This document shows, one piece after another, positions 1-64,000 of a stretch of 64,000 bases of DNA. The notes beneath the pieces are model-generated. The model saw only the letters and a program-made list of their open reading frames with translations. It searched no databases and was not told the origin of the DNA. The stretch covers positions 1-64,000 of the forward strand of contig CASCZI010000003.1 of NCBI GenBank assembly GCA_949156565.1. Direction: 5' to 3'. A program made the position numbers and the translations under genes. This stretch comes from an uncultured Alphaproteobacteria bacterium (GTDB taxonomy: Bacteria > Pseudomonadota > Alphaproteobacteria > Rs-D84). Each line of letters opens with the position of its first letter. The stretch's first letter is position 1.

Positions 1-684
1 CCGTCAGGGTTATTCGCAGGAATTTCCGGTTCCCCGGCGTCGAGTATGTTTTGGGGCACATTTAATGGCTGTACCGGATTGACGGGTGAAATTCCGTCAG
101 GGTTATTCGCAGGAATTTCCGGTTCCCCGGCGTCGAGTATGTTTTGGGACACATTTAATGGCTGTACCGGATTGACGGGTGAAATCCCATCGGAATTATT
201 TGCAGGGATTAATGGCCAGCCGGCTTCCTCTATGTTCAATGGGACATTTAGCGGGTGCACCGGTCTGACCGGTGAAATTCCATCAGGGTTATTCGCAGGA
301 ATTTCCGGTTCCCCGGCGTCGAGTATGTTTTGGGACACATTTAATGGCTGTACCGGATTGACGGGTGAAATCCCATCGGGTTTGTTCGCTGGCATATCTG
401 GCGTGCCGAAAGAAAAAATGTTTTATTGTACTTTTTCGGGATGCAGCGGATTAACCTCTATCGGCGATGGTCTGTTTGGGGATTTATCGGGGACGGCCCA
501 GGACAGCATGTTCACAGAAACCTTTGTCGGGTGCACGTCCCTGACCGGGCCGTCGGCGCGTACCACAACCGGTAAATATTTGTATGAAATCTGGCCAAAT
601 GACTCAGGCGCTAATTTTTGGCGTTGTTATTCTGGTGCGATCGGGTTATCAGACTATGCCTCAATCCCGACGGCATGGAAATAA
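1..684 (+). CDS. BspA-like leucine-rich-repeat surface protein, 3' part
   Basis: The reading frame is open from base 1, so the N-terminus lies outside the window; 227 codons are seen. The visible part is tandem 31-residue (93-bp) units of the form MFxxTFxGCTGLTGEIPSGLFAGISG, with units starting at 46, 139, 232, 325, 418 and 511. The first four are almost identical in DNA and the last two have diverged. A roughly 50-residue non-repeat C-terminus ends at 684. The F-x-G-C-x-x-L spacing is that of BspA-type LRR proteins, which are usually cell-surface adhesins of host-associated microbes. No C-terminal anchor or OmpA domain is seen. The surface role is inferred from the family only. Confidence 0.8.
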   Translation, partial: PSGLFAGISGSPASSMFWGTFNGCTGLTGEIPSGLFAGISGSPASSMFWDTFNGCTGLTGEIPSELFAGINGQPASSMFNGTFSGCTGLTGEIPSGLFAGISGSPASSMFWDTFNGCTGLTGEIPSGLFAGISGVPKEKMFYCTFSGCSGLTSIGDGLFGDLSGTAQDSMFTETFVGCTSLTGPSARTTTGKYLYEIWPNDSGANFWRCYSGAIGLSDYASIPTAWK

Positions 685-700
685 GCATCAAACATCGCGG

Positions 701-729
701 TTGCATGATACGAAAGATTGCCCTATAAT
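701..729 (+). promoter_or_regulatory. Sigma-70 promoter of mltG
   Basis: TTGCAT at 701-706 and a perfect TATAAT at 724-729, with 17-bp spacing. The expected transcription start (about 735-737) is only 2-4 bases before the ATG at 739 and there is no Shine-Dalgarno sequence, so the mRNA is predicted to be leaderless. Confidence 0.65.
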
Positions 730-738
730 ATCCCCACT

Positions 739-1755
739 ATGACAGGGAAGAGAAAGAGTATTTTCATACGTGTGGCGTTGTATATGGGGATCGGCGTTTT
801 GGCGTTGGCGGTGCTGGTTCCTGTGTATACCGTTTGTTGGACATCGCCGGTACGTCGGGCAACAACTGTTGTTATTGAAGATGGGGCGTCTGTGTCACGT
901 GTGGCGTCGCGGTTGCAAAAAACGAATTTAATCAATTCCACTGATGTGTTTAAGATGGCGGTGCGCCTGTACGGGGGCCGGATTCAGCGGGGCATGTACG
1001 ACATCCCGGCGCGCGCGTCGGCATTACGAATCGCACGGATGATGGCCCGCGGTGATGTGGCATCGGTCACCATTGTTATCCCCGAAGGATTGACCGTTCA
1101 ACAGATTAAAAATCAATTATTGGGATCATCGGTCTTAACCGGGCCGGTTGATTGCACAGATGTCAAAAATCCGGTATGTGATTTGCGTGATGGGGATCTG
1201 TTCCCGGACACGTACCGCGTGGCACGTGGTACGCGGCGTTTGGCGGTGTTGGAATTAATGCGAAAAAAAATGCAACGGATCCAAGATAACTGGGTTGCGA
1301 CCGGACGTCGGGCGCCGGCGGGATTAAAAAATTGGAATGATGTTGTGACCTTGGCATCCATTGTTCAAAAAGAAACGCCGCGCGCGTCCGAAATGCCCGT
1401 CGTGGCCAGTGTTTATTTAAACCGATTACATAAAAAAATGCGTCTTCAGGCAGATCCGACCGTTGTTTATGCCGTCACCGGGGGATTGGGCGATATGCAG
1501 GGGCGGGCGTTATTGCGGGGCCATCTCAAAGTAGACAGCCCCTATAACACCTATGTCCATTATGGGTTACCCCCCGCGCCAATTGCCAATGTGGGGCGAA
1601 ATGCCATTGCGGCGGTATTAAATCCGGCGGATACAAATTACCTGTATTTTGTCGCCGATGGTAATGGCGGACATCGATTTGCCGATTCATACGAAATTCA
1701 TCAAAAAAATCATGCCGACTGGCGCGCGATAAAAAAATTTAAAAATAAAAAATAA
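739..1755 (+). CDS. mltG: Endolytic murein transglycosylase MltG
   Basis: This 338-aa protein belongs to the MltG (YceG) family, inner-membrane lytic transglycosylases that cut nascent glycan strands and so help end peptidoglycan chain growth. It has one N-terminal membrane segment (about residues 13-35), a LysM-like middle region, and the catalytic-domain motif VQKETP, in which the Glu is the family's catalytic acid, followed by NRL and LQADPTVVYA. The in-frame TTG at 718 lies inside the promoter, so the ATG at 739 is taken as the start. It is followed by an AT-rich gap. The family call is secure. Confidence 0.93.
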   Translation: MTGKRKSIFIRVALYMGIGVLALAVLVPVYTVCWTSPVRRATTVVIEDGASVSRVASRLQKTNLINSTDVFKMAVRLYGGRIQRGMYDIPARASALRIARMMARGDVASVTIVIPEGLTVQQIKNQLLGSSVLTGPVDCTDVKNPVCDLRDGDLFPDTYRVARGTRRLAVLELMRKKMQRIQDNWVATGRRAPAGLKNWNDVVTLASIVQKETPRASEMPVVASVYLNRLHKKMRLQADPTVVYAVTGGLGDMQGRALLRGHLKVDSPYNTYVHYGLPPAPIANVGRNAIAAVLNPADTNYLYFVADGNGGHRFADSYEIHQKNHADWRAIKKFKNKK

Positions 1756-2012
1756 AAAACCGTCATTCATTAAATTATTTAATAATTTATATAATTAATA
1801 TTTTATTTCCAAGTTAATAAAAAAAACCGGAATTCCGGGATGTTTGACGCATGTAATAGGAATATATCCGAATCGCGCACGCGCGTTATTTTATCATGGA
1901 ATCGTGATTTGTGCAAAAATCTTTGATCTTGTACGGGGGTAATTATGCATGTCAAAATAGGAATATAACCAGATCAAAACTGGTCAAGTTGATCATAACA
2001 AAAGGACAGGAA
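1756..2012. other. AT-rich intergenic region between mltG and the first OMP gene
   Basis: This stretch holds no convincing gene. It contains the perfect palindrome CCGGAATTCCGG (1830-1841) after a run of A, which could act as a weak terminator for the minus strand. A Shine-Dalgarno sequence, AAAGGACAGG, lies just before the ATG at 2013. No confident promoter was picked. Confidence 0.4.
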
Positions 2013-2795
2013 ATGAAGAAAATTGCATTAACATCATTAATGGCGATTTTAACCGCAGGTGCGGCGAACGCGGCGAACATAATTAATAACAATCCGTTGT
2101 ATCGTCCCGATGCCGGCCGGTTTTATAATGTGACAGACATTGTATCGCATTCCGAAGATATTGATTCATGGAAATTGCAATCTGAATTGGGATATAGCGT
2201 ATCGGATCGTTTAATGATCACAGTTGCCACAGATGTTGCCGAACGCGATGGGTTTTCGGGAATGTCATGGAATGATTTTGCATTGGGATTAAATTACCGT
2301 GTATTAGATATGGGCGCGTGGAAGGCCGACGTATTTGGCGCCTATGCATTGTCACCGGTATGGGGGGATCATCGTTCGTTCTTGGATGAAGATGATACGT
2401 CATACAAATGGACCGCGGGTGTGCGTGCCGGTTATGTGGCAGGCAACTGGACCTTGGCGGGGCATGTGGCATTTGATTATTTCAATTCTGAATCATTTAA
2501 CTGGGATGATGACGGCATTCATACACTGCGTGCCGGCGTCGATGGTCAATTGGTTCTGAATCCGTCATGGAATCTGACGGCCGGGGTTGAATATACCGGT
2601 GTCTTGGACGATAAAATTGGCGGGGTTGATGTTGATGATGCCGGTCGTTGGACCAGTATTGTTGGTGTCAATTATAACCTGGATGCGACCAAGTTCGTGG
2701 GCGTATATGCGACCAGTGAATTGGCACATTCCACAGGGGATTGGAAATTCAAAGACGGATTTGGCTTTGGCATGAAATTCGGGATTGATTTCTAA
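2013..2795 (+). CDS. Predicted outer-membrane beta-barrel protein
   Basis: 260 aa. A Sec signal peptide (MKKIALTSLMAILTAGAANA, cleavage after ANA) is followed by alternating strands rich in Trp, Tyr, Phe and Gly, and the chain ends in Phe (KFGIDF), the C-terminal signature read by the BAM complex. The ATG at 2013 is preferred to an upstream TTG because AAAGGACAGG sits before it and it begins the signal peptide. The next gene encodes a barrel of similar size and design. It could be a small porin or an adhesion-type OMP; no specific family is recognised. Confidence 0.7.
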   Translation: MKKIALTSLMAILTAGAANAANIINNNPLYRPDAGRFYNVTDIVSHSEDIDSWKLQSELGYSVSDRLMITVATDVAERDGFSGMSWNDFALGLNYRVLDMGAWKADVFGAYALSPVWGDHRSFLDEDDTSYKWTAGVRAGYVAGNWTLAGHVAFDYFNSESFNWDDDGIHTLRAGVDGQLVLNPSWNLTAGVEYTGVLDDKIGGVDVDDAGRWTSIVGVNYNLDATKFVGVYATSELAHSTGDWKFKDGFGFGMKFGIDF

Positions 2796-2827
2796 ATCCA
2801 ATTATTTTTATAAATCTATTTGAGCAT

Positions 2828-2858
2828 ATTCCGGGGCATCCGCCCCGGAATTTATTTT
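2828..2858 (+). terminator. Rho-independent terminator after the first OMP gene
   Basis: A perfect 10-bp stem, ATTCCGGGGC/GCCCCGGAAT, with a 4-base loop (2828-2851), followed by TTATTTT. Confidence 0.8.
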
Positions 2859-2907
2859 GGGATATGTTCCTGTTGTTGGGATGGATTGACAATGTCACAA
2901 TAACGCC

Positions 2908-3663
2908 ATGATGCGAAAAGGAATTGTTGCTTTACTTTGCTTTATCTCTATGGGGGCGGCCCGGGCCAATCGACTTGACGTCAGTCGTGTGTCCGTCCGC
3001 GATGAATTTTCGGCAAGTTTTGGTGTGGCATTTGTGACGGGTGAAAATCGGGAACACACCCACAGAACTGATTTCGGGGCCGGGCGAATTCATGAATTGG
3101 CGTTGGGTTTGGGGTATACGATCACGGATCGGTTTGGTGTGTCTTTTAGTACCGATAACGATTATGCCGACGCCCAAGTGGGGATGAAGTATAAAATATT
3201 ACGTGATCGCGCATTTAAATGGGATATTTATGCCGATTATGGGTTTGCATGGACCAAAGATGCACGCACCCATGACCGTTTTGGCCACAATAATGTTGAT
3301 ATGGCGACACGAATCCATGGTATTATTGGTCATGGATTTCAATGGGCGGCCAAGATAACCGGCCAATACGTCTGGATCGATACAGGAAATTTCTGGAATA
3401 TAAATTTAAATGGCGAATTAATGCAATATATTCATGATCGTTGGGCGGTCAAAGGGGCGTTTTCATACGATATGGTTCAAATTGCACGCCCAAAAACAAT
3501 TTATAAACCCACGGCCACCATTGGTCTGATATATAATATGTCACCCACCGCGGCGGTGCATCCGTATGTTAAATACCATTTTACATCCCATGGGGGCGAT
3601 AATACCGTGGGCGCCCATGATGATTATTGGAAATTTGCCGTTGCATTTTCGGTCGAATTCTAA
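2908..3663 (+). CDS. Predicted outer-membrane beta-barrel protein
   Basis: 251 aa with a signal peptide (MMRKGIVALLCFISMGAARA), a body of alternating aromatic beta-strands and a C-terminal Phe (AFSVEF) typical of OMPs. It resembles the preceding OMP in layout, for example GLGYTITDRFGVSFSTD here against ELGYSVSDRLMITVATD there, which suggests an old tandem duplication. There is no obvious Shine-Dalgarno before the ATG; the second codon is also ATG and either could be used. The function is not known. Confidence 0.68.
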   Translation: MMRKGIVALLCFISMGAARANRLDVSRVSVRDEFSASFGVAFVTGENREHTHRTDFGAGRIHELALGLGYTITDRFGVSFSTDNDYADAQVGMKYKILRDRAFKWDIYADYGFAWTKDARTHDRFGHNNVDMATRIHGIIGHGFQWAAKITGQYVWIDTGNFWNINLNGELMQYIHDRWAVKGAFSYDMVQIARPKTIYKPTATIGLIYNMSPTAAVHPYVKYHFTSHGGDNTVGAHDDYWKFAVAFSVEF

Positions 3664-3980
3664 GACCACAACGCTCATCTGGACAGAGAAAAAATAGGTG
3701 GCAACACAATAATAAAATTTGTATAGGTGGCGTGCCCCAAAAATTGGCCAAATTGTCGGGTTTTCAAAAGAATCCTTTATTATTTTTTCCTAGATTTTTC
3801 TTGACATTTCTGGGGCGTGTGGTTATAGTATGTTCGCTTTCCGTGTAAACAAGGAAAGAAAAAAACACAGAAATCTGGGACATTTGACAGATTTATAATC
3901 ACGGCGTGCCGTTTGAGATAAGTCTGGTGGCCCGGTTTCGTATAGGCAAAAATATTAAGGAAAAACAAAGAGATTTTTGA
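3664..3980 (+). promoter_or_regulatory. rpsL promoter and long leader
   Basis: This gap has no gene. It carries a textbook sigma-70 promoter, TTGACA (3801-3806) - 17 bp - TATAGT (3824-3829), which should drive the str operon. The resulting leader is about 145 bases. AAGGAAAAACAAAGAG just before the ATG at 3981 supplies the ribosome-binding site. Confidence 0.75.
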
Positions 3981-4352
3981 ATGCCAACAGTAAACCAACT
4001 GATTCGGAAACCACGCAAAAAGGTTGTTGTGAAATCCACGGCGCCTGATATGGTGGAATGTCCGCAAAAGCGCGGCGTATGCACGCGTGTTTACACAACG
4101 ACCCCGAAAAAGCCTAATTCGGCGCAACGTAAAGTGGCCCGTGTTAAATTGGCCAATGGTCGTGAAGTTACCGCATATATCCCAGGCGAAGGCCACAATT
4201 TGCAGGAACACAGTGTTGTGATGATCCGTGGCGGCCGTGTAAAGGACTTGCCGGGGGTTAAATATCACATTATTCGTGGTGTTTTAGATACCAAGGGTGT
4301 TGACAGCAGAAAGCAGGGTCGTTCACTCTATGGGGCAAAAGTAAAGAAATAA
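3981..4352 (+). CDS. rpsL: 30S ribosomal protein S12
   Basis: 123 aa, full length. S12 sits at the decoding centre of the 30S subunit. The conserved loop [17 protein letters not shown] (with the lysine altered in streptomycin-resistant strains, here wild type) and the [12 protein letters not shown] motif are intact. It is the first gene of the str operon, after a strong promoter and ahead of rpsG. Confidence 0.98.
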
Positions 4353-4429
4353 TAATTGCATGCCCAGCCGTGCGTTGGGGTGAGTAATTTGCGGTTCGCC
4401 GCAGGTGAAGAACAAAAGGAAAAAGAAAA

Positions 4430-4903
4430 ATGTCAAGACGTAAGAGCGCAACAAAACGCGAAATTTTACCAGATTCCAAGTATAATAATCTGGTGGTTGC
4501 AAAATGTATTAATATGGTCATGTGGGACGGCAAGAAAGAAGTTGCCGAAAACATTGTTTATGACGCGTTGGATATGTTGAAAAAAATCGCGAAAGATGGG
4601 GATGAACTGGCTGCATTCTTAGAAGCAGTTGATGCCTTAAAGCCGGAAGTTGAAGTCAAAGGGCGTCGTGTTGGCGGGGCGACCTATCAGGTTCCGGTCG
4701 AAGTGCGCGATGCGCGCAAACAAACCTTGGCATTGCGTTGGTTGGTTGGATTCGCGCGTAAACGTGGCGAACGCAGTATGGCGGCCCGTTTGTTTGGTGA
4801 ATTGCGTGATGCGTTATCAGGTCAGGGTGGGGCATTCAAGAAAAAGATTGATACCCATAAAATGGCCGAAGCGAACAAGGCTTTTGCCCATTTCCGTTGG
4901 TAA
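4430..4903 (+). CDS. rpsG: 30S ribosomal protein S7
   Basis: 157 aa, full length, starting [20 protein letters not shown]7 nucleates assembly of the 30S head and contacts the E-site tRNA. The conserved [11 protein letters not shown] segment and the basic C-terminal helix ending AFAHFRW are present. A 77-base gap separates it from rpsL; the start is preceded by an AAGGAAAAAG ribosome-binding site. Confidence 0.98.
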
Positions 4904-4945
4904 TCATTGTATAATAAAAAGACAAATTAAGAGTAAGGAACACAC

Positions 4946-7027
4946 ATGTCTGTTGGAAAAACCGCACCTTTGCATATGTATCGCAATATTGGGATTATGG
5001 CCCATATTGACGCAGGTAAAACGACCACATCGGAACGCATTTTGTTTTATACCGGCAAAACGTATAAAATTGGCGAAGTGCACGATGGTGGTGCAACAAT
5101 GGACTGGATGGAACAGGAACAGGAACGCGGGATCACAATTACGTCTGCGGCAACCACATGTTTCTGGCGTGATCATCGGATCAATTTGATTGATACCCCG
5201 GGGCACGTGGACTTTACCATGGAAGTGGAACGTTCCTTGCGTGTTTTGGACGGGGCGGTTGCGGTATTTGAATCGGTGTCTGGGGTTCAATCCCAAACGG
5301 AAACCGTTTGGCGTCAGGCCGATCGGTACGGTGTGCCGCGTATCTGCTTTATCAATAAAATGGACCGTATTGGGGGTAATTTCTTCCGCTGTGTGGATAT
5401 GATTCGTGAACGTTTGGGGACTAATCCCTTGGTGATCAATTTCCCGATTGGCGCAGAAAACGATTTCCGTGGTGTTGTTGACGTTGTTGAAATGCGCGGG
5501 ATTGTTTGGGAAGACGACATGGGTAAAGAACCACATATTATTGATATTCCCGAAGATTTGCGTGCCAAGGCCGAAGAATTACATAATCACTTGATTGAAG
5601 AAGTGGTGACATTGGATGATGAAATTATGGAAGCATACATGGAAGGTAAAAAACCGGATGTTGCGACCATTAAAAAATTAATCCGCAAGGGAACGATCAA
5701 TCAAAACTTTAACCCGGTTATGTGTGGTTCTTCGTTCAAGAACAAGGGTGTGCAACCGTTGTTGGATGCGATTGTTGATTACCTGCCGTCGCCGCTGGAT
5801 ATTCCGGCCATCAAAGGGACCAAGATGGATGGCGAAACAGCCGAAGAACGTCATGCGTCCCCGGATGAACCGTTTAGTGCGTTGGCGTTTAAAGTGGCCA
5901 ATGATCCGTTTGTTGGAAATTTGATGTTTATTCGTATTTATTCGGGTAAATTGCAATCAGGGTCATACATCTATAATGCGAACCGTGATAAACGTGAACG
6001 CGTGGGTCGCATGTTGCTGATGCATTCGAATAATCGTGAAGAAATCAAAGAAGCGTCGGCCGGTGACATTGTCACATTGGTTGGTATGAAAGAAACAGTT
6101 ACTGGGGATACCCTGTGTGATGAATCCAAACCGATTTTGTTGGAAAACATCCATGTTCCAGAACCCGTGATCAGTATTGCTGTTGAACCGAAAACAAAGG
6201 CGGATATTGAAAAAATGTCGCTGGGGTTACAGGCACTGGCCAAGGAAGATCCGTCATTTCGCGTGTCGGTTGACGAAGAATCTGGTCAAACGATTTTGGC
6301 GGGTGTCGGTGAATTGCACCTGGAAATTTTGGTGGATCGACTGCTCCGTGAATTCAAAGTGGATGTGGCCGTGGGCGAACCGCGTATTGCATATCGTGAA
6401 ACATTCCGCAAATCGATTACCGAAGAATATACGCACAAAAAGCAATCTGGTGGTTCTGGTCAATACGCCCAGGTGAAAATTGAATTTGAACCGCTGGAAC
6501 CGGGCGCTGGTTATGAATTTGAAAACAAGATTGTTGGCGGGGCGATTCCCAAAGAATATATCCCCGGTGTGGAAAAGGGTTTGAAGATAGCGCAACAGAC
6601 AGGTGTTCTGATTGGCTATCCGACGGTGGATTTCAAAGCAACGTTGGTCGATGGTAAGTTCCACGAAGTTGACTCTAACGTGTTGTGCTTTGAAATTGCG
6701 GCGCGTGCTTGCTTCCGCGAAGCGATGAAGAAGGCCTCGCCGAAATTGCTGGAACCGATTATGAAGCTTTCGGTCACAACGCCGGAAGAATACGTCGGGG
6801 ACATCATCGGGGACCTGAACAGTCGCCGCGGACAAATTAATGGCATTGAATCCCAGTTCGGAAATCAACAGATTTCTGCGTTTGTCCCGCTGGCCAACTT
6901 GTTTGGATATGTCAAGACATTGCGTTCGCTATCCCAAGGGCGTGCCAATCCGTACATGGAATTGTCGCACTATGCGGAAGTGCCGTCTAATGTTGCAGAC
7001 GAAGTCATTAAAAAATTGACCAAGTAA
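4946..7027 (+). CDS. fusA: Elongation factor G
   Basis: 693 aa, the usual length. The translocation GTPase: AHIDAGKTT (P-loop), [11 protein letters not shown] (switch I), DTPGHVDF (G3) and NKMD (G4) are all present, followed by domains II-V. It lies 42 bases after rpsG in the classic rpsL-rpsG-fusA-tuf order, preceded by GAGTAAGGAAC. Confidence 0.98.
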
Positions 7028-7048
7028 GAATTTATGACTTGTATTTTT

Positions 7049-7081
7049 AGATTTTTCGGTTATCTTTAACCGAACAAATCT
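7049..7081 (+). other. Hairpin between fusA and tuf
   Basis: AGATTT (7049-7054), CGGTTA-TCTT-TAACCG (7057-7072) and AAATCT (7076-7081) form a two-part stem. There is no following U-run, so it is more likely an RNA processing or stability hairpin than a full terminator. Confidence 0.5.
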
Positions 7082-7136
7082 GGAAATACGGGTCAGAAAT
7101 ATAAAATTAACAAAACACAAGCCTAAGGAGAAGACT

Positions 7137-8324
7137 ATGGCAAAAGAAAAGTATGTAAGAACCAAGCCGCATGTCAATATCGGTACGATTGGTCACGTTG
7201 ACCATGGTAAAACCACATTGACGGCCGCGATCGTTCATTACAACGGTATCGGTTCGGACAAGGGCAAGGCGGTTGATCAGATCGACAATGCGCCCGAAGA
7301 AAAGAGCCGTGGTATTACAATTAACACATCCCACGTGGAATATGAAACCGACACACGTCACTATGCTCACGTTGACTGCCCGGGACACGCGGACTATGTT
7401 AAAAATATGATTACCGGTGCGGCCCAGATGGATGGTGCGATCTTGGTTGTGGCGGCCACAGACGGCCCGATGCCCCAGACCCGCGAACACATTCTGTTGG
7501 CGCGCCAGGTGGGTATTCCGAAAATTGTTGTTTACCTGAATAAATGCGATTTGGCCAATGATCCGGAATTACAGGAATTGGTTGAAATGGAAATCCGCGA
7601 ATTGTTGTCTGCGAACGATTTTGATGGCGACAACACCCCGATTATTCACGGGTCTGCGATTTCTGCATTAGAAGAAAAGGCCGACGGTCTGGGTAAAGAA
7701 TCTATCGAAGCCCTGTTAAAGGCATGTGATGAATTCATCCCGATGCCGGAACGTCCGGTTGACAAACCGTTCTTGATGCCGATCGAAGACGTGTTCTCGA
7801 TCACTGGTCGTGGTACCGTGGTAACGGGTCGTGTCGAAGCCGGTGTGATCAAGGTTGGTGATGAATGTGAAATTGTGGGTCTGCGTCCGACGCAAAAGAC
7901 AACGGTTACGGGTGTCGAAATGTTCCGCAAATTGCTGGATCAAGGCGAAGCCGGGGACAACGTTGGTCTGTTGTTGCGTGGAACCAAAAAAGAAGATGTG
8001 GAACGTGGTCAGATTATCTGCAAACCGGGTTCTATCACACCGCACACCGAATTCGAAGCCGAAGTCTATATTTTGACCAAGGAAGAAGGCGGTCGTCACA
8101 CGGCATTCTTCTCGAACTATCGTCCGCAGTTCTTCTTTAGCACGACGGACGTGACGGGTACAATCACATTGCCGGCGGACAAAGAAATGGTTCTGCCGGG
8201 GGACAACGTTCGTATCACGGTGCAATTGATTGCCCCGATTGCTATGGACGAAGGTCGTCGCTTTGCTATCCGCGAAGGCGGTCGCACGGTTGGCGCCGGT
8301 GTTGTGTCCAAAATCATTAAATAA
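7137..8324 (+). CDS. tuf: Elongation factor Tu
   Basis: 395 aa, full length. It carries aminoacyl-tRNA to the ribosome as a GTP complex. [31 protein letters not shown] and NKCD are intact, and domains 2 and 3 are complete to GVVSKIIK. This is the only tuf copy in the window. The ribosome-binding site is AAGGAGAAG, a few bases upstream. Confidence 0.98.
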
Positions 8325-8403
8325 CTAACATGTCACGGGTCGGTGTAATTGGCTTAAAAGTGTCAATGATTACCGGCCCGGATAAAAATAAGGAAAACGA
8401 ACA

Positions 8404-8715
8404 ATGGTACCTGCATCTAAGATTCGCATCAAATTAACAGCGTTTGATCATCGTGTTCTGATGGAATCTGTCGAAGAAATAGTTAAAACTGCAAAGCGCA
8501 CTGGCGCGGATGTCGTTGGACCCGTTCGCTTGCCGACATTGATTCAGAAATTTACAGTCAATCGTTCGCCTCACGTGGATAAAAAATCTCGCGAACAATT
8601 CGAAATCCGCAATCACAAAGCGGTCGTCGATATTGTTAATCCAACCCCTCAGACAGTTGATGCCTTGATGAAGTTGGACTTGGCCAGCGGTGTGGATGTG
8701 AAAATTAAATTGTAA
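8404..8715 (+). CDS. rpsJ: 30S ribosomal protein S10
   Basis: 103 aa, complete. S10 is a 30S head protein, and NusE in antitermination. The conserved [19 protein letters not shown] segment is present. It opens the S10 operon, 79 bases after tuf. Confidence 0.98.
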
Positions 8716-8722
8716 GGTTGAT

Positions 8723-8744
8723 TCCCGTCGATTTGTCGACGGGA
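8723..8744 (+). other. Hairpin between rpsJ and rplC
   Basis: A perfect 9-bp stem, TCCCGTCGA/TCGACGGGA, with a TTTG loop. It has no U-tract. A processing or translational control element of the S10 operon is possible. Confidence 0.5.
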
Positions 8745-8770
8745 TCAGATAACGACAAAGGCATTATAAA

Positions 8771-9505
8771 ATGAAACGTAGCGGATTAATTACAACGAAA
8801 ATAGGTATGACGCGTCTTTATGACGATAATGGCGTTGCACATGGTGTAACGGTTTTGTCTGTTGGCGATTGCGCGGTCATTGGAAATCGCAGTGTCGAAA
8901 AGCACGGTTATGTTGCAAATGTATTGGGAATGCGTGAAGCCAAGGCAAAGCATGTCGCAAAACCACAATTGGTTGCGGCCGAAAAAGCCGGTGTCAAACC
9001 TTATCGCAAGGTTGTAGAATTCCGCGTTTCCGACGACTGTGTGATTCCGGTGGGAACACAATTGTCGTCTGGCCATTTTGTCGCCGGCCAATTGGTTGAT
9101 GTCCAAGCGACAAGCAAAGGTAAGGGATTCCAAGGGGCAATGAAACGCCATAACTTTGGCGGTAAAGAAGCCACCCACGGCGTTCTGAAGGCGCACCGTT
9201 CCATCGGTGGTACCGGGATGCGTGAATGGCCTGGGCGTGTTCTAAAAGGGAAAAAGATGGCCGGTCAGATGGGTAATGAAACTGTGACAGTTCAAAATCT
9301 GAAAGTTTTTGGCATCGATGCGGCAGAAAATTTGATTTTTGTCGAAGGCGCGGTTCCGGGGGCAAACGGTACATTTGTCTTGGTAACCGATGCGATCAAG
9401 AAAGAACACAAAGATTTGCCGGTTCCGACCATGGTGGCAACAGCACCCCAGGCAGAAGTGGCATCAGAAGAAACGAATACCGAAACAGATGCTGTTGCGG
9501 AATAA
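8771..9505 (+). CDS. rplC: 50S ribosomal protein L3
   Basis: 244 aa. L3 reaches the peptidyl-transferase centre through its central loop (GGKEATHGVLKAHRSIGGTG and the MAGQMGNETVTVQNL region). The usual bacterial length is about 210; the excess is an acidic, low-complexity tail of roughly 30 residues (AEVASEETNTETDAVAE). Extended L3 tails are known in other alphaproteobacteria. Confidence 0.97.
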   Translation: MKRSGLITTKIGMTRLYDDNGVAHGVTVLSVGDCAVIGNRSVEKHGYVANVLGMREAKAKHVAKPQLVAAEKAGVKPYRKVVEFRVSDDCVIPVGTQLSSGHFVAGQLVDVQATSKGKGFQGAMKRHNFGGKEATHGVLKAHRSIGGTGMREWPGRVLKGKKMAGQMGNETVTVQNLKVFGIDAAENLIFVEGAVPGANGTFVLVTDAIKKEHKDLPVPTMVATAPQAEVASEETNTETDAVAE

Positions 9506-9541
9506 TTGATGAACAAGTGACAGCAAGCTAAGGTGATTAAA

Positions 9542-10162
9542 ATGCAATTAGACATTATAAATTTTGATGGCAAGTCGGTTGGCAAAGCAGATTTGCAGGA
9601 CGGCATCTTTGGGATTGAACCGCGTGCGGATATTCTGCATCGCGTTGTGACATGGCAACGTGCGAATGCACGTGCCGGCACGCATGCGGTAAAGACGGTA
9701 TCCGATGTCGCGGGTAGTGGTAAAAAGGCCTTTAAACAGAAAAAGACCGGGAACGCCCGTGAAGGGGAAAGATACAATGTTCACATGCGCGGCGGTGGTG
9801 TTGTGCATGGACCGGTTGTGCGTGATCATGCGATTGATTTGCCGAAAAAGATCCGTGCACTGGGGCTGAAAATGGCATTATCGTCCAAGGCCAAGGAAGG
9901 CAGTCTGGTGATTATTGATTCTGAAAAATTGTCTGCGGCAAAAACAAATGTGTTTGCGAAACAATTAAAGAATCTGGGGTTGACATCTGCATTATTTGTG
10001 GGTGCGACTGAACTGGATGAAAATTTCAAGAAATCTGCGGCAAATATACCTAATATCGATGCATTGCCGACAATGGGGTTGAATGTTTTGGATATCTTGA
10101 AACACGACAAATTGGTCTTGACAGCAGATGCAGTCAAGGCGGTCGAAGCACGTTTGGCGTAA
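9542..10162 (+). CDS. rplD: 50S ribosomal protein L4
   Basis: 206 aa. L4 lines the exit tunnel; in enterobacteria it also autoregulates the S10 operon. The extended loop KKAFKQKKTGNAREGERYN and the GGGVVHGP motif are visible. The ATG at 9542 has an AAGGTG ribosome-binding site at the right distance; an in-frame GTG at 9533 overlaps that site and is less likely. Confidence 0.97.
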   Translation: MQLDIINFDGKSVGKADLQDGIFGIEPRADILHRVVTWQRANARAGTHAVKTVSDVAGSGKKAFKQKKTGNAREGERYNVHMRGGGVVHGPVVRDHAIDLPKKIRALGLKMALSSKAKEGSLVIIDSEKLSAAKTNVFAKQLKNLGLTSALFVGATELDENFKKSAANIPNIDALPTMGLNVLDILKHDKLVLTADAVKAVEARLA

Positions 10163-10180
10163 TACATAAGGGTCAATAAA

Positions 10181-10513
10181 ATGGCAGAAAAAAAAGTGAA
10201 TACAGAAAAGAAAATCGTGGCGACTGCGGGTATGTATGATATACTGCGTCGGCCGATTATCTCGGAAAAGGCGGCAAAACTGTCTGAATCCAACGGGATT
10301 GCGTTCGAAGTGGCGATGGATGCCACCAAAGAAGACGTTGCACGTGCGGTTCAGGCGTTGTATAATGTAAAACCGACCAAGGTCAACATTGTCGTCGCCA
10401 AAGGAAAGATTAAATCTTTCCGTGGACGGAGCAGTGGCACACAGCGCACTGTGAAAAAGGCATACGTATCTTTGCCGGCAGATGCAAAATTGGATTTGTC
10501 CGCAAACGTATAA
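10181..10513 (+). CDS. rplW: 50S ribosomal protein L23
   Basis: 110 aa. L23 sits at the tunnel exit and docks SRP and trigger factor. It has about 15 extra N-terminal residues (MAEKKVNTEKKIVATAG) before the conserved YDILRRPIISEKAAKL start, and VNIVVAKGKIKSFRGR further on. It follows rplD by 18 bases. Confidence 0.96.
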   Translation: MAEKKVNTEKKIVATAGMYDILRRPIISEKAAKLSESNGIAFEVAMDATKEDVARAVQALYNVKPTKVNIVVAKGKIKSFRGRSSGTQRTVKKAYVSLPADAKLDLSANV

Positions 10514-10584
10514 CAAAGAACAGTCATGACAGAGAATCCATTTTTGGGGATGTTAGTGTCATGATAAACAAAAGGTAAGAAAAA

Positions 10585-11418
10585 ATGGCATTAAAGCATT
10601 ACAAGCCAATGACACCGGGAACGCGCGGTTTGGTTCAAATTGACCGCAGCGAATTGCATCGTGGTGCCCCGGAAAAGTCCTTGACCGTTGGGTTAAAATC
10701 CAAGGGTGGACGTAATAATTTTGGACATGTTACGGTCATGCACCAGGGTGGTGGTCACAAGCGTAAGTATCGTTTGATTGATTTTGGACGTAAAAAAACA
10801 GATATGGCGGCCACAGTGGTTCGTTTGGAATACGATCCGAATCGCACCGCATTTATTGCATTGATTGAATATACGGATGGAACACGTTCTTATATCTTGG
10901 CGCCGCGTGATTTACGTGCCGGTGATGTTGTTATTTCGGGTGAACGCGAAGATATTAAACCGGGTAATGCAATGCCCTTGAAAAACATGCCGATCGGGAC
11001 CATTGTTCACAATGTTGAATTGAAGCCGGGTGCCGGTGGCCAGTTGGCCCGCAGTGCAGGTTGCTATGCCCAATTAATGGGTAAAGACGGCGTTTATGCC
11101 CAGATTAAAATGAACAGCGGCGAACTGCGTAAGGTTCATTCTGATTGTCGCGCCACAGTGGGCAGCGTTTCCAATCCGGATCAACGCAATGTCAACCTGG
11201 GTAAGGCTGGGCGTGCGCGTTGGTTGGGAATTCGCCCATCCGTACGCGGTATGGCGATGAATCCGAACGATCACCCGATGGGTGGTGGTAACGGTCACTC
11301 TAAGGGGCATGAACCGGTATCACGTACCGGCATCCCGGCCAAGGGTTATCGCACACGTAGCAATAAACGTACTGCAAAGATGATTATCCGCAGCAGACAT
11401 TTGGCAAAGAAGAAATAA
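10585..11418 (+). CDS. rplB: 50S ribosomal protein L2
   Basis: 277 aa. L2 is needed for subunit association and peptidyl transfer. The fold is complete, including [22 protein letters not shown] and the C-terminal [13 protein letters not shown]. In the loop normally reading MNPVDHPHGGGEG this protein has [13 protein letters not shown]: the first histidine is kept and the second is Met. The rest looks ordinary. Confidence 0.97.
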
Positions 11419-11425
11419 CAAAGGC

Positions 11426-11446
11426 GCCGGCGTTTGACGCGCCGGC
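11426..11446 (+). other. GC-rich hairpin between rplB and rpsS
   Basis: GCCGGCG (11426-11432) pairs with CGCCGGC (11440-11446) around a 7-base loop. It has no U-tract. It could mark mRNA processing within the S10 operon. Confidence 0.45.
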
Positions 11447-11470
11447 ACCCCAGAAAAAACGGAGTTTTTT

Positions 11471-11755
11471 ATGTCTCGTTCAGTTTGGAAAGGTCCTTAT
11501 GTTCATCCGTCAGTTTTGAAAAAGACAGCGGCGGCGAACGAAAAAAATGACCACAAGCCTATTAAGACTTGGTCACGTGGCAGCACGATTGTGCCCCCCA
11601 TGGTGGGTTTAACGTTCGAAGTTCACAACGGAAACAAATTTATCCCGGTGTCTATCGTTGAAGATATGATTGGTCACAAGTTGGGTGAATTTGCCCCGAC
11701 GCGTACGTTCAAGGGTCATGCCGCGAATAAAAAGGCCGCGGCCGCAAAGAAATAA
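11471..11755 (+). CDS. rpsS: 30S ribosomal protein S19
   Basis: 94 aa, complete, starting [18 protein letters not shown], with the [14 protein letters not shown] motif. S19 is in the 30S head beside S13. The ribosome-binding site ACGGAG precedes the ATG. Confidence 0.97.
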
Positions 11756-11777
11756 TATATAGATAGGGTAGATAGTT

Positions 11778-12185
11778 ATGACAACGACAAGATATGGAAT
11801 CAAAGATAATCAGGTTCGTGCGTTCAATAAATATATCCGCGTCAGTCACCAGAAATTAAACCTGGTATGTGACCTGGTGCGTGGGTTACCGGTTGATCGT
11901 GCGGTTGATGTCTTGAAATTTTCGAAAAAACGCGTGGCGGGTGAAGTTTTAAAGACGCTGTTGTCTGCGGTTGCAAACGCGGAACACAACAAAAACTTGC
12001 CGGTCGAAAGCCTGTATGTCAAAGAAATTTGGTGTGGCAAGGCAATGACGTATAAGCGTATTATGCCCGGTCCACGTGGCAGTGCGCGGCCAATCCTGAA
12101 ACCGTATTCCAATTTGACAATTGTCTTGGAATCAGGTGTGGCGCCGACCAAAAAAGCGGCAAAACAGGAAAACAAAAGCAAGTAA
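11778..12185 (+). CDS. rplV: 50S ribosomal protein L22
   Basis: 135 aa. L22 lines the exit tunnel through a beta-hairpin (around WCGKAMTYKRIMPGPRGSA). It has a short N-terminal extension (MTTTRYGIKDNQ) and a lysine-rich tail. It lies 22 bases after rpsS and before rpsC. Confidence 0.97.
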   Translation: MTTTRYGIKDNQVRAFNKYIRVSHQKLNLVCDLVRGLPVDRAVDVLKFSKKRVAGEVLKTLLSAVANAEHNKNLPVESLYVKEIWCGKAMTYKRIMPGPRGSARPILKPYSNLTIVLESGVAPTKKAAKQENKSK

Positions 12186-12272
12186 GGCAACGGTACGGTG
12201 GTATGGAATGAAAATTCCTGAATAAAGTGGAAACACTTCAAGAACACCGGCCAATAAACAAGGAAAAGTAAA

Positions 12273-12974
12273 ATGGGACAGAAAGTATCGCCGATTTCAT
12301 TACGCGAATTTATCAACAAGATCACTGATTCTCGTTGGATCGCGGGCAAGAAAGATTATGCGGCGTTGTTGGCGGAAGACGTGAAAATCCGCAAATTTGT
12401 TGAAAAGAAACTGAAAAAAGCAGGTTTGGCCAAGGTGGTTATTGAACGCTTTGCCAAAAAAGTGGTGGTGACGATCCACACATCCCGTCCGGGGATGATT
12501 ATCGGTAAAAATGGGGCCGATATTGAAACGCTGCGTAATGACATCAAAAAACTGGTCAAGAATGATCAGGTTGTTGTCAATATTTATGAAGTGCGGCGTC
12601 CGGACTTAAACGCGCAATTAGTGGCGCAAAACATCGCCCAACAGATCGAAGGTCGTGTTTCGTTCAAACGTGCGATGAAAAAAGCGGTGCAGAATGCACA
12701 AAAGGCCGGTGCCCAAGGGATCAAGGTCATGTGTTCTGGTCGTTTAAATGGGGCAGAAATCGCCCGCAGCGAACAAATCCGCGAAGGACGCATTCCGTTG
12801 CACACACTGCGTGCGGACATTGATTATGCGTCGATCCAGGCCAAGACCACATACGGTGTTATTGGTGTAAAAGTTTGGATTTACACGGGTGATGTTGTGA
12901 ACAAAGAAAAACTGGCGTCTGAAATGGCAAGACCGTCTGAATACGCCGGCAGCAGCGAAAGAAAAAGCAAATAA
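12273..12974 (+). CDS. rpsC: 30S ribosomal protein S3
   Basis: 233 aa. S3 helps form the mRNA entry pore. The KH domain motif [14 protein letters not shown] and the C-terminal domain ([37 protein letters not shown]) are intact. Confidence 0.98.
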
Positions 12975-13005
12975 GTCTAAAATTTAGAATTTAAGGATTT
13001 GTATC

Positions 13006-13419
13006 ATGTTAATGCCAAAGAAAACAAAATTTCGCAAACAGCACAAGGGCCGTATTCACGGCGTCGCCAAAGGTGGCAGTGAATTGGCGTTTGGGTCGTT
13101 TGGGTTAAAAGCCATGTCGCCGGAACGTATCACGGCGCGTCAGATCGAAGCCGCGCGTCGCGCCATTACCCGTCACATGAAGCGTATGGGTAAATTGTGG
13201 ATTCGCGTATTTCCCGATGTGCCGGTGACGAAAAAACCTGCCGAAGTCCGTATGGGTAAAGGTAAGGGGGCGGTAGAATATTGGATCTGTCGCGTTAAGC
13301 CGGGACGCATTATGTTCGAACTCGACGGTGTGAAACCCGAAGTTGCGTACGAAGCGTTTGCCTTGGCGGCGGCCAAATTGCCGGTCAAGACCAAGGTTGT
13401 TGAACGTAAAATGAATTAA
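13006..13419 (+). CDS. rplP: 50S ribosomal protein L16
   Basis: 137 aa, complete, starting [16 protein letters not shown] as is typical of L16. It binds near the A-site tRNA elbow. The conserved [23 protein letters not shown] segment is present in pieces. Confidence 0.98.
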
Positions 13420-13460
13420 TATCGGTGCCGTATGGCATTCGCGCAAAAAAGGTAACACAA

Positions 13461-13664
13461 ATGGCAGAAAAGAAAGTTAAAAACACAGCGGAAAAAGAAG
13501 CCTTGACAACCGAAGCGTTGCAGAGCAAATTGGTGGATCTGAAGAAAGAACAGATGAACCAACGGTTTGCCCATGTCGCGGGCCAGTTGCCCAAAACGCA
13601 TGTCATTCGCCAGACCCGTCGTGAAATCGCGCGCGTCAAGACCAAATTGAACGCCGCTAAATAA
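13461..13664 (+). CDS. rpmC: 50S ribosomal protein L29
   Basis: 67 aa, two helices with the conserved QLPKTHVIRQTRREIARVKT stretch. The ATG at 13461 follows AAAAAAGGTAAC; the upstream in-frame ATG at 13425 would add 12 unconserved residues and is rejected. L29 sits near the tunnel exit beside L23. Confidence 0.93.
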   Translation: MAEKKVKNTAEKEALTTEALQSKLVDLKKEQMNQRFAHVAGQLPKTHVIRQTRREIARVKTKLNAAK

Positions 13665-13802
13665 AGAAAACGCTTGATTTTTTCTAAATGACTGGTACAT
13701 TTGTACCCGGTGTTTTAAGACGGAAATCAGGCGTAGAAACACTAACAGGACGATTTTTTTCGGGTTTTCTGGGAAAAATCAGCAAGAGTAAGGACAAAGG
13801 TT

Positions 13803-14072
13803 ATGCCAAAACGTATACTGCAAGGAACCGTTAAAAGTACAGCAAACGACAAAACTGTTGTTGTCGAAGTGGAACGTCGTTTCCGTCATCCGCTGTATGG
13901 CAAGTTCGTGAAGCAGAATAAAAAGTACAAGGCGCACGATGAAAACAACGAATACAAAGTTGGTGACATTGTTGCGATTGAAGAACATCGTCCGATTTCC
14001 AAGACCAAGTCTTGGGTGGTCAAGGGCCGCGTTGGCGTGTCCAAAGACGGTGCCGTCGAAGTGACGGAATAA
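13803..14072 (+). CDS. rpsQ: 30S ribosomal protein S17
   Basis: 89 aa. OB-fold 30S body protein with [19 protein letters not shown] and the [15 protein letters not shown] motif. A 138-base gap from rpmC holds no gene. SD: GAGTAAGGAC. Confidence 0.96.
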
Positions 14073-14185
14073 GCAAAGGTCGGGTTCTTTGAGGTTCGGT
14101 CCCAGATATAATCGGGGCAGGGCAGTCGGAACCCATAACAAAGCCGCGGGGGATTGCCCTGTGTGCAGGAACAAGGATTGTAGTT

Positions 14186-14560
14186 ATGATTCAGAATGAA
14201 ACAGTTATGACGGTCGCAGACAATTCTGGTGCCCGCAAAGCGATGTGCATCAAGGTGTTGGGCGGCTCTCATCGTCGTTATGCCACGGTTGGTGATAAGA
14301 TTGTGGTGGCGATCAAGGAAGCGATTCCGCGTGGTAAAGTGGCCAAGGGAACGGTTCAACGTGCGATTATTGTACGGACAAAATTTCCGGTGAAACGTGC
14401 GGATGGATCGATTATTCGGTTTGACGATAATGCGGTTGTTTTAATCAACAAAAACAACTTTGAACCCATTGGTACACGTATTTTTGGGCCAATTGCGCGT
14501 GAAGTTCGTCGTAAATACGATGTTCAGAAAATTGTGTCTTTGGCACCAGAAGTTATTTAA
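14186..14560 (+). CDS. rplN: 50S ribosomal protein L14
   Basis: 124 aa, complete ([20 protein letters not shown]; ends [10 protein letters not shown]). L14 forms part of the factor-binding side of the 50S subunit. The 113-base gap upstream carries a potential stem (CAGGGCA/TGCCCTG, about 14119-14161). Confidence 0.98.
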
Positions 14561-14587
14561 TCATTACCGGAATAAGAGGATAAGAAA

Positions 14588-14890
14588 ATGAAAATCAAAA
14601 AAGGCGACGAAGTCGTAGTTATTTCGGGAAAATACAAAGGGGTCAAGGGTAAAGTATTAGAAGCCCGTCCGACCGAATCACGTGTTGTTGTCGAAGGTGT
14701 TAATCGTCGCAAATGGCATGTTAAACCCACCCAGGATCAGCCGGGTCATATTATTGACCGCGAAGCGCCGTTGCACGTTTCCAATGTGGCCTTGGTCGAT
14801 CCCAAAACCAAAAAAGCGACCCGTGCCGGATTCAAAATGGATCAAGGTAAAAAGGTACGTATCGCAAAAAAATCTGGGGCGGAAATATAA
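14588..14890 (+). CDS. rplX: 50S ribosomal protein L24
   Basis: 100 aa. KOW-motif protein ([20 protein letters not shown]) that initiates 50S assembly, with the [10 protein letters not shown] segment. The ribosome-binding site AAGAGGATAAG precedes the ATG. Confidence 0.97.
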
Positions 14891-14938
14891 GAATATCGGA
14901 ATCCGCTGTTACGGGTTCAAAACGTTAAGGATTAAGAA

Positions 14939-15484
14939 ATGCAAAGCAGATTGCGTGAAATTTATGAAAAAGAAATTGTACCTGAATTGATTAAAGAATT
15001 CGGATACACCAACAAATTCGCCGTGCCAAAATTGACCAAGATTGTCTTGAATATGGGTGTTGGCGAAGCGGTTTCGGATAAAAAGAAACTGGATGCGGCG
15101 GCGACTGATTTGACGATGATTGCGGGTCAAAAGTCTGTGATTACACGTGCGAAAAAGTCTATTGCGACGTATCGTCTGCGCGAAGGTCAGCCCATCGGGA
15201 CCAAGGTGACGTTGCGTGGTAAAAGAATGTATGATTTCTTGGATCGTTTAATCACGATTGCGTTACCCCGTGTTAAGGACTTTCGTGGTTTGTCGAAATC
15301 GAAATTTGATGGTCGTGGTAACTATGCCTTTGGGATCAAAGAACATTTGATTTTTCCGGAAATTTCAGTTGATAAGATTGATTCAATCCGTGGAATGGAC
15401 ATTGTTATTGCAACAACAGCCAAAACCGATGACGAAGCGCGCGCCCTGTTAACAAAAATTGGGTTACCGTTGGTCTTGAAATAA
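14939..15484 (+). CDS. rplE: 50S ribosomal protein L5
   Basis: 181 aa, complete. L5 binds 5S rRNA and contacts the P-site t[35 protein letters not shown] and [13 protein letters not shown] are typical. It starts at the ATG spanning 14939-14941. Confidence 0.98.
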
Positions 15485-15506
15485 GTTTTAAGCGTAAGGA
15501 AAAAAA

Positions 15507-15809
15507 ATGGCTAAATTAGCATTGATTAACAAACAGAAAAAACGGGAAAAGATGGTCGCCCAATATGCGTCTAAGCATGATGCGTTAAAGGCAAAGATGT
15601 CCATCAATTCCACCCCAGAAGAACGCAAGGAAGTCATGTTAAAAATGGCAAAATTGCCGAAAAATGCCAATAAAACACGTTTGCGTAACCGGTGCAGTGT
15701 GACCGGTCGTGCTCGCAGTTATTCACGTATGTTCGGGCTGTGCCGTCAACAATTGCGGACCATGGCCAGCGAAGGTAAATTGCCGGGTGTTCGCAAATCC
15801 AGTTGGTAA
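15507..15809 (+). CDS. rpsN: 30S ribosomal protein S14
   Basis: 100 aa. This is the long, zinc-free (C-minus) form: the RNRCSVTGRARSYSRMFGLCR region lacks the CxxC pairs of the zinc form. The N-terminal half carries LINKQKKREKMV. SD: GTAAGGA. Confidence 0.97.
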   Translation: MAKLALINKQKKREKMVAQYASKHDALKAKMSINSTPEERKEVMLKMAKLPKNANKTRLRNRCSVTGRARSYSRMFGLCRQQLRTMASEGKLPGVRKSSW

Positions 15810-15877
15810 TCGTTTAACAAAAACACAAGCTGTGGACAATGCAGCTGATACAGAAAAAACTGTATAAGGAGTAAAAT

Positions 15878-16276
15878 ATGTCATTATCACATCCGATCGG
15901 AGATATGTTGACCCGCATTCGCAATGGTCAAAATGCAGGCAAAGAATCTGTCACGATGCCGAACAGCAAACTGCGTGCGGCAGTGTTGGCGGTCTTAAAA
16001 GAAGAAGGGTTTATTACTGATTTTCATCAGGAAAAAATTGATGATCACCGTTCCAACCTGGTGGTTGATTTAAAGTATGTTGGCGGTAACGGTGCCATTC
16101 AAGAAATTTCTGTGGTATCTAAACCGGGGCGTCGTGTTTATTCCGGCAGTGCCAAAATGCCAAAAGTTTTGAACGGTTTGGGCGTGGCGATTGTGTCGAC
16201 GCCAAACGGTGTTATGACGGATCACAAGGCGCGCCTGATGAATGTTGGCGGCGAAATTTTGTGCAAGGTAATTTAA
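15878..16276 (+). CDS. rpsH: 30S ribosomal protein S8
   Basis: 132 aa. S8 binds the centre of 16S rRNA and, in enterobacteria, represses the spc operon. It starts MSLSHPIGDMLTRIRNGQ and has the C-terminal VSTPNGVMTDHKAR segment. SD: AAGGAG. Confidence 0.98.
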   Translation: MSLSHPIGDMLTRIRNGQNAGKESVTMPNSKLRAAVLAVLKEEGFITDFHQEKIDDHRSNLVVDLKYVGGNGAIQEISVVSKPGRRVYSGSAKMPKVLNGLGVAIVSTPNGVMTDHKARLMNVGGEILCKVI

Positions 16277-16312
16277 TTGCGATTCGGCAATCAGAAGAAA
16301 TAAGGAATTAAT

Positions 16313-16864
16313 ATGTCTCGTGCAGGAAAATATCCAGTTCAACTGAAAGACGGCGTCACCGTCACGGTTGTTGATAATGCCTTGGTGGTCAAGGGCCCCA
16401 AGGGCGAATTGAAAATTGCGTTGGATTCAAAACATGCCGGTTTAGTGGATGTCAAGGTTGAAGACAATGCTGTTGTGATTACCCCAAAAGATGATCAGGA
16501 CAAGGCATCACGTGCCATGTGGGGCACCATGAATCGCAATGTAAAATCGGCGGTTATTGGGGTTACGGATGGCTTTGCCAAAGAAATGTACATGAAGGGC
16601 GTTGGGTACAAGGCCTCGGTTAAGGGCAAAGAATTAATCTTGGTCGCGGGTTATTCCCATGACGTCATTATGCAGATTCCCGACGGTTTGACCGTTGAAA
16701 TGGGGGCAACGCCAACAGAATTCACGGTAAAAGGTGCGGACAAATGCCTGGTGGGGCAGTTTGCAGACAAAATCCACAAAGTGCGTAAGGCTGATCCGTA
16801 CAAGGGCAAAGGCATTTTCTATAAGAATGAAAAAGTACGCCGCAAAGAAGGTAAAAAGAAATAA
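16313..16864 (+). CDS. rplF: 50S ribosomal protein L6
   Basis: 183 aa, two alpha/beta domains, with GVGYKASVKGKELILVAGYSH and the C-terminal RKADPYKGKGIFY motif. L6 lies near the sarcin-ricin loop. Normally rplR follows at once; here a small extra ORF intervenes. Confidence 0.98.
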   Translation: MSRAGKYPVQLKDGVTVTVVDNALVVKGPKGELKIALDSKHAGLVDVKVEDNAVVITPKDDQDKASRAMWGTMNRNVKSAVIGVTDGFAKEMYMKGVGYKASVKGKELILVAGYSHDVIMQIPDGLTVEMGATPTEFTVKGADKCLVGQFADKIHKVRKADPYKGKGIFYKNEKVRRKEGKKK

Positions 16865-16877
16865 TTAGGCAGATCTG

Positions 16878-17051
16878 ATGGTCTTGGAAAGCAATATTTT
16901 TGTTAAAATTATGCCGACCGTTCTTGGTGGAATATATCTTGGGACGATGCTGGCATGGGGTGTTGGATCCCTGTGGAATTCAAAGTTCAAAAAGACTTTG
17001 AAGGAAATAGATAAGGATCGTAAGAATAATTACCAAGGCCGTCAGAAGTAA
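16878..17051 (+). CDS. 57-aa single-pass membrane peptide in the spc operon
   Basis: An ORF of 58 codons including the stop, beginning MVLESNIFVKIMP. It has one hydrophobic segment (about residues 7-32, TVLGGIYLGTMLAWGVGSLW) and a lysine-rich C-terminal tail (KFKKTLKEIDKDRKNNYQG). It starts 13 bases after the rplF stop and ends 52 bases before rplR, on the operon strand. The ribosome-binding site is weak (AGGCAG). I do not recognise the family. Its orderly position, codon use and sensible membrane topology favour a real gene, perhaps a small inner-membrane protein with a positive-inside tail. A chance ORF cannot be excluded. Confidence 0.55.
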   Translation: MVLESNIFVKIMPTVLGGIYLGTMLAWGVGSLWNSKFKKTLKEIDKDRKNNYQGRQK

Positions 17052-17103
17052 GATTTAACAAGGTCATTCCCGCTGTTACGGGAATATGAAAAAAGGAAAC
17101 GAA

Positions 17104-17460
17104 ATGTTAAAACATTTGTCAAGTGAAGAAAGACGCACACTGGCCAATCGTGGTGCGTTAAAGCGCAAGAACCCGGACAAAATCCGTTTGTCGGTTCATC
17201 GTTCGGATCGTCATATTGAAATTCAGGCGATTGATGACACGCGTGGTCACACGATTTGTGCGGCATCGTCCAAAGAAAAAGACTTTAAGGGCAAAGGATG
17301 GAATGTGGCCGGTGCCGAAATGGTTGGTGCGACATTTGCCCAACGCGTGGTAAAGGCGAAAATTGCAGACAATTGCTATTTTGATCGCGGTGGTTATCGT
17401 TATCATGGCCGGGTGAAAGCATTGTGCGAAGCAATTCGCGCCGGTGGCGTTAGAATCTAA
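17104..17460 (+). CDS. rplR: 50S ribosomal protein L18
   Basis: 118 aa. A 5S rRNA-binding protein: [38 protein letters not shown]. The ATG at 17104 follows AAAAAAGGAAAC; an upstream in-frame ATG at 17086 overlaps that site. Confidence 0.97.
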
Positions 17461-17481
17461 ATGGAATTACGGAGTTTACAA

Positions 17482-18045
17482 ATGGCACGTTTTGATGATA
17501 AAAATTTACAGGCGGAAAGCAATCTGGTAGATAAGTTAGTTTCTATCAATCGCGTTTCCAAAACGGTTAAGGGCGGTCGTAACATGTCTTTTTCGGCCTT
17601 GGTCGTGGTTGGCGACAAGGCGGGTAAAGTTGGTTTTGGCAAAGGGAAAGCACTGGAAGTGCAATCAGCCGTTCAAAAGGCAACCAAAGCCGCCAAGGCA
17701 AAAATGGTTCGTGTACCCTTAAAAGAAGGACGTACATTGCATCATGATGTCGCCGCCAAATATGGCGCCAGCAAATTGGTCGTTCGCAGTGCGGTTCCCG
17801 GTACCGGAATTATCGCGGGTGGGGCATTGCGTGCGGTTTTTGAATGTCTGGGGGTTCAAGACGTTGTGGTTAAATCCCAAGGATCAAATAATCCAAACAA
17901 TATGATTCGTGCGGCGTTTTTAGCGTTTGCGAAAATGAATTCACCCAAAACGGTTGCGGCGCGTCGCGGCAAAACAGTTGCAGAAATCATTGCAGGGCGC
18001 GATGGCAAAAAGGCCGATAGCGCGGACAATGGTGACAACAAATAA
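17482..18045 (+). CDS. rpsE: 30S ribosomal protein S5
   Basis: 187 aa. S5 is a decoding-fidelity protein. [29 protein letters not shown] and [16 protein letters not shown] are conserved. The ATG at 17482 follows a GGAG site. An ATG at 17461, directly after the rplR stop, would add seven residues and is the alternative start. Confidence 0.97.
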
Positions 18046-18093
18046 TGGTGTTATCCGGGTATTCCGGTGACACAAAGACGGAGTGTTTGAATT

Positions 18094-18270
18094 ATGGCAA
18101 AAGTAATTGTAAAACAAATTAAAAGCATCATTGGCCGCCCAGAATCCCAGCGTAAGGTCTTAAAGGCTATGGGATTGGGTCGGATTGGTCAATCCAAAGA
18201 ATTGGTTGATACACCGGCGGTGCGCGGCATGATTGAAAAGGTTTCGCATCTGATCGAAGTTGCGGAATAA
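18094..18270 (+). CDS. rpmD: 50S ribosomal protein L30
   Basis: 58 aa (MAKVIVKQIKSIIGRPESQR, then LVDTPAVRGMIEKVSHLIEV). A small ferredoxin-like 50S protein, in its usual place between rpsE and rplO. It is short but unmistakable. SD: ACGGAG. Confidence 0.95.
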   Translation: MAKVIVKQIKSIIGRPESQRKVLKAMGLGRIGQSKELVDTPAVRGMIEKVSHLIEVAE

Positions 18271-18423
18271 TTTGAGTTAAACCGAGTATGGGGCGCATGC
18301 CCCATGCGATTTAAGAGCCCTTAGGGTTCATAGGATAAAAGAATAGAAAGATGAAACCACGCGCATAAGCAAGGGTTCATTGAATTTCTGGAAATCCTAT
18401 AGAGGAATAAAAAGGATAGTAAA

Positions 18424-18882
18424 ATGAAACTGAATGCATTAATGGATAATTTGGGCGCACGCAGCAACGTTAAACGCGTGGGTCGTGGTATTGGGTCAGG
18501 CATGGGAAAAACATCTGGCCGTGGAAACAAGGGGCAAAAGGCACGCAGTGGATCGCGCAAACAGGCGACGTTCCAAGGGGGCCAGATGCCGATTTTGCGT
18601 CGTTTCCCGAAATTCGGTTTCAACAATCCTTTTGCCAAGGAATATGCGACCATCAACCTGGGCGATATTGAAAAATTCATTGCCGCCGGTAAAATTGATG
18701 CCAAGGCGCCGATCACCATTGACACGTTATTGGATGCCAAAGTTATTAACCGTCGGATGTCAGGATTGAAAGTTTTGGCCAAGGGTGAAATTAAATCCAA
18801 AGTTGAAATTGTAGCCGACAAGTGGTCCAAAGCAGCCGAAGCCGCGATTGTCAAGGCGGGTGGGTCGATCAAAGCGAAATAA
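18424..18882 (+). CDS. rplO: 50S ribosomal protein L15
   Basis: 152 aa. The Gly/Arg-rich N-terminal extension (GRGIGSGMGKTSGRGNKGQK, RSGSRKQATFQGGQMP) and C-terminal domain are typical. A 153-base gap from rpmD contains a GGGGCGCATGCCCC palindrome near 18290-18303 and no gene. Just downstream is an extra ORF before secY. Confidence 0.97.
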   Translation: MKLNALMDNLGARSNVKRVGRGIGSGMGKTSGRGNKGQKARSGSRKQATFQGGQMPILRRFPKFGFNNPFAKEYATINLGDIEKFIAAGKIDAKAPITIDTLLDAKVINRRMSGLKVLAKGEIKSKVEIVADKWSKAAEAAIVKAGGSIKAK

Positions 18883-18884
18883 TA

Positions 18885-19223
18885 ATGAATATGACACCAC
18901 GTGAATTTGTTGTACGTATACAGCCTGTGTTGTTTCGCGGAATAACACAGAATGTCGCAGATGACGTGGTGTCGCAAAAGCCTGAAACGGTGGTAGAACG
19001 TATCAGACCGTTTATCCAGGGTGATCAAGATTTCGTTAATTTATGGCCTTTTTATCCCAGGTACGTTGATTTTGTATCAGGGCGTTATGGACGACATATC
19101 AACCGGATTTTAGTCATGCAATGTTTGCAGGAATTGTTCGAAAGAGCGACGCGCGAAATCTCGCTTAAACAAAAGCACGTGGTTCTGCAACGGGTGCTAA
19201 AAGATCTTTTTGTGGAGAGATAA
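18885..19223 (+). CDS. 112-aa unknown protein between rplO and secY
   Basis: The ATG at 18885 starts 2 bases after the rplO stop, and the stop is 5 bases before secY, so the gene should be translationally coupled in the operon. The product (MNMTPREFVVRIQP..., ending VVLQRVLKDLFVER) appears largely helical, with many Val, Arg and Phe, and has no signal peptide or membrane segment. I recognise no domain; the usual operon has no gene here. The tight spacing argues strongly that it is real and co-expressed with ribosomal proteins and SecY. A role in translation or export is only a guess from position. Confidence 0.72.
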   Translation: MNMTPREFVVRIQPVLFRGITQNVADDVVSQKPETVVERIRPFIQGDQDFVNLWPFYPRYVDFVSGRYGRHINRILVMQCLQELFERATREISLKQKHVVLQRVLKDLFVER

Positions 19224-19228
19224 GGGAA

Positions 19229-20548
19229 ATGAATTTCATTAAGAAAATCTTTACAGGGATGAGTGATTTGCAACGGCGCATTATGTTCACGCTGGGGGCA
19301 TTGATTGTCTATCGTATTGGGTCATTTATTCCATTGCCTGGTGTGAATGCATCGGCGGTTTTACATTTGTTTACCGGCGAAGGCAGTGGCATGATGGACA
19401 TGTTCAACATGTTTTCGGGCGGATCGTTGTCACGTATGTCGGTATTGGCGTTGAATATTTTCCCATACATTTCGGCGTCCATTGTTTTGCAATTGTTGAC
19501 CGCAACGAGCAAGTCGTTGGGTGAATTACGCAAAGAAGGGGAATCGGGCCGAATCAAGATTAATCAATATACGCGATATCTGGCGGTATTCTTGGCGATT
19601 GTCCAGGGATGGGCCGTGGTGCGCGGTCTGGAAATGATGGCACCAGTTAACGGGATTCCCGCGGTGGTTAACCCCGGTTTTGCGTTTGAATTGTCGGCAA
19701 TCGTGGCCTTGGTTGGTGGGACGGTGTTTGTGATGTGGTTGGCCGAACAAATTACCGCACGTGGTATTGGCCAGGGTGCGTCCTTGTTGATTTTCGCGGG
19801 TATTGTGGCCGAAATTCCGGGCGGACTGGCCAAGGTGGTGTCGCTTGGGTCGGTGGGCCAAATGTCACCGGCCATGATCGCATTGATTGGGGCGTTTGTG
19901 GTTGGCATTGTGGCGTTGATTGCGTTTTTCGAACAGGCGCAGCGGCGTATTCAAATTCTGTATCCGCGTCAAGTCATGGCCAATGGCGTTATGAACACCA
20001 ATGCGTCTTATTTGCCGATCAAGGTGAATATGTCCGGCGTTATGGGTCCTGTGTTCGCAGCCAGTATTATGATGTTGCCGGCCTTTGTTCAACGTTTTGT
20101 CCAGAGTGAAAGTTTGGTTGTACAAAATATTATGGCGTTCTTTACCTATGGCACATGGACATATTTGGCGTTGTACACGTTACTGATTGCGTTTTTTGCG
20201 TATTTTCAGACGGCGGTGATTTTTAATTCCGAAGAAACCAGCAATAATCTTAAAAATGCTGGGGGATATATTCCGGGTGTTCGTCCGGGTGAACAGACGG
20301 TTCATTTTCTGGACGCGGTGGTATCACGCACAACGGCGATTGGGGTGGTGTACTTGATCGTTGTGTGTGTGTTGCCAATCATCCTGAACACGCACATGGG
20401 GATGCCGTTGGTTATCGGCGGAACCAGTGTATTGATTGTCGCGGGGGTTGTACTGGACACCATGAATCAGGTTCAATCTTATCTGGTGGCAAAACAATAC
20501 AGTGGCGTCATTAAATCGGCGCATAAAAAGGGACGTTTTCGCGGGTAA
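19229..20548 (+). CDS. secY: Preprotein translocase subunit SecY
   Basis: 439 aa, ten predicted membrane segments. It forms the SecYEG export channel. The plug/TM2 region (GSLSRMSVLALNIFPYISAS), the NYLQY-like cytosolic loops and the GFRPGEQT-type loop (GYIPGVRPGEQTVHFLD) are present. In alphaproteobacteria adk usually follows; here it does not. Confidence 0.97.
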   Translation: MNFIKKIFTGMSDLQRRIMFTLGALIVYRIGSFIPLPGVNASAVLHLFTGEGSGMMDMFNMFSGGSLSRMSVLALNIFPYISASIVLQLLTATSKSLGELRKEGESGRIKINQYTRYLAVFLAIVQGWAVVRGLEMMAPVNGIPAVVNPGFAFELSAIVALVGGTVFVMWLAEQITARGIGQGASLLIFAGIVAEIPGGLAKVVSLGSVGQMSPAMIALIGAFVVGIVALIAFFEQAQRRIQILYPRQVMANGVMNTNASYLPIKVNMSGVMGPVFAASIMMLPAFVQRFVQSESLVVQNIMAFFTYGTWTYLALYTLLIAFFAYFQTAVIFNSEETSNNLKNAGGYIPGVRPGEQTVHFLDAVVSRTTAIGVVYLIVVCVLPIILNTHMGMPLVIGGTSVLIVAGVVLDTMNQVQSYLVAKQYSGVIKSAHKKGRFRG

Positions 20549-20593
20549 AACCGTATCCACGGCACCATATGGTGCAGAAAAGAAAACAAAAAA

Positions 20594-20621
20594 TTGACTT
20601 TTGTCGTGTTTTATATAAAAT
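20594..20621 (+). promoter_or_regulatory. Promoter of the rpsM-rpsK unit
   Basis: TTGACT (20594-20599), 16 bp, TAAAAT (20616-20621), within the 109-base secY-rpsM gap. It suggests that rpsM and rpsK can be transcribed apart from the spc genes. Confidence 0.6.
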
Positions 20622-20657
20622 AAACCGGCAAGATTAATAAAAAAAGGAAAATAAAAG

Positions 20658-21035
20658 ATGGCACGTATAGCAGGTGTGAACATTCCGACAGAAAAACGCA
20701 TTGAAATTGCGTTGCAATATATTCACGGAATCGGCCCGGCCAGATCCGCCAAAATTTGCAAGGACTTGAAATTAAAAGATGGTCTGCGCGCCAAGGATCT
20801 GACGGATGAAGATGTGGTTAAAATTTCAAATTACATCGAACAAAACTTTAAGGTCGAAGGGGACGTCCGTCGCGAAGTTGCGATGAATATTAAACGTCTG
20901 CAAGATTTGAAGACATATCGCGGGATTCGCCACCGCAACCGCTTGCCGGTGCGCGGTCAACGGACCCAAACCAACGCCCGTACACGCAAGGGTAAACGTG
21001 TGGTGGTTGCTGGATCCGCGACCAAAGGTAAGTAA
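20658..21035 (+). CDS. rpsM: 30S ribosomal protein S13
   Basis: 125 aa. Starts [20 protein letters not shown]; the C-terminal tail [16 protein letters not shown] contacts the P-site. 30S head protein bridging to the 50S subunit. SD: AAAAGGAAAA. Confidence 0.98.
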
Positions 21036-21200
21036 AAATCAATATAACGCCATATCTGCGGCCGTTGGACTTTGGTCGTGTAGGATTTGTACACTCCTGT
21101 TGTCCACCAATCCGTATCTAGGGCATTCTCTTGATTTTTTAATAAGGTAGAGATTAACACCATAGTTAATTGAAGACATCGAAAACAAAGGTATATTATA

Positions 21201-21584
21201 ATGGCAGTTGCAAAAGCAAAAAAGAAAGTCGTTAAAAAAGTTTCACATGGGATTGCCCATGTGGTTGCGACAAACAATAACACACGTATCACCATCACGG
21301 ATCAATCCGGTGCGGTCTTGACATGGGCGACCGCCGGTGCCAACAATTTCAAAGGCGCCAAGAAATCAACGCCGTATGCGGCGACCGTCGTGGCAGATGC
21401 GGTTGGTAAAAAAGTTGCCGAAATGGGTATGAAAACGGTGGACGTCCTGATGCGGGGTATTGGCCAGGGACGCGAATCGGCGGTTCGTGGTTTGTCGAAT
21501 GCGGGTTTGATTGTGCAATCCATTACCGATACGACGCGTGTACCCCATAATGGGTGCCGTCCGAAAAAGGTACGTCGCGTTTAA
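21201..21584 (+). CDS. rpsK: 30S ribosomal protein S11
   Basis: 127 aa. 30S platform protein; STPYAATVVADAV, GIGQGRESAVRGL and VPHNGCRPKKVRRV are conserved. A 165-base gap from rpsM contains no gene. Unlike the normal alpha operon, it is followed by a terminator and not by rpoA. Confidence 0.98.
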   Translation: MAVAKAKKKVVKKVSHGIAHVVATNNNTRITITDQSGAVLTWATAGANNFKGAKKSTPYAATVVADAVGKKVAEMGMKTVDVLMRGIGQGRESAVRGLSNAGLIVQSITDTTRVPHNGCRPKKVRRV

Positions 21585-21588
21585 TAAA

Positions 21589-21618
21589 AAATCCCGCCGA
21601 TCGGCGGGATTTTTTTGT
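21589..21618 (+). terminator. Terminator after rpsK
   Basis: A perfect AATCCCGCCGA/TCGGCGGGATT palindromic stem followed by TTTTT. It ends the rpsM-rpsK transcript and separates it from rpoA. Confidence 0.9.
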
Positions 21619-21887
21619 GATCAGAGTTCGTCCATCTGTGCTTGGCTTCGCCGAGATTCGAGTGAAAATAAAGACCACTTCTCCCCCTCGGATACTCCTC
21701 TATGGAGGAGAAAACACACATCGATCTAATTTTTGCCCGCCCAGAATCCACGCATAGAAATTTAGCAATTTCCCCCGTTCCGGCGGCGGGGGGGGGGACA
21801 CGGATTGAACCGGGCGCGCGGCATTAGTGGCGCGAAAACAGATAAATGCCAAATATTAAATTTTTGGGGATAATAAAGTGATAAATT
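21619..21887. other. Intergenic region without a gene
   Basis: I see no gene here. It has a CTCCTC/GGAGGAG hairpin around 21704-21720 and a run of ten G near 21788-21798, followed by an AT-rich stretch leading to the stop of the convergent phosphotransferase gene. Confidence 0.4.
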
Positions 21888-22751
21888 TTATTGAAAAAAC
21901 AGAATTTTTTTACAGCGGGATTCAACCACAGATGCCTGAATGTCGGCCAATTCTGGGGAATATAATTCCGGCATAGAATTAATAATTGATCGTAACATAT
22001 ATGCCCGAATATAATCCATTTGAATCCGAATGCCAGAAATCGTTTCATAGGCATCCAATAAATCATTTAAAAATTTCGGATAAATGGGATTATACAAAAA
22101 TGCAAATTCGCGGGTGCGGTCGCCAATTGCACTGTTGCCGAAATCAAATACACCCCCAAGGCGGAAATCATCCGTGACGACAAAATTTTTCCCTTCGAAA
22201 TCTTTGTGCAGAAAAACCGGATCGGGTACAAACGTATCACATGCGATTAAATATTTCTGATAAATTTTATCCAGTGTTTCCATCGGAATATGACGCAAGA
22301 GCAGGGGGTAAACATCGTCCTTGGATCGATGATGTGGTTTGGGCGAGTTGGACGTCGGTGGGCCGATATGCGTCAATCGATTCCGGGGAATTTGATGGAT
22401 GTCATAAAGAAAGGCCGCACAATCCGATGCAAATTTTTTACGCCGCGTCACGGGCCATTTATCATAGGTTGCGGGATCAATATAATGGCCTATCAACATA
22501 TGATGACGCGCATAATTAAATTCCCCATCCTGGATAATTTCCAGACGTGGCACCGGAACGCGCGTATATTCCCGAACAATGTCCAAAATGGCGGATTCGC
22601 GTATATAGGGATTAACAGATTGTCGGGAAAAGCGGAATACATCATTCCCCACCCCAAAGGCCCATGTTGTCCATCCCGATCCCAGAAATTTAATGGCCGT
22701 ATGGGGGAATTTTGTATTTAGATATTGTTCGATTCGTTCACGGGTCAACAT
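21888..22751 (-). CDS. APH/choline-kinase-fold phosphotransferase family protein
   Basis: 287 aa from the Met at 22751 (MLTRERIEQYLNTKFPH); longer starts add an unconserved stretch. The aminoglycoside-phosphotransferase fold is shown by FLHKDFEGKNFVV (Brenner-like HxDxxxxN, catalytic Asp and Mg-binding Asn) followed by GGVFDFGNSAIGDRTREFAF (metal-binding Asp and the GD motif), and an N-terminal nucleotide-binding beta-sheet. Family members phosphorylate small hydroxyl compounds such as aminoglycosides, homoserine, choline or fructosamine; the substrate here is unknown. It is oriented against the operon, between rpsK and rpoA, where no gene normally sits. It is probably acquired or rearranged and should not be assumed to confer resistance. 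Confidence 0.82.
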   Translation of the reverse strand: MLTRERIEQYLNTKFPHTAIKFLGSGWTTWAFGVGNDVFRFSRQSVNPYIRESAILDIVREYTRVPVPRLEIIQDGEFNYARHHMLIGHYIDPATYDKWPVTRRKKFASDCAAFLYDIHQIPRNRLTHIGPPTSNSPKPHHRSKDDVYPLLLRHIPMETLDKIYQKYLIACDTFVPDPVFLHKDFEGKNFVVTDDFRLGGVFDFGNSAIGDRTREFAFLYNPIYPKFLNDLLDAYETISGIRIQMDYIRAYMLRSIINSMPELYSPELADIQASVVESRCKKILFFQ

Positions 22752-22899
22752 GCCCAATAAAGTATCATCAAGAAAAATTTTTATCAATATATAAAAAAAC
22801 ACTGGAAAAAATTCGGCTAATATATCACACTGGTTGAGTGCAAAGGCGAATTTGCGCCGGGTGTAGTGGCCCGATAAAAGGTAAAGCCAACCAGAAAAG

Positions 22900-22963
22900 G
22901 GTTGGGCGGCTGATGTTTTTTTCAGCGCGTTATTTTACCTTTAACGACCACTAACGCCCAACC
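22900..22963 (+). other. Structured intergenic element upstream of rpoA
   Basis: GGTTGGGC (22900-22907) can pair with GCCCAACC (22956-22963). Inside are GCTG/CAGC and CGTTA/TAACG stems. Upstream, GCCAACC (22886-22892) offers an alternative partner for GGTTGGGC. The outer stem resembles the elements at 48434 and 52898, but the interior does not align well, so kinship is uncertain. The wider gap 22752-23073 has no gene. Confidence 0.4.
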
Positions 22964-22992
22964 ACCAATTTTATTTATAATCAAATCTTTAT

Positions 22993-23021
22993 TTGACTTT
23001 GATCATTGTGTGATATAAAAT
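22993..23021 (+). promoter_or_regulatory. Promoter of rpoA
   Basis: TTGACT (22993-22998), 17 bp, TAAAAT (23016-23021). It supplies the transcription that rpoA would otherwise receive from rpsK. Confidence 0.65.
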
Positions 23022-23073
23022 ACGCACGCCTAAATGGTGAAAATAATAAACTAAGCCAAAAAAGGAAACTTTG

Positions 23074-24102
23074 ATGATTGAAAAAAACTGGATGACGTTG
23101 ATCAAGCCAAAAAAATTGACGATCAAGGTCGATGAACATAATCCGAATATTGCCACACTAATTGCAGACCCATTGGAAAAGGGGTTTGGTTTGACACTGG
23201 GGACGGCGTTGCGGCGTGTGTTGTTGTCGTCGCTTCAGGGATGTGCCCCAATTTACATCAAGATTGATGGGGTGCAACATGAATTTTCATCCCTGGCGGG
23301 TATTCGCGAAGATGTCACGGATATTATTTTGAATTTAAAGGGTGTTTATTTCAAAGCCCTGACCGAAGGACAACACAAGGCCTATTTAAAAGTCAAAGGG
23401 CCGGCGGTTGTTACAGCCGGCATGATTGAAACCGCCGGCGGTGTCGAAGTTATGAACAAAGACGTCGAAATTTGTACCCTGGACAAGGGTGCCAATTTGG
23501 ATATGGAAATCACATTGTCGACAGGCCGTGGGTATGTTCCGGCATCGGCACATGCGGATGGATTGCCGTTGGGTGTCATTCCGATGGATTCTATTTTCTC
23601 GCCCATTTTAAACGTGGCCAGTGATGTGACCGCCACCCGTGTGGGTCAATCAACGGATTACGATAAATTGGAATTGACGGTAAAAACAAACGGTTCTGTA
23701 TCGCCCGAAGATGCGATTGCGTATGCCGCACGTATTTTGACAGATCAATTGGTTGTGTTTATCAACTTTGAAGATCCGGCCCAGGTGAATGCCCCCGCCG
23801 AAGAAGAAAAAGCCAAAGATGCATTGCCGTTTGATCCCAAATTGTTAAAGCATGTCGATGAATTGGAATTATCGGTGCGCGCAAATAATTGCTTGAAAAA
23901 CGATAAAATCAATTGGTTGGGTGAATTGGTCCAAAAGACCGAAGCCGATATGTTAAAAACACCGAACTTTGGCCATAAATCTTTGAATGAAATCAAGGTT
24001 CAATTAGAAGCCATGGGATTGGGTCTGGGGATGGAGGTTCCAGGTTGGCCGCCAGAAAATATTGCGGAATTGGCCAAGAAATACGAAGATCCCTATAAAT
24101 AA
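23074..24102 (+). CDS. rpoA: RNA polymerase alpha subunit
   Basis: 342 aa. The N-terminal dimerisation domain ([21 protein letters not shown]) and the C-terminal DNA- and activator-binding domain ([31 protein letters not shown]) are complete. The ATG at 23074 follows AAAAAAGGAAAC. Confidence 0.98.
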
Positions 24103-24125
24103 ATTAAAATTTTTGGGTTCTTGTC

Positions 24126-24175
24126 GCGATTGCCGGTTCTTATGTAGGTCGACTACACTGCGAACCGTCAATCGC
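24126..24175 (+). other. Long hairpin between rpoA and rplQ
   Basis: GCGATTG-c-CGGTTC (24126-24139) pairs with GAACCG-t-CAATCGC (24162-24175), capped by a GTAG/CTAC stem. There is no U-tract. It may be an RNase III-type processing site or attenuator between the two genes. Confidence 0.5.
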
Positions 24176-24228
24176 TTCCAATAACCTCATAAATTTTAAT
24201 TTCTCGATAAAAGTGAAGTTTAAACCAC

Positions 24229-24256
24229 TTGCACTTAATAAAAAATTTGTTAAGAT
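24229..24256 (+). promoter_or_regulatory. Promoter of rplQ
   Basis: TTGCAC (24229-24234), 16 bp, TAAGAT (24251-24256), about 100 bases before rplQ. Confidence 0.5.
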
Positions 24257-24352
24257 GCATGCAAATTAACCCGCAATTCTGAAACTGGTTTCAGGTTGTG
24301 ATGTGTCTGAAAATCCCCGGAATTCGGGGCAGAAACCATAAAAGGAGTAATC

Positions 24353-24919
24353 ATGAGACACGCAAAAGCAGGTCGCACATTTAATCGCGATACCAATGCA
24401 CGCAAGGCACTGTTTATCGGCCTGGCAAAAAACTTGATCGAAAAAGAACAAATTAAAACAACACTGCCCAAGGCAAAAGATCTGCGTGGTGTGGTTGAAA
24501 AATTGATTACCCGCGCCAAGGTAGATACGGTGGCCAATCGTCGTTTAACCGCATCTGAATTGGGCAACGGGTCCGATGCCACGGTTAAAAAATTATTTGG
24601 CGTTTTGGGTCCCCGTTATGCCAAGCGGCCCGGTGGTTATACCCGCGTATTAAAGGCCGGATTCCGTTATGGTGATGCCGCGCCGATGGCGATCATTGAA
24701 TTGGTTGATCGTGACGAAAGTGCGAAAAAAGGTGTAAAACCCGCCGCCAAGACAGAAGATAAATCGGCCGAAGATGTCGCGCCGGTGACGGAAAAAGCGT
24801 CCAAGGCCAAAGCGGCCCCCAAAGCGACGGCCCGTGCCGCCAAAACGGAAACCCGTACGGCCAAGGCGGCCACAGCCAAAAAAGAAGTGGCGGTAAAACG
24901 CCGCGCGACCGGCAAATAA
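24353..24919 (+). CDS. rplQ: 50S ribosomal protein L17 with long basic tail
   Basis: 188 aa. The core ([48 protein letters not shown]) is ordinary L17 of about 120 residues. About 65 further residues are a Lys/Ala-rich low-complexity tail. Similar tails occur in other alphaproteobacterial L17. It closes the ribosomal cluster and is followed by a terminator. Confidence 0.96.
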
Positions 24920-24922
24920 AAA

Positions 24923-24947
24923 AATCCCCCCCCACGGGGGATTTTTT
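24923..24947 (+). terminator. Terminator after rplQ
   Basis: AATCCCCC/CGGGGGATT stem with a 4-base loop followed by TTTT; it marks the end of the ribosomal region. Confidence 0.85.
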
Positions 24948-25115
24948 ATTGATGTTTAATAATGGGGCGCAATATTTTAACGCGCGCCATCGGCACATGG
25001 TGCGGATTATTATTTTTCGTGGAATTGACCGCGCGCAGATAACGCGTTTTATGAAAAAGACGCTTTTCATAGAATGACTTTTATGATAGAATATAAGGGA
25101 TTAAAGAGAGTTATT

Positions 25116-28004
25116 ATGAAAAGATTGGTCGTTTTTTCGTTGTTTTTAGCCGGTTTTATCACGGGTGTTCATGGGGCTGTGCCGCAACAACGCCGTGGGG
25201 CCGCCATGTCACCGTCATCGGGATCATCGGCATCGGGTGGGGCACCCACGGTGGCGGCCCGTGCGGCAACGAATCGGGCGGTACGTGGGGCAACACCCAC
25301 GACATCGGGGTCGGCCGCGGTTTCTGCGCGCAGTGCGACGGCCCCCCGTGCGGTCCCGCGCGCCACATCGACATCATCTGCGCCAAATACAACGGTTTCG
25401 GCCCGTGCCGCATCAATGCAAAAGGTTATTAATACCGGTACCAAGGTGGCCGCGGCAACCGAAAATACCGTGGTTAGCGAGGCGTGTCGTAAAAAATACG
25501 AAGGTTGTATGGATGCCTTTTGTATGATGGACAACGCCAATGGCGGTCGGTGTTTGTGCAGTGATCGAAACGCCGAATTAAATAATATTTTGGCGGAAAT
25601 TGAAAAATTAGATCAACAGAGTTATCAAATGGCCACCGTGGGGGTTGAACGTCTGGAAATGGGAGAAAGTGCGGACGAAGTGATTCAGCAGGCCAATGCG
25701 ATCGCACAAAATTTTATGGATACAAAAGGAGAGGAAACACGAAAAACCAGGGAATTAAATCTGGAAACGTGGAATCTTGCGGACAATTTTAGCGATGCTA
25801 ATATCTGGGATGATCAGGATCAAACACGCAGTGCCATTGATACCAGCACGGGTGATGCATTACATGCCGAAGCAGTTAAATTATGTGTGCCGCAAATGCC
25901 AGAATGTGCCAATCAAATGCAGATGTTGCAATTGATGTACGGGCAAAAGATCAAAAGCGATTGCAGCGCGTATGAAAACAGCCTGAAACAGCAAAAAAAT
26001 GCGAGTGCACAAAAATTACAAACGGCCGAACGGGCATTGCGTGATGCGGCATTGGACCAATATCGTAATTCGAATAAATATGATTTGGGCCAATGCACCA
26101 TTAAATTCAAGGAATGCATGCAAACAACCGCCGGTTGTGGGGATGATTTTTCAAAATGTGCGGGTTTGGTTGCAATGGATCGTATGAACAATAAAAACAC
26201 CAATAAACATCAAATCAAAGGTGATGTAACAACAATTGAAATTGCGGCATTAACATATGACACATTGTTGGGAAAACAGCCATTATGTATGTCGGTAACG
26301 AATCAGTGTGTGCGTGTTCGTGACAAGGTATGGGATGCATTTTTACGCGAAGTGGCCCCGCAATTAAAGTCGGCAGAAATGATTGCTGAATCGGATATGC
26401 GGACATCGTGCATTTCAAATATTTCGGATTGTTTTCACAAGGCGTGTAAGGATAAAATGGATCCCAAAGATCCTGATGGGTCATACAACCTGTGCTTGAC
26501 GAACCCAGATATGGTTGCCAGTTTATGTAAGATTCAGGTGGAACCATGCGAAAATTCAATCCCGGGTATCATGGATTATGTTGGGGCCCGGCTAGAGGCG
26601 ATGCGTATCGATTCGTGCACCACGGATGTTAAAAAATGCCTGCAGGCAGAAGATGTTTGTGGCAAAGATTACACCCAGTGTATTGGATTGGATATGGCCA
26701 CAATTCAATCCCTGTGTCCAAAAGAAAAGTTGGTTGGTTGCCACGAAAAGGGTTCAAATGGGCTGCAAGTTAATGAAGATTATAAAAAGTTGTTATATGG
26801 AATCTTTTTAAACATTGATAACAATTTGGTCGCCGAATGCCAGAAATTGGCGGATGTCAAGATGTCGGAATTATGCGGCAATACCGAAACATGTGATGAT
26901 GGATTTGCCGAAGACAATGTGATCGGAACCGAAAGTCTGATCAGTTATACCGACGGTAAAAATTACGTGATCGACGGGATGATGTCGTATGCCAATGTTA
27001 AATTACAGAAAATTGGCAATGGATTGGATGTTAATTCAACAACAGGAACGGATGGACAAACGATTAAATTGGGTGTCTATGAATTAAATGTTGATAAGTA
27101 TATAGATGGTATATCAGGAGAAAAATCCACATATTCACAATCGACCAAGGATCGTATTGAAAATGCCATGAAATCGACCGCAAACAAGATCAATCAAAAG
27201 ATTGCGATCTTGACGTCGGATCCAAAAATTTCGATGTGCGTTTTTGGCCGCGATATTAGTCAGATTAAGTCGGATGGAACGACCACCAAAGCCCGGTTCC
27301 CGCATTTGTTGGATTCCCATATTATGGCCATCATCAGTTCGGGTATGGATCGCGCCGGTGTGAATTATTCAAACAAATTAAATGAAATGATTGGGGCCGC
27401 GGTTGAAAACCAGAGTGATGATATCAAAACCGCATTATGTGCCGCAATGGCCATGAATCCGGGTGAAACCGATCTGAATGCGTTTGGTGACATTATCACA
27501 GGTGATTCTAAGGTTGGGGACAACGGAACCATGACGATTGCCGGCGTGGATAAAAGTAATTTGTTAAAGGTGGCGGCATCGGGCAAGGGTGAATGGGTGT
27601 TAACCGATACCGGTAACGAAGCGGGCAACATGATTGGGCGCATTGTGAAAAGTGCGGTTTATGCCGCGTCGAAAAATACATGTACCCTGACGACCACCGT
27701 TGAAATGTGCGATGAAATGGAATTTGTCTATGACGAAACGTCTTTGAATATTCGTAAGGCAAAACGTGGGGTATCATTAAGTTTTGATAGTGATTCGGGT
27801 AATAACTATGCTGGTTCTTCATCTTCGACCGCGGGTAGCAATAGCAATTCATCAACAGGTTCTTATGACTCTAGCTCTTCTAATAATATTAAATTAAATA
27901 CGAAAAAGGTCAAAGATTTGTCGATTGAAACCAAGCAGTTCCGTGGCCAGGCATGTAAAAAATTTGCCGAACCCCAGACCACATCGCAATCAATCAAGAT
28001 GTAA
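25116..28004 (+). CDS. Large exported cysteine-rich protein, CMDxFC family
   Basis: 962 aa. A signal peptide (MKRLVVFSLFLAGFITGVHG) is followed by about 100 residues rich in Ala, Ser, Thr, Arg and Pro, then the family signature at Cys124, 131, 136, 146 and 148: C-x6-C-MDAF-C-x9-C-x-C-S. Later come a CGDDFSKC module, a VWDAFLREVAP helix, and paired cysteines in CLQAEDVCGKDYTQC and LCPKEKLVGC, with a Ser/Gly-rich stretch near the C-terminus. It aligns most closely with the protein at 44550-47030. The start is chosen at 25116 because the signal peptide begins there. Location is probably periplasm or cell surface with many disulfides. The family is not recognised. Confidence 0.8.
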   Translation: MKRLVVFSLFLAGFITGVHGAVPQQRRGAAMSPSSGSSASGGAPTVAARAATNRAVRGATPTTSGSAAVSARSATAPRAVPRATSTSSAPNTTVSARAASMQKVINTGTKVAAATENTVVSEACRKKYEGCMDAFCMMDNANGGRCLCSDRNAELNNILAEIEKLDQQSYQMATVGVERLEMGESADEVIQQANAIAQNFMDTKGEETRKTRELNLETWNLADNFSDANIWDDQDQTRSAIDTSTGDALHAEAVKLCVPQMPECANQMQMLQLMYGQKIKSDCSAYENSLKQQKNASAQKLQTAERALRDAALDQYRNSNKYDLGQCTIKFKECMQTTAGCGDDFSKCAGLVAMDRMNNKNTNKHQIKGDVTTIEIAALTYDTLLGKQPLCMSVTNQCVRVRDKVWDAFLREVAPQLKSAEMIAESDMRTSCISNISDCFHKACKDKMDPKDPDGSYNLCLTNPDMVASLCKIQVEPCENSIPGIMDYVGARLEAMRIDSCTTDVKKCLQAEDVCGKDYTQCIGLDMATIQSLCPKEKLVGCHEKGSNGLQVNEDYKKLLYGIFLNIDNNLVAECQKLADVKMSELCGNTETCDDGFAEDNVIGTESLISYTDGKNYVIDGMMSYANVKLQKIGNGLDVNSTTGTDGQTIKLGVYELNVDKYIDGISGEKSTYSQSTKDRIENAMKSTANKINQKIAILTSDPKISMCVFGRDISQIKSDGTTTKARFPHLLDSHIMAIISSGMDRAGVNYSNKLNEMIGAAVENQSDDIKTALCAAMAMNPGETDLNAFGDIITGDSKVGDNGTMTIAGVDKSNLLKVAASGKGEWVLTDTGNEAGNMIGRIVKSAVYAASKNTCTLTTTVEMCDEMEFVYDETSLNIRKAKRGVSLSFDSDSGNNYAGSSSSTAGSNSNSSTGSYDSSSSNNIKLNTKKVKDLSIETKQFRGQACKKFAEPQTTSQSIKM

Positions 28005-28008
28005 AAAC

Positions 28009-28033
28009 AATCCCGCCAACGGCGGGATTTTTA
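28009..28033. terminator. Bidirectional terminator
   Basis: AATCCCGCC/GGCGGGATT stem with an AAC loop and T-run between convergent genes ending at 28004 and 28031. Confidence 0.85.
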
Positions 28034-29050
28034 TAGATTATTTAAATCCGTGACAACACGTATTCCTTGGTCGGTCCATTGGGTGATACATGCGTCGATA
28101 TCCATAATGTTTTTGGTCCCCAGATAGATGACCGGTTTTAATTGATGCGATTCGGCAATGCGTTGGGCCGCGGCAATGGGGGATGGCTTTTGCTTGCCAC
28201 TGGCGAACCAATCGGTGGCATCGGCAATCCAAAAATCGGGATCATCATGGACGCCAATGGCCATGTCCCCACAAATGATCACATGGTCACAGATGGTTGC
28301 ATCATGTCCCTGGGCCTTAAGATAGTCGATAACCCCTATCAATTCCGGATCGGTCGTTGGGGATTGATCGGTTGGTTGGGTGGATGGGGTATCCGCTGAC
28401 CCGGGTGTCTGGGGTGGGGTGGTGCCAAAGCTGATTTCTTTGAATACCGGTGTGTCGGTTGGTGCCGGGGTTGTGGGCGCGGCAAAATCAAAATTAGTGG
28501 GTAATGGCAGGCCATCGGGAACCATTTGGTCGTCGGTTGCCGGGGTGGGCGTTGCCGGTAACGGTCCCATCGGGGCGTCAACTGGATCGGGGGTGGGATG
28601 CGGATTTTCGCGCATACGCATAAATGCCGCCCGCAATTCATTGGGTAATTCGGCTGGTAATGGGGGTGGGGGGGTATCGATCGGTGCTGGGGTGGAATCC
28701 GCCGCATCGGCCGTATCGGTGGTGGATGATGATTGGGATTTACAATGAATCAGTTTGGCCAATCTTTGCGGTACTTTGGGCACAGGGATCGTAAACAATG
28801 GTTTGCCGGTTCGCACAATCAACATCGTTGTCGCCACATACATCGGCGCGGCGGCCAAAATTAAAATCCCAAATACAAACCCGGGAAATCCACGCAATTG
28901 GGCCCGCATCAGATGTGACCAGTGGGCGGCCGAAAACATGTTGAATTGAAACAGGCCCGCCAAAATAATCCACATCATGGCAAAATAACACGCCGTCCAT
29001 ATCAGGGCGTATTTATGCCGCGTGAAAAATTTAATAATTTTCTGAGCCAT
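28031..29050 (-). CDS. Membrane protein with Pro/Thr linker and unknown C-terminal domain
   Basis: 339 aa. Two hydrophobic segments (about residues 12-35 and 52-80) form an N-terminal membrane hairpin. A linker of about 130 residues is very rich in Pro, Thr and Asp (for example ADSTPAPIDTPPPPLPAELP). The last 110 residues form a compact alpha/beta-like domain (VIDYLKAQGHDATICDHVII... DDPDFWIADATDWFASGKQ... LGTKNIMDIDACITQWTDQGI). This last part faintly recalls restriction-endonuclease-like (NERD or Mrr type) domains, but no catalytic motif is clear. It is divergent from the gene at 29162 across an AT-rich promoter region. Confidence 0.65.
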   Translation of the reverse strand: MAQKIIKFFTRHKYALIWTACYFAMMWIILAGLFQFNMFSAAHWSHLMRAQLRGFPGFVFGILILAAAPMYVATTMLIVRTGKPLFTIPVPKVPQRLAKLIHCKSQSSSTTDTADAADSTPAPIDTPPPPLPAELPNELRAAFMRMRENPHPTPDPVDAPMGPLPATPTPATDDQMVPDGLPLPTNFDFAAPTTPAPTDTPVFKEISFGTTPPQTPGSADTPSTQPTDQSPTTDPELIGVIDYLKAQGHDATICDHVIICGDMAIGVHDDPDFWIADATDWFASGKQKPSPIAAAQRIAESHQLKPVIYLGTKNIMDIDACITQWTDQGIRVVTDLNNL

Positions 29051-29129
29051 GTTTATATAATAGACAAATTAATATTATTTGTCAACCATGAATCTGTAAA
29101 AAACATTTTTTTATTTATGTTTGATATGA

Positions 29130-29135
29130 TATAAT
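29130..29135 (+). promoter_or_regulatory. Minus-10 element for the gene at 29162
   Basis: A perfect TATAAT at 29130-29135 in an AT-rich divergent region; no good -35 is seen. The ribosome-binding site GGGAG follows at 29151-29155. Confidence 0.45.
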
Positions 29136-29161
29136 ACAAAAGATAGTAAAGGGAGTAATTT

Positions 29162-31216
29162 ATGCACAAATTGCTAAAATTAATTGGGGCATCGGTATAT
29201 GGTCTGGGGGCGGTGGCGGTGATAACAACGGCCAACGCGGCGGATCCGGCACGTGGGGGGACATCCACCATGGGGCGCAATGCGGGACGTGTGGGAACAC
29301 TGGGGACGACGGCGGCGCGTATGCCGACTATGCCGATTTTACCAGGTGGATCGGTTGGTACAATTTCCCCGGATGTGAATAAAAATCCAGTAACGCAACC
29401 ATCTAAATGTGACGATGGTGGGGTTGTGGATTCTGAATATACAGTTGAAAATTGTATGAATGATGTGGCGGCATGTGTCAATGGTGGCGCGTTGCCGGGT
29501 GGAATCAATGATTTGTTTAGTGAAGATATGCGTAATGCCATCATGAATGGAATGGGATTATGTTCGGTTCAGGTGGAACGTTGCATTTCAGATGTACGTA
29601 AAAATTGTCGTGATCTGTATACCAATGCTGCGGATGTTTGGGCGGACTTTAATTCCCGTCGGATACAACCCGAATATTATAACTTTGTTTTGCGTAAAAC
29701 GGGTCTGACCCCGAACCAGGCGGAAAATACATGTCTGTTGCTGGATCGTAATACATTCGGATCATCCTTTGCCGCTGTGTCAAAAGATGGTAACGTTACC
29801 ATGGAATACGATAAACGGATTGGGGCCTATAACGGTCAGAATGTTACCAAAAACAATACAATGGGGGTAACAGTAAACAGAGATTCTGATACGGTGGATG
29901 GTGTTCGTGGTCATTATGCCCGTTGGGATGCGGTAACGGCAACATGCCTGGTACGTGTGGCGGCATATAACAAAGGCAAGGCCATTTCCAATACATGGTT
30001 ATTTGGGGCATTGGGTGATGATAAACCGGCCGAAGCATGGAAAGCGGCGGGTGACACGTTTAAATGTAACAAAGATCTGTTTGGATTTTCATTAATGAAT
30101 AACACCAGTACGGTCGCCGTTGTTGGTGTTGGGGGCGGTACATTGGCCGGGGCCGGTGTTGGGGCCATTATTGGTCATGGCAAACGTAACTTTGATTGCG
30201 AAAACAAATCACATTTAAAAGAACTAAGTGATGGTTTGCGTGGCAGTGGCCGTATCCAAATCTTAAACACCTATTTGGCGATGCCGGTGTCAACGGTCAA
30301 AGATCTGGACAAGAGTGCGTGCGAAGGCGTTGTAAATTTGTATAATAAATATCAACAGTTGTTGCCGGCCGTGTCTTCATGTAATGGGTCAACCACAACA
30401 ATGTCCAGCATGGTTACGCAATTTCCATTGACGGTTAACATGGGTGAAGTTATCAGCAATGTTCAGCCAACGAACAATGCAGATGGCAGTGTAATTGTAT
30501 CCTTTACGGTGACAAAGTCCGATGGCAATACAGAACAAAGAACACAAACCTTTACCAAGGATCAGATGACGCAACTAACATCGCAAACATCTGCGACAGC
30601 CGATGCATCAGGGTGTGCATTCAAGACATTGAAAAAATCATCTTCGTTTATGGATGGGGACATTTATTGCACGGCGGGCGATGCCCCCAGCAATGATCCC
30701 AATGCACAATGTTTATCAACAGCGGCAATAAATCGTCAGTTGGCAGATCTAAAAACGGTGTTTGATTCCGCAGAAATTTTGGAAGGGGAAGATTCCAATA
30801 TGGGCAAATCAATCGGGTTTGGTGCCTTGGCGGGTGCCGGGGCCGGTGGATTGGCGACGGCGATTACCGCATTTACCGAAAAGAACAACATCAGCTGTCA
30901 TGTGGGTGATGGACTGGATAAAGTTGCCTATGGTAAATCTGGGAAAATTGATACGTTGAAAGATTTCTATGTGAAATGGAATCTGCAATTGCCCGATACC
31001 GCCGCACCAACGGTTACGATTGACAAGAACTGTGACGCGTGGCGCAACGCGTGTGCCAAGTACACGGATCGTAATCAGTGCCGTTCGGTTGGCTTTGGAT
31101 TAAAGAATGAAAACGGGAATATTGAAATTATCAATAATGCCTGTACCATGTACGAGGGCAGTACCCTTTGTGTGGAAAATCGTTCTGCATCTGTATCGGC
31201 CGGTGTATGCCAGTAA
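29162..31216 (+). CDS. Exported Cys-rich protein with two glycine-zipper segments
   Basis: 684 aa. The signal peptide ends near residue 29 (ITTANAADPAR). The mature N-terminus contains AARMPTMP, which resembles ASRMPTMAP in the protein at 42350. A CNKDLFGFSL block leads into a glycine-zipper segment (GVGGGTLAGAGVGAIIGHG), and a second one (GFGALAGAGAGGLATAI) lies about 230 residues later. Many paired cysteines occur throughout. The block CxxxxFGxxxM plus glycine zipper recurs in the 38671-40257 protein (CDQNWFGIDM, then GAGLGTAAGAI), so the two share a module. Glycine zippers often insert in or oligomerise at membranes. The function is unknown. Confidence 0.75.
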   Translation: MHKLLKLIGASVYGLGAVAVITTANAADPARGGTSTMGRNAGRVGTLGTTAARMPTMPILPGGSVGTISPDVNKNPVTQPSKCDDGGVVDSEYTVENCMNDVAACVNGGALPGGINDLFSEDMRNAIMNGMGLCSVQVERCISDVRKNCRDLYTNAADVWADFNSRRIQPEYYNFVLRKTGLTPNQAENTCLLLDRNTFGSSFAAVSKDGNVTMEYDKRIGAYNGQNVTKNNTMGVTVNRDSDTVDGVRGHYARWDAVTATCLVRVAAYNKGKAISNTWLFGALGDDKPAEAWKAAGDTFKCNKDLFGFSLMNNTSTVAVVGVGGGTLAGAGVGAIIGHGKRNFDCENKSHLKELSDGLRGSGRIQILNTYLAMPVSTVKDLDKSACEGVVNLYNKYQQLLPAVSSCNGSTTTMSSMVTQFPLTVNMGEVISNVQPTNNADGSVIVSFTVTKSDGNTEQRTQTFTKDQMTQLTSQTSATADASGCAFKTLKKSSSFMDGDIYCTAGDAPSNDPNAQCLSTAAINRQLADLKTVFDSAEILEGEDSNMGKSIGFGALAGAGAGGLATAITAFTEKNNISCHVGDGLDKVAYGKSGKIDTLKDFYVKWNLQLPDTAAPTVTIDKNCDAWRNACAKYTDRNQCRSVGFGLKNENGNIEIINNACTMYEGSTLCVENRSASVSAGVCQ

Positions 31217-31220
31217 AATA

Positions 31221-31250
31221 AAATCCCGTCATTATGACGGGATTTTATTT
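31221..31250 (+). terminator. Terminator after 29162-31216
   Basis: AAATCCCGTCA-TTA-TGACGGGATTT stem followed by TATTT; it may also serve the convergent gene ending at 31269. Confidence 0.8.
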
Positions 31251-31268
31251 ATTCGTGTGGTCCAAATA

Positions 31269-31838
31269 TTATTTCAAATAACATTTAAGATTTTTCTGTT
31301 GAATTTCCCCAATTAGTGTTTTGCACATCTCGACTTCGGATACAAGGGTGGCAAAATCGACGGCACCATGACCAATGGCATCTTTGGTTGTTAGATATGT
31401 TTCACATGTGATCCAATGGGGATTAATCGGATAAATTTCACGTGTTTTTCGGTCACGCCAAATAAAATTAGCAATAATCGTCGTTCCGATCTGTGACGCC
31501 AGAGGGTCATATACCACATCAAAAAAATGATCCTTATCTTCGAAATCAATCAGCATAACCGCCATCGCCGCCATTTCCAGTTTCTGTGCCCATGGTTCTT
31601 TTTCTAAATGATGGCGCATGTTTTCGATTAACGCATAGCTTTTATAGTTAAATGTTAATTTATTTCCGAAATATTCATTTCGGTTCCATTTGCTCTTGTC
31701 AAAATTATAGACCAATGATGTCGCATAGGTGTCGCCCATCGCGCATTGAATTTTTTGTGCGGTTAAATATCCATAATTACCCAGGCCGATGTATAAATCG
31801 ACAACATAGGAAAAGCATATTGGTTTTTGTTTTTTCAT
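31269..31838 (-). CDS. Unknown cytosolic protein
   Basis: 189 aa from the Met at 31838 (MKKQKPICFSYVVDLYIGLG); an adjacent ATG at 31841 is equally possible and longer starts lack support. There is no signal peptide or membrane segment. It is rich in aromatic residues and mixed alpha/beta (GNKLTFNYKSYALIENMRHH; ANFIWRDRKTREIYPINPHW). I recognise no domain. It is convergent with 29162-31216 and sits beside the repeat-rich intergenic region, so it may be accessory. Good codon use and length support a real gene. Confidence 0.6.
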   Translation of the reverse strand: MKKQKPICFSYVVDLYIGLGNYGYLTAQKIQCAMGDTYATSLVYNFDKSKWNRNEYFGNKLTFNYKSYALIENMRHHLEKEPWAQKLEMAAMAVMLIDFEDKDHFFDVVYDPLASQIGTTIIANFIWRDRKTREIYPINPHWITCETYLTTKDAIGHGAVDFATLVSEVEMCKTLIGEIQQKNLKCYLK

Positions 31839-31889
31839 CATGATAATGATTTTTAAACAAATATTTATATTTGTCAAATAATTTTTGTT

Positions 31890-32694
31890 CTATCTGATAT
31901 CTTGTTCGTTGTCATATGCCCCCAAAATTTTGAGTCTGGGGGGGGCATCCCAACCCCGGGCCCACATGTAGTAGCTACAAAAGACCACCCCGTCGGTATC
32001 ACCCACAAAAATTTTCAATTTTTGCGGGGCCCGATTTCGTCCACCCATCCACCGGAGGGGAACTTTGCGACAGCGTGGCACGGTGCAAGTTCTCCCCTCT
32101 AGATGAGTACCCCCGAAGGGGAGGGGGGCTTTACCTGAACCCTGGACACTGTATTGCCGACCTTGGGCTTGTGTGTGAATCTAAAAGAAAGACCACCCCG
32201 GCCGCTACGCGTCCACCCATTCGCAGAGGGGAACTTTGCTACAACGTGGCACGGTGCAAGTTCTCCCCCTGTGGGAGGTGGTCTTTACCTGAACTCTGCA
32301 CTCTGAACCATGAACAGTGGTATGGCAAGACCACCCCGTCGGTATCACCCACAAAAATTTTCAATTTTTGCGGGGCCCGATTTCGCCCACCCCGACCCCG
32401 GGCCCCGCGGAAATTGTTAAATTTCCGTGGGTGGGTTCTGGCGGGGGAACTTTTCTTTGTTCTTAAATTCCACACCTCGGGCACCCGCGCGAGGTCTTTT
32501 AAAAAAGACCACCCCGTTGTTATCACCCACAAAAATTTTCAATTTTTGCGGGGCCCGATTGCGGCCACCCCCGACACCGGGCCCCGCGGAAATTGTTAAA
32601 TTTCCGTGGGTGGATTCTGGCGGGGGAACTTAGATCCGAACTTAATCTCTTTTACCTGAACTCTGAACCCTGATATTGCCAATATGGCGGGGTG
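31890..32694. repeat. Intergenic repeat cluster with palindromic units
   Basis: About 800 bases with no convincing gene. A unit of about 57 bases starting GACCACCCCGT and containing CAAAAATT-TTC-AATTTTTG and GCGGGGCCCG occurs at 31983-32039, 32329-32385 and 32507-32563. A second unit with CCGCGGAAATT/AATTTCCGTGG lies at 32402-32450 and 32581-32630. A third, starting AGGGGAACTTTGC and ending TTCTCCCC, lies at 32056-32098 and 32227-32272. Fragments of ACCTGAACTCTG also recur. The short ORFs here only follow the repeats. Confidence 0.65.
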
Positions 32695-32729
32695 AAAAAT
32701 CCCCCCCACACGGTGTTAGGGTGGGGGGA
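32695..32729 (-). terminator. Terminator of the Cys-rich operon
   Basis: On the minus strand, CCCCCCAC and GTGGGGGG (plus 32702-32728) form an 8-bp stem followed by ATTTTT. It lies 30 bases after the stop of the last operon gene. Confidence 0.7.
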
Positions 32730-32758
32730 TTGACGGGTGCAAAATCGGGATGGGCCCG

Positions 32759-33481
32759 TTATTTTTTGTTATAATATTTATCGCGTTGTTCACTGGATAC
32801 AGTGATCATTTTATCAAACAACTTATTGGTGGCGGCCGCATCGGCACCACTGGTTGAACCGTCGGTACCCGTGCTGTAATTTGCGCCATTCAAAACAATA
32901 ATCCGTGATGGTAATGGGGAATCATCATTACATTCAATATAATATTGGGACGGGTCATAATATTTGCCATAGCATCGTTGATTGGCGATGGCCACCCAAC
33001 CATTGGGGGCCAAATCACGACATTTGGGTTGTTCACCCAACGTGATTTCCCCGCTGGGGACCACTTCGTCAACGCGATCAAGAATTCCATTACACCAAAC
33101 GTTGACCAATTTACCATCAACCATAACCTGGGCGCCGTCGGCACTGCTGCGGCGCATGCCATAGCAATCACCATTCAAAATGGTTGTGTCAAAATCAGCC
33201 TTGATCCCGCGTCGTTGTTCAATATCCGATCGGGTCATAGGGGTGGGGGCCGATGCCGGGGTTGTCAATGCATCAGGACAGATCAATTTCATCCCCCAAC
33301 AATTGCCCATGTTATCCCACATTTCGGGTTCAAAACCCATTCCCATGCCAATATAACATTTGGTTGGATTCGGGCGACAGATGTCTGCCTGGGTCCACCA
33401 TTGCATTAAACCGGCGCCGTTTGCCATGTTTGCCCATGCCCCCATGGCGATTAAAATGAAAAAATGATGTATGCGTGTCAT
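32759..33481 (-). CDS. Small exported Cys-rich protein, last gene of the operon
   Basis: 240 aa with a signal peptide (MTRIHHFFILIAMGAWANMANG) and eight or more cysteines in the mature part (DICRPNPTKCYIGMG, NCWGMKLICPD, LNGDCYGMRR, VWCNGILD, PKCRDLAPNGW, QRCYGKYYD). It lacks the CMDxFC signature. It follows the 846-aa family member by 60 bases on the same strand and precedes a terminator. The function is unknown; co-transcription with four other exported proteins suggests a shared envelope structure. Confidence 0.7.
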   Translation of the reverse strand: MTRIHHFFILIAMGAWANMANGAGLMQWWTQADICRPNPTKCYIGMGMGFEPEMWDNMGNCWGMKLICPDALTTPASAPTPMTRSDIEQRRGIKADFDTTILNGDCYGMRRSSADGAQVMVDGKLVNVWCNGILDRVDEVVPSGEITLGEQPKCRDLAPNGWVAIANQRCYGKYYDPSQYYIECNDDSPLPSRIIVLNGANYSTGTDGSTSGADAAATNKLFDKMITVSSEQRDKYYNKK

Positions 33482-33541
33482 GTCTTGATCTCTGAATTAT
33501 ATTTTTAATTTTATCAAATTTTTAGTTCGCGTGCAAGACAT

Positions 33542-36082
33542 CTATTCTTGGGTTTGTTCTTTCTCTTCATCCCCAGGTGATGGATTGGACGGATCGGTGT
33601 TATTTTTGATGGTGGTGGTGTCATCTTTTATTTGGCAATATCCCCACCGCAGATTTGTCCCGGTCAAGTTATAGAAATTAACATGCTGATCCTCGAATTT
33701 ATCAGTTGGGTTTTCCTTGTTTTTGGGGGTGGTGGTCCATATCCCCCCCAAGCGTTCGCATTCCGCGTTCAATTGGGTTGTCATATCAACACGAATGGTG
33801 TCCATCACGGTATTAATATCTTGCAGAATAACGTTTGGTGCAACGTCGGTTCCTGTTTCATTCCATGATGGACGAACGCATACCTGTAACGCATACCGCG
33901 CCAGTTTTTGATACACACTGCCGATATAATCGTCCGGACACAAAAGCGCAGAGTTTTTGTCTTCGATTGATTGTGGCCCCTCGGTTCCACCATTACACAT
34001 ATAATTGCCATTCCCCTGGAACTCATCACAAGCGCAACAATCCCCGCCATTTATATTATAGGTAGGATCAGCAGTAGTCAGGTTATCCTTGGCCTTACCT
34101 TCCGTACTTGCCATGCACAGATAATAACCCCTGTTGCATGACTTATAGTGCCGTTCGGGCAGGCACATATATGGATTTTCGATCTCCGCGGGCTTAGGAT
34201 TGCCTTCGTTATAGGACAAGTCTTGGGCATTGGTGCAACCCGGACTTTGGGCACCGCGCATTGATCCCGGCGCGTATGTTCGACAGCCATAGGGATATGT
34301 ATGGATTGAATCACTGGTCGGGACGGCACAAATATCACGTGCAAATTCTGTTAATGTGGCTTTGCATTCTTTGGCAATTTTTTGATCGGTAATACCATGC
34401 ATTAATGTTCCCAATAATGCCATTCCCCCCGGGCCACCACCGTACAAATTGCTGCATGCGTCTAATTTAACACGGCATAATTCTTCGGATAATTCAAGAC
34501 GTTGACCCAATAATAATTGTTCTTTGATATTACTAAAATCTTTCAAAGACTTACTCTGATCATCATAGCATTGGTTCACCACATTCAAACATTCATTTTT
34601 TACCGTGCGGACACGATCTTGTTGGGATTGATAGATTTCCGTAATCGCTTGGCGCATGAATTCATCCCATACATCTTTGGCGACGTCGCGGCATTGATCC
34701 AGGCTGGATTCTGCAAAAGATTTTTTTCGATTTAATTCGGCAATTAATGCCATATTCATATCGTTGGTTAAAATGTCCCCAGATAACGAAAGTTGCGTTT
34801 CCAATTGATAAAAATCCGCCGAATAAATGGGTTCGCCGGTGTCGCGGTTCAGGTATAATCCCGTAATATCGATACAATGCACATAATCGGTCCCGCATGC
34901 CATGTCGTTGGTGATGGCGTTACGAACATTTGCAATACAATCATTAATTGCCGCGGAATTGTGTACGTTATAATTTTCCAATCGTGCCAAATTCATTTCA
35001 CGTTCGGTGGCGCGGATTTCCCCCGATGCCACGTTTGTCTTTTGCCCCAGTGCGCCGGCCAATGTGGTGCAATCGTTTTCAATATACATACCATATGCCG
35101 ATACCACCATATTAAATGTGGCCGTTGATCCACATATCGGTGCAATCATTTCGGCACATTGGGTATGGACAGCGTTATAGAGTGCTTCGCCCGTCAGGTC
35201 GGCCAAACTGGTCCCGGCGGCCAGATCGGTTGTCGACCATATGGCATTAATATCACCAGCAATGTCAAGTTGCCCCTGGGTCGATAAAGATTTTGTTCGC
35301 GTTTTGTTTAACACATCACTGATGCCGGCCAAGACAGATGCACTGCCGGATTTATCGGTGGCACCGGTGGCAACCGATTCGCCTTGGGATGGGTTTAACA
35401 TGGCGTTCACTTCGGCCGGGGTTTTGGTTATCACCTCTATATTTAAATCTTTAAAGGTTTGCAGACGTTCCCCCGTCTGGGCCAGAACGCGTTCATGTTC
35501 CTTGATTTCGTCCAGGCGTGCCGAACACACACACCGGCGATAGGTATCATTTTGCTTGGCACAGAATTGATCCATACATGTAAAATAGGCATCCCGGCAT
35601 GTATTGTACCCATTTCCCGTCGCCGACGTTGCAACCGCCGCCCGCGCCAATGCCGCCCGTGATGTTGTTGCCGTTGTTGTCCCACGTGCAGAACGAACCG
35701 CATTTGTTGCCCCCGTCACACGCGCCAATGCCGATCGTGCGGTTGATGGGGATGTTGAAACGGTTCCACCGGTCCGTGCCGAACGGGCGGTTGTCGATAC
35801 CGTGGCCGCCCGTGATACACGGGGTGTGCGTGACGTAACGGTGGGGGTGGTGGCACTGCGTGATGATACGGATGTGCCCGATGTTCGGGTGGTGGTGCCG
35901 GACGTTCGTGTTTCGCGTGTGGCCACCGATGGGGTCGCGGATGTACGTGATGCGCCAACCGCCGCGGATGTGCGGGATGTGGTCTGGGCACTGCGGGCGG
36001 TGGTGGTTTCAACACGCGCGGCCGCCATGACCGATGTCATCCAGATGATTGCGCCCAAGAGTCCCAGCGAGATTTTTCTCAT
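33542..36082 (-). CDS. Large exported cysteine-rich protein, CMDxFC family
   Basis: 846 aa. A signal peptide (MRKISLGLLGAIIWMTSVMA) is followed by an unusually long, about 135-residue Arg/Thr/Ser/Ala stretch (such as TRTSGTSVSSRSATTPTVTS), then the signature at Cys162, 169, 174, 184 and 186 (CRDAYFTC-MDQF-C-x9-C-V-C-S). Then come CGTDYVHC and a VWDEFMRQAI helix, as in its paralogues. The C-terminal third differs: a Cys-rich part with TYPYGCRTYAPGSMRG, GDCCACDEF and LRWGYCQIKDD. It is fourth in a five-gene minus-strand operon. The periplasm or outer surface is likely; the role is unknown. Confidence 0.78.
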   Translation of the reverse strand: MRKISLGLLGAIIWMTSVMAAARVETTTARSAQTTSRTSAAVGASRTSATPSVATRETRTSGTTTRTSGTSVSSRSATTPTVTSRTPRVSRAATVSTTARSARTGGTVSTSPSTARSALARVTGATNAVRSARGTTTATTSRAALARAAVATSATGNGYNTCRDAYFTCMDQFCAKQNDTYRRCVCSARLDEIKEHERVLAQTGERLQTFKDLNIEVITKTPAEVNAMLNPSQGESVATGATDKSGSASVLAGISDVLNKTRTKSLSTQGQLDIAGDINAIWSTTDLAAGTSLADLTGEALYNAVHTQCAEMIAPICGSTATFNMVVSAYGMYIENDCTTLAGALGQKTNVASGEIRATEREMNLARLENYNVHNSAAINDCIANVRNAITNDMACGTDYVHCIDITGLYLNRDTGEPIYSADFYQLETQLSLSGDILTNDMNMALIAELNRKKSFAESSLDQCRDVAKDVWDEFMRQAITEIYQSQQDRVRTVKNECLNVVNQCYDDQSKSLKDFSNIKEQLLLGQRLELSEELCRVKLDACSNLYGGGPGGMALLGTLMHGITDQKIAKECKATLTEFARDICAVPTSDSIHTYPYGCRTYAPGSMRGAQSPGCTNAQDLSYNEGNPKPAEIENPYMCLPERHYKSCNRGYYLCMASTEGKAKDNLTTADPTYNINGGDCCACDEFQGNGNYMCNGGTEGPQSIEDKNSALLCPDDYIGSVYQKLARYALQVCVRPSWNETGTDVAPNVILQDINTVMDTIRVDMTTQLNAECERLGGIWTTTPKNKENPTDKFEDQHVNFYNLTGTNLRWGYCQIKDDTTTIKNNTDPSNPSPGDEEKEQTQE

Positions 36083-36221
36083 TCCCTTTTATATATCTTG
36101 GATTATATTTTAGCAAAATTTTTAATCCCAGGGCAAGGTCTTTGTTCAATGATTTTCACGGGTGACCATCATGGGTTTGGACGTATTTATGGATGAATAA
36201 TTATGGGTATATGCCAAAAAT

Positions 36222-38639
36222 TTATTGCGCCGAATTGACAGAACAAGATCCCGCGTTGAAATCTATGACAACCTTGCGGCATTGTTCATATTGGTCGGTG
36301 GGAATATCCGTGCAGTCGTTGGCACCAACGCCATTGGTGGTGATGTTTGCATTGGGGATCCCATTTGCGGTCAAAACCGCTGCGACGGCATTCGCGCGAT
36401 CACGTGACAAACCAACGTTATCAAATCCCCGTTTCCCGGTGGGATCGGTATGGCCCGTTACCGTAATGCAATAATTGGTATCGCCGGTTGATTTAAGTTG
36501 TTCGGCAAATTTCTTTAATTCTGTGGTGGCCCCATTGCTTAGCTGCTTGGAACCCACTTTTTCAAACAAACTATCCGATGGCAGGGCGATCGATGGTTGC
36601 GTCGATTGTGTCGGCGTTGCCAATGCGGTTGGCAATCCGGCCGATGTAAGGGATGTCCGTAAAGACGCCTGTGTAGAAACGGTAGATACAATATCTGGCT
36701 TTTTCTGCGCTTGTTTTTCTGTACATAATTTACCCCGAACCTCATGCGTGTCGGCGGGACATGTACATACCCCCAGGTTGGATGGTTTTTCCACAAATGT
36801 GTATCCATTCTGGCACGTACAATTGCCCGTCTGGGGATTAACCACAATATTGGGATCGGTTAGACTGCATTTTGCACTAATACCGGTTTTGAGTGGGGTG
36901 CATGCCCCATTGGGGGACGTGGGTGCATAACCCGCCATACAGATACATGTTGTATCATCGAAAACACGTTCATTTGTGCCGCATTTTTCGCAAAGATTGG
37001 TATTTTTATTATAGACGTGCGTTTTCACATTGCATTTACATGTAGGATACGTACCGGTTGCGTCCGACGGACATTGGATCGTGGGAACAGGGATCTTTGA
37101 CACATTAAATTTAAGATCGGTCAACATTTTGTCGTATTTATTATTGATCTTTTCGCTGTTTTCTTTGGGGGCGTTTTTATTAATCAAAACATTCGCCACA
37201 CCCGAAACCGCCGCACCGGCGATGGCCATGGTTTTTCCGGTATTTTCACGTTTTTTACTTTCTTCGCGTTGGGTGTTCCATCGTTTGGCATCTTCACCGG
37301 TGGGATTGGTTATTGCCGCATACACCGATGCAAATGCGCCCCCGGTTTTACCAATACCAACATCGTCATAAAGTCCGGATGTCGCCTTGTCAATCGGCAT
37401 TTCGGATTCAATTCCTGGTTGCAACCCCAGGGCGGTTTTGGTGGATTTTACATTATTGGCCAACGTTATGTATTCTTGATATAAATCATAAAGTGCATTT
37501 CCCCCCGGCAACATGACATTTTTTTCATTATAGTCTATATTTGTCCCATCACCATATTGACACCGGAATGTTTCAATATAGGCACGCATATCCCGTTCCG
37601 ATTTGTCATCAACACGTTGTTCGGCGGCACCCGACGCCCAATCCTTGGACCCGAGACCGACCGTTGCCATGCCCGCCGCCCCCAGCAATTTATTTTCGGT
37701 GGAATTTTCTTTTTCCTTCATTTTTTGGGCGTTGTCTTTTAATTCGTTAATACGATCTTGGGCCAACTTTTTCTCGGCATCGGTGCGCGCCGGTGTTTTG
37801 TTTTCGGTCTTGTCTTTGGTGTCTTGGTTTTTTTGGGTCTTTTCTTCTTTGCATTTGCCGTTGTCGAGTTCAAATCCCTTGGCGCATTCGGTGGCAACAC
37901 ATTTGCGCCCCACCATGTTGGTTGCGGTGGCATTGGCCACCTTGGCCGCGTCATCCGCGGAACACGGTCCCGATTTCTGGGCGCATTTACCATCATCACC
38001 CTTGGCAAAATTGGCATTTTTGCATTCCGACACACAGATCAATTTGTTGCCATCAACCGCATACGTACCTTTGTCTTTGGCGTTGGAATCATTATTTGTA
38101 TCAAAATCGCATTTTTTACCCACCATATAAACGCATTCTGCCGGTGATTTGGACGCATCAAGTTTATAACGCGGTTCATCACACTTGGTTGGAATACATA
38201 AATCCCATTGTTTATTATAGACCATTTCGACAACACCATCGAGTAATGATACCTGATCTTTGCATTCTTTCTGACCGGACAGGTCTTTTGCTTCTACGGT
38301 GACCTCGTCTAACTGATTATTCGAAGGCATCAGCCGCAGATCAAGATTTCCATTCGGGACCGGGATTGTTACACTATCATAACCCATCATAGAAACCGTT
38401 ACTTCTTTCACATCGTTGGGAATGTTGTCAATATTAACATTGCCATTATTATCGGCGGCCCTGCCATCAACACCGCCATCGCTTTTCTTCCAACTTATAT
38501 TAGCCAGGGGCAGGCCAACGCCGTTTTCATCTTTGATTGTCCCCGTGATGGATTGATTGGCCCATGTCGGCATGACGCCCGGCATGACCATCATCACGGC
38601 GATAAATAATTTGATAAAGATATTTTTATATAGTTTCAT
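36222..38639 (-). CDS. Exported multidomain protein with C-terminal OmpA peptidoglycan-binding domain
   Basis: 805 aa. After a signal peptide (about 27 residues) comes a carboxypeptidase-regulatory/Ig-like domain (GTIKDENGVGLPLANISW, VTVSMMGYDSVTIPVPNG). A Cys-rich part follows, then a charged coiled coil (DAEKKLAQDRINELKDNAQK) and two short hydrophobic Gly/Ala segments. EGF-like Cys clusters (YPTCKCNVKTH, CICMAGYAPTS, NCTCQNGYTFV, CTCPADTHEVRG) precede a C-terminal OmpA domain (VTGHTDPTGKRGFDNVGLSR). The OmpA domain should bind peptidoglycan and could anchor the cysteine-rich partners encoded beside it. It is third in the operon. The combination of domains is unusual. Confidence 0.8.
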   Translation of the reverse strand: MKLYKNIFIKLFIAVMMVMPGVMPTWANQSITGTIKDENGVGLPLANISWKKSDGGVDGRAADNNGNVNIDNIPNDVKEVTVSMMGYDSVTIPVPNGNLDLRLMPSNNQLDEVTVEAKDLSGQKECKDQVSLLDGVVEMVYNKQWDLCIPTKCDEPRYKLDASKSPAECVYMVGKKCDFDTNNDSNAKDKGTYAVDGNKLICVSECKNANFAKGDDGKCAQKSGPCSADDAAKVANATATNMVGRKCVATECAKGFELDNGKCKEEKTQKNQDTKDKTENKTPARTDAEKKLAQDRINELKDNAQKMKEKENSTENKLLGAAGMATVGLGSKDWASGAAEQRVDDKSERDMRAYIETFRCQYGDGTNIDYNEKNVMLPGGNALYDLYQEYITLANNVKSTKTALGLQPGIESEMPIDKATSGLYDDVGIGKTGGAFASVYAAITNPTGEDAKRWNTQREESKKRENTGKTMAIAGAAVSGVANVLINKNAPKENSEKINNKYDKMLTDLKFNVSKIPVPTIQCPSDATGTYPTCKCNVKTHVYNKNTNLCEKCGTNERVFDDTTCICMAGYAPTSPNGACTPLKTGISAKCSLTDPNIVVNPQTGNCTCQNGYTFVEKPSNLGVCTCPADTHEVRGKLCTEKQAQKKPDIVSTVSTQASLRTSLTSAGLPTALATPTQSTQPSIALPSDSLFEKVGSKQLSNGATTELKKFAEQLKSTGDTNYCITVTGHTDPTGKRGFDNVGLSRDRANAVAAVLTANGIPNANITTNGVGANDCTDIPTDQYEQCRKVVIDFNAGSCSVNSAQ

Positions 38640-38670
38640 ATCAACATTATTTCGTGTTATTGCGGGACAA

Positions 38671-40257
38671 TTACCGTTTCAGGTCCAGTTTGTCCGGCGT
38701 CCCATTTGTGTTTCCTTTGGTTTCTACCCTGGCAACCGCCCGAACCGATGTATCGGCTTTGGCCCCGCTTTCCCCGTTAAAGAATTCATTTTTCCGTTCT
38801 GCCGCTTTCTTTTCCGAGTCTGTCTTTGCTGTCGACTCCATCTTGACTTCTCCCGCCTTTTTCTTCGCGCTGGGGGTGTCAGAGGTTGAATCTTTGTCTT
38901 TGTTCGTGTCTTTGCCCTTATCTTTTCCGTCCTTTTCCGTTCCCATGACTTGATCCTTGGTATTTTCGTTCTGTCTATCTTCCTTTTCGGCTTTCTTTTC
39001 TTCTTTCTCGGCTTTCTTTTCTTCTTTCTCGGCTTTCTTTTCTGCTTTTTCTGCCTTTTTAACGGCACGATTGGCCTTGGACCGGTCAATTGCGCGATCC
39101 ATGGCGCCGGATGTTATGGCGCCCGCCGCCGTCCCCAGGCCCGCACCCATAAAGGCCGATGTCGCAGATTCCTGGGATCGTGTCAAACGATAGGCGTTTT
39201 CTTTGAATGTTGTCATGTCGATGCCAAACCAATTCTGGTCACAATTAAAGGTGCCACCGGCGTAAAGTTTTTTCGATGCATATATGGTGTTGTTCGACAT
39301 CAGGTTTACGGTAAAGACGCAATCCAAACTGCGTTCGTCAAACATGGCCCCCAAACGGTCGCATTGGGAACGCATACTGTCGCGTAATGCGTAAAGGCGT
39401 TCTTCGTCACGTTTGACCTGTTTTTCGGCATTTGTACGCAAATTGCCAAATATTTCCCCCGCACGTGATGCCAATCCATTGTCAACCCGCGTCGTGCATT
39501 GATTGTATTTCTTGGAACATGTGGCCATCGCGGCGTCTGCGGCCGATTTCGCCAAACATTTTTGCATGTTTATTCCGCATTCCGTGGTCAGGCAATTCAT
39601 ATAATCCGTTCCACAATTGATCACATTTTCATATGCCGCCACTTTTGCATTAAGATCACGATCGGCCTTTAATTCCCGGCTAAGGGCGGATACCTGGGCA
39701 CCGGTGCATGTGGTGTTGCGTTGACATGCCGCAATCTTGTCCCCCCAATCGGTATCCCCGTCACCGGCGCATTTTTGAAAATCATCGCCGCATTTTTCGG
39801 TCATACATTTGTGGATATCCATGTGACATGTGTTTTTACCCGCACCGGTGGCCGCCCCGGCCGCCGAAATTGCATCGGCCGCATCCAACGCCGCCATCTG
39901 GGCCCGCATTCGCGCGGCCAAATCATCGGTGCCTGTATCCGATGAACCCGTTGCCGCCATGGTTTCTGCAAACTGGGACGATCGATCCGCAATAACAAAT
40001 TCGGGGTCATTAGACGTTTCGGGTTCAGAATTCGATGCAGATGCGTCGGATGTTTGGGTTGTTGTGTTCGCCGTTGTGGCCGTGGTGGCCACAGGTGTCC
40101 GGCCCGCCGATGCGCGGGAAACCGCGACACGCCCCGATCCGCCGCCCCGGGTGGTTACCGCCGCATGCGTGTCACACAAAACGCACATGGCCATCACCGC
40201 CGCCATGGTAATCCATGTCATCATTGTGTGCGTAAGATTTTTTTTGTTTTTCTTCAT
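38671..40257 (-). CDS. Exported Cys-rich protein with glycine zipper and charged coiled coil
   Basis: 528 aa. The signal peptide ends near CDTHA. The N-terminal low-complexity region begins AVTTRGGGSGRVAVSRAS. Modules CHMDIHKCMTEKCGDDFQKC, CGTDYMNCLTTECGINMQKC and CSKKYNQCTTRV follow. The CDQNWFGIDM block leads into a glycine zipper (GAGLGTAAGAITSGA), shared with 29162-31216. The C-terminal part is a long Lys/Glu repeat coiled coil (KAEKEEKKAEKE, three times). It is second in the operon, 12 bases after the first gene. The function is unknown. Confidence 0.75.
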   Translation of the reverse strand: MKKNKKNLTHTMMTWITMAAVMAMCVLCDTHAAVTTRGGGSGRVAVSRASAGRTPVATTATTANTTTQTSDASASNSEPETSNDPEFVIADRSSQFAETMAATGSSDTGTDDLAARMRAQMAALDAADAISAAGAATGAGKNTCHMDIHKCMTEKCGDDFQKCAGDGDTDWGDKIAACQRNTTCTGAQVSALSRELKADRDLNAKVAAYENVINCGTDYMNCLTTECGINMQKCLAKSAADAAMATCSKKYNQCTTRVDNGLASRAGEIFGNLRTNAEKQVKRDEERLYALRDSMRSQCDRLGAMFDERSLDCVFTVNLMSNNTIYASKKLYAGGTFNCDQNWFGIDMTTFKENAYRLTRSQESATSAFMGAGLGTAAGAITSGAMDRAIDRSKANRAVKKAEKAEKKAEKEEKKAEKEEKKAEKEDRQNENTKDQVMGTEKDGKDKGKDTNKDKDSTSDTPSAKKKAGEVKMESTAKTDSEKKAAERKNEFFNGESGAKADTSVRAVARVETKGNTNGTPDKLDLKR

Positions 40258-40269
40258 TTCTTATTATTG

Positions 40270-41142
40270 TTACAACCGTTCGCATGCCAATATATAATAT
40301 TTGCACCATAAAATGGCCGATGCTTTTTCCCCGGGGAAATCCGTCGCGCATTTATTTGGCATATTGGTTGCACAAACATGATCCACGCATTTATCCCGAT
40401 TTGTATTATCGGCGCATGCCTTGGTTACAGATTCTAATTTGGATTGACGGGCGGTTTGATAGGCCGCAATAATAGATTCAAAAACAGCATCCGCCGCCGC
40501 AAACATTTCATCACGATCGGCAATCATTTGGGTTCGAATGTCGGCAAAGAATTCGTTATCGCATCCGGCGGCTTCTTCGACGCTGCACGCGGCAAAAGAT
40601 TGATCGAAATCCGCGTCGGTGGCACATTTTTTATAATCCGGACCACACCGATTGGGTTTGACAAGACACGCCTGAACCGCGGTTTGACATTGGGCCATGG
40701 TTTTATTTTGTAAATTGTTTAATTTGGCCACGGCATTGTCGCGTTGTATACTAATTCCGGCGGCGGTACATGATTGATCAATTAATTTATCGTATGTATC
40801 CTCTATATCATCGGGGGTACAACCGGCGATTTTTTTTAAACACTGGGTCTGGGCCCAAACATACCGTTCCCCAGGAACCTTGGGGGCATTCTTTAATTCC
40901 TTGTCCGAAAGGGATGTTGACGAAGATTTGCCGACCGATACCATAGGCATATTCTTGGGGGTTTCGGGAACGCTGTCGCCGGCACCGCAATATTGACACC
41001 GTGCGCCGGGATTGGCCCCAATATTAATCGCACAGACAGAATCCAGACACTTGGTCAAATTCATGCGTGAACATGTCGCCGCATTTGCCGCAACCGAACC
41101 CAAAAACATGGGAACAAGTAAAAATAGGGTTTGTGCCTTCAT
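40270..41142 (-). CDS. Exported Cys-rich protein, first gene of the operon
   Basis: 290 aa with a signal peptide (MKAQTLFLLVPMFLGSVAANA). The mature part is small and rich in paired cysteines (CSRMNLTKCLDSVC, ARCQYCG, CQTAVQACLVKPNRCGPDYKKC, AACSVEEAAGC, CADNTNRDKC). CGPDYKKC belongs to the CGxDxxxC module found across the locus. A helical region (FADIRTQMIADRDEMFAAAD) lies near the C-terminus. It leads the five-gene operon from the divergent promoter region at 41143-41266. The function is unknown. Confidence 0.74.
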   Translation of the reverse strand: MKAQTLFLLVPMFLGSVAANAATCSRMNLTKCLDSVCAINIGANPGARCQYCGAGDSVPETPKNMPMVSVGKSSSTSLSDKELKNAPKVPGERYVWAQTQCLKKIAGCTPDDIEDTYDKLIDQSCTAAGISIQRDNAVAKLNNLQNKTMAQCQTAVQACLVKPNRCGPDYKKCATDADFDQSFAACSVEEAAGCDNEFFADIRTQMIADRDEMFAAADAVFESIIAAYQTARQSKLESVTKACADNTNRDKCVDHVCATNMPNKCATDFPGEKASAILWCKYYILACERL

Positions 41143-41211
41143 TCTCTTCTAATATTGTTTAGTATATCAAAACGCAGCCATCAACGCAAAGGAAAAATGT
41201 TAAATCAATTG

Positions 41212-41240
41212 TTGACAAAGTAATAAATTTTGTCTAAAAT
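41212..41240 (+). promoter_or_regulatory. Promoter of the gene at 41267
   Basis: TTGACA (41212-41217), 17 bp, TAAAAT (41235-41240) in the divergent region between the Cys-rich operon and the 219-aa gene. Confidence 0.65.
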
Positions 41241-41266
41241 AATAAAAAAGAACAAAGGATTTTGTT

Positions 41267-41926
41267 ATGGTACAAAAAAAGCGGGTTAATTTGACATCAG
41301 ATCCGGTCCCAGAATTGTCCGACGATCGCAAAGGCGGGATGGCGGTGTTTTGGCGTGATATTCGGGATTTCGGTGGGGCGATTTTGACCAGTCGTCTGGC
41401 CCAGGCGATAATTGTTGCCATGGCGGTTTATTGTTTCATGACGTGTTATTATCGTAAAACAGATGGAATCAATTCATCGGTTCGTGGGAATTCATCATGT
41501 AAACGGGAATTGGAACTGTCATTGAAAAATCAAGAAATTATTGCCGCGCGGGCTGATTCATTACAGCAGGTTATATATGAAATTGACGCCCAATGTGATG
41601 AACGGGTTGGGCAATTGCAAATCGAACTAAACGATCAGATGGCCCGGACGGATTCGATTATGCATCTGTTGGATGTGTGTCGTGGTTTTCGCGCCGCCAA
41701 GGTGGTTAAAAAGGGCAGGGTGGAAAATTCATCCCCGGCACCAAAACGGGTAAAAAAACAAACGCCTGTGAAACAAAGCATGGTTTCAAAGCCGGAAAAA
41801 GAACAGGTTCGTGTCGTGCAAAAACAACCCCAGAAAACAACACAACCCAAGAAAACGGTTAATGAAGATAAGCAACAGGTTCAATATTTCTTGTGGTTTC
41901 AAAATAAAAAATCGATGCAATACTAA
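41267..41926 (+). CDS. Single-pass membrane protein with coiled coil and Lys-rich tail
   Basis: 219 aa. The cytosolic N-terminal 40 residues precede a membrane segment (about residues 42-63, RLAQAIIVAMAVYCFMTCYY). A coiled coil (ELELSLKNQEIIAARADSLQ and onward) and a Lys/Pro/Gln-rich tail (KRVKKQTPVKQSMVSKPEKE) follow, with a C-terminal VQYFLWFQNKKSMQY. The topology resembles bitopic cell-wall or division-associated proteins such as FtsL/FtsN-like factors, but no motif proves this. It is transcribed from its own promoter and ends at a shared terminator. Confidence 0.62.
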   Translation: MVQKKRVNLTSDPVPELSDDRKGGMAVFWRDIRDFGGAILTSRLAQAIIVAMAVYCFMTCYYRKTDGINSSVRGNSSCKRELELSLKNQEIIAARADSLQQVIYEIDAQCDERVGQLQIELNDQMARTDSIMHLLDVCRGFRAAKVVKKGRVENSSPAPKRVKKQTPVKQSMVSKPEKEQVRVVQKQPQKTTQPKKTVNEDKQQVQYFLWFQNKKSMQY

Positions 41927-41953
41927 AAAATCCCGCGTTTTGCGGGATTTTTT
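41925..41953. terminator. Bidirectional terminator before infA
   Basis: AAAAAATCCCGC-GTTTT-GCGGGATTTTTT between the convergent 219-aa gene and infA. Confidence 0.88.
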
Positions 41954-42209
41954 ATTGATTGCTTTGGTTGGTATCTGTGGGTGCCGGGCGATTGCGTTCA
42001 ACAAATGTGATCCGCCCCTTGTTCAGGTCATAGGGTGTCATTTCCACCCGTACTTTTTCACCAACGTTGACCCAGATGCGCGCCTTACGCATTTTGCCGC
42101 ATACGGTGGCCAAAATTTCGTGACCATTTTCCAATTTAACCCGAAACATGGTGTTGGGTAACTTATCCTCGACCGTGCCATTAAAAACAATTACATCATC
42201 TTTTGCCAT
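41952..42209 (-). CDS. infA: Translation initiation factor IF-1
   Basis: 85 aa from the Met at 42209 ([20 protein letters not shown]). The S1/OB-fold core is intact ([45 protein letters not shown]), with a short tail of about 12 residues. IF-1 occludes the A-site during initiation. It is not next to secY, as is common in alphaproteobacteria. The SD AAGGAATAA precedes the start. Confidence 0.95.
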
Positions 42210-42349
42210 GATTATTCCTTGTGCCGTTGTGTTGGCATAAATCATACGTTTGTGGGCAACAAAATGCAAGAATAATTTTAAAGGGCTTGCATCATGGGGT
42301 GGGATTTGATAAAATTATCTGTATAGGAAAAAAGGGTTAGGTGGGGGAT

Positions 42350-44518
42350 ATGAAATTAAAATATCTGTTGATTTGTCTGTGTTTCATGCCGGGATTGGCG
42401 GATGCGGCCACCCGTGGTGCGGGAAATGCCCGTGTGGGAATGGCACGTGGTAACACCGCCGCGGCATCACGTATGCCAACCATGGCGCCCGGGAATTTGA
42501 CATCGACAGATGGAACAACAAAAACATCAACAGGTTTAACGTTAACCGATAATACCGTGGCGGCCCCAAAAACATCGGGGGATGAATCAACGCCCGTGAC
42601 ATCGGAATCCACAACGGGTTCGGGCACATGTCGTGATGCCTATTGGGATTGCATGGATCAGTTTTGTTTGATGGATGAATCCGAAGGGTATCGTTGCGTG
42701 TGCAGTGATAATTTTAACCAATCCAAAGATTTAATTAATGAAATTTTAGCCATTCAGACCCAGGCAGATGAGCTGTATAACGAAGGGGTTGAACGTGAAA
42801 AGCTGGGGGCTAAGGCGCGCTTGGTCTTTGGTGAAACCAATGCCGATGCCGCGGCAACCACCATCAGCCACAGACCAGATTTAAGGGCATGGTTGAAATC
42901 AGACAGTGACAGTTTGGATGCCGACGAAAATATTGGTGATGCCTTGTACCAAATGGCGGCAGAATATTGTGAAAACCGATTGGATGCATGTGGTGATGAT
43001 GCAGATATGGTAGAAATGCTCTATGCGCGTCAGATTGTAAATAATTGTAAAACGTTTAGTTCATATTTGGGTGATCAAAAAACAAATGCATTGGCGTATA
43101 AACGCACGGCCGAGGCCGCGGTTCGCACCGCGCGTGCCGCCAATTTGGATACCACAAATAAATATAACAGTGGGGAATGTTTATTGGCATACCGGTCTTG
43201 TATCGCGGACAAGGGTGGCTGTGGATCGCATTTTGAAAACTGTTTGGATGCAAAACTGCTTAGCCGGCGTGCCGACGCATGTGAAAATATTTTGGATCAA
43301 TGTATGGCCACGCGCGATTATGTGTTAACCCAATGGGCGGACGAAGCCGAAATGATTTTGGCAGATGCGGCGAAATACGCCGATAAAAATCAGCGCGCAA
43401 CATGTTTGGCGCGGATCCAAGATTGTCTTGAAGAAAGTTGTTCCACCGGTACAAATACGGCATGTTTAACGGATGTCAATGTGGCGGCGGGTATTTGCCC
43501 GGTTATTACTGAATGTAATGAAATGATTCCGGGGATACAATCGGTTATCAACGATAAATTGGCCTATTTGCGGTCAAAGTTCTGTGAAAATGATGTGGAT
43601 AAATGTCTTCAGGATAAATGTGGACAAAATTACGATGGCCCAGAATGTCTGGGGAAGTCAACGTCGGAAATTGTTGCATTATGCCCCCAGAGTCGGTTCC
43701 CATCATGTAAGGATGAACCCCAATTTGACATTATCGTTTCTGCGGCATTATTACAGATGGATTATCAAATGTTACAGGGATGCTTGAATTATTTCGGGGA
43801 ACAGTTAAATCGTGTTTGTGGGACAGATATGTCATGTTTGCCGGCCAATGATACGGTGATGGCGTTAAAAGAAATTCCCGACGATGCCGAAGACTTTGCC
43901 CAATTGCGTGTGGATGTGCGGGAACAATCAAAACAGGCGGTTGATGATTTCTTTAAACAATTTGAAAAAGACATCACGGTCAGTGCCTGTGCCGATACGG
44001 TATCGGCCGGCAAAGGCAAAAAGAATAGCAAAAGTTTAGGACAAAACGTATTCAACAGTGCCAAGATGATCGCAGAAATAAGCGCGGAAAACCGGGCCAT
44101 GCGGGAATTGGAGACAAAAATTGCCGAAATATCGCGTAAATTGGATGTTGCCGCGGCAGAAAAACTTTGTAAAAAAACATACAAGGTTGAAAACCCCAAA
44201 GATTTGGACGAAAAGAAAAAGAAGAACTATAGCTATATCCGCAGTGTATCGTTCGAACCGTCTTTGCGTAATTGTCACGTTTGCCGCATGCAACAGGTAT
44301 GTGAAACCGGTGGGATGAGCAAGTCTGCCGCCGGATTAAAAGCGGCGGCGGGCGGTATGGCCGCGGGGGCATCGGCCGGCACGATGGTTGCCCCGGGTTG
44401 GGGGACCGCCATTGGCACTGTGGTTGGTGCGGTTGGTGGATTCTTTGGCGGCAGATCGGCCGGTGGCAAAGAAGAATTCTGTCAGGAAGTGGAATCGTGC
44501 GAAGACATTAATATGTAA
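42350..44518 (+). CDS. Large exported cysteine-rich protein, CMDxFC family, with C-terminal glycine zipper
   Basis: 722 aa. The signal peptide (MKLKYLLICLCFMPGLADA) and a Gly/Ala/Arg/Thr-rich stretch precede the signature at Cys94, 101, 106, 116 and 118 (CRDAYWDC-MDQF-C-x9-C-V-C-S). CLLAYRSC and CGSHFENC follow, then CENDVDKCLQDKC and LCPQSRFPSC. Near the end, the CHVCRMQQVC motif precedes a strong glycine zipper (AAAGGMAAGASAGTMVAPGW, GTVVGAVGGFFGGRSAGG) and a last CQEVESCEDINM. CHVC and the final DI(N/P)M are shared with the next gene. It lies 31 bases before that gene, so the two are an operon. Confidence 0.8.
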   Translation: MKLKYLLICLCFMPGLADAATRGAGNARVGMARGNTAAASRMPTMAPGNLTSTDGTTKTSTGLTLTDNTVAAPKTSGDESTPVTSESTTGSGTCRDAYWDCMDQFCLMDESEGYRCVCSDNFNQSKDLINEILAIQTQADELYNEGVEREKLGAKARLVFGETNADAAATTISHRPDLRAWLKSDSDSLDADENIGDALYQMAAEYCENRLDACGDDADMVEMLYARQIVNNCKTFSSYLGDQKTNALAYKRTAEAAVRTARAANLDTTNKYNSGECLLAYRSCIADKGGCGSHFENCLDAKLLSRRADACENILDQCMATRDYVLTQWADEAEMILADAAKYADKNQRATCLARIQDCLEESCSTGTNTACLTDVNVAAGICPVITECNEMIPGIQSVINDKLAYLRSKFCENDVDKCLQDKCGQNYDGPECLGKSTSEIVALCPQSRFPSCKDEPQFDIIVSAALLQMDYQMLQGCLNYFGEQLNRVCGTDMSCLPANDTVMALKEIPDDAEDFAQLRVDVREQSKQAVDDFFKQFEKDITVSACADTVSAGKGKKNSKSLGQNVFNSAKMIAEISAENRAMRELETKIAEISRKLDVAAAEKLCKKTYKVENPKDLDEKKKKNYSYIRSVSFEPSLRNCHVCRMQQVCETGGMSKSAAGLKAAAGGMAAGASAGTMVAPGWGTAIGTVVGAVGGFFGGRSAGGKEEFCQEVESCEDINM

Positions 44519-44549
44519 TCATGGGTCGGTCCCCAAAGGGGTAGAGAGA

Positions 44550-47030
44550 ATGAGAGAAAAACTGATTTTTTCATTAATGATTTTAACAGTGTTCACGGCA
44601 TCGATGAGTAATGCGTTTGCCGCCACCACCCGGGACAAAGGACAATCTGTGATTCAATCCGGCACCAATGTTCGCGAACGGGTCACGGCGCAGGGTTTGT
44701 ATGATCAGACATGCTATGATGCCTATTATGGATGTATGGATCAGTTTTGTATTTTGGATAATACCAATGGCGGCACATGTGCGTGCAGTGATCAAAATGC
44801 CGATTTGGAACGTGAATACAATCTGATTAAAAATACATTGAACGAAGCAGATCGTATTGAAAAGGTCGAAGTGGAAAAGATCATGGCCGGGGCCCAGGCC
44901 GATATCATATTTAATGGCACGCGGCGTTATGACAAAGATGGAAATGTTGTTGGTGTCAATGATGTCGTGCAATTAACCGAAGAAGAAGAAAAAGAACAAA
45001 GAAAAAAAGAAATTGACGACATTTTCAATAAAACAATTTACGACGATGATGACGACGATGAATTTATTTCATTGGATTTGATTGCGGAAAAATCGGGTTC
45101 AGAATTATTTGATGTGGCGGAAAAAATCTGTGTGGGTCGTGCCCCAGAAAGCTGTAGCAAAGACATCCCATTTTTACGGCAATTGTATTCGCGTCAGATC
45201 TTGGCCGATTGCAAGGCATTTGAAAATGAAAATAAAACCGCCAAAGCGAATGCGATGAAGGCCATGGCCAAGGCCGAAAGTGCAGTCGTTGAAGCCCGTA
45301 AAAAGATGTATAAATCGGTTAATGAATACGGTCTGGGCGAATGTATGGTTGCATTTAAAAAGTGTATGGTCGGCGAGGACGCATGTGGCGATAACTGGGA
45401 AAATTGTGTGTTTGGTATTGCGTCCCAGAATATGCAAAACGACACATCCACAGATAATAAACAATATCGCGAAAATGTAAGTAAATGGTCCAAAGAATAC
45501 GATATTACAACATCAACGCTGGAAATCATTTCGGCCAAGCGTGACATTTGCGAACGCGTATTGGATAAATGTATGGCCGTGCGTGATCAGGTATGGGAAA
45601 AATTCCTGCGCGAGGCGGCACCCACCATCAAAATCGCCGAACAAAAGGCAGAATCTAAAATGCGTCAATCATGTTTGGGCGATATTACCGAATGTATTCA
45701 AATTGCATGTATAAGTGATATTGCCCACAAAGGTGTCGCCACAATGGATGCATGTCTGGCCAAACCGGAAATGGTGCGTTCATTTTGTAAAATTGAACTG
45801 GATCGGTGTGAAAAGATGGATTCAGGTATTTGGGATTTTGTTAAATTAGAATTGGCGTCCCTGGGCAGCGAGGCATGTGAACAAGAGGTCAAGGATTGCC
45901 TAACCGACGAAAACCGGTGCGGGCCGAACTTTGAAAATTGTATCGGTTTAGATTTGGAATATGTCCAAACGATGTGTCCGGTTGAACGTTTGGTTGTATG
46001 CAGCAAGGGCAAGCCAGATTTCAAACAGTCGGATATTGAATTTATCGTGCGTGGATTGTATAACGAATTAGATTTGACGATGTTGACCCAATGTCAAAAA
46101 ATCATTGACGAACGCATGAAGGAATTATGTGAATCAACAACGGATTGCAATCGGTTCGCGGCGGATGATACTTTGGGAACTGGATCATTGCGGTTGCAAA
46201 AACGGGGTGATGTCTATCGCATATCGGGCATGATTTCGTTCGGCAGTATTAAAATGGGGCAACCGGATGGTTCTGTCAAGGACGAGACCAAAGACGAAGT
46301 TTATACATTAAAGCCCGGCGAAATCGGCGTCGATGAATATATCGAACGCGTACGTGAAAAGGGCCAAACGGTCCCAGATTCCGAAGGTATTATTGCCACG
46401 ATCGAAGAAGAATTGAATAATATTGCGGGGACAATCAACCGGACGATCGCCATGATCGAACAAGATCCCAAGGTGCAATTCTGTGCCTATGGACGTGATC
46501 TAAGCAATATTCAGTCAGAGGCCCGTACAACCGTGGGTCGGTATCCGAATATATTAAATGACGCCAAAATGGTTATTGCAGGTGCGGCGTTGGCCAAGGC
46601 CCAACAGAACTATAATAGAAAATTGGACAAAGAATTGATCCCGGGGGCCACCAAGGATGCAGAGATTGATGTGGCGCAATATATGTGCCAAAAGATTGCG
46701 GAAACCGGCGAAAATATGGGGGCGGGTGCCAAAATGTCAACCCCGTTGGTTCCGCCGTATTCAATTGTGTACGATATTGGCACGGGGTTGGGCACGGCAG
46801 ATTTGACCACGGGCGGCAAAGGGCATTTCACCACCCAGGTCGAAGGTAACGGCAGTGGTATCACCAAAGATATTACCAGTGTCTTTAACCGTGAAACCCG
46901 CAATTGCCACGTGTGCACGACGGTCACGACCACCAATTGCAAGAAAAATGGCAGCAGTTTGTTCCATCGCAGCAAGCATAGCTGTTCGTCGACGACCGCT
47001 GAACCCATATGCGAGGATATTCCCATGTAA
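44550..47030 (+). CDS. Large exported cysteine-rich protein, CMDxFC family
   Basis: 826 aa. The signal peptide (MREKLIFSLMILTVFTASMS...AFA) is followed by only a short linker before the signature at Cys55, 62, 67, 77 and 79 (CYDAYYGC-MDQF-C-x9-C-A-C-S). An acidic patch (DDDDDDEFISLD) follows. The CMVAFKKC...CGDNWENC, VWEKFLREAAP, CLTDENRCGPNFENC and CIGLDLEYVQTMC blocks align along their length with 25116-28004. CHVCTTVTTTNC is near the C-terminus, which ends CEDIPM. It is second in a two-gene operon with 42350. Roles as an envelope scaffold or adhesin are guesses. Confidence 0.8.
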   Translation: MREKLIFSLMILTVFTASMSNAFAATTRDKGQSVIQSGTNVRERVTAQGLYDQTCYDAYYGCMDQFCILDNTNGGTCACSDQNADLEREYNLIKNTLNEADRIEKVEVEKIMAGAQADIIFNGTRRYDKDGNVVGVNDVVQLTEEEEKEQRKKEIDDIFNKTIYDDDDDDEFISLDLIAEKSGSELFDVAEKICVGRAPESCSKDIPFLRQLYSRQILADCKAFENENKTAKANAMKAMAKAESAVVEARKKMYKSVNEYGLGECMVAFKKCMVGEDACGDNWENCVFGIASQNMQNDTSTDNKQYRENVSKWSKEYDITTSTLEIISAKRDICERVLDKCMAVRDQVWEKFLREAAPTIKIAEQKAESKMRQSCLGDITECIQIACISDIAHKGVATMDACLAKPEMVRSFCKIELDRCEKMDSGIWDFVKLELASLGSEACEQEVKDCLTDENRCGPNFENCIGLDLEYVQTMCPVERLVVCSKGKPDFKQSDIEFIVRGLYNELDLTMLTQCQKIIDERMKELCESTTDCNRFAADDTLGTGSLRLQKRGDVYRISGMISFGSIKMGQPDGSVKDETKDEVYTLKPGEIGVDEYIERVREKGQTVPDSEGIIATIEEELNNIAGTINRTIAMIEQDPKVQFCAYGRDLSNIQSEARTTVGRYPNILNDAKMVIAGAALAKAQQNYNRKLDKELIPGATKDAEIDVAQYMCQKIAETGENMGAGAKMSTPLVPPYSIVYDIGTGLGTADLTTGGKGHFTTQVEGNGSGITKDITSVFNRETRNCHVCTTVTTTNCKKNGSSLFHRSKHSCSSTTAEPICEDIPM

Positions 47031-47034
47031 CACA

Positions 47035-47062
47035 TCAGGCACCACAGGGTGCCTGAATTTTT
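47035..47062 (+). terminator. Terminator after 44550-47030
   Basis: TCAGGCACC-ACAG-GGTGCCTGA stem followed by ATTTTT, just before mscS. Confidence 0.85.
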
Positions 47063-47083
47063 ACCAAGCAAAGGAATTAAATC

Positions 47084-47929
47084 ATGGATGCATTATCACA
47101 ATTGAATATAGAAACCACCAGTTTGGAATCAATCATTACATCGGTGGGGCGATTGATGGCGCGATTTGGATTAAAGCTGGTTGCGGCAATCGGGATATTT
47201 GTCGCCGGTATATGGATTGCCAATCGATTGACCGATGCGTTGCGGCGCGTGATGGAACGGCGTCATGTTGATGCATCTTTACGCACATTTATGGTGTCAT
47301 TTATTAATATTGTTATAAAAATATTTGTTGTGGTTATTGTGTTGGCGACGGTTGGGGTTCAAATGACATCGATTATTGCCGTGTTGGGGGCCGCATCTTT
47401 GGCCGTGGGGATGGCGTTGTCGGGAACACTGCAAAATTTGGCCGGGGGTATTGTTATTTTGTTATTCAAGCCATTTCGCGTTGGTGATACCATTGAAACC
47501 GCCAGTGGAAAATCCGGTGTTGTGCAACGGATCATGATCTTTACCACCGAATTGCGGACGTTTGATAATCAGACAATTTATTTGCCAAACGGGGCGTTGT
47601 CCAATGGGGTTATTACCAATTTATCGCGTGGGAAAATGCGGCGATCAGATATGACATTAAGTATTGCGTACGGCGACAAGATAGATGTGGCCCGTCGGGT
47701 GATACTGGATATCTTGGGCCGTGATCAGCGTGTGGCCGCCGATCCGGCGCCGATGGTATTTATCAATTCCCTTGGGGACAGTGCGATTCAATTGACCGTG
47801 CGATTCTGGGTGCCGTATGCCGATATGGCGATCGTTACGGCCGATGTCATGGAACAGATTTATACAACATTTCCGAAAAAGAAATTACGCTTTCCATTTC
47901 CGCAAATGGATGTACATTTTGATTCCTAG
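47084..47929 (+). CDS. Small-conductance mechanosensitive channel, MscS family
   Basis: 281 aa, the size of E. coli MscS. Three membrane segments are seen; TM3 carries the pore helix motif (AVLGAASLAVGMALSGTLQN) and the beta domain starts LAGGIVILLFKPFRVGDTIE. The C-terminal alpha/beta vestibule domain is complete, ending FPQMDVHFDS. It opens on membrane tension to release solutes in osmotic downshock. SD: AAAGGAATT. Confidence 0.92.
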   Translation: MDALSQLNIETTSLESIITSVGRLMARFGLKLVAAIGIFVAGIWIANRLTDALRRVMERRHVDASLRTFMVSFINIVIKIFVVVIVLATVGVQMTSIIAVLGAASLAVGMALSGTLQNLAGGIVILLFKPFRVGDTIETASGKSGVVQRIMIFTTELRTFDNQTIYLPNGALSNGVITNLSRGKMRRSDMTLSIAYGDKIDVARRVILDILGRDQRVAADPAPMVFINSLGDSAIQLTVRFWVPYADMAIVTADVMEQIYTTFPKKKLRFPFPQMDVHFDS

Positions 47930-47991
47930 ATCTTTTTGGCATCCCGTATGATATAATAAATCATGTATAACTAAACAGGGAGAATAAAGAC

Positions 47992-48357
47992 ATGAAAAAG
48001 ATAACCATGATGATGTTGGCGGCGGTGACAGGTATGGGGGCCGCCCATGCAGAATTTAAACCCAATTCCGCACGTGGGGGATTTGTCGGTGACAGTGAAT
48101 CGATCATCACCATCGACCAAATTGGTAATCTGCGCGATGATGCGTATGTTATAGTTCAGGGAAATATTATTCGTCGTGTCGAAGGGGATAAATACCTGTT
48201 CCAAGATCCCAGTGGCACCATCGTCGTAGAAATTGATGACGATGATTGGAATGGTGTAACCGTCACCCCAGATGATACCATTAAACTTTATGGCGAAGTG
48301 GACAAGGGATTGACCAAAACAGAAATTGATATTGATTATATTGAAAAGATTAAATAA
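47992..48357 (+). CDS. YgiW/YdeI-type periplasmic OB-fold (BOF) protein
   Basis: 121 aa with a signal peptide (about residues 1-20, ending AHA) and a single OB-fold: DDAYVIVQGNIIRRVEGDKY, LFQDPSGTIVVEIDDDDWNG, then LYGEVDKGLTKTEIDIDYIEKI. This is the NirD/YgiW/YdeI stress-tolerance family, short periplasmic proteins linked to peroxide, metal and peptide stress. The core strands GxI and (Y/V)xFxD(x)xG match. It has its own terminator. Confidence 0.88.
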   Translation: MKKITMMMLAAVTGMGAAHAEFKPNSARGGFVGDSESIITIDQIGNLRDDAYVIVQGNIIRRVEGDKYLFQDPSGTIVVEIDDDDWNGVTVTPDDTIKLYGEVDKGLTKTEIDIDYIEKIK

Positions 48358-48363
48358 AACCAT

Positions 48364-48389
48364 ATCCCGGATCATCCGGGATTTTTTTC
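48364..48389 (+). terminator. Terminator after the YgiW-like gene
   Basis: ATCCCGGAT-C-ATCCGGGAT followed by TTTTTT. Confidence 0.85.
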
Positions 48390-48417
48390 TTGATTGTCAC
48401 CGGGGGAAAATAAAAAT

Positions 48418-48520
48418 CCGCCATAAATTTGGCGGTTGGGGATTAGAAGCTATCCAGGGGATAGTGCGTTTTATTGACAACATGGTGGCATGTTGTATCT
48501 ATTCAAACACGCCCCAACCA
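48418..48520 (+). ncRNA. Structured intergenic element, copy 1
   Basis: An outer stem GGTTGGGG (48434-48441)/CCCCAACC (48512-48519) encloses a hairpin CTATC-CAGGG-GATAG and a long hairpin ACAACATG-GTGG-CATGTTGT. A leading CCGCC/GGCGG hairpin (48418-48435) overlaps the outer stem, and a following GGTTGGG (48527-48533) could compete for CCCCAACC. It aligns with the minus strand of 52898-52985: the outer stem and first hairpin are nearly identical, and the second hairpin differs in sequence but keeps its stem. There is no gene in 48358-48659. The class is unknown; it may be a small RNA or a mobile structured repeat. Confidence 0.6.
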
Positions 48521-48659
48521 TCGGTGGTTGGGACCAAACTATCTTTTACGTGGCGCCTATGGTCGCGATGGGCGCACAACCCTGATGGCCCTTCTAAAGC
48601 CATTGTGATTTAATCACATCATTATTTTATAATTAATGCGGAAAATTTTCAAGATTTTT

Positions 48660-49457
48660 TTAACGATCCAAGAACTGTTGCGCCAACCCGCCCAGTGATT
48701 GCAACCCGCCGCCACCACCGGTTAGACCCTGGACCTGTTGCATGATGGCACCGGTATTTGTTTTTTGTCCCATATTGCTGACCGTGTTGGTCAAGAATTC
48801 GCCCCACATGGCACGTTTCTTGGCACTTAACTTGGCCGATGAACACTTTTCAATCTTGTCCATTAATTTGGCGGCCATTGTTGCCTCGGCCGGGGTATAA
48901 TCACTGGTTCCGAAATCGACCAAGTTAAAGATTTCGTAAATATCGGATGCGGTTTTTCGTTCCTTGGTACTGCATGTTGTGGTGCCATCATCGCAATAGG
49001 TTGTCCGCCCAACGCGCGGGAATTGATACCATACGGCATCGGTGGCATCGTCCCCATACCAGTTATAGCATATCGTGCCGTCCGATCCCGCATTTAACCG
49101 AACCGACATTTCATATCCATTAGATGCCGTACAACGGGGCCGGCGCAGGGCCTTTTGCACTTCTTCTGCGGTGGCGGCGCCTGTTTTGGCCCATTCTTTG
49201 ACCATTGTATCGACAAAGTTAATTTCTTGACTGGTGGGTTGGCATTCCGCAGTTAGGGCGCGTGTTTGTTGGTTCAATGTGCTAATACTGCTGGCCAGGC
49301 CAATAACAGATGTAATCAAACTGGAACTGGCATCTGATGACGATGTCGCGACGGTGTTACTGGACACAGGGGCGGCCTTTTTAATGGTAACCGCACCCGC
49401 CGGCGCAATTGCCGTGCAACATAAGATGCCCATCAAGATGCGAAAAGGTTTTCTCAT
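48660..49457 (-). CDS. Exported protein of unknown function
   Basis: 265 aa with a signal peptide (MRKPFRILMGILCCTAIAPA GA, cleaved before VTIKK). The mature protein has a Ser/Thr/Ala stretch, a helix (SLITSVIGLASSISTLNQQT) and six cysteines in the middle. A predicted globular part includes SVRLNAGSDGTICYNWYGDD and TTYCDDGTTTCSTKERKT, and a Gly/Gln tail (GLTGGGGGLQSLGGLAQQF) closes it. It lacks the CMDxFC signature. It is probably periplasmic or surface; nothing more can be said. Confidence 0.68.
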   Translation of the reverse strand: MRKPFRILMGILCCTAIAPAGAVTIKKAAPVSSNTVATSSSDASSSLITSVIGLASSISTLNQQTRALTAECQPTSQEINFVDTMVKEWAKTGAATAEEVQKALRRPRCTASNGYEMSVRLNAGSDGTICYNWYGDDATDAVWYQFPRVGRTTYCDDGTTTCSTKERKTASDIYEIFNLVDFGTSDYTPAEATMAAKLMDKIEKCSSAKLSAKKRAMWGEFLTNTVSNMGQKTNTGAIMQQVQGLTGGGGGLQSLGGLAQQFLDR

Positions 49458-49543
49458 TCTCTCTGGGATCTATTATACCATAAAATCAATCTAAAAAAAT
49501 ATAAAAATTGCTTTTTTGTAAAGAGTATTCTAAACTGTCCCTT

Positions 49544-50023
49544 GTGCAAAAGAGCAAACGTAACTTTATTATTTTTACCAAACATCGCCGCTGGCAACGG
49601 GTATGGCAATTTTTCTTTACCGGTTGGGGGCTGGTGATGGTGGCGGCATTGGTTGCCGGGGCATTGTCAACGCGACAATTACTTTGGACGCCCATCACCG
49701 CGGTTAATATGCAAGATATTGTTAGCAATCAATTTAAAATGACTGACGCGGTTTTTGCAGGTGTTGACAAGAATGGCGAACCGTTTCGCATGCGGGCCAA
49801 AACCGCACGCCAAGAATATGGAAATCCGGATATTATCTTTATGGATGACGTTTCGGGTCGGTTGCGGCGTGTGGCCGATGGTAAAAAAATTACAGATGAT
49901 ATCGCGGGGCGCACCGGCGAATACAACAGTGCGGCCAAGACGATTATTCTGCGCGGGGATGTGCGTGTCGATTCCAGCACAGGTGATAAAATCAGAACAC
50001 AAGAATTGGTGATACGGCTATGA
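49544..50023 (+). CDS. lptC: LPS export protein LptC
   Basis: About 159 aa. One N-terminal membrane segment (about residues 22-43) is followed by an LptC/OstA-like beta-jellyroll (KMTDAVFAGVDKNGEPFRMR AKTA, IIFMDDVSGRLRRVADGKKI, EYNSAAKTIILRGDVRVDSS). LptC links the LptBFG ABC transporter to the periplasmic bridge for lipopolysaccharide. The start is uncertain: a GTG at 49544 is chosen, with a TTG at 49508 possible. Its stop overlaps the lptB start (ATGA). lptA, which usually lies between lptC and lptB, is not here. Confidence 0.83.
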   Translation: MQKSKRNFIIFTKHRRWQRVWQFFFTGWGLVMVAALVAGALSTRQLLWTPITAVNMQDIVSNQFKMTDAVFAGVDKNGEPFRMRAKTARQEYGNPDIIFMDDVSGRLRRVADGKKITDDIAGRTGEYNSAAKTIILRGDVRVDSSTGDKIRTQELVIRL

Positions 50024-50748
50024 AACAATCAGAATTGCGTGTTGAACATTTGTCAAAATCATATGGTCGGCGCATGGTGATCCGGGATATTTCCCTTTAT
50101 GCACGCCAAGGCGAATCGGTGGGATTATTGGGGCCAAATGGTGCCGGTAAAACGACGGCATTTTATTGCATTACCGGACAGTTGGGGGCAACCGGTGGGC
50201 AAATCTTTTTAAATTCCCAAGATATAACCCATTTGCCGTTTTATCAACGGGCGCGGTTACATATTGGGTATTTACCCCAAGAAAACAGTGTATTTCGCGG
50301 ATTGACAGTGGAACAAAATATTATGGCCATTTTAGAAGTGGTAGAAGGCGACAAAAAAAAGCGGCGTAAGAAATTAGATGCCTTATTAGATGAATTTTCA
50401 ATTTCGCACCTGCGGCGCAGTCCGGCCACCGCGTTGTCGGGTGGGGAACGGCGACGTGTGGAAATTGCGCGCGCATTGGCCAATGATCCGAAATTTATTC
50501 TTTTGGATGAACCCTTTGCGGGTATTGACCCCATTGCGGTTAATGAAATCCGCAGTTTGGTATCCCAATTGAAAAATCGGGGATTGGGGGTAATTATTAC
50601 CGACCATAATGTTCGCGAAACATTGGGGATTACCGATCGCAGTTATGTTTTACATGATGGAATGATTTTAAAGCATGGCACCACGCGCGAAATTGTCGAA
50701 GATGAAATGGTCAAAAAAGTCTATCTGGGGGAAGATTTTGTGATGTAG
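50020..50748 (+). CDS. lptB: LPS export ABC transporter ATP-binding protein LptB
   Basis: 242 aa, full length. Walker A GPNGAGKTT, Q-loop YLPQENSVF, signature LSGGERRRVEIARAL, Walker B FILLDEPFAG and the H-loop TDHNV are all present. It powers lipopolysaccharide extraction by LptFG. The start overlaps the lptC stop. Confidence 0.96.
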   Translation: MKQSELRVEHLSKSYGRRMVIRDISLYARQGESVGLLGPNGAGKTTAFYCITGQLGATGGQIFLNSQDITHLPFYQRARLHIGYLPQENSVFRGLTVEQNIMAILEVVEGDKKKRRKKLDALLDEFSISHLRRSPATALSGGERRRVEIARALANDPKFILLDEPFAGIDPIAVNEIRSLVSQLKNRGLGVIITDHNVRETLGITDRSYVLHDGMILKHGTTREIVEDEMVKKVYLGEDFVM

Positions 50749-50780
50749 GGGTTGGGACCCAATGGGGCGATATTTTTCGC

Positions 50781-50809
50781 TTTACTCAAACTTGCGAAAT
50801 TCGTATAAT
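50781..50809 (+). promoter_or_regulatory. Promoter of the OmpA-like lipoprotein gene
   Basis: TTTACT (50781-50786), 17 bp, TATAAT (50804-50809). Confidence 0.65.
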
Positions 50810-50837
50810 GTACGAAAAGAGAAGAAAGGAATTTTGC

Positions 50838-52352
50838 ATGACGATGAAATCTTGCACATCTATATCGGCAATGTCACGCGTCTTGGCCATAATGTCTGTT
50901 ATGGCGTTGGGGGCGTGTGCGGGATCGGATAATGATAATAATTATTATGCCCCCATTGCAACGCCGACGGTTGATTATATCGAATCGTTGGATGTGTACA
51001 CGGCACCGCACAAAGATTCTTTTTTGAATCAATTGGCAATGAATTATCGTTCATATGCAATTTATAATGCCCGGACCAGTGGATACCCCGATATCGGTGA
51101 ACAATTCGCGCAAAAGGCGGTTGCCGCATTTTCGGGTGAATTGCCGTTCCCAGAAACATTAAATAATTGGCCGATTAATGATACGAATGCGCTGTTTGAA
51201 TTACAAAATGCGTATACCGCATTAATGGATCAATTGAAAAACGATGCCAGTGATAATAACCCAGAATTAGCGGCAGAGGCCCAGGCCAAGTTTGATTGTT
51301 GGTTATCTGCGGCCGCCAGTGGCCAGGATGCAACCGCCAATGAATGTCGTGCGCGTTTTAATCGGGCATTGACGGCGTTGCGTGACTGTAAGGGGGGCAA
51401 AGTGGTATCGTCCATGGCCCAAAACGCCGCCCGTCATGATGCCGCGACCACGAAATCAACGGAAAAGCGTCGTGAAACGGCATATTATCCGGAAACCCGG
51501 GATATGAATGCGATGACGGCCGCCACGGCGACCCCGGCCCGCGAAGGGATTATTATTGTAAACAACGTTAATATTCCAGAAAATTTAATTACAACGGTTC
51601 CGGTGCCCGTCGCATCACAGGCGGCACAACCGATTGTGTTTAACCAAAATATTTATGGTGGTGACAAGACCGTCAGCAACAGTAACAATAGTGTTGGCAA
51701 CAGCCAATGTGTTGATGATGAATGTGTGGAACTCGTTCCCGATGAACAGATCCCCACATTGGGCGAAGAAGTGGTGTCGCGTGACGAATTTATCAACATG
51801 ATGATGGCGATGCGTTCCGAATTGGCGGCCATTAATGCCCGTCTGGACAAGATTCAGGCCAGTGCCGGTGAAAAAACCATGATCAAGGTTCAGCAAATAC
51901 CCCTGGAACCAAAACAGCATGTCATGGAAGAAATTTTTGAAATACGTTTTGATTTCAACAAGGCAACGATAAAGCCGGAATATGAAGAATTGATTTATAA
52001 ATTGGCCACGGCCACCCAAAACAACAAGAATATCAAGGTGTCTGTTGTCGGGCACACGGATACCATGGGGTCGAAAAATTATAATTATGCGCTGGGGGGG
52101 CGTCGGGCAGAGGCGGTCCAAAATATGCTGGTTAAATACGGCATCCCGGCCAGTCAGATCGTCGCGGTTTCCGCCGGCGAAGAGGGGTTAAAGGTACCAA
52201 CCCCGGATGGCGTTGCAAATGCGGAAAATCGCCGCGTTCGCGTCGTCAAAGAGGTGCACTATACAGAACCGGCGGGAACCGTTCCCGTTGCGGCAATCGC
52301 CGTCGAAGAATATTCATCGGCCGATTGTGGTATGTATGGGTGCCAAGAGTAG
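50838..52352 (+). CDS. OmpA-family lipoprotein
   Basis: 504 aa from the ATG at 50838, which has AAAGGAATTT before it. A lipoprotein signal peptide ends in the lipobox ALGAC. The middle is helical and then low complexity; the C-terminal domain (about residues 365-480) is OmpA-like: IRFDFNKATIKPEYEELIYK, VVGHTDTMGSKNYNYALGGR RAEAV, AENRRVRV. Such proteins anchor the outer membrane to peptidoglycan (Pal-like). It is much longer than Pal (about 170 aa), with extra N-terminal domains of unknown role. A Cys pair (SADCGMYGCQE) ends the chain. Confidence 0.85.
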   Translation: MTMKSCTSISAMSRVLAIMSVMALGACAGSDNDNNYYAPIATPTVDYIESLDVYTAPHKDSFLNQLAMNYRSYAIYNARTSGYPDIGEQFAQKAVAAFSGELPFPETLNNWPINDTNALFELQNAYTALMDQLKNDASDNNPELAAEAQAKFDCWLSAAASGQDATANECRARFNRALTALRDCKGGKVVSSMAQNAARHDAATTKSTEKRRETAYYPETRDMNAMTAATATPAREGIIIVNNVNIPENLITTVPVPVASQAAQPIVFNQNIYGGDKTVSNSNNSVGNSQCVDDECVELVPDEQIPTLGEEVVSRDEFINMMMAMRSELAAINARLDKIQASAGEKTMIKVQQIPLEPKQHVMEEIFEIRFDFNKATIKPEYEELIYKLATATQNNKNIKVSVVGHTDTMGSKNYNYALGGRRAEAVQNMLVKYGIPASQIVAVSAGEEGLKVPTPDGVANAENRRVRVVKEVHYTEPAGTVPVAAIAVEEYSSADCGMYGCQE

Positions 52353-52402
52353 GGCGCATCCCATAATGCACAGGATTTGTGCAAAGGAATGTAAAAAAGT
52401 TC

Positions 52403-52431
52403 TTGACAAAAAGTGTTTGCGTGTATAAAGT
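52403..52431 (+). promoter_or_regulatory. Strong promoter of the 59-aa gene
   Basis: TTGACA (52403-52408), 17 bp, TAAAGT (52426-52431). Confidence 0.7.
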
Positions 52432-52473
52432 ACGCTTTGAGTCAGAGAGATGTTTTTGAAAGAGGCATTGAAA

Positions 52474-52653
52474 ATGACAAAGGTTAATTCGTTCAAGGCA
52501 GGTACAGCGACAGTAGGGGGCGGCGATAATGTGGCCAATGGGTACAGAAATAAAATGTTTCGTGCGGTTGGTCTGCTTAGCGAGTTTCGTCGTCACGGCT
52601 TGACGCAGCAGGATATTGAAAACTTTTCTGCCGCGCAGCAGGAATACGAATAA
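52474..52653 (+). CDS. Small conserved-looking protein of unknown function
   Basis: 59 aa (MTKVNSFKAGTATVGGGDNV, then YRNKMFRAVGLLSEFRRHGL TQQDIENFSAAQQEYE in two parts). The second half should form two helices; no membrane segment or signal peptide is present. The ATG at 52474 has AGAGG upstream; a longer start at 52450 is possible. It is a monocistronic unit with a near-consensus promoter and its own terminator, which implies high expression. I do not recognise the family. Confidence 0.62.
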   Translation: MTKVNSFKAGTATVGGGDNVANGYRNKMFRAVGLLSEFRRHGLTQQDIENFSAAQQEYE

Positions 52654-52689
52654 TATCGTATCAGATTGGTACGTGAATTACAATTTTAG

Positions 52690-52721
52690 GGTCGCGGGGC
52701 GGTTGCTTTGGCGACCTTTTT
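52690..52721 (+). terminator. Terminator after the 59-aa gene
   Basis: GGTCGC (52690-52695) pairs with GCGACC (52711-52716), followed by TTTTT. Confidence 0.75.
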
Positions 52722-52897
52722 GTTTCTTAATACGATAAAAGTTTAATAAATAAAGATCTTGCAAAAAATTGTCCAAGATTATAAACTTGGGATTGTGATT
52801 TTTATCACGGGGTTTAAAAAGGCCCCCAGGTTATTCGCGCATGTTTGGCGTACCCCGATGTGCAATGTAAAATGATAGTGGTACCCGCCATGTAAAT

Positions 52898-52985
52898 GGT
52901 TGGGGCGTATCTGAATATATGTGACAGAAAACCGTAGATGTCACCAATAAGATACACTATCCTGGATAGCTTTTTATCCCCAACC
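52898..52985 (-). ncRNA. Structured intergenic element, copy 2
   Basis: Read on the minus strand: outer stem GGTTGGGG/CCCCAACC, hairpin CTATC-CAG-GATAG, and a helix GTATCT/AGATAC enclosing hairpin GTGACA/TGTCAC. Compared with the copy at 48434, the outer stem and first hairpin are preserved while the inner helices carry paired changes. A CCGCC/GGCGG stem flanks it on the same side (plus 52984-53015). The surrounding gap 52722-53074 has no gene. The function is unknown. Confidence 0.6.
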
Positions 52986-53074
52986 GCCCGATTTAAATTT
53001 TGTTTTGGCGGGATTTTTTTATATTTTTAAATAAATTATCTTTGAAATACGTGATGGATAACAACGGTTCAGAA

Positions 53075-53377
53075 TTAAATATCAATTCCTTCGGTGTGTA
53101 ACAAGGCGCGTTTTTGTGCAATTCCGCCCGGCCCAGAATATCCCCCGATTCGGCCATTAGATCGAATAACGCGATGGCATGGAATTATGGGTGGGATGGG
53201 GTTTTTGCCCACCGCATTGGCGACCGCCCGTACAGCCGATGGATGGCCCGCCATTTTGGCCAATTGTTGATATGTTACGGTTGTGCCGTGTGGCACCGTG
53301 CACAGGGCACGCCAGACGTCATGTTGAAATGGTGTTCCGGGTAATGTGTCAAAATCAATATTTGATATCATGATCAC
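53075..53377 (-). CDS. Methylated-DNA--cysteine S-methyltransferase (Ogt/MGMT type), single domain
   Basis: 100 aa. Only the C-terminal Ada/Ogt DNA-binding and active-site domain is present: TPFQHDVWRALCTVPHGTTV, then VRAVANAVGKNP and the active-site IPCHRVIRSNGRIGGYSGPG. The acceptor cysteine (PCHR) is intact, so it should transfer a methyl group from O6-methylguanine to itself; a Trp-type ATL protein is excluded. It is shorter than full-length Ogt (about 160-170 aa), lacking the N-terminal ribonuclease-like domain. Confidence 0.9.
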   Translation of the reverse strand: MIMISNIDFDTLPGTPFQHDVWRALCTVPHGTTVTYQQLAKMAGHPSAVRAVANAVGKNPIPPIIPCHRVIRSNGRIGGYSGPGGIAQKRALLHTEGIDI

Positions 53378-53430
53378 AGTATAATGGGGATGAATACCAA
53401 TGTAAACGATTGATTTGTTATCTGATCATG

Positions 53431-53439
53431 TGTTATGAT
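53431..53439 (+). promoter_or_regulatory. Extended -10 promoter of the Xre-family gene
   Basis: TGTTATGAT forms an extended -10 (TGn-TATGAT). The expected start, near 53446, coincides with the ATG at 53447, so the message would be leaderless. Confidence 0.45.
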
Positions 53440-53446
53440 TTTAATC

Positions 53447-53851
53447 ATGATTGATAATAACATACGCAAGATTCGCCATGCCAAATCGATGACGTTGGCA
53501 CAATTGGCCGCCCGATTGGGCATGACCCAACCGTCATTGACGCGTATTGAAAATGGGACCCAGCCGTTGACATTGGAACGTGTTGTGGATATTGCAGATG
53601 CATTAGATTGTTGTCCGGGGGATATTTTGCCGACCCAATGGGTTCATATGTTTGATGGGGATCGATTTATGCGGATTTATGATGCGGTAAATCGGGCCTT
53701 GGCGGAATTGCGGCTTGAATCGCCCGCGCGTGAGAAATTACAATTTATCATATTTTTGTATCGGCATGGATGCGGGGCATCATTGAACAGTGGTGCCAAT
53801 GATAATGAAATAATGGATCAAATAAGATCTTTATATAATATGGTTGCATAA
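53447..53851 (+). CDS. Xre/Cro-family HTH transcriptional regulator
   Basis: 134 aa. The N-terminal helix-turn-helix (IRKIRHAKSMTLAQLAARLG MTQPSLTRIENG, residues about 4-35) is of HTH_3 type, and a helical C-terminal domain (about 65-134) may dimerise. The Met at 53447 is preferred to 53435. It lies in an accessory region 2 kb from the prophage array and could be a prophage or toxin-antitoxin regulator. No cognate operator is apparent. Confidence 0.85.
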   Translation: MIDNNIRKIRHAKSMTLAQLAARLGMTQPSLTRIENGTQPLTLERVVDIADALDCCPGDILPTQWVHMFDGDRFMRIYDAVNRALAELRLESPAREKLQFIIFLYRHGCGASLNSGANDNEIMDQIRSLYNMVA

Positions 53852-53879
53852 TTCTTTTTTATGTGGGAAAATATTCCGC

Positions 53880-54398
53880 ATGAGAGAGGATATCATACCA
53901 CAAAATCTGGAAGAAATAAAACCATTCATCAATGGATTGCGTCCCATGCCGGCACCATCGCCGACGCCGGCACCGGATCGTATCCCGGCCAATGATGATG
54001 ATCCCGATGCGGTTGCACCCGATCCCGCCACGCCGCCGGCCCCGGACAAAAAACAGAATTCTGATGCCGATGTGGACCATGTGGCCGTCAAAGGAAACAA
54101 TAATGTTGTTGCCACACGGGGATCGACCATTAAAACGGTCAAGCATATTCATCCCGCATGGGTAATCGTGGGTGTTCTTATTTTTGCCGTCGATGCATTT
54201 ATGCGTACCCCGATCGATAGTGGGACGGCCAAAATATATGCCGCCAAGGTTGCCGCCGTCGCCCAGTGTGAAGGGGTTAGTTCCCATAAAATCCACAATG
54301 AAATGAAAAAAGAAGTTAATTATAAATCTTATCTTGATATGAATCACTATGCCTACTATCGCGCGATATTTAAACTTGGTTCGCGTAAATGTGGCTAA
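53880..54398 (+). CDS. Single-pass membrane protein with Pro/Asp-rich N-terminal part
   Basis: 172 aa from the ATG at 53880 (MREDIIPQNLEEIKPFINGL). The N-terminal region is rich in Pro, Ala and Asp (PAPSPTPAPDRIPANDDDPD). Repeated polar strands (VAVKGNNNVVATRGSTIKTV) precede a membrane segment (about 107-125, AWVIVGVLIFAVDAFM), and a C-terminal domain has cysteines (AQCEGVSS, GSRKCG). The NNNVVA repeat-like strand recalls membrane-linked effectors with short beta repeats, but no family is secure. It starts 29 bases after the Xre gene and may be co-transcribed. Confidence 0.55.
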   Translation: MREDIIPQNLEEIKPFINGLRPMPAPSPTPAPDRIPANDDDPDAVAPDPATPPAPDKKQNSDADVDHVAVKGNNNVVATRGSTIKTVKHIHPAWVIVGVLIFAVDAFMRTPIDSGTAKIYAAKVAAVAQCEGVSSHKIHNEMKKEVNYKSYLDMNHYAYYRAIFKLGSRKCG

Positions 54399-54480
54399 AA
54401 TCCGTGGGTTAATATAAAAATTTACTTGATTAAAATATACATATGATGTATATTAATGGGCGAGAGATAGGAAAGATTTC

Positions 54481-54729
54481 ATGTGCTATACCGCCCCCAA
54501 CACGGATACAAATTATCGGAAATATTTCTATTTTGTGGTCATTTCATGGTTGTTGGCGATACTGGGATGTGTCGTTGTTCTAGCCTGGCCCCGCGTCGTG
54601 GCATCCGACACATGTGTTTTTAATTCGACATTTAATCGTTGGGAATGTTGTTATCATGTCATGGAAAATGATAACGGTGACACCATTTGCGTTCCCACGC
54701 AATCGATGCGTGTGTTAAATAATCAATGA
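54481..54729 (+). CDS. Small membrane protein of unknown function
   Basis: 82 aa. One membrane segment (about residues 16-37, FYFVVISWLLAILGCVVVLA) precedes a periplasmic tail with cysteines (SDTCVFNSTFNRWECCYHVM, DTICVPTQ). There is a weak GAGAGATAGGAA ribosome-binding site. No homology is recognised. It follows the preceding membrane protein by 82 bases. Confidence 0.5.
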   Translation: MCYTAPNTDTNYRKYFYFVVISWLLAILGCVVVLAWPRVVASDTCVFNSTFNRWECCYHVMENDNGDTICVPTQSMRVLNNQ

Positions 54730-54733
54730 TAAA

Positions 54734-55075
54734 TTATTTTTGTTTGGCGGCTGTTTTCTTGGGCCGTGGGGCTGGTAACACAATTGCCAACATGTTCACC
54801 ATGTCTGTGGCCAAATCCGTATTTTCGATATCCAAGACATAATGTGGCCGCGCCCCGTTGTATGGAATACCAATATCTGGGGTAACGTTATGGTGTGAAT
54901 ACATGGCCAATGTTTCGGGGATTTGTTTTACATACACGGTGTCGTCACACACCAACAGAACCGGTTTGCCATTACAATAAATCATGTAATCGCCAAACAT
55001 CTTTTTGTGTGTGATGTCACATTGGGTGTCCAATTGATCATGGATAAAGTTGATAAAATCGATGCTTGTTGCCAT
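54734..55075 (-). CDS. TfoX N-terminal domain protein
   Basis: 113 aa from the Met at 55075. The single TfoX-N domain is shown by FINFIHDQLDTQCDITHKKM FGDYMIYCNGKPVLLVCDDT VYVKQ and the later GIPYNGARPHYVLDIEN. Stand-alone TfoX-N proteins are common and mostly uncharacterised; the full Sxy/TfoX regulates competence, which cannot be assumed here. A Lys/Ala tail closes the chain. The longer upstream frame is unconserved and rejected. Confidence 0.85.
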   Translation of the reverse strand: MATSIDFINFIHDQLDTQCDITHKKMFGDYMIYCNGKPVLLVCDDTVYVKQIPETLAMYSHHNVTPDIGIPYNGARPHYVLDIENTDLATDMVNMLAIVLPAPRPKKTAAKQK

Positions 55076-55290
55076 AAGTATCAGGATATCATTATTTACC
55101 CAATGTGTAAATGTTATTTTTTTAATCCGAGCGTATCTGATTCGTTTCTGGATATCCAAAGATGGATGCATGCCGGCATGGAAAACCTGTTGACCCGCAT
55201 AACACCAGAGCCCAGCATTGCGAAATTGTGAGGCATCCCTTGGAAATTTGGCGGGCTGGGGACTATCGCCAAAAGCAGGGTGTTCTAAAT

Positions 55291-55320
55291 TTGTGTTTTT
55301 CGGAAAAAATTTCATATGAT
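55291..55320 (+). promoter_or_regulatory. Promoter of the candidate structured RNA
   Basis: TTGTGT (55291-55296), 18 bp, TATGAT (55315-55320); transcription would begin near 55327. Confidence 0.45.
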
Positions 55321-55326
55321 CGGGTG

Positions 55327-55562
55327 GGAAAATTTAGAAGCCCCAAATTGTCGCCGATTTTCGCGGTTTTTAATGACAATTAGGAGGAAGCTAATAACTG
55401 GCGCGCCCAGAGATTCCCTTGGCATCAATGATGCCTGCGGGGCACTTGTACGGCGCGAACATCGCTTTGCTCGTTCTTGCCGACGGCGCAGTCGAACCCT
55501 CTGGTCGGGTTCAAATCCTGGGGCTTGCAATATAAATTAAAACCGGCACAAGGCCGGTTTAA
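55327..55562 (+). ncRNA. Candidate structured RNA with a tRNA-like T-arm
   Basis: The region has no convincing gene but many nested stems. The ends pair as AAGCCCC (55338-55344)/GGGGCTT (55520-55526). Inside are AATTGTC/GACAATT, CGCGCC/GGCGCG enclosing GGCATC-AAT-GATGCC, and GAACCC/GGGTTC. The segment 55505-55521 (TCGGG-TTCAAAT-CCTGG) looks like a T-arm with a canonical loop. An upstream promoter and an AAACCGGC/GCCGGTTT terminator-like hairpin (55540-55560) bracket it. No intact tRNA can be folded. The acceptor piece of a permuted two-piece tmRNA is one option; an unknown RNA or a tRNA relic at a phage attachment site are others. Confidence 0.4.
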
Positions 55563-55691
55563 ATTTATGGCGCACCCTAGTGGACGATTTCCGAACCAAG
55601 TATGCACTCGAAATACAAAAAATGCAAGCGGCAAATTGGGATTGGTGCTTGCCTTTGGCCGCGTAATATATCAGCGCAAATACGCATGTCA

Positions 55692-55824
55692 CGGTCGTAT
55701 AACGAACAGCATGGCGCGGCTGGCCGGTGCTTTCTGGGGATGCGGTTCGCATTGCGGCGGGCGCGCCCGGCTTGCGGATAATGCGCTTTTGCTTTCGTTT
55801 TCGACTGTCGGCGGTCGGGCGGCG
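55692..55824 (+). repeat. Silent variable-region cassette 1
   Basis: A 133-bp copy of the tail-fibre variable region. In the tail-fibre frame it reads RITNSMARLAGAFWGCGSHC GGRARLADNALLLSFSTVGG RAA. It has no ribosome-binding site and no upstream coding part. Scaffold residues MARLAG, W, GS, CGGRAR and VGGRAA match the other copies; variable residues differ. Confidence 0.8.
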
Positions 55825-56004
55825 AATTATTTAATTTATAAAATACTACCGTTTGGACAGTGCTATTAATGATACTGCTGACGGGGGTATTGGGTAAATG
55901 CTTCGGAATGTGTCAAATGCATTTTAGATCAACATATAATTTATTGTCTTATGCGCACATAGCCGTTGGTAATCATGGCGAACATTTACCAGCGCAATAA
56001 ACGA

Positions 56005-56137
56005 CGGTCGTATAACGGATTGCATGGCGCGGCTGGCGGGGGCTAGATGGGACGCCGGTTCGGTTTGTGGCGGGCGCAGTCGATTTGCGAATGATCTTAT
56101 TTCACATTCGTATTCCGCTGACGGCGGTCGGGCGGCG
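56005..56137 (+). repeat. Silent variable-region cassette 2, identical to the expressed tail-fibre tip
   Basis: Translates as RITDCMARLAGARWDAGSVC, continuing to GGRAA-HY-stop. Bases 56019-56137 are identical over all 119 positions to the reverse complement of 60511-60629, the expressed variable region; identity stops abruptly on both sides. Its 5' flank (ACCAGCGCAATAAACGACGG) is shared with cassettes 3 and 6. Confidence 0.88.
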
Positions 56138-56264
56138 CATTATTAAATTTATAAAATTATTATCAGTCGGGCAATGATATTGGTGACGCGGACTATGGAT
56201 GACAACTTGGCATTGGTTCACATTGTCACGGCCGGGCTTAAACATGTACCAGCGCAATAAACGA

Positions 56265-56394
56265 CGGTCGTATAACGGACAGCATGGCGCGGCTGGCGGG
56301 GGCCTGTTGGGGCAGTTCGGTTTGTGGCGGGCGTGCACGTAATTCGTTTGACTTACTTTCGACTTCGGCTTTCACTGTCGGCGGTCGGGCGGCA
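56265..56394 (+). repeat. Silent variable-region cassette 3
   Basis: Translates as RITDSMARLAGACWGSSVCG GRARNSFDLLSTSAFTVGG RAA. It has lost one codon after the conserved Trp relative to the other copies. The 5' flank is shared with cassettes 2 and 6. Confidence 0.78.
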
Positions 56395-56477
56395 TATTAT
56401 TTAATTAATAAAACAGATTGGTGGGTATCGGGCCCACCAATATTGATTGCACAAAAGCGCATTGGCGCATAAAATGG

Positions 56478-56610
56478 CGGTCGTGGAACGAACAGCATGG
56501 CGCGGCTGGCGGGTTCTGCATGGGCCGATGGTTCGAATTGTGGCGGTCGGGCACGACAGGCCGATCAATCAATCCGGTTATCGGTACCAAGTGTCGGCGG
56601 TCGGGCGGCG
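56478..56610 (+). repeat. Silent variable-region cassette 4
   Basis: Translates as RGTNSMARLAGSAWADGSNC GGRARQADQSIRLSVPSVGG RAA. It ends 20 bases before the hicB stop codon, so the toxin-antitoxin genes sit between cassettes 4 and 5. Confidence 0.78.
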
Positions 56611-56630
56611 ACATATCGTCTTTGGTTGGA

Positions 56631-57062
56631 TTATGCCTGCAATAATTTGTTAGATTGTGAATCCTTATCCAAATATTGAATCACCGCGCGGTTGATAAAT
56701 GAACTGCGGTTTTTGGTGACGCGATCAATACGTGCCATTAACTGCGAGTCCATAACCAGGGTGTATTTACGTGGAAATGATGACGGAATCAACGAAATAA
56801 CGGTAATTGCGTATTCCGTATCTTTCCAGTCCCCCCATCCCCACCAGTTGTTTTTTATATCAGCCAAACTGCTGGGTGTGGGAATATCTAACCCATCTTC
56901 ACGCATGCCTTCGATATGAAATGCCAAGGCTTCGTGAGCTTTACGAATGGCATCTTCATAAGTGTCCCCCTGGGTGACCAGGCCATCAAAATCAGGGAAT
57001 ACGACATCAAAAGTGTCATTGCCCAATGTTACTAATGCAAAATATTGTTTATTGTTTTTCAT
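56631..57062 (-). CDS. hicB: HicB-type antitoxin
   Basis: 143 aa from the ATG at 57062, which is preceded by AAGGTG. The N-terminal HicB fold (YFALVTLGNDTFDVVFPDFD GLVTQGDTYEDAIRKAHEAL) and a C-terminal ribbon-helix-helix-like segment (YTLVMDSQLMARIDRVTKNR SSFINRAVIQYL) are clear. HicB neutralises the HicA mRNA interferase and represses the operon by binding DNA through its C-terminal domain. It lies 26 bases after hicA. The pair is embedded in the cassette array. Confidence 0.92.
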   Translation of the reverse strand: MKNNKQYFALVTLGNDTFDVVFPDFDGLVTQGDTYEDAIRKAHEALAFHIEGMREDGLDIPTPSSLADIKNNWWGWGDWKDTEYAITVISLIPSSFPRKYTLVMDSQLMARIDRVTKNRSSFINRAVIQYLDKDSQSNKLLQA

Positions 57063-57096
57063 GTTGTTCACCTTGTCTTTATTCCCTGGGGCGGGA

Positions 57097-57288
57097 TTAT
57101 TTTAATCCCGCCTGTTTCAGTATGCTGTTCGCCGTACGTATGTCCATATCCTTTTTGGGATGTGGAATTGTCACACGCCCCGATTTTGTTGGGTGCTTGA
57201 ATTGATGATGCGACCCCCGAACCGCCACTTCAAACCACCCGTCTGCTGTGATTATTTTTATCAATTCTTTACTTGTATAGGTTTTCAT
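57097..57288 (-). CDS. hicA: HicA-type mRNA interferase toxin
   Basis: 63 aa, starting MKTYTSKELIKIITADGWFE. The double-stranded-RNA-binding-like fold with the catalytic-site motif VRGSHHQFKHPTKSGRVTIP HPKKDM is intact, including the conserved GSHHQF histidine. HicA cleaves mRNA and halts translation when HicB is lost. A GTG at 57294 is an alternative start. Confidence 0.93.
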   Translation of the reverse strand: MKTYTSKELIKIITADGWFEVAVRGSHHQFKHPTKSGRVTIPHPKKDMDIRTANSILKQAGLK

Positions 57289-57317
57289 AATCACTCTTTT
57301 TGTTTCTGTATGATTAT

Positions 57318-57372
57318 ATTATACTGAAATATTTCTGTATTGCAAGCAAAAAATACTGAAATATTTCTGTAT
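57318..57372 (-). promoter_or_regulatory. hicAB promoter with two palindromic operators
   Basis: On the minus strand, TTGCAA (plus 57340-57345), 16 bp, TATAAT (plus 57318-57323). Two identical near-palindromes, ATACTGAAATATTTCTGTAT, lie at 57321-57340 and 57353-57372, 32 bp apart (about three helical turns). They are the likely HicB binding sites for autoregulation. Confidence 0.7.
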
Positions 57373-57391
57373 TTTATAAATATCTATTTAC

Positions 57392-57518
57392 CGGTCGTGC
57401 AACGACATCGATGGCGCGGCGGGCGGGTGCGGGTTGGGTCGATGGCTCGAATTGTGGCGGCCGTGCCAGATTTTCGTATTCCGCACTTGCGACTACGGGA
57501 CCAAGTGTCGGCGGTCGG
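57392..57518 (+). repeat. Silent variable-region cassette 5
   Basis: Translates as RATTSMARRAGAGWVDGSNC GGRARFSYSALATTGPSVGG R, then IEYLPAQ-stop. It has lost the terminal AA of VGGRAA. Confidence 0.75.
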
Positions 57519-57546
57519 ATTGAATATTTACCAGCGCAATAAACGA

Positions 57547-57679
57547 CGGTCGTATAACGGATTGCATGGCGCGGCTGGCGGGGGCTGCATGGGACGATGG
57601 TTCGAATTGTGGCGGCCGTTGCCTGGGGGCGACACGTTCGATATCGATGGGCACACCCGGTGTCGGCGGTCGGGCGGCG
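57547..57679 (+). repeat. Silent variable-region cassette 6
   Basis: Translates as RITDCMARLAGAAWDDGSNC GGRCLGATRSISMGTPGVGG RAA. The 5' flank and first 60 bases match cassette 2 almost exactly; the interior is diverged. Confidence 0.78.
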
Positions 57680-57702
57680 AATGTTTTTTAATAATTATAG
57701 AC

Positions 57703-57841
57703 CGGTCGTGCAACGGTATCGATGGCGCGGCTGGCGGGGGCGCGCTGGGACGATGGCTCGAATTGTGGCGGCCGTGCCAGGAATGCGTCTGCTGCGCTTT
57801 CGCCTTCGGCTTCGGCTGTCGGCGGTCGGACTACGGATTAA
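57703..57841 (+). repeat. Silent variable-region cassette 7
   Basis: Translates as RATVSMARLAGARWDDGSNC GGRARNASAALSPSASAVGG RTTD-stop. The end overlaps the 3' end of the convergent lysin gene. Like the tail-fibre gene it ends in GAT TAA. Confidence 0.77.
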
Positions 57842-58271
57842 AAATATGATTTCCTGATGCTGGCGCAATTGACTGAATATGAAACCACCCCTTTGTTTTT
57901 GTCGGGTTTTCAACGTAAAGACCTAATTTTGGCAGGATGTTTTTATGTGCCATAATCCATTTACCAATTTCACCATGCGGATCGGCAAAATCGCAGGCCG
58001 CGGCTTTCATATGGACAGAGCCCATGGGTACTTTGCTGGCATCAAAAACACCATCTGTAAATGGGAATTCTTTCTTTTTTGCTTTGTTTTTATAAATGGC
58101 AATCTGTTTGGACTGTGAACGAAAAAAACTGGTCGGCGACATGGGTTTGCCGAACAACATACGGAATTGATTCACTTTGACCAAAAATTCCAAAAAGTTA
58201 TCGTGAAATATGGCGGGGATTTGTTTAACGTCCGATTTATCCAATAATTCGGTTGCAGTTATTTTGTACAT
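57831..58271 (-). CDS. Phage endolysin, peptidase M15-like
   Basis: 146 aa. The C-terminal half carries an M15 (D,D/L,D-carboxypeptidase-like) metal site: SVHMKAAACDFADPHGEIGK and, later, GWFHIQSIAPASG, with the His/Asp/His zinc ligands in place. It probably cuts peptide cross-links of peptidoglycan at phage release. There is no signal peptide or membrane segment, so it would rely on a holin. It is followed upstream (5') by the spanin pair, as in many phage lysis cassettes. Confidence 0.82.
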   Translation of the reverse strand: MYKITATELLDKSDVKQIPAIFHDNFLEFLVKVNQFRMLFGKPMSPTSFFRSQSKQIAIYKNKAKKKEFPFTDGVFDASKVPMGSVHMKAAACDFADPHGEIGKWIMAHKNILPKLGLYVENPTKTKGWFHIQSIAPASGNHIFNP

Positions 58272-58285
58272 TTAGCCCCCCTTTT

Positions 58286-58477
58286 TTATTCATTTTTAAT
58301 AGAATTGCACCATACGGCGTATTCATATAATGTGTCGATATCTTTATCTGTGGCGGCATCATACAACTGATCGGATAAATAAATATCACGACAAACATAT
58401 TGATATTGAATGATTGGCGGTCGGGTGGTGCATCCCCCAAAAATTGCAAAAATGAATAACAATAATATTTTTTTCAT
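58286..58477 (-). CDS. o-spanin-like lipoprotein (Rz1 type)
   Basis: 63 aa with a lipoprotein signal and lipobox (MKKILLLFIFAIFGGCTTRP), then a short periplasmic part (YVCRDIYLSDQLYDAATDKD). Its ATG overlaps the stop of the upstream i-spanin gene (ATGA). The o-spanin sits in the outer membrane and pairs with the i-spanin to fuse the membranes at lysis. The assignment rests on size, lipobox and position. Confidence 0.65.
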   Translation of the reverse strand: MKKILLLFIFAIFGGCTTRPPIIQYQYVCRDIYLSDQLYDAATDKDIDTLYEYAVWCNSIKNE

Positions 58478-58719
58478 TGATATTTTCTGTTGGCTTTTAA
58501 CCACATTCTTTTTTCATCTGTGTTTCGCATCACGGTTTCGCGGCGCGCAAGTTGTTCCGCAGCCACAGAACGATGTTGCATTTCGGCCGACATTTGCATA
58601 ATTTGTGCCTGGCACTTTGTCGTGCCGGCATTTTTTCCAAAACGATACAGACCCAGCCCCCCCACAACGATCGTGCCACACAAGATAATTGTTAAGAGAT
58701 GCCGAAAACTATGCGTCAC
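58474..58719 (-). CDS. i-spanin-like membrane protein (Rz type)
   Basis: 81 aa if the GTG at 58719 is used, which lies just inside the end of the upstream gene behind AAAGGCGAT; a longer frame from 58776 overlaps it by 68 bases. An N-terminal membrane segment (LLTIILCGTIVVGGLGLYRF) precedes a periplasmic helical domain (CQAQIMQMSAEMQHRSVAAE). This is the usual Rz layout, next to the o-spanin and lysin. Confidence 0.6.
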   Translation of the reverse strand: MTHSFRHLLTIILCGTIVVGGLGLYRFGKNAGTTKCQAQIMQMSAEMQHRSVAAEQLARRETVMRNTDEKRMWLKANRKYQ

Positions 58720-58990
58720 CTTTATCGCCTTTTTTGAACGCTTTGACCAAAGATTCAATTTTTTCTGAATTTTCACGCCACGTCAAAATACAATATGGAA
58801 TAATACCCACAAAGCCCGGTATTGCATCTATGCATGCAATCCATTTGTTGGGCGCATCCTTTGACCATATCCAGCATATCACGGTCGCCAAACAGCATGC
58901 AAACGACATCCAGAGCCCGGAATACATCATCAATCGGGCAGATGACGGACGATCTTGGCGCGTTCGCAAATATTCACTTATTTTTGCCAT
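58709..58990 (-). CDS. Phage membrane protein, possible holin-associated
   Basis: 93 aa from the Met at 58990 (MAKISEYLRTRQDRPSSARL). Two hydrophobic segments are seen: about residues 22-40 (MMYSGLWMSFACCLATVICW) and 52-70 (ACIDAIPGFVGIIPYCILTW), followed by a charged helical tail. Small two-pass proteins at this place in lysis cassettes are often holins. That is inference from position and topology. It overlaps the upstream gene by 17 bases. Confidence 0.55.
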   Translation of the reverse strand: MAKISEYLRTRQDRPSSARLMMYSGLWMSFACCLATVICWIWSKDAPNKWIACIDAIPGFVGIIPYCILTWRENSEKIESLVKAFKKGDKGDA

Positions 58991-59276
58991 GTTTTTTTTC
59001 CGTTTTTTCGCGAATACCAACTGCGACTTTAATTTCCATGATTGACGAATTTATAACTGACGAAAAATTATCAAATTTCTCTTCAAATTTTTTGAAATCA
59101 CGGTTTTCAACGTAATTGGCGGCCAATGTTGTGCGCAACACGCCAAATTTATCCGTGGTTTCATTTCTTAATTCTGCAATCTGATCAGAATTCTTTTGGG
59201 TTCTGGTCCATAAATGAACAACAACCGGTATCACAATTATGGCAATTAAATCACGAAGTATTTGGTATTCTGGCAT
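58974..59276 (-). CDS. Phage membrane/coiled-coil protein
   Basis: 100 aa: one N-terminal membrane segment (about residues 10-25, LIAIIVIPVVVHLW) followed by a coiled coil (SDQIAELRNETTDKFGVLRT, FEEKFDNFSSVINSSIMEIK). Similar short proteins occur next to holins and spanins. No family is certain. Confidence 0.55.
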   Translation of the reverse strand: MPEYQILRDLIAIIVIPVVVHLWTRTQKNSDQIAELRNETTDKFGVLRTTLAANYVENRDFKKFEEKFDNFSSVINSSIMEIKVAVGIREKTEKKHGKNK

Positions 59277-59349
59277 AATGATATCCTTTCTTACAGATAT
59301 TTTTGCCCGTTTTATGGTGCATTATCTGCGCAATAATGCACCGTGGGCA

Positions 59350-59736
59350 TTATATCTGAACTTTATATGGCGACGCGCGTAGAATATCCGCATTAAACCC
59401 CAACAGAAATATGGGCGCAGTTGGTGATTCAACAACGTCTGCGCCATATACAACACCGTCATCAATGGCACCAACCAAATGGTGCCGATCATAGGGACAA
59501 TCGACAACATATGCGTATTCACCTGTTTCTTGATTTCGCGCAAGCAATATGGCACCCGTCGGGACCGACAATTCGGATTTTGCGATTTTTACGGCATATT
59601 TCGCCGCGGGATTTATTTGTAAAACATATCTATTATCCCATTGATTCTTTAACCAGGTACGGGTTTCGTTTGGATACAATTTAATTAAATTATCAACGTC
59701 TTGACGGGTTGCAATATGTTTGGGAAAGCCTTGCAT
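59350..59736 (-). CDS. Phage protein of unknown function downstream of the tail fibre
   Basis: 128 aa with no membrane segment. It starts MQGFPKHIATRQDVDNLIKL and has a conserved-looking middle (TGAILLARNQETGEYAYVVD CPYD, then VYGADVVESPTAPIFLLGFN). The MxGFPKxxxxRxDVxN opening suggests a widespread phage protein found near tail-fibre genes, possibly a tail-fibre assembly factor, but I cannot assign it. Confidence 0.55.
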   Translation of the reverse strand: MQGFPKHIATRQDVDNLIKLYPNETRTWLKNQWDNRYVLQINPAAKYAVKIAKSELSVPTGAILLARNQETGEYAYVVDCPYDRHHLVGAIDDGVVYGADVVESPTAPIFLLGFNADILRASPYKVQI

Positions 59737-59752
59737 TTTTTATCCTTTTTTG

Positions 59753-60061
59753 TTATTCTATACACAGATAATTGCCGCGCCCATTGGTATTTCGATGGGC
59801 GTTTAATGTACCCCATAGGGGCAAATGGCCTTTTAATCGTTCCAGTTGTTCGCGAACCACCCCGGACCCGGTGTAAAAATAGAAAAGTTGGCCATTTTCT
59901 TCATATTTAAACTGAACTTTCAAACAGAAATCTGTACGCAATTTACCGTTCATGACGATAAAATTTGTGAACAAAATCCGTTTTCCTTTGATTTCTTCAA
60001 TTTGTTTCTTTTCCCCTTCGAGATAGCCTTCGGCGGGGAAATCAGCAAAACTTTGAAACAT
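59753..60061 (-). CDS. Small phage protein, possible OB-fold
   Basis: 102 aa. Strand-rich: GKRILFTNFIVMNGKLRTDF, CLKVQFKYEENGQLFYFYTG SGVVREQLERL. The pattern (gk-x-hh ... cLxhQFx ... TGSxVhxxQL) resembles short phage single-strand DNA-binding or recombination accessory proteins with an OB-fold. It lies directly after the reverse-transcriptase fragment, where a DGR accessory protein (Avd) could be expected, but Avd is a four-helix bundle and this is not. Confidence 0.5.
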   Translation of the reverse strand: MFQSFADFPAEGYLEGEKKQIEEIKGKRILFTNFIVMNGKLRTDFCLKVQFKYEENGQLFYFYTGSGVVREQLERLKGHLPLWGTLNAHRNTNGRGNYLCIE

Positions 60062-60090
60062 TATTTCTGACCTTTATTTTATTATGAATA

Positions 60091-60474
60091 TCATCCAGTC
60101 CGATTTTTTTGGCGAAAATTATAGCCAAATGCGGATCCGATGATTGATAATGCGCGCGACGGCGATATTTTCTTGGTGTCAACCAAGCACGACATCGCCA
60201 TCACGCGCCGCTTTATACGTTTTGATGTACGTTTGCGCACCAAAATGTATTTCTTGAAATGCCGATAGCCCAGAAAATCACCCCCGCGACTGACCGGAAA
60301 CACATCACATTTTGAAAAATTCAAATCCAACCGCGTCGTGATAAAATCACCGATTTTTCGCGCGCGCCTGGCGATAAGCCTTATAAGGGCCCCCATATCC
60401 GCCGCGCGCCGCATAGCGCCGCGCGGACGAATTCGAATGTCGGGTTTAATAAAAATTTTTTCTGCTTGTTCCAT
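60091..60474 (-). pseudogene. DGR-type reverse transcriptase, C-terminal fragment
   Basis: 127 aa. The segment DFITTRLDLNFSKCDVFPVS RGGDFLGYRHFKKYILVRKR TSKRIKRRV, and the later ALSIIGSAFGYNFRQKN, matches the thumb and C-terminal region of DGR and related bacterial reverse transcriptases (pattern VSRGxDFLGYxxF...LRKxxxKRxxRR). The palm and its YxDD active site are missing; the first 30 residues do not look like RT. It starts 12 bases after the tail-fibre stop, with a possible GGGGAAAT site. It is most likely the remnant left by a deletion that removed the template repeat and the rest of the RT. A short expressed protein remains possible. Confidence 0.65.
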
Positions 60475-60486
60475 ATTTCCCCGATT

Positions 60487-62895
60487 TTAATCTGTGACCT
60501 TGGTGTGGCTCGCCGCCCGACCGCCGTCAGCGGAATACGAATGTGAAATAAGATCATTCGCAAATCGACTGCGCCCGCCACAAACCGAACCGGCGTCCCA
60601 TCTAGCCCCCGCCAGCCGCGCCATGCAATTTCCGTATATATTCCCTTCATTGCCATCCAATGCTATCCACTCTGTGCCGCCGGCGGACGAATATTCATTC
60701 ATCACTTGCCACAGCAGGCCGTTTGTTTCTTCGACACCATCCTTGGACACCATGCGGTTATAGGCGGTATCATAATGGCCGCCGGCAACAAAATTTGGCA
60801 ATTCAGCACCACCGAAAACATTGGTTTTTTGCGGGGATTGTTCCGCGGCCTGATAAAATTCTGCATCCCCCAGCGCACGACATTTAACACGTGTGGGCGC
60901 AAACATCAGGTTATGATACTGGACGTTGCGAATTGGGGCCAATCCATACCCCCATGTGGGCGCATTGGGCGTGCCGGCCAAAAAATAAATGGATACCCAA
61001 CTGTCGGGCAAACCAGACAGATTAACCATGCCGCCTATATCGCATTCCGGGGCAAATGTAAGACAAGTGATTGATTGGGGTAATATATCCCCCGCATCCC
61101 ATCCTGCCAATCGATGGGTCATTGTGACACCGTTTATCATTCCTGTTTGCGTGATTGGAATATCCGCACACTCTGTATGAAAAGACGCTATTTTTCGGCT
61201 ATTTTGCGCCGTATATCCATTCGGATATGTGTTGTTGGCCGAAACAACCAGTTTGCATCCTTGACCATCGGGAACCAAATAAACATAATATTGGATACCG
61301 TTTCTTAATTTTCGACCCAAATTATGCTTAAATGTCCATAAATATCGATCGCCAACGGAACTTACAGGTTCAGATGTCATGATCAATGTGCCGTCGGCAT
61401 ATGATATGTGATTGAATCCAAATCTTTGTTTTGTTGACAGATTCAGAACATTATATGTGCCTGTATCTGGTGATATGACATAACCTACATTTTCCGAATT
61501 GTTTGTCGCAATTAATTTATCACCCATTGCAGCCAACCCCTGCCATGGTTTATTTGGCAATGTCGTTATCGCGCCCGTGGTACCGGTTGTCAGATTGTAT
61601 GTGTCAATTGTTGTTGAATTTCCCATACGGGATGCGAACAAAATATCACCGATAAATGTGATACTGTTATGACCCACCGCCGCCCCCAGGACCAGCGCGC
61701 CCTTGGTATTATCGGTGGTTTCGTACCACAAAACATTTGCCGCGTTATTTCTGTCCGTCACAAACAAACGCGTTCCCCGTGCACGGATCACGATTTGATA
61801 TATCGACGCGGACAGCGTTATGGTGCTGTTGGCATGTGTTGTCAAATCGTGGACATCAATGATATTCGATGTCGTGCCGCGTGCGATATATAGTTTATTG
61901 CCAATGGCGCACAAACTGCTGTGTGTACCGGCGGCAATCGTATGGGTACCATTTTCCGTGGTGCCATGTGGATTTTTCTTGGTCCAGTATAATTTATCAG
62001 ATGACCCGGAAACGACACTGTATACCACATCATTCAGCAGGCACGCATCCAGGTAAATGCGCGGCGCGCCCGTGTCCAAACGACTATCCAGTGCATATTG
62101 GTCCTTGTCAAGGGAACTTTCGGCGTTTAATATAACCCCGTCACTGCCACTGTTCCAGAAACGGTCCACCCCGTCTACATTCAATCGAATGGCGGTGCGC
62201 GGTCGGATATGAATTGATTTATGATTGGGGTCTGTGGTATCAAAAATGGCATATCGTTTATACCACGCCTTGATATCATACAAGGCGACAGGGGCAATTA
62301 AATCAGTGACTGCTTTTTGCGACATCGCCCCGTCTGTTTGTTGTCCTGACACTTGGTATAACTTCATAATGCCGGCGGCTTCATCTGTGGCATCTGTGAC
62401 CGTGTCAATACCGACATCTTGCCAACTGAAAATCAAATTCGGTGCTGGTTTGTTGGATAATGTCCATCGATGGGCATTGTGGGTGTTTCGCACCCATGTA
62501 TTGTCGTATAAATCAGACGCATGATGTTCAACCCCGTTGATCAGGTATGTTGATTCACGCGGGTTTTCTGAATCCCATGTGAATGTACCCCCGGCGCCCC
62601 AAACATCTGCCACGGCATATTCGGTCAGCATTTCCTGGGTCAAATCATCCGTTTCAAAATCATGCGCCGTCAATGGGCCGCCAATTGCCATTCGCGAAAT
62701 AATCGAAACCACGGCTTTGTACACTTGATCCGTGTTATCGGCGGGTTCAATTTCGGCTTGGCGGATTAAATTCAGCAATTCATTTTGAATGTCGTTGAAT
62801 ACCTGCGCCGGTGGATTTGAACCGGGCGTGGTTGGCGTGGCATCAACATATCGTGCATGTGGATCTGTGGAACCGAATGGCGGCGTATATTTCAT
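60487..62895 (-). CDS. Phage tail-fibre/receptor-binding protein with DGR-type variable region
   Basis: 802 aa from the ATG at 62895 (AAGGATTG upstream). The N-terminal 250 residues look like a fibre base, and the centre contains repeated strand blocks (SNIIDVHDLTTHANSTITLS, IDTYNLTTGTTGAITTLPNK) suggesting a beta-propeller. Near the C-terminus GLLWQVMNEYSSAGGTEWIA, then LDGNEGNIYGN, leads into the variable region: CMARLAGARWDAGSVCGGRS, then RFANDLISHSYSADGGRAAS. The ARLAG-W-GS-CGG-SxSxxGGR scaffold is that of C-type-lectin DGR targets such as Mtd. It lies between the gp48-like gene and the RT fragment. It likely determines host receptor choice. Confidence 0.88.
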   Translation of the reverse strand: MKYTPPFGSTDPHARYVDATPTTPGSNPPAQVFNDIQNELLNLIRQAEIEPADNTDQVYKAVVSIISRMAIGGPLTAHDFETDDLTQEMLTEYAVADVWGAGGTFTWDSENPRESTYLINGVEHHASDLYDNTWVRNTHNAHRWTLSNKPAPNLIFSWQDVGIDTVTDATDEAAGIMKLYQVSGQQTDGAMSQKAVTDLIAPVALYDIKAWYKRYAIFDTTDPNHKSIHIRPRTAIRLNVDGVDRFWNSGSDGVILNAESSLDKDQYALDSRLDTGAPRIYLDACLLNDVVYSVVSGSSDKLYWTKKNPHGTTENGTHTIAAGTHSSLCAIGNKLYIARGTTSNIIDVHDLTTHANSTITLSASIYQIVIRARGTRLFVTDRNNAANVLWYETTDNTKGALVLGAAVGHNSITFIGDILFASRMGNSTTIDTYNLTTGTTGAITTLPNKPWQGLAAMGDKLIATNNSENVGYVISPDTGTYNVLNLSTKQRFGFNHISYADGTLIMTSEPVSSVGDRYLWTFKHNLGRKLRNGIQYYVYLVPDGQGCKLVVSANNTYPNGYTAQNSRKIASFHTECADIPITQTGMINGVTMTHRLAGWDAGDILPQSITCLTFAPECDIGGMVNLSGLPDSWVSIYFLAGTPNAPTWGYGLAPIRNVQYHNLMFAPTRVKCRALGDAEFYQAAEQSPQKTNVFGGAELPNFVAGGHYDTAYNRMVSKDGVEETNGLLWQVMNEYSSAGGTEWIALDGNEGNIYGNCMARLAGARWDAGSVCGGRSRFANDLISHSYSADGGRAASHTKVTD
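60511..60629 (-). repeat. Expressed variable region of the tail-fibre gene
   Basis: 119 bp identical to silent cassette 2 (56019-56137), in inverted orientation. It spans codons for CMARLAG... to ...GGRAA of the tail fibre, ending 21 bases before the stop codon. Confidence 0.88.
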
Positions 62896-62913
62896 GTTCA
62901 ATCCTTTTATATT

Positions 62914-63456
62914 TTAATTATCCACACCAACATAAACATGGGCGGGGACGATGCGGTTTATTTCTTGGACAAAATACGACAGTGGGATGTTCCCTGTGAC
63001 ATTTGTGACCTTGATCCCCAGCATGGAACGTGTCAGTCCGATTTCTGATACACCATCACCACATTGGGATGTCGGGTCGCCACAGCAAAAGGGTTTATGT
63101 TGAATGACATCAATGGTATATCCCATGTCGGCCGAAAATTGTTTCAGGTATGCCGGGGTTGGGACCTGTTTCTTTGCAGTTTTTGCAATCAGGGCTTGTT
63201 TGCGCGCATCAAATGTGTCGGCATTATAAATGGATGGTAATCCGTAATCTTGTTCCCATTCCGGCAATAATTCATTTGTTTCGCGGGCGCGGGTTTCCGT
63301 ATCCAGTTTGGCCAAATCTGATTCTAAAATTGCAAAAATGACACCAATGGCATACCAAAACTGCCACATCACGGATTTTGGGGCGTGATTCCATGCCGGA
63401 CCGCGCGGCAACATGGCCAGCGCAGCGTCACGATACTGTTCGGATGTGTGCGCCAT
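62914..63456 (-). CDS. Phage tail protein, Mu gp48/YmfQ-like (DUF2313)
   Basis: 180 aa. It opens MAHTSEQYRDAALAMLPRGP AWN, a hallmark of YmfQ-like baseplate wedge proteins, then ELLPEWEQDYGLP and a C-terminal region with CCGDPTSQCGDGVSEIG, ending VPAHVYVGVDN. It takes its place in the usual order baseplate J, gp48, tail fibre. Four bases separate it from the upstream stop. Confidence 0.88.
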   Translation of the reverse strand: MAHTSEQYRDAALAMLPRGPAWNHAPKSVMWQFWYAIGVIFAILESDLAKLDTETRARETNELLPEWEQDYGLPSIYNADTFDARKQALIAKTAKKQVPTPAYLKQFSADMGYTIDVIQHKPFCCGDPTSQCGDGVSEIGLTRSMLGIKVTNVTGNIPLSYFVQEINRIVPAHVYVGVDN

Positions 63457-63457
63457 T

Positions 63458-64000
63458 CTATACCCCGTATGTTATTGTCCCCAAGACCGCAATACCCGTT
63501 GTCGGAATCTGTACGTCGTTTTCTGGCAAAACCAGGCTGTGCGAAATTTCTTCGGGAATTGATGTGATCGCTTCTTCAATTTGTGATTTATAAACTGTTT
63601 CCCCGAATTCGTATGATTTGAACAGTGACGATAAATCATTGGCGATATTGGCGCGCATTTTCGGGGTGTCTGGATTCATGTTATTAATTTGAATATTAAT
63701 AACGGTTGGTGTGGGGGCAAATACCACCATCTGATTGACATCTGCCGGCATAATTGATTCCAGGTATGCCTGCATCGCGGCAACATCACCATCGGCGGGA
63801 ATACCGTCCGGATATGTGTTATCCATCATGAATGTTAACCCAACCGTTCCCGCGCCGCTGTATGTGCGAAAGCATTTTGCACGCGTGATCCCTGGGCGTG
63901 CCAATGCCGCATTTTCATAAAATGCCTGATCCCCGGAACCGGGCGGGTCTTTTAAGAATTTCAGAATCCGCGCACGATATTCTTCGACCCCTTCGATATC
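63458..64000 (-). CDS. Baseplate J-like protein (Mu gp47 type), C-terminal part
   Basis: The reading frame runs off the right edge, so the N-terminus is outside the window; 181 codons counting the stop are present. EEYRARILKFLKDPPGSGDQ, GITRAKCFRTYSGAGTVGLT, ADVNQMVVFAPTPTVINIQI and the C-terminal VYKSQIEEAITSIPEEISHS fit the baseplate J family. It joins tube and baseplate in contractile-tailed phages. The order with gp48 and tail fibre is that of Mu/P2-like phages. Confidence 0.9.
   Translation of the reverse strand, partial: DIEGVEEYRARILKFLKDPPGSGDQAFYENAALARPGITRAKCFRTYSGAGTVGLTFMMDNTYPDGIPADGDVAAMQAYLESIMPADVNQMVVFAPTPTVINIQINNMNPDTPKMRANIANDLSSLFKSYEFGETVYKSQIEEAITSIPEEISHSLVLPENDVQIPTTGIAVLGTITYGV

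Follow-up and report, generated by a model that had tools for sequence, protein, structure and literature searches.

Two separately conserved modules of cysteine-rich exported proteins adjoin in one genome of the alphaproteobacterial order Rs-D84

The window analysed here, a 64,000-nucleotide stretch of contig CASCZI010000003.1 from an uncultured Rs-D84 alphaproteobacterium (assembly GCA_949156565.1), carries a run of five minus-strand genes, A to E (Table 1), which an earlier note had read as a single operon for a complex of one anchor and several disulfide-rich partners. The five open reading frames, of 290, 528, 805, 846 and 240 aa, lie exactly where they had been placed, and the gaps between them (A–B 12 nt, B–C 31 nt, C–D 139 nt and D–E 60 nt) bear out the reported range of 12–139 bases. 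Homologues throughout the genus show that all five are real genes. Their N-terminal segments, read by eye, resemble signal peptides, in agreement with the exported character proposed for all five proteins, and a cysteine content of 3.2–6.9%, against 0.7% in the ribosomal-protein ORFs of the window, confirms that the run is cysteine-rich. Proteins of the same type are also encoded on both flanks (G, H, I and J), and D is one among several paralogues. In gene D the CRDAYFTCMDQFC signature is placed after a low-complexity linker rich in R, S and T, and the C terminus of G is glycine-zipper-like.

Table 1. Genes and predicted transcription signals around the A–E run, in window coordinates.
Feature	Position	Strand	Description
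Gene J	25074..28004	+	Cys-rich exported D-family paralogue, downstream of rpoA-rplQ
Gene I	29162..31216	+	684 aa, Cys-rich exported, two glycine-rich hairpins
Probable terminator after E	about 32694..32729	-	hairpin and T-run, rho-independent type
Gene E	32759..33481	-	240 aa, predicted exported, 9 Cys
Predicted promoter of E	33508..33536	-	TTGCAC-17-TAAAAT, TG-extended; within D-E gap
Gene D	33542..36082	-	846 aa, predicted exported, 31 Cys
Predicted promoter of D	36107..36136	-	TTGCCC-18-TAAAAT, TG-extended; within C-D gap
Gene C	36222..38639	-	805 aa, predicted exported, OmpA domain
Gene B	38671..40257	-	528 aa, predicted exported
Gene A	40270..41142	-	290 aa, predicted exported, 20 Cys
Predicted promoter of A-B-C	41161..41189	-	TTGCGT-17-TATACT, extended -10
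F219	41267..41926	+	219-aa single-TM protein, divergent from A
Terminator of infA (-) and F219 (+)	41927..41953	.	hairpin, T-runs on both strands
infA (IF-1)	41952..42209	-	
Predicted promoter of G	42287-42315		own promoter of G
Gene G	42341..44518	+	725 aa, Cys-rich exported D-family paralogue
Gene H	44550..47030	+	826 aa, Cys-rich exported D-family paralogue

A helical cysteine signature, C-x6/7-C[MLI]-xxx-C, is common to A, B and D and recurs in G, H and J, with counts of 25/25 for A, 28/28 for B, 83/84 for D, 75/75 for G, 69/70 for H and 9/12 for J. The signature was found in none of 20 C and none of 74 E sequences, and in 2 of 629 other ORFs, one of these being a homologue of A; gene I likewise lacks the C-x6-CM-xxx-C form. 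Profile comparison with hhalign gave probabilities of 99.1 for D with G and 90 for A with B. Relationships of E to D and of A to D were also considered and rejected, as only the signal peptides aligned in these comparisons. Judged from the signature and the profiles, A, B and D, together with G, H and J, are one previously unnamed Rs-D84 family of putative Cys-helix proteins, and C and E fall outside it. The idea of several related cysteine-rich partners thus holds for A, B and D and fails for C and E. The number of cysteines is nearly constant in A (20–23) and in G (mostly 36–38).

Searches with A, B, D and E returned no Pfam or NCBIfam family, the matches being sub-threshold noise, and PDB sequence profile searches with the A, D and E alignments gave nothing credible. 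The predicted structure of B has a helical, cysteine-rich core at aa 141–300 (AF2 pLDDT about 90), with further β-strands, a glycine-rich hydrophobic stretch at aa about 362–386 and a charged, variable tail, and the model of D is of low confidence (pLDDT 61.9). Neither model matched a PDB fold at E<=0.001; for a helical model such as that of B, the best VIA Z value of 5.8 carries no meaning. A literature search found no paper on cysteine-rich proteins of the Rs-D84/Ca. Enterousia clade.

Protein C is of a different build. It begins with a CarboxypepD_reg domain (aa 30–115), overlooked in the first reading, followed by a Cys-rich region, a core domain (aa about 285–515) that occurs genus-wide, a second Cys-rich region and an OmpA domain (aa 695–775). 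The OmpA domain matches PF00691 with E=7.8e-16 and 58.7 bits, above the cut-off of 27.2. An Asp and an Arg of the OmpA domain bind diaminopimelate (PMC5974059); D732 and R748 of C occupy these positions, and the TD and SxxRA motifs are invariant in the aligned C-type OmpA domains. The proposal that this protein is anchored to peptidoglycan is therefore supported, as a prediction, by both the family cut-off and the invariant Asp and Arg. In the C-type proteins L150, L161 and L162, however, no OmpA match was present at E<=0.01, so that anchoring need not go with the C slot. The core domain of C is also found in large, variable exported proteins, some of which carry a trypsin-like or kinase-like domain.

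In its C-terminal domain C resembles the OmpA_C, Pal, YiaD and YfiB proteins, with a score above the Pfam gathering cut-off and the diaminopimelate-binding Asp and Arg retained, but it differs from them in its CarboxypepD_reg, Cys-rich and genus-specific core regions; no lipobox was seen, and no NCBIfam OmpA equivalog was matched above cut-off. The lipoprotein PorE of type IX secretion likewise has a carboxypeptidase-regulatory-like domain together with an OmpA domain that binds peptidoglycan (PMC7192894). C shows the same pairing, but the order and spacing of the domains differ, C has Cys-rich inserts and no lipobox seen, no TPR or β-propeller match was obtained, and with the NCBIfam PorE model it scored 22 bits, where the cut-off is 600.

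The arrangement of the five genes was compared with that in about 80 relatives from order Rs-D84 (Ca. Enterousia). A and B are single-copy and adjacent, in this order, in 24/24 genus genomes and thus form an obligate pair, which bears out the claim of related partners for these two proteins. A variable C-type gene stands next after A and B in most genomes, the one split case (L164) being a contig end. E follows D in nearly all relatives, adjacent and on the same strand at 70 of 79 D loci. D stands immediately downstream of infA in relatives, and the D-E module adjoins infA and the divergent genes G and H; the upstream neighbour of D was infA at 36 loci and the divergent gene G at 30, where the short infA ORF had not been retained. 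The earlier note had suggested co-occurrence of the five genes in related genomes as a check, and there A-B(-C) and D-E are kept as independent loci: the order A-B-C-D-E is not retained, and in the 14 other genomes with both on one contig A-B-C lies 6–59 kb from D, never abutting it. Only in the genome of the window is A-B-C wedged between the infA terminator and the D promoter, both of which flank the inserted block intact. The region is thus two separately conserved modules, A-B-(C) and D-E, juxtaposed in this genome alone. A misassembly at the junction may have produced this arrangement, although the junction is unique sequence.

The hairpin shared by infA and F219 marks the upstream edge of the A-B-C block and has equivalents at infA in relatives. 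F219 holds the place that a small membrane protein divergent from A has in those genomes; no homology between them was detected (hhalign probability 0.1), and the correspondence is one of position only. Movement of the block by a 45-copy repeat family was unsupported, since the repeats are not at its own borders; copies occur downstream of E and also next to the barrel-protein gene, close to where contig C9 ends. In genome G027, which belongs to another family, G-like, J-like and H-like genes, A and B stand in tandem (locus L167), and A, B and the D/G/H/J paralogues probably derive from a common ancestral cluster. The B profile matches 130 of 142 genomes of the order, and the G profile matched 0 of 187 sampled genomes of the class outside the genus.

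Promoters were scored as the motif TGnTAnnnT within 75 nt upstream of orthologues, in comparison with shuffled sequences. The motif precedes D in 42/43 orthologues (shuffled mean 5.3), A in 23/24 (3.6), E in 30/30 (2.1) and G in 26/27 (5.5), and in the window a full promoter motif lies 18–26 nt ahead of each of these four genes. Before B it was found in 2 of 27 orthologues, which is the chance level (shuffled mean 2.0), and before C-type genes in 1 of 11. Retention of the motif before A, D and E, but not B, predicts three transcripts, and the run is probably transcribed as the units A-B-C, D and E. The promoters kept before D and E, and the separation of the A-B-C and D-E loci in every other genome examined, contradict the single operon first proposed; the run is probably not one operon. 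The scan found no intrinsic terminator in the C–D and D–E gaps, so transcription could run on from C into D or from D into E. As for the one terminator said to end the run, a hairpin and T-run after E were recognized both by eye and by the scan. Shuffled sequences, however, fold just as well (z -0.16), and the energy of the hairpin is not unusual for its composition.

DsbA is present in 23 of 25 genomes, with a CPYC site in the genome of the window, and DsbB and VKOR were undetected in the 25 genomes tested, which makes disulfide formation doubtful. The regular C-x6-C helical spacing and the near-constant number of cysteines in A and G, on the other hand, suggest that they are paired. A multi-TM CPVC protein is encoded upstream of a D paralogue.

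Taken together, the two modules, the probable A-B-C, D and E transcripts and the features of the proteins point to a model that we consider rather probable as a whole. A, B and the D/G/H/J proteins would be exported by Sec, oxidized outside the cytoplasm with the help of DsbA and joined through disulfides into a stapled helical scaffold that lies in the periplasm or on the outer membrane. C would be a replaceable tether: its OmpA domain would bind peptidoglycan, its CarboxypepD_reg and Cys-rich parts would offer surfaces that vary, and the core domain present throughout the genus would attach it to a shared envelope structure. E would be a D-linked accessory. From the shared signature and the tandem run in G027, the A-B-C and D-E modules may have a function in common despite their separate loci. 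A bolder version, of low probability, is that A, B and D/G/H/J constitute an order-specific, Cys-stapled helical envelope machine, onto which exchangeable C-type tethers and other proteins dock through the shared core, and which is oxidized without DsbB or VKOR, perhaps via the CPVC protein.

In its working the proposed scaffold recalls the chlamydial OmcA/OmcB/MOMP complex: in both, a dependent bacterium with a small genome exports several Cys-rich proteins, which may stabilize the envelope through disulfides. The proteins described here differ in being mainly helical by prediction, in their C-x6-C signature and in belonging to an alphaproteobacterial order, and no chlamydial OMP family (OmcA/OmcB/MOMP) was among the Pfam/NCBIfam matches to E=1. 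The disulfide-rich proteins TraN, TraU and TraH of F-type conjugation, which are likewise large, Cys-rich and exported in proteobacteria, offer a further resemblance; for A, B, D, E, G and H, however, their families were absent from the Pfam/NCBIfam matches to E=1.

Other readings were weighed against this scaffold. A true five-gene operon for one complex, co-transcribed from a single promoter before A to the terminator after E, would suit the short gaps, the common strand, the lack of a detected intrinsic terminator between C and D, the module shared by A, B and D and the outgroup, where A and B stand in a single run with D-type genes; given the promoters kept before D and E, the separate loci in all other genomes and the position of C and E outside the shared Cys family, it is improbable. 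The proteins might instead build surface structures by which these auxotrophic bacteria attach to, and feed on, other gut cells. Dependence on partners and a wealth of hypothetical envelope proteins are predicted for Rs-D84 (PMC12306168), in relatives the A-B locus has a divergent gene for a protein with ankyrin and a C-terminal barrel (the barrel seen by eye), and the core of C recurs in the large variable exported proteins; however, no adhesin domain was found in A, B, D or E, and A and B, being conserved and single-copy, suit a housekeeping structure better than a variable adhesin, which leaves adhesion a doubtful explanation. It is very unlikely that the cysteines stay in the reduced state under the anaerobic conditions of the gut, there to bind metal or store thiol. 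Such buffering would agree with the missing DsbB and VKOR and with the fermentative, non-respiring hosts of these genes (PMC12306168), but DsbA with its CPYC site and the indications of pairing in spacing and, for A and G, in cysteine number speak against it, and no His-rich or metal-site pattern was noticed.

Overall, comparison with relatives and the conserved promoters divide the run into parts, and in these genomes short gaps between genes of the same strand are an unreliable sign of an operon. The modules belong to tiny-genome gut bacteria, Candidatus Enterousia and relatives; Rs-D84 genomes are about 1 Mb, and the bacteria are predicted to live off other cells (PMC12306168). Our best guess is an Rs-D84-specific Cys-stapled envelope scaffold with a variable peptidoglycan tether. 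If the bolder version were true, partner-dependent gut Alphaproteobacteria would possess an envelope machine with no relation to the envelope complexes known so far. The order-specific family of exported Cys-rich proteins and the single-copy A-B pair, present in nearly all genomes of the family, are candidates for an envelope or contact structure of these bacteria.

The five minus-strand open reading frames, A-E, that the earlier note had described were found at 32759-41142 of the window with the lengths it gave and with short gaps, of 12 (A-B), 31 (B-C), 139 (C-D) and 60 nt (D-E). Consistent with its description of Cys-rich exported proteins, all five have N termini that resemble signal peptides by eye, and cysteine makes up 3.2-6.9% of their residues versus 0.7% in the window's ribosomal-protein ORFs. 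A, B, D and E gave no above-cut-off match in Pfam or NCBIfam. The proposed terminator was borne out in part, in that a hairpin and T-run lie directly beyond E, but the folding energy of this hairpin is ordinary for its composition.

Coordinates of the five genes and of associated genes elsewhere
Feature	Location	Strand	Length	Description
Gene A	40270-41142	-	290 aa	ORF, signal-peptide-like start (by eye)
Gene B	38671-40257	-	528 aa	ORF, signal-peptide-like start (by eye)
Gene C	36222-38639	-	805 aa	ORF, signal-peptide-like start (by eye)
Gene D	33542-36082	-	846 aa	ORF, signal-peptide-like start (by eye)
Gene E	32759-33481	-	240 aa	ORF, signal-peptide-like start (by eye)
Ankyrin/barrel-like protein gene	L159 4932-8660; L162 278-3658; own genome C9:31049-34744			adjoins A in most genomes
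DsbA-like protein, own genome	C3:125067-125543 (L223 729-1550)			N-terminal membrane region, CPYC
Small multi-TM C-x-x-C protein	L225 2168-2677 = own genome C4:62167-62676; L231-L251			uncharacterised

The claim of a single five-gene operon was not confirmed: A-E comprise two separately conserved modules, A-B-C and D-E. Homologous contigs carry the name Candidatus Enterousia or uncultured Alphaproteobacteria. In a survey of D neighbourhoods in other genomes (80 loci, 79 usable), E follows D on the same strand in 70 of the 79, mostly at 40-80 nt. The gene preceding D is infA, encoding IF-1, in 36 loci and the divergent D paralogue G in 30, the latter being loci whose short infA ORF was not kept; the usual order is H (a further paralogue), G (divergent), infA, D, E. 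Some relatives (L055, L093, L103) also carry near D homologues of a protein with FxGISGSPASSMFWGTF-type repeats that is encoded at 1-684 of the window.

In the 24 genus genomes tested A and B each occur once, barring a few weak additional matches, and adjoin each other in 24/24, counting one pair that a contig end separates. Usually a member of a variable set of 'C-type' genes follows them, and their divergent neighbours encode a small membrane protein and one of ~1,100-1,250 aa. The latter carries ankyrin repeats at its N terminus, a middle like a degenerate subtilase and a barrel-like C-terminal region (the last two by eye). In the genome containing the window (1,071,069 bases, 10 contigs) its gene lies on a different contig from A. 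Where both modules share a contig, in 14 other genomes, A-B-C and D are 6-59 kb apart and always on the same strand, which is shared synteny and not 14 independent events. Among the genomes examined A-B-C adjoins D only in the window, where A-B-C and the divergent gene for a 219-aa single-TM protein (F219) occupy precisely the interval from the infA terminator (41927-41953) to the predicted D promoter (36107-36136).

A dispersed family of ~126-nt intergenic repeats with internally inverted halves (AAAATTTTCAATTTTTGCGGGGCCCG) occurs at 31981-32631. It has 45 matches in the 1.07 Mb genome, several at contig ends and one, on contig C9, directly after the barrel-protein gene that adjoins A in relatives. 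At the window's far end (~60487-64000, onward in L230), minus-strand genes resemble phage tail and baseplate genes by eye, a possible prophage.

Orthologue upstream regions were aligned at their start codons and searched for an extended -10 motif, which was found before D (42/43), A (23/24), E (30/30) and G (26/27). Upstream of B it occurred in 2/27, the number expected from shuffling, and upstream of C-type genes in 1/11. The window has 19 copies of the full motif (TTGnnn, spacer, TGnTAnnnT), where 8.4 are expected, and those of A, D, E and G precede the gene by 18-26 nt. Since the motif precedes A, D and E but not B or the C-type genes, A-B-C, D and E are the predicted transcription units; read-through between them is possible, because no terminator was found there.

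A signature, C-x6/7-C[MLI]-xxx-C, unites A (25/25 proteins), B (28/28), D (83/84), G (75/75), H (69/70) and the paralogue J (9/12). It is present in none of the C (20), E (74), I (9; a Cys-rich exported protein), x339 (9; a membrane protein) or mscS (27) proteins, and in 2/629 other ORFs, one being the outgroup's A. Of the several Cys-rich partners envisaged earlier, A, B and D are therefore related by signature, but C and E lack it. Profile comparison indicates that D and G are clearly homologous (99.1%) and A and B weakly so (90%), and detected no homology between D and E. The structure model of B has a confident helical core (residues 141-300). G027, which represents another family of the order, has G-like, J-like, H-like, A and B genes in a single tandem run (L167), which makes a common ancestral cluster likely. 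B was found in 130/142 genomes of the order, strongly in family f1 and G027 and weakly elsewhere; the G profile had no match among 187 genomes sampled from elsewhere in the class, outside the genus. Several relatives also keep J, x339 and I (25074-31216 in the window) together after rpoA-rplQ.

A DsbA-like protein is encoded in 23/25 genomes of the order; searches for DsbB and VKOR found neither in any of the 25, while control genomes gave matches. In 17/23 genomes a small multi-TM protein whose signal sequence is directly followed by C-x-x-C is encoded on the same strand as the second D paralogue, 0.1-0.9 kb upstream of it, and is a candidate DsbA partner substituting for DsbB/VKOR. With DsbA present, DsbB and VKOR undetected and the substitute a candidate, disulfide bonding in A, B and D is plausible.

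The OmpA domain claimed for C was confirmed (58.7 bits, Pfam cut-off 27.2), and retains the Asp and Arg of the diaminopimelate site; an N-terminal CarboxypepD_reg domain had been overlooked. C-type proteins repeatedly show the order CarboxypepD_reg, Cys-rich, core, Cys-rich, OmpA but vary in composition and length (525-1,329 aa), several giving no OmpA or CarboxypepD_reg match. The core (aa 285-515 of C) is mobile, and many exported proteins of the genus contain it (L252-L265). In relatives it lies near the N terminus of 1,600-2,400-aa proteins, one with a Kdo/WaaP-kinase-like match, and at the C-terminal end of trypsin-like ones; it may serve in docking or localisation.

Enterousia has been placed in Rs-D84, an order of small-genome gut bacteria without respiration and with predicted dependence on partner cells (PMC12306168). 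The nearest functional analogue of the arrangement proposed here is the chlamydial Cys-rich outer-membrane complex, and the nearest domain analogue of C is PorE, membership being unsupported in both cases. What the comparison shows is the gene content and its conservation, the common signature, the promoter motifs and the OmpA residues; the route of export, the disulfides, the assembly and the location are inferred from these. Overall, the A, B and D-type proteins probably form an oxidised helical scaffold specific to Rs-D84, which would be exported to and assembled in the envelope; C would be a variable peptidoglycan tether for it, and E an accessory of D.
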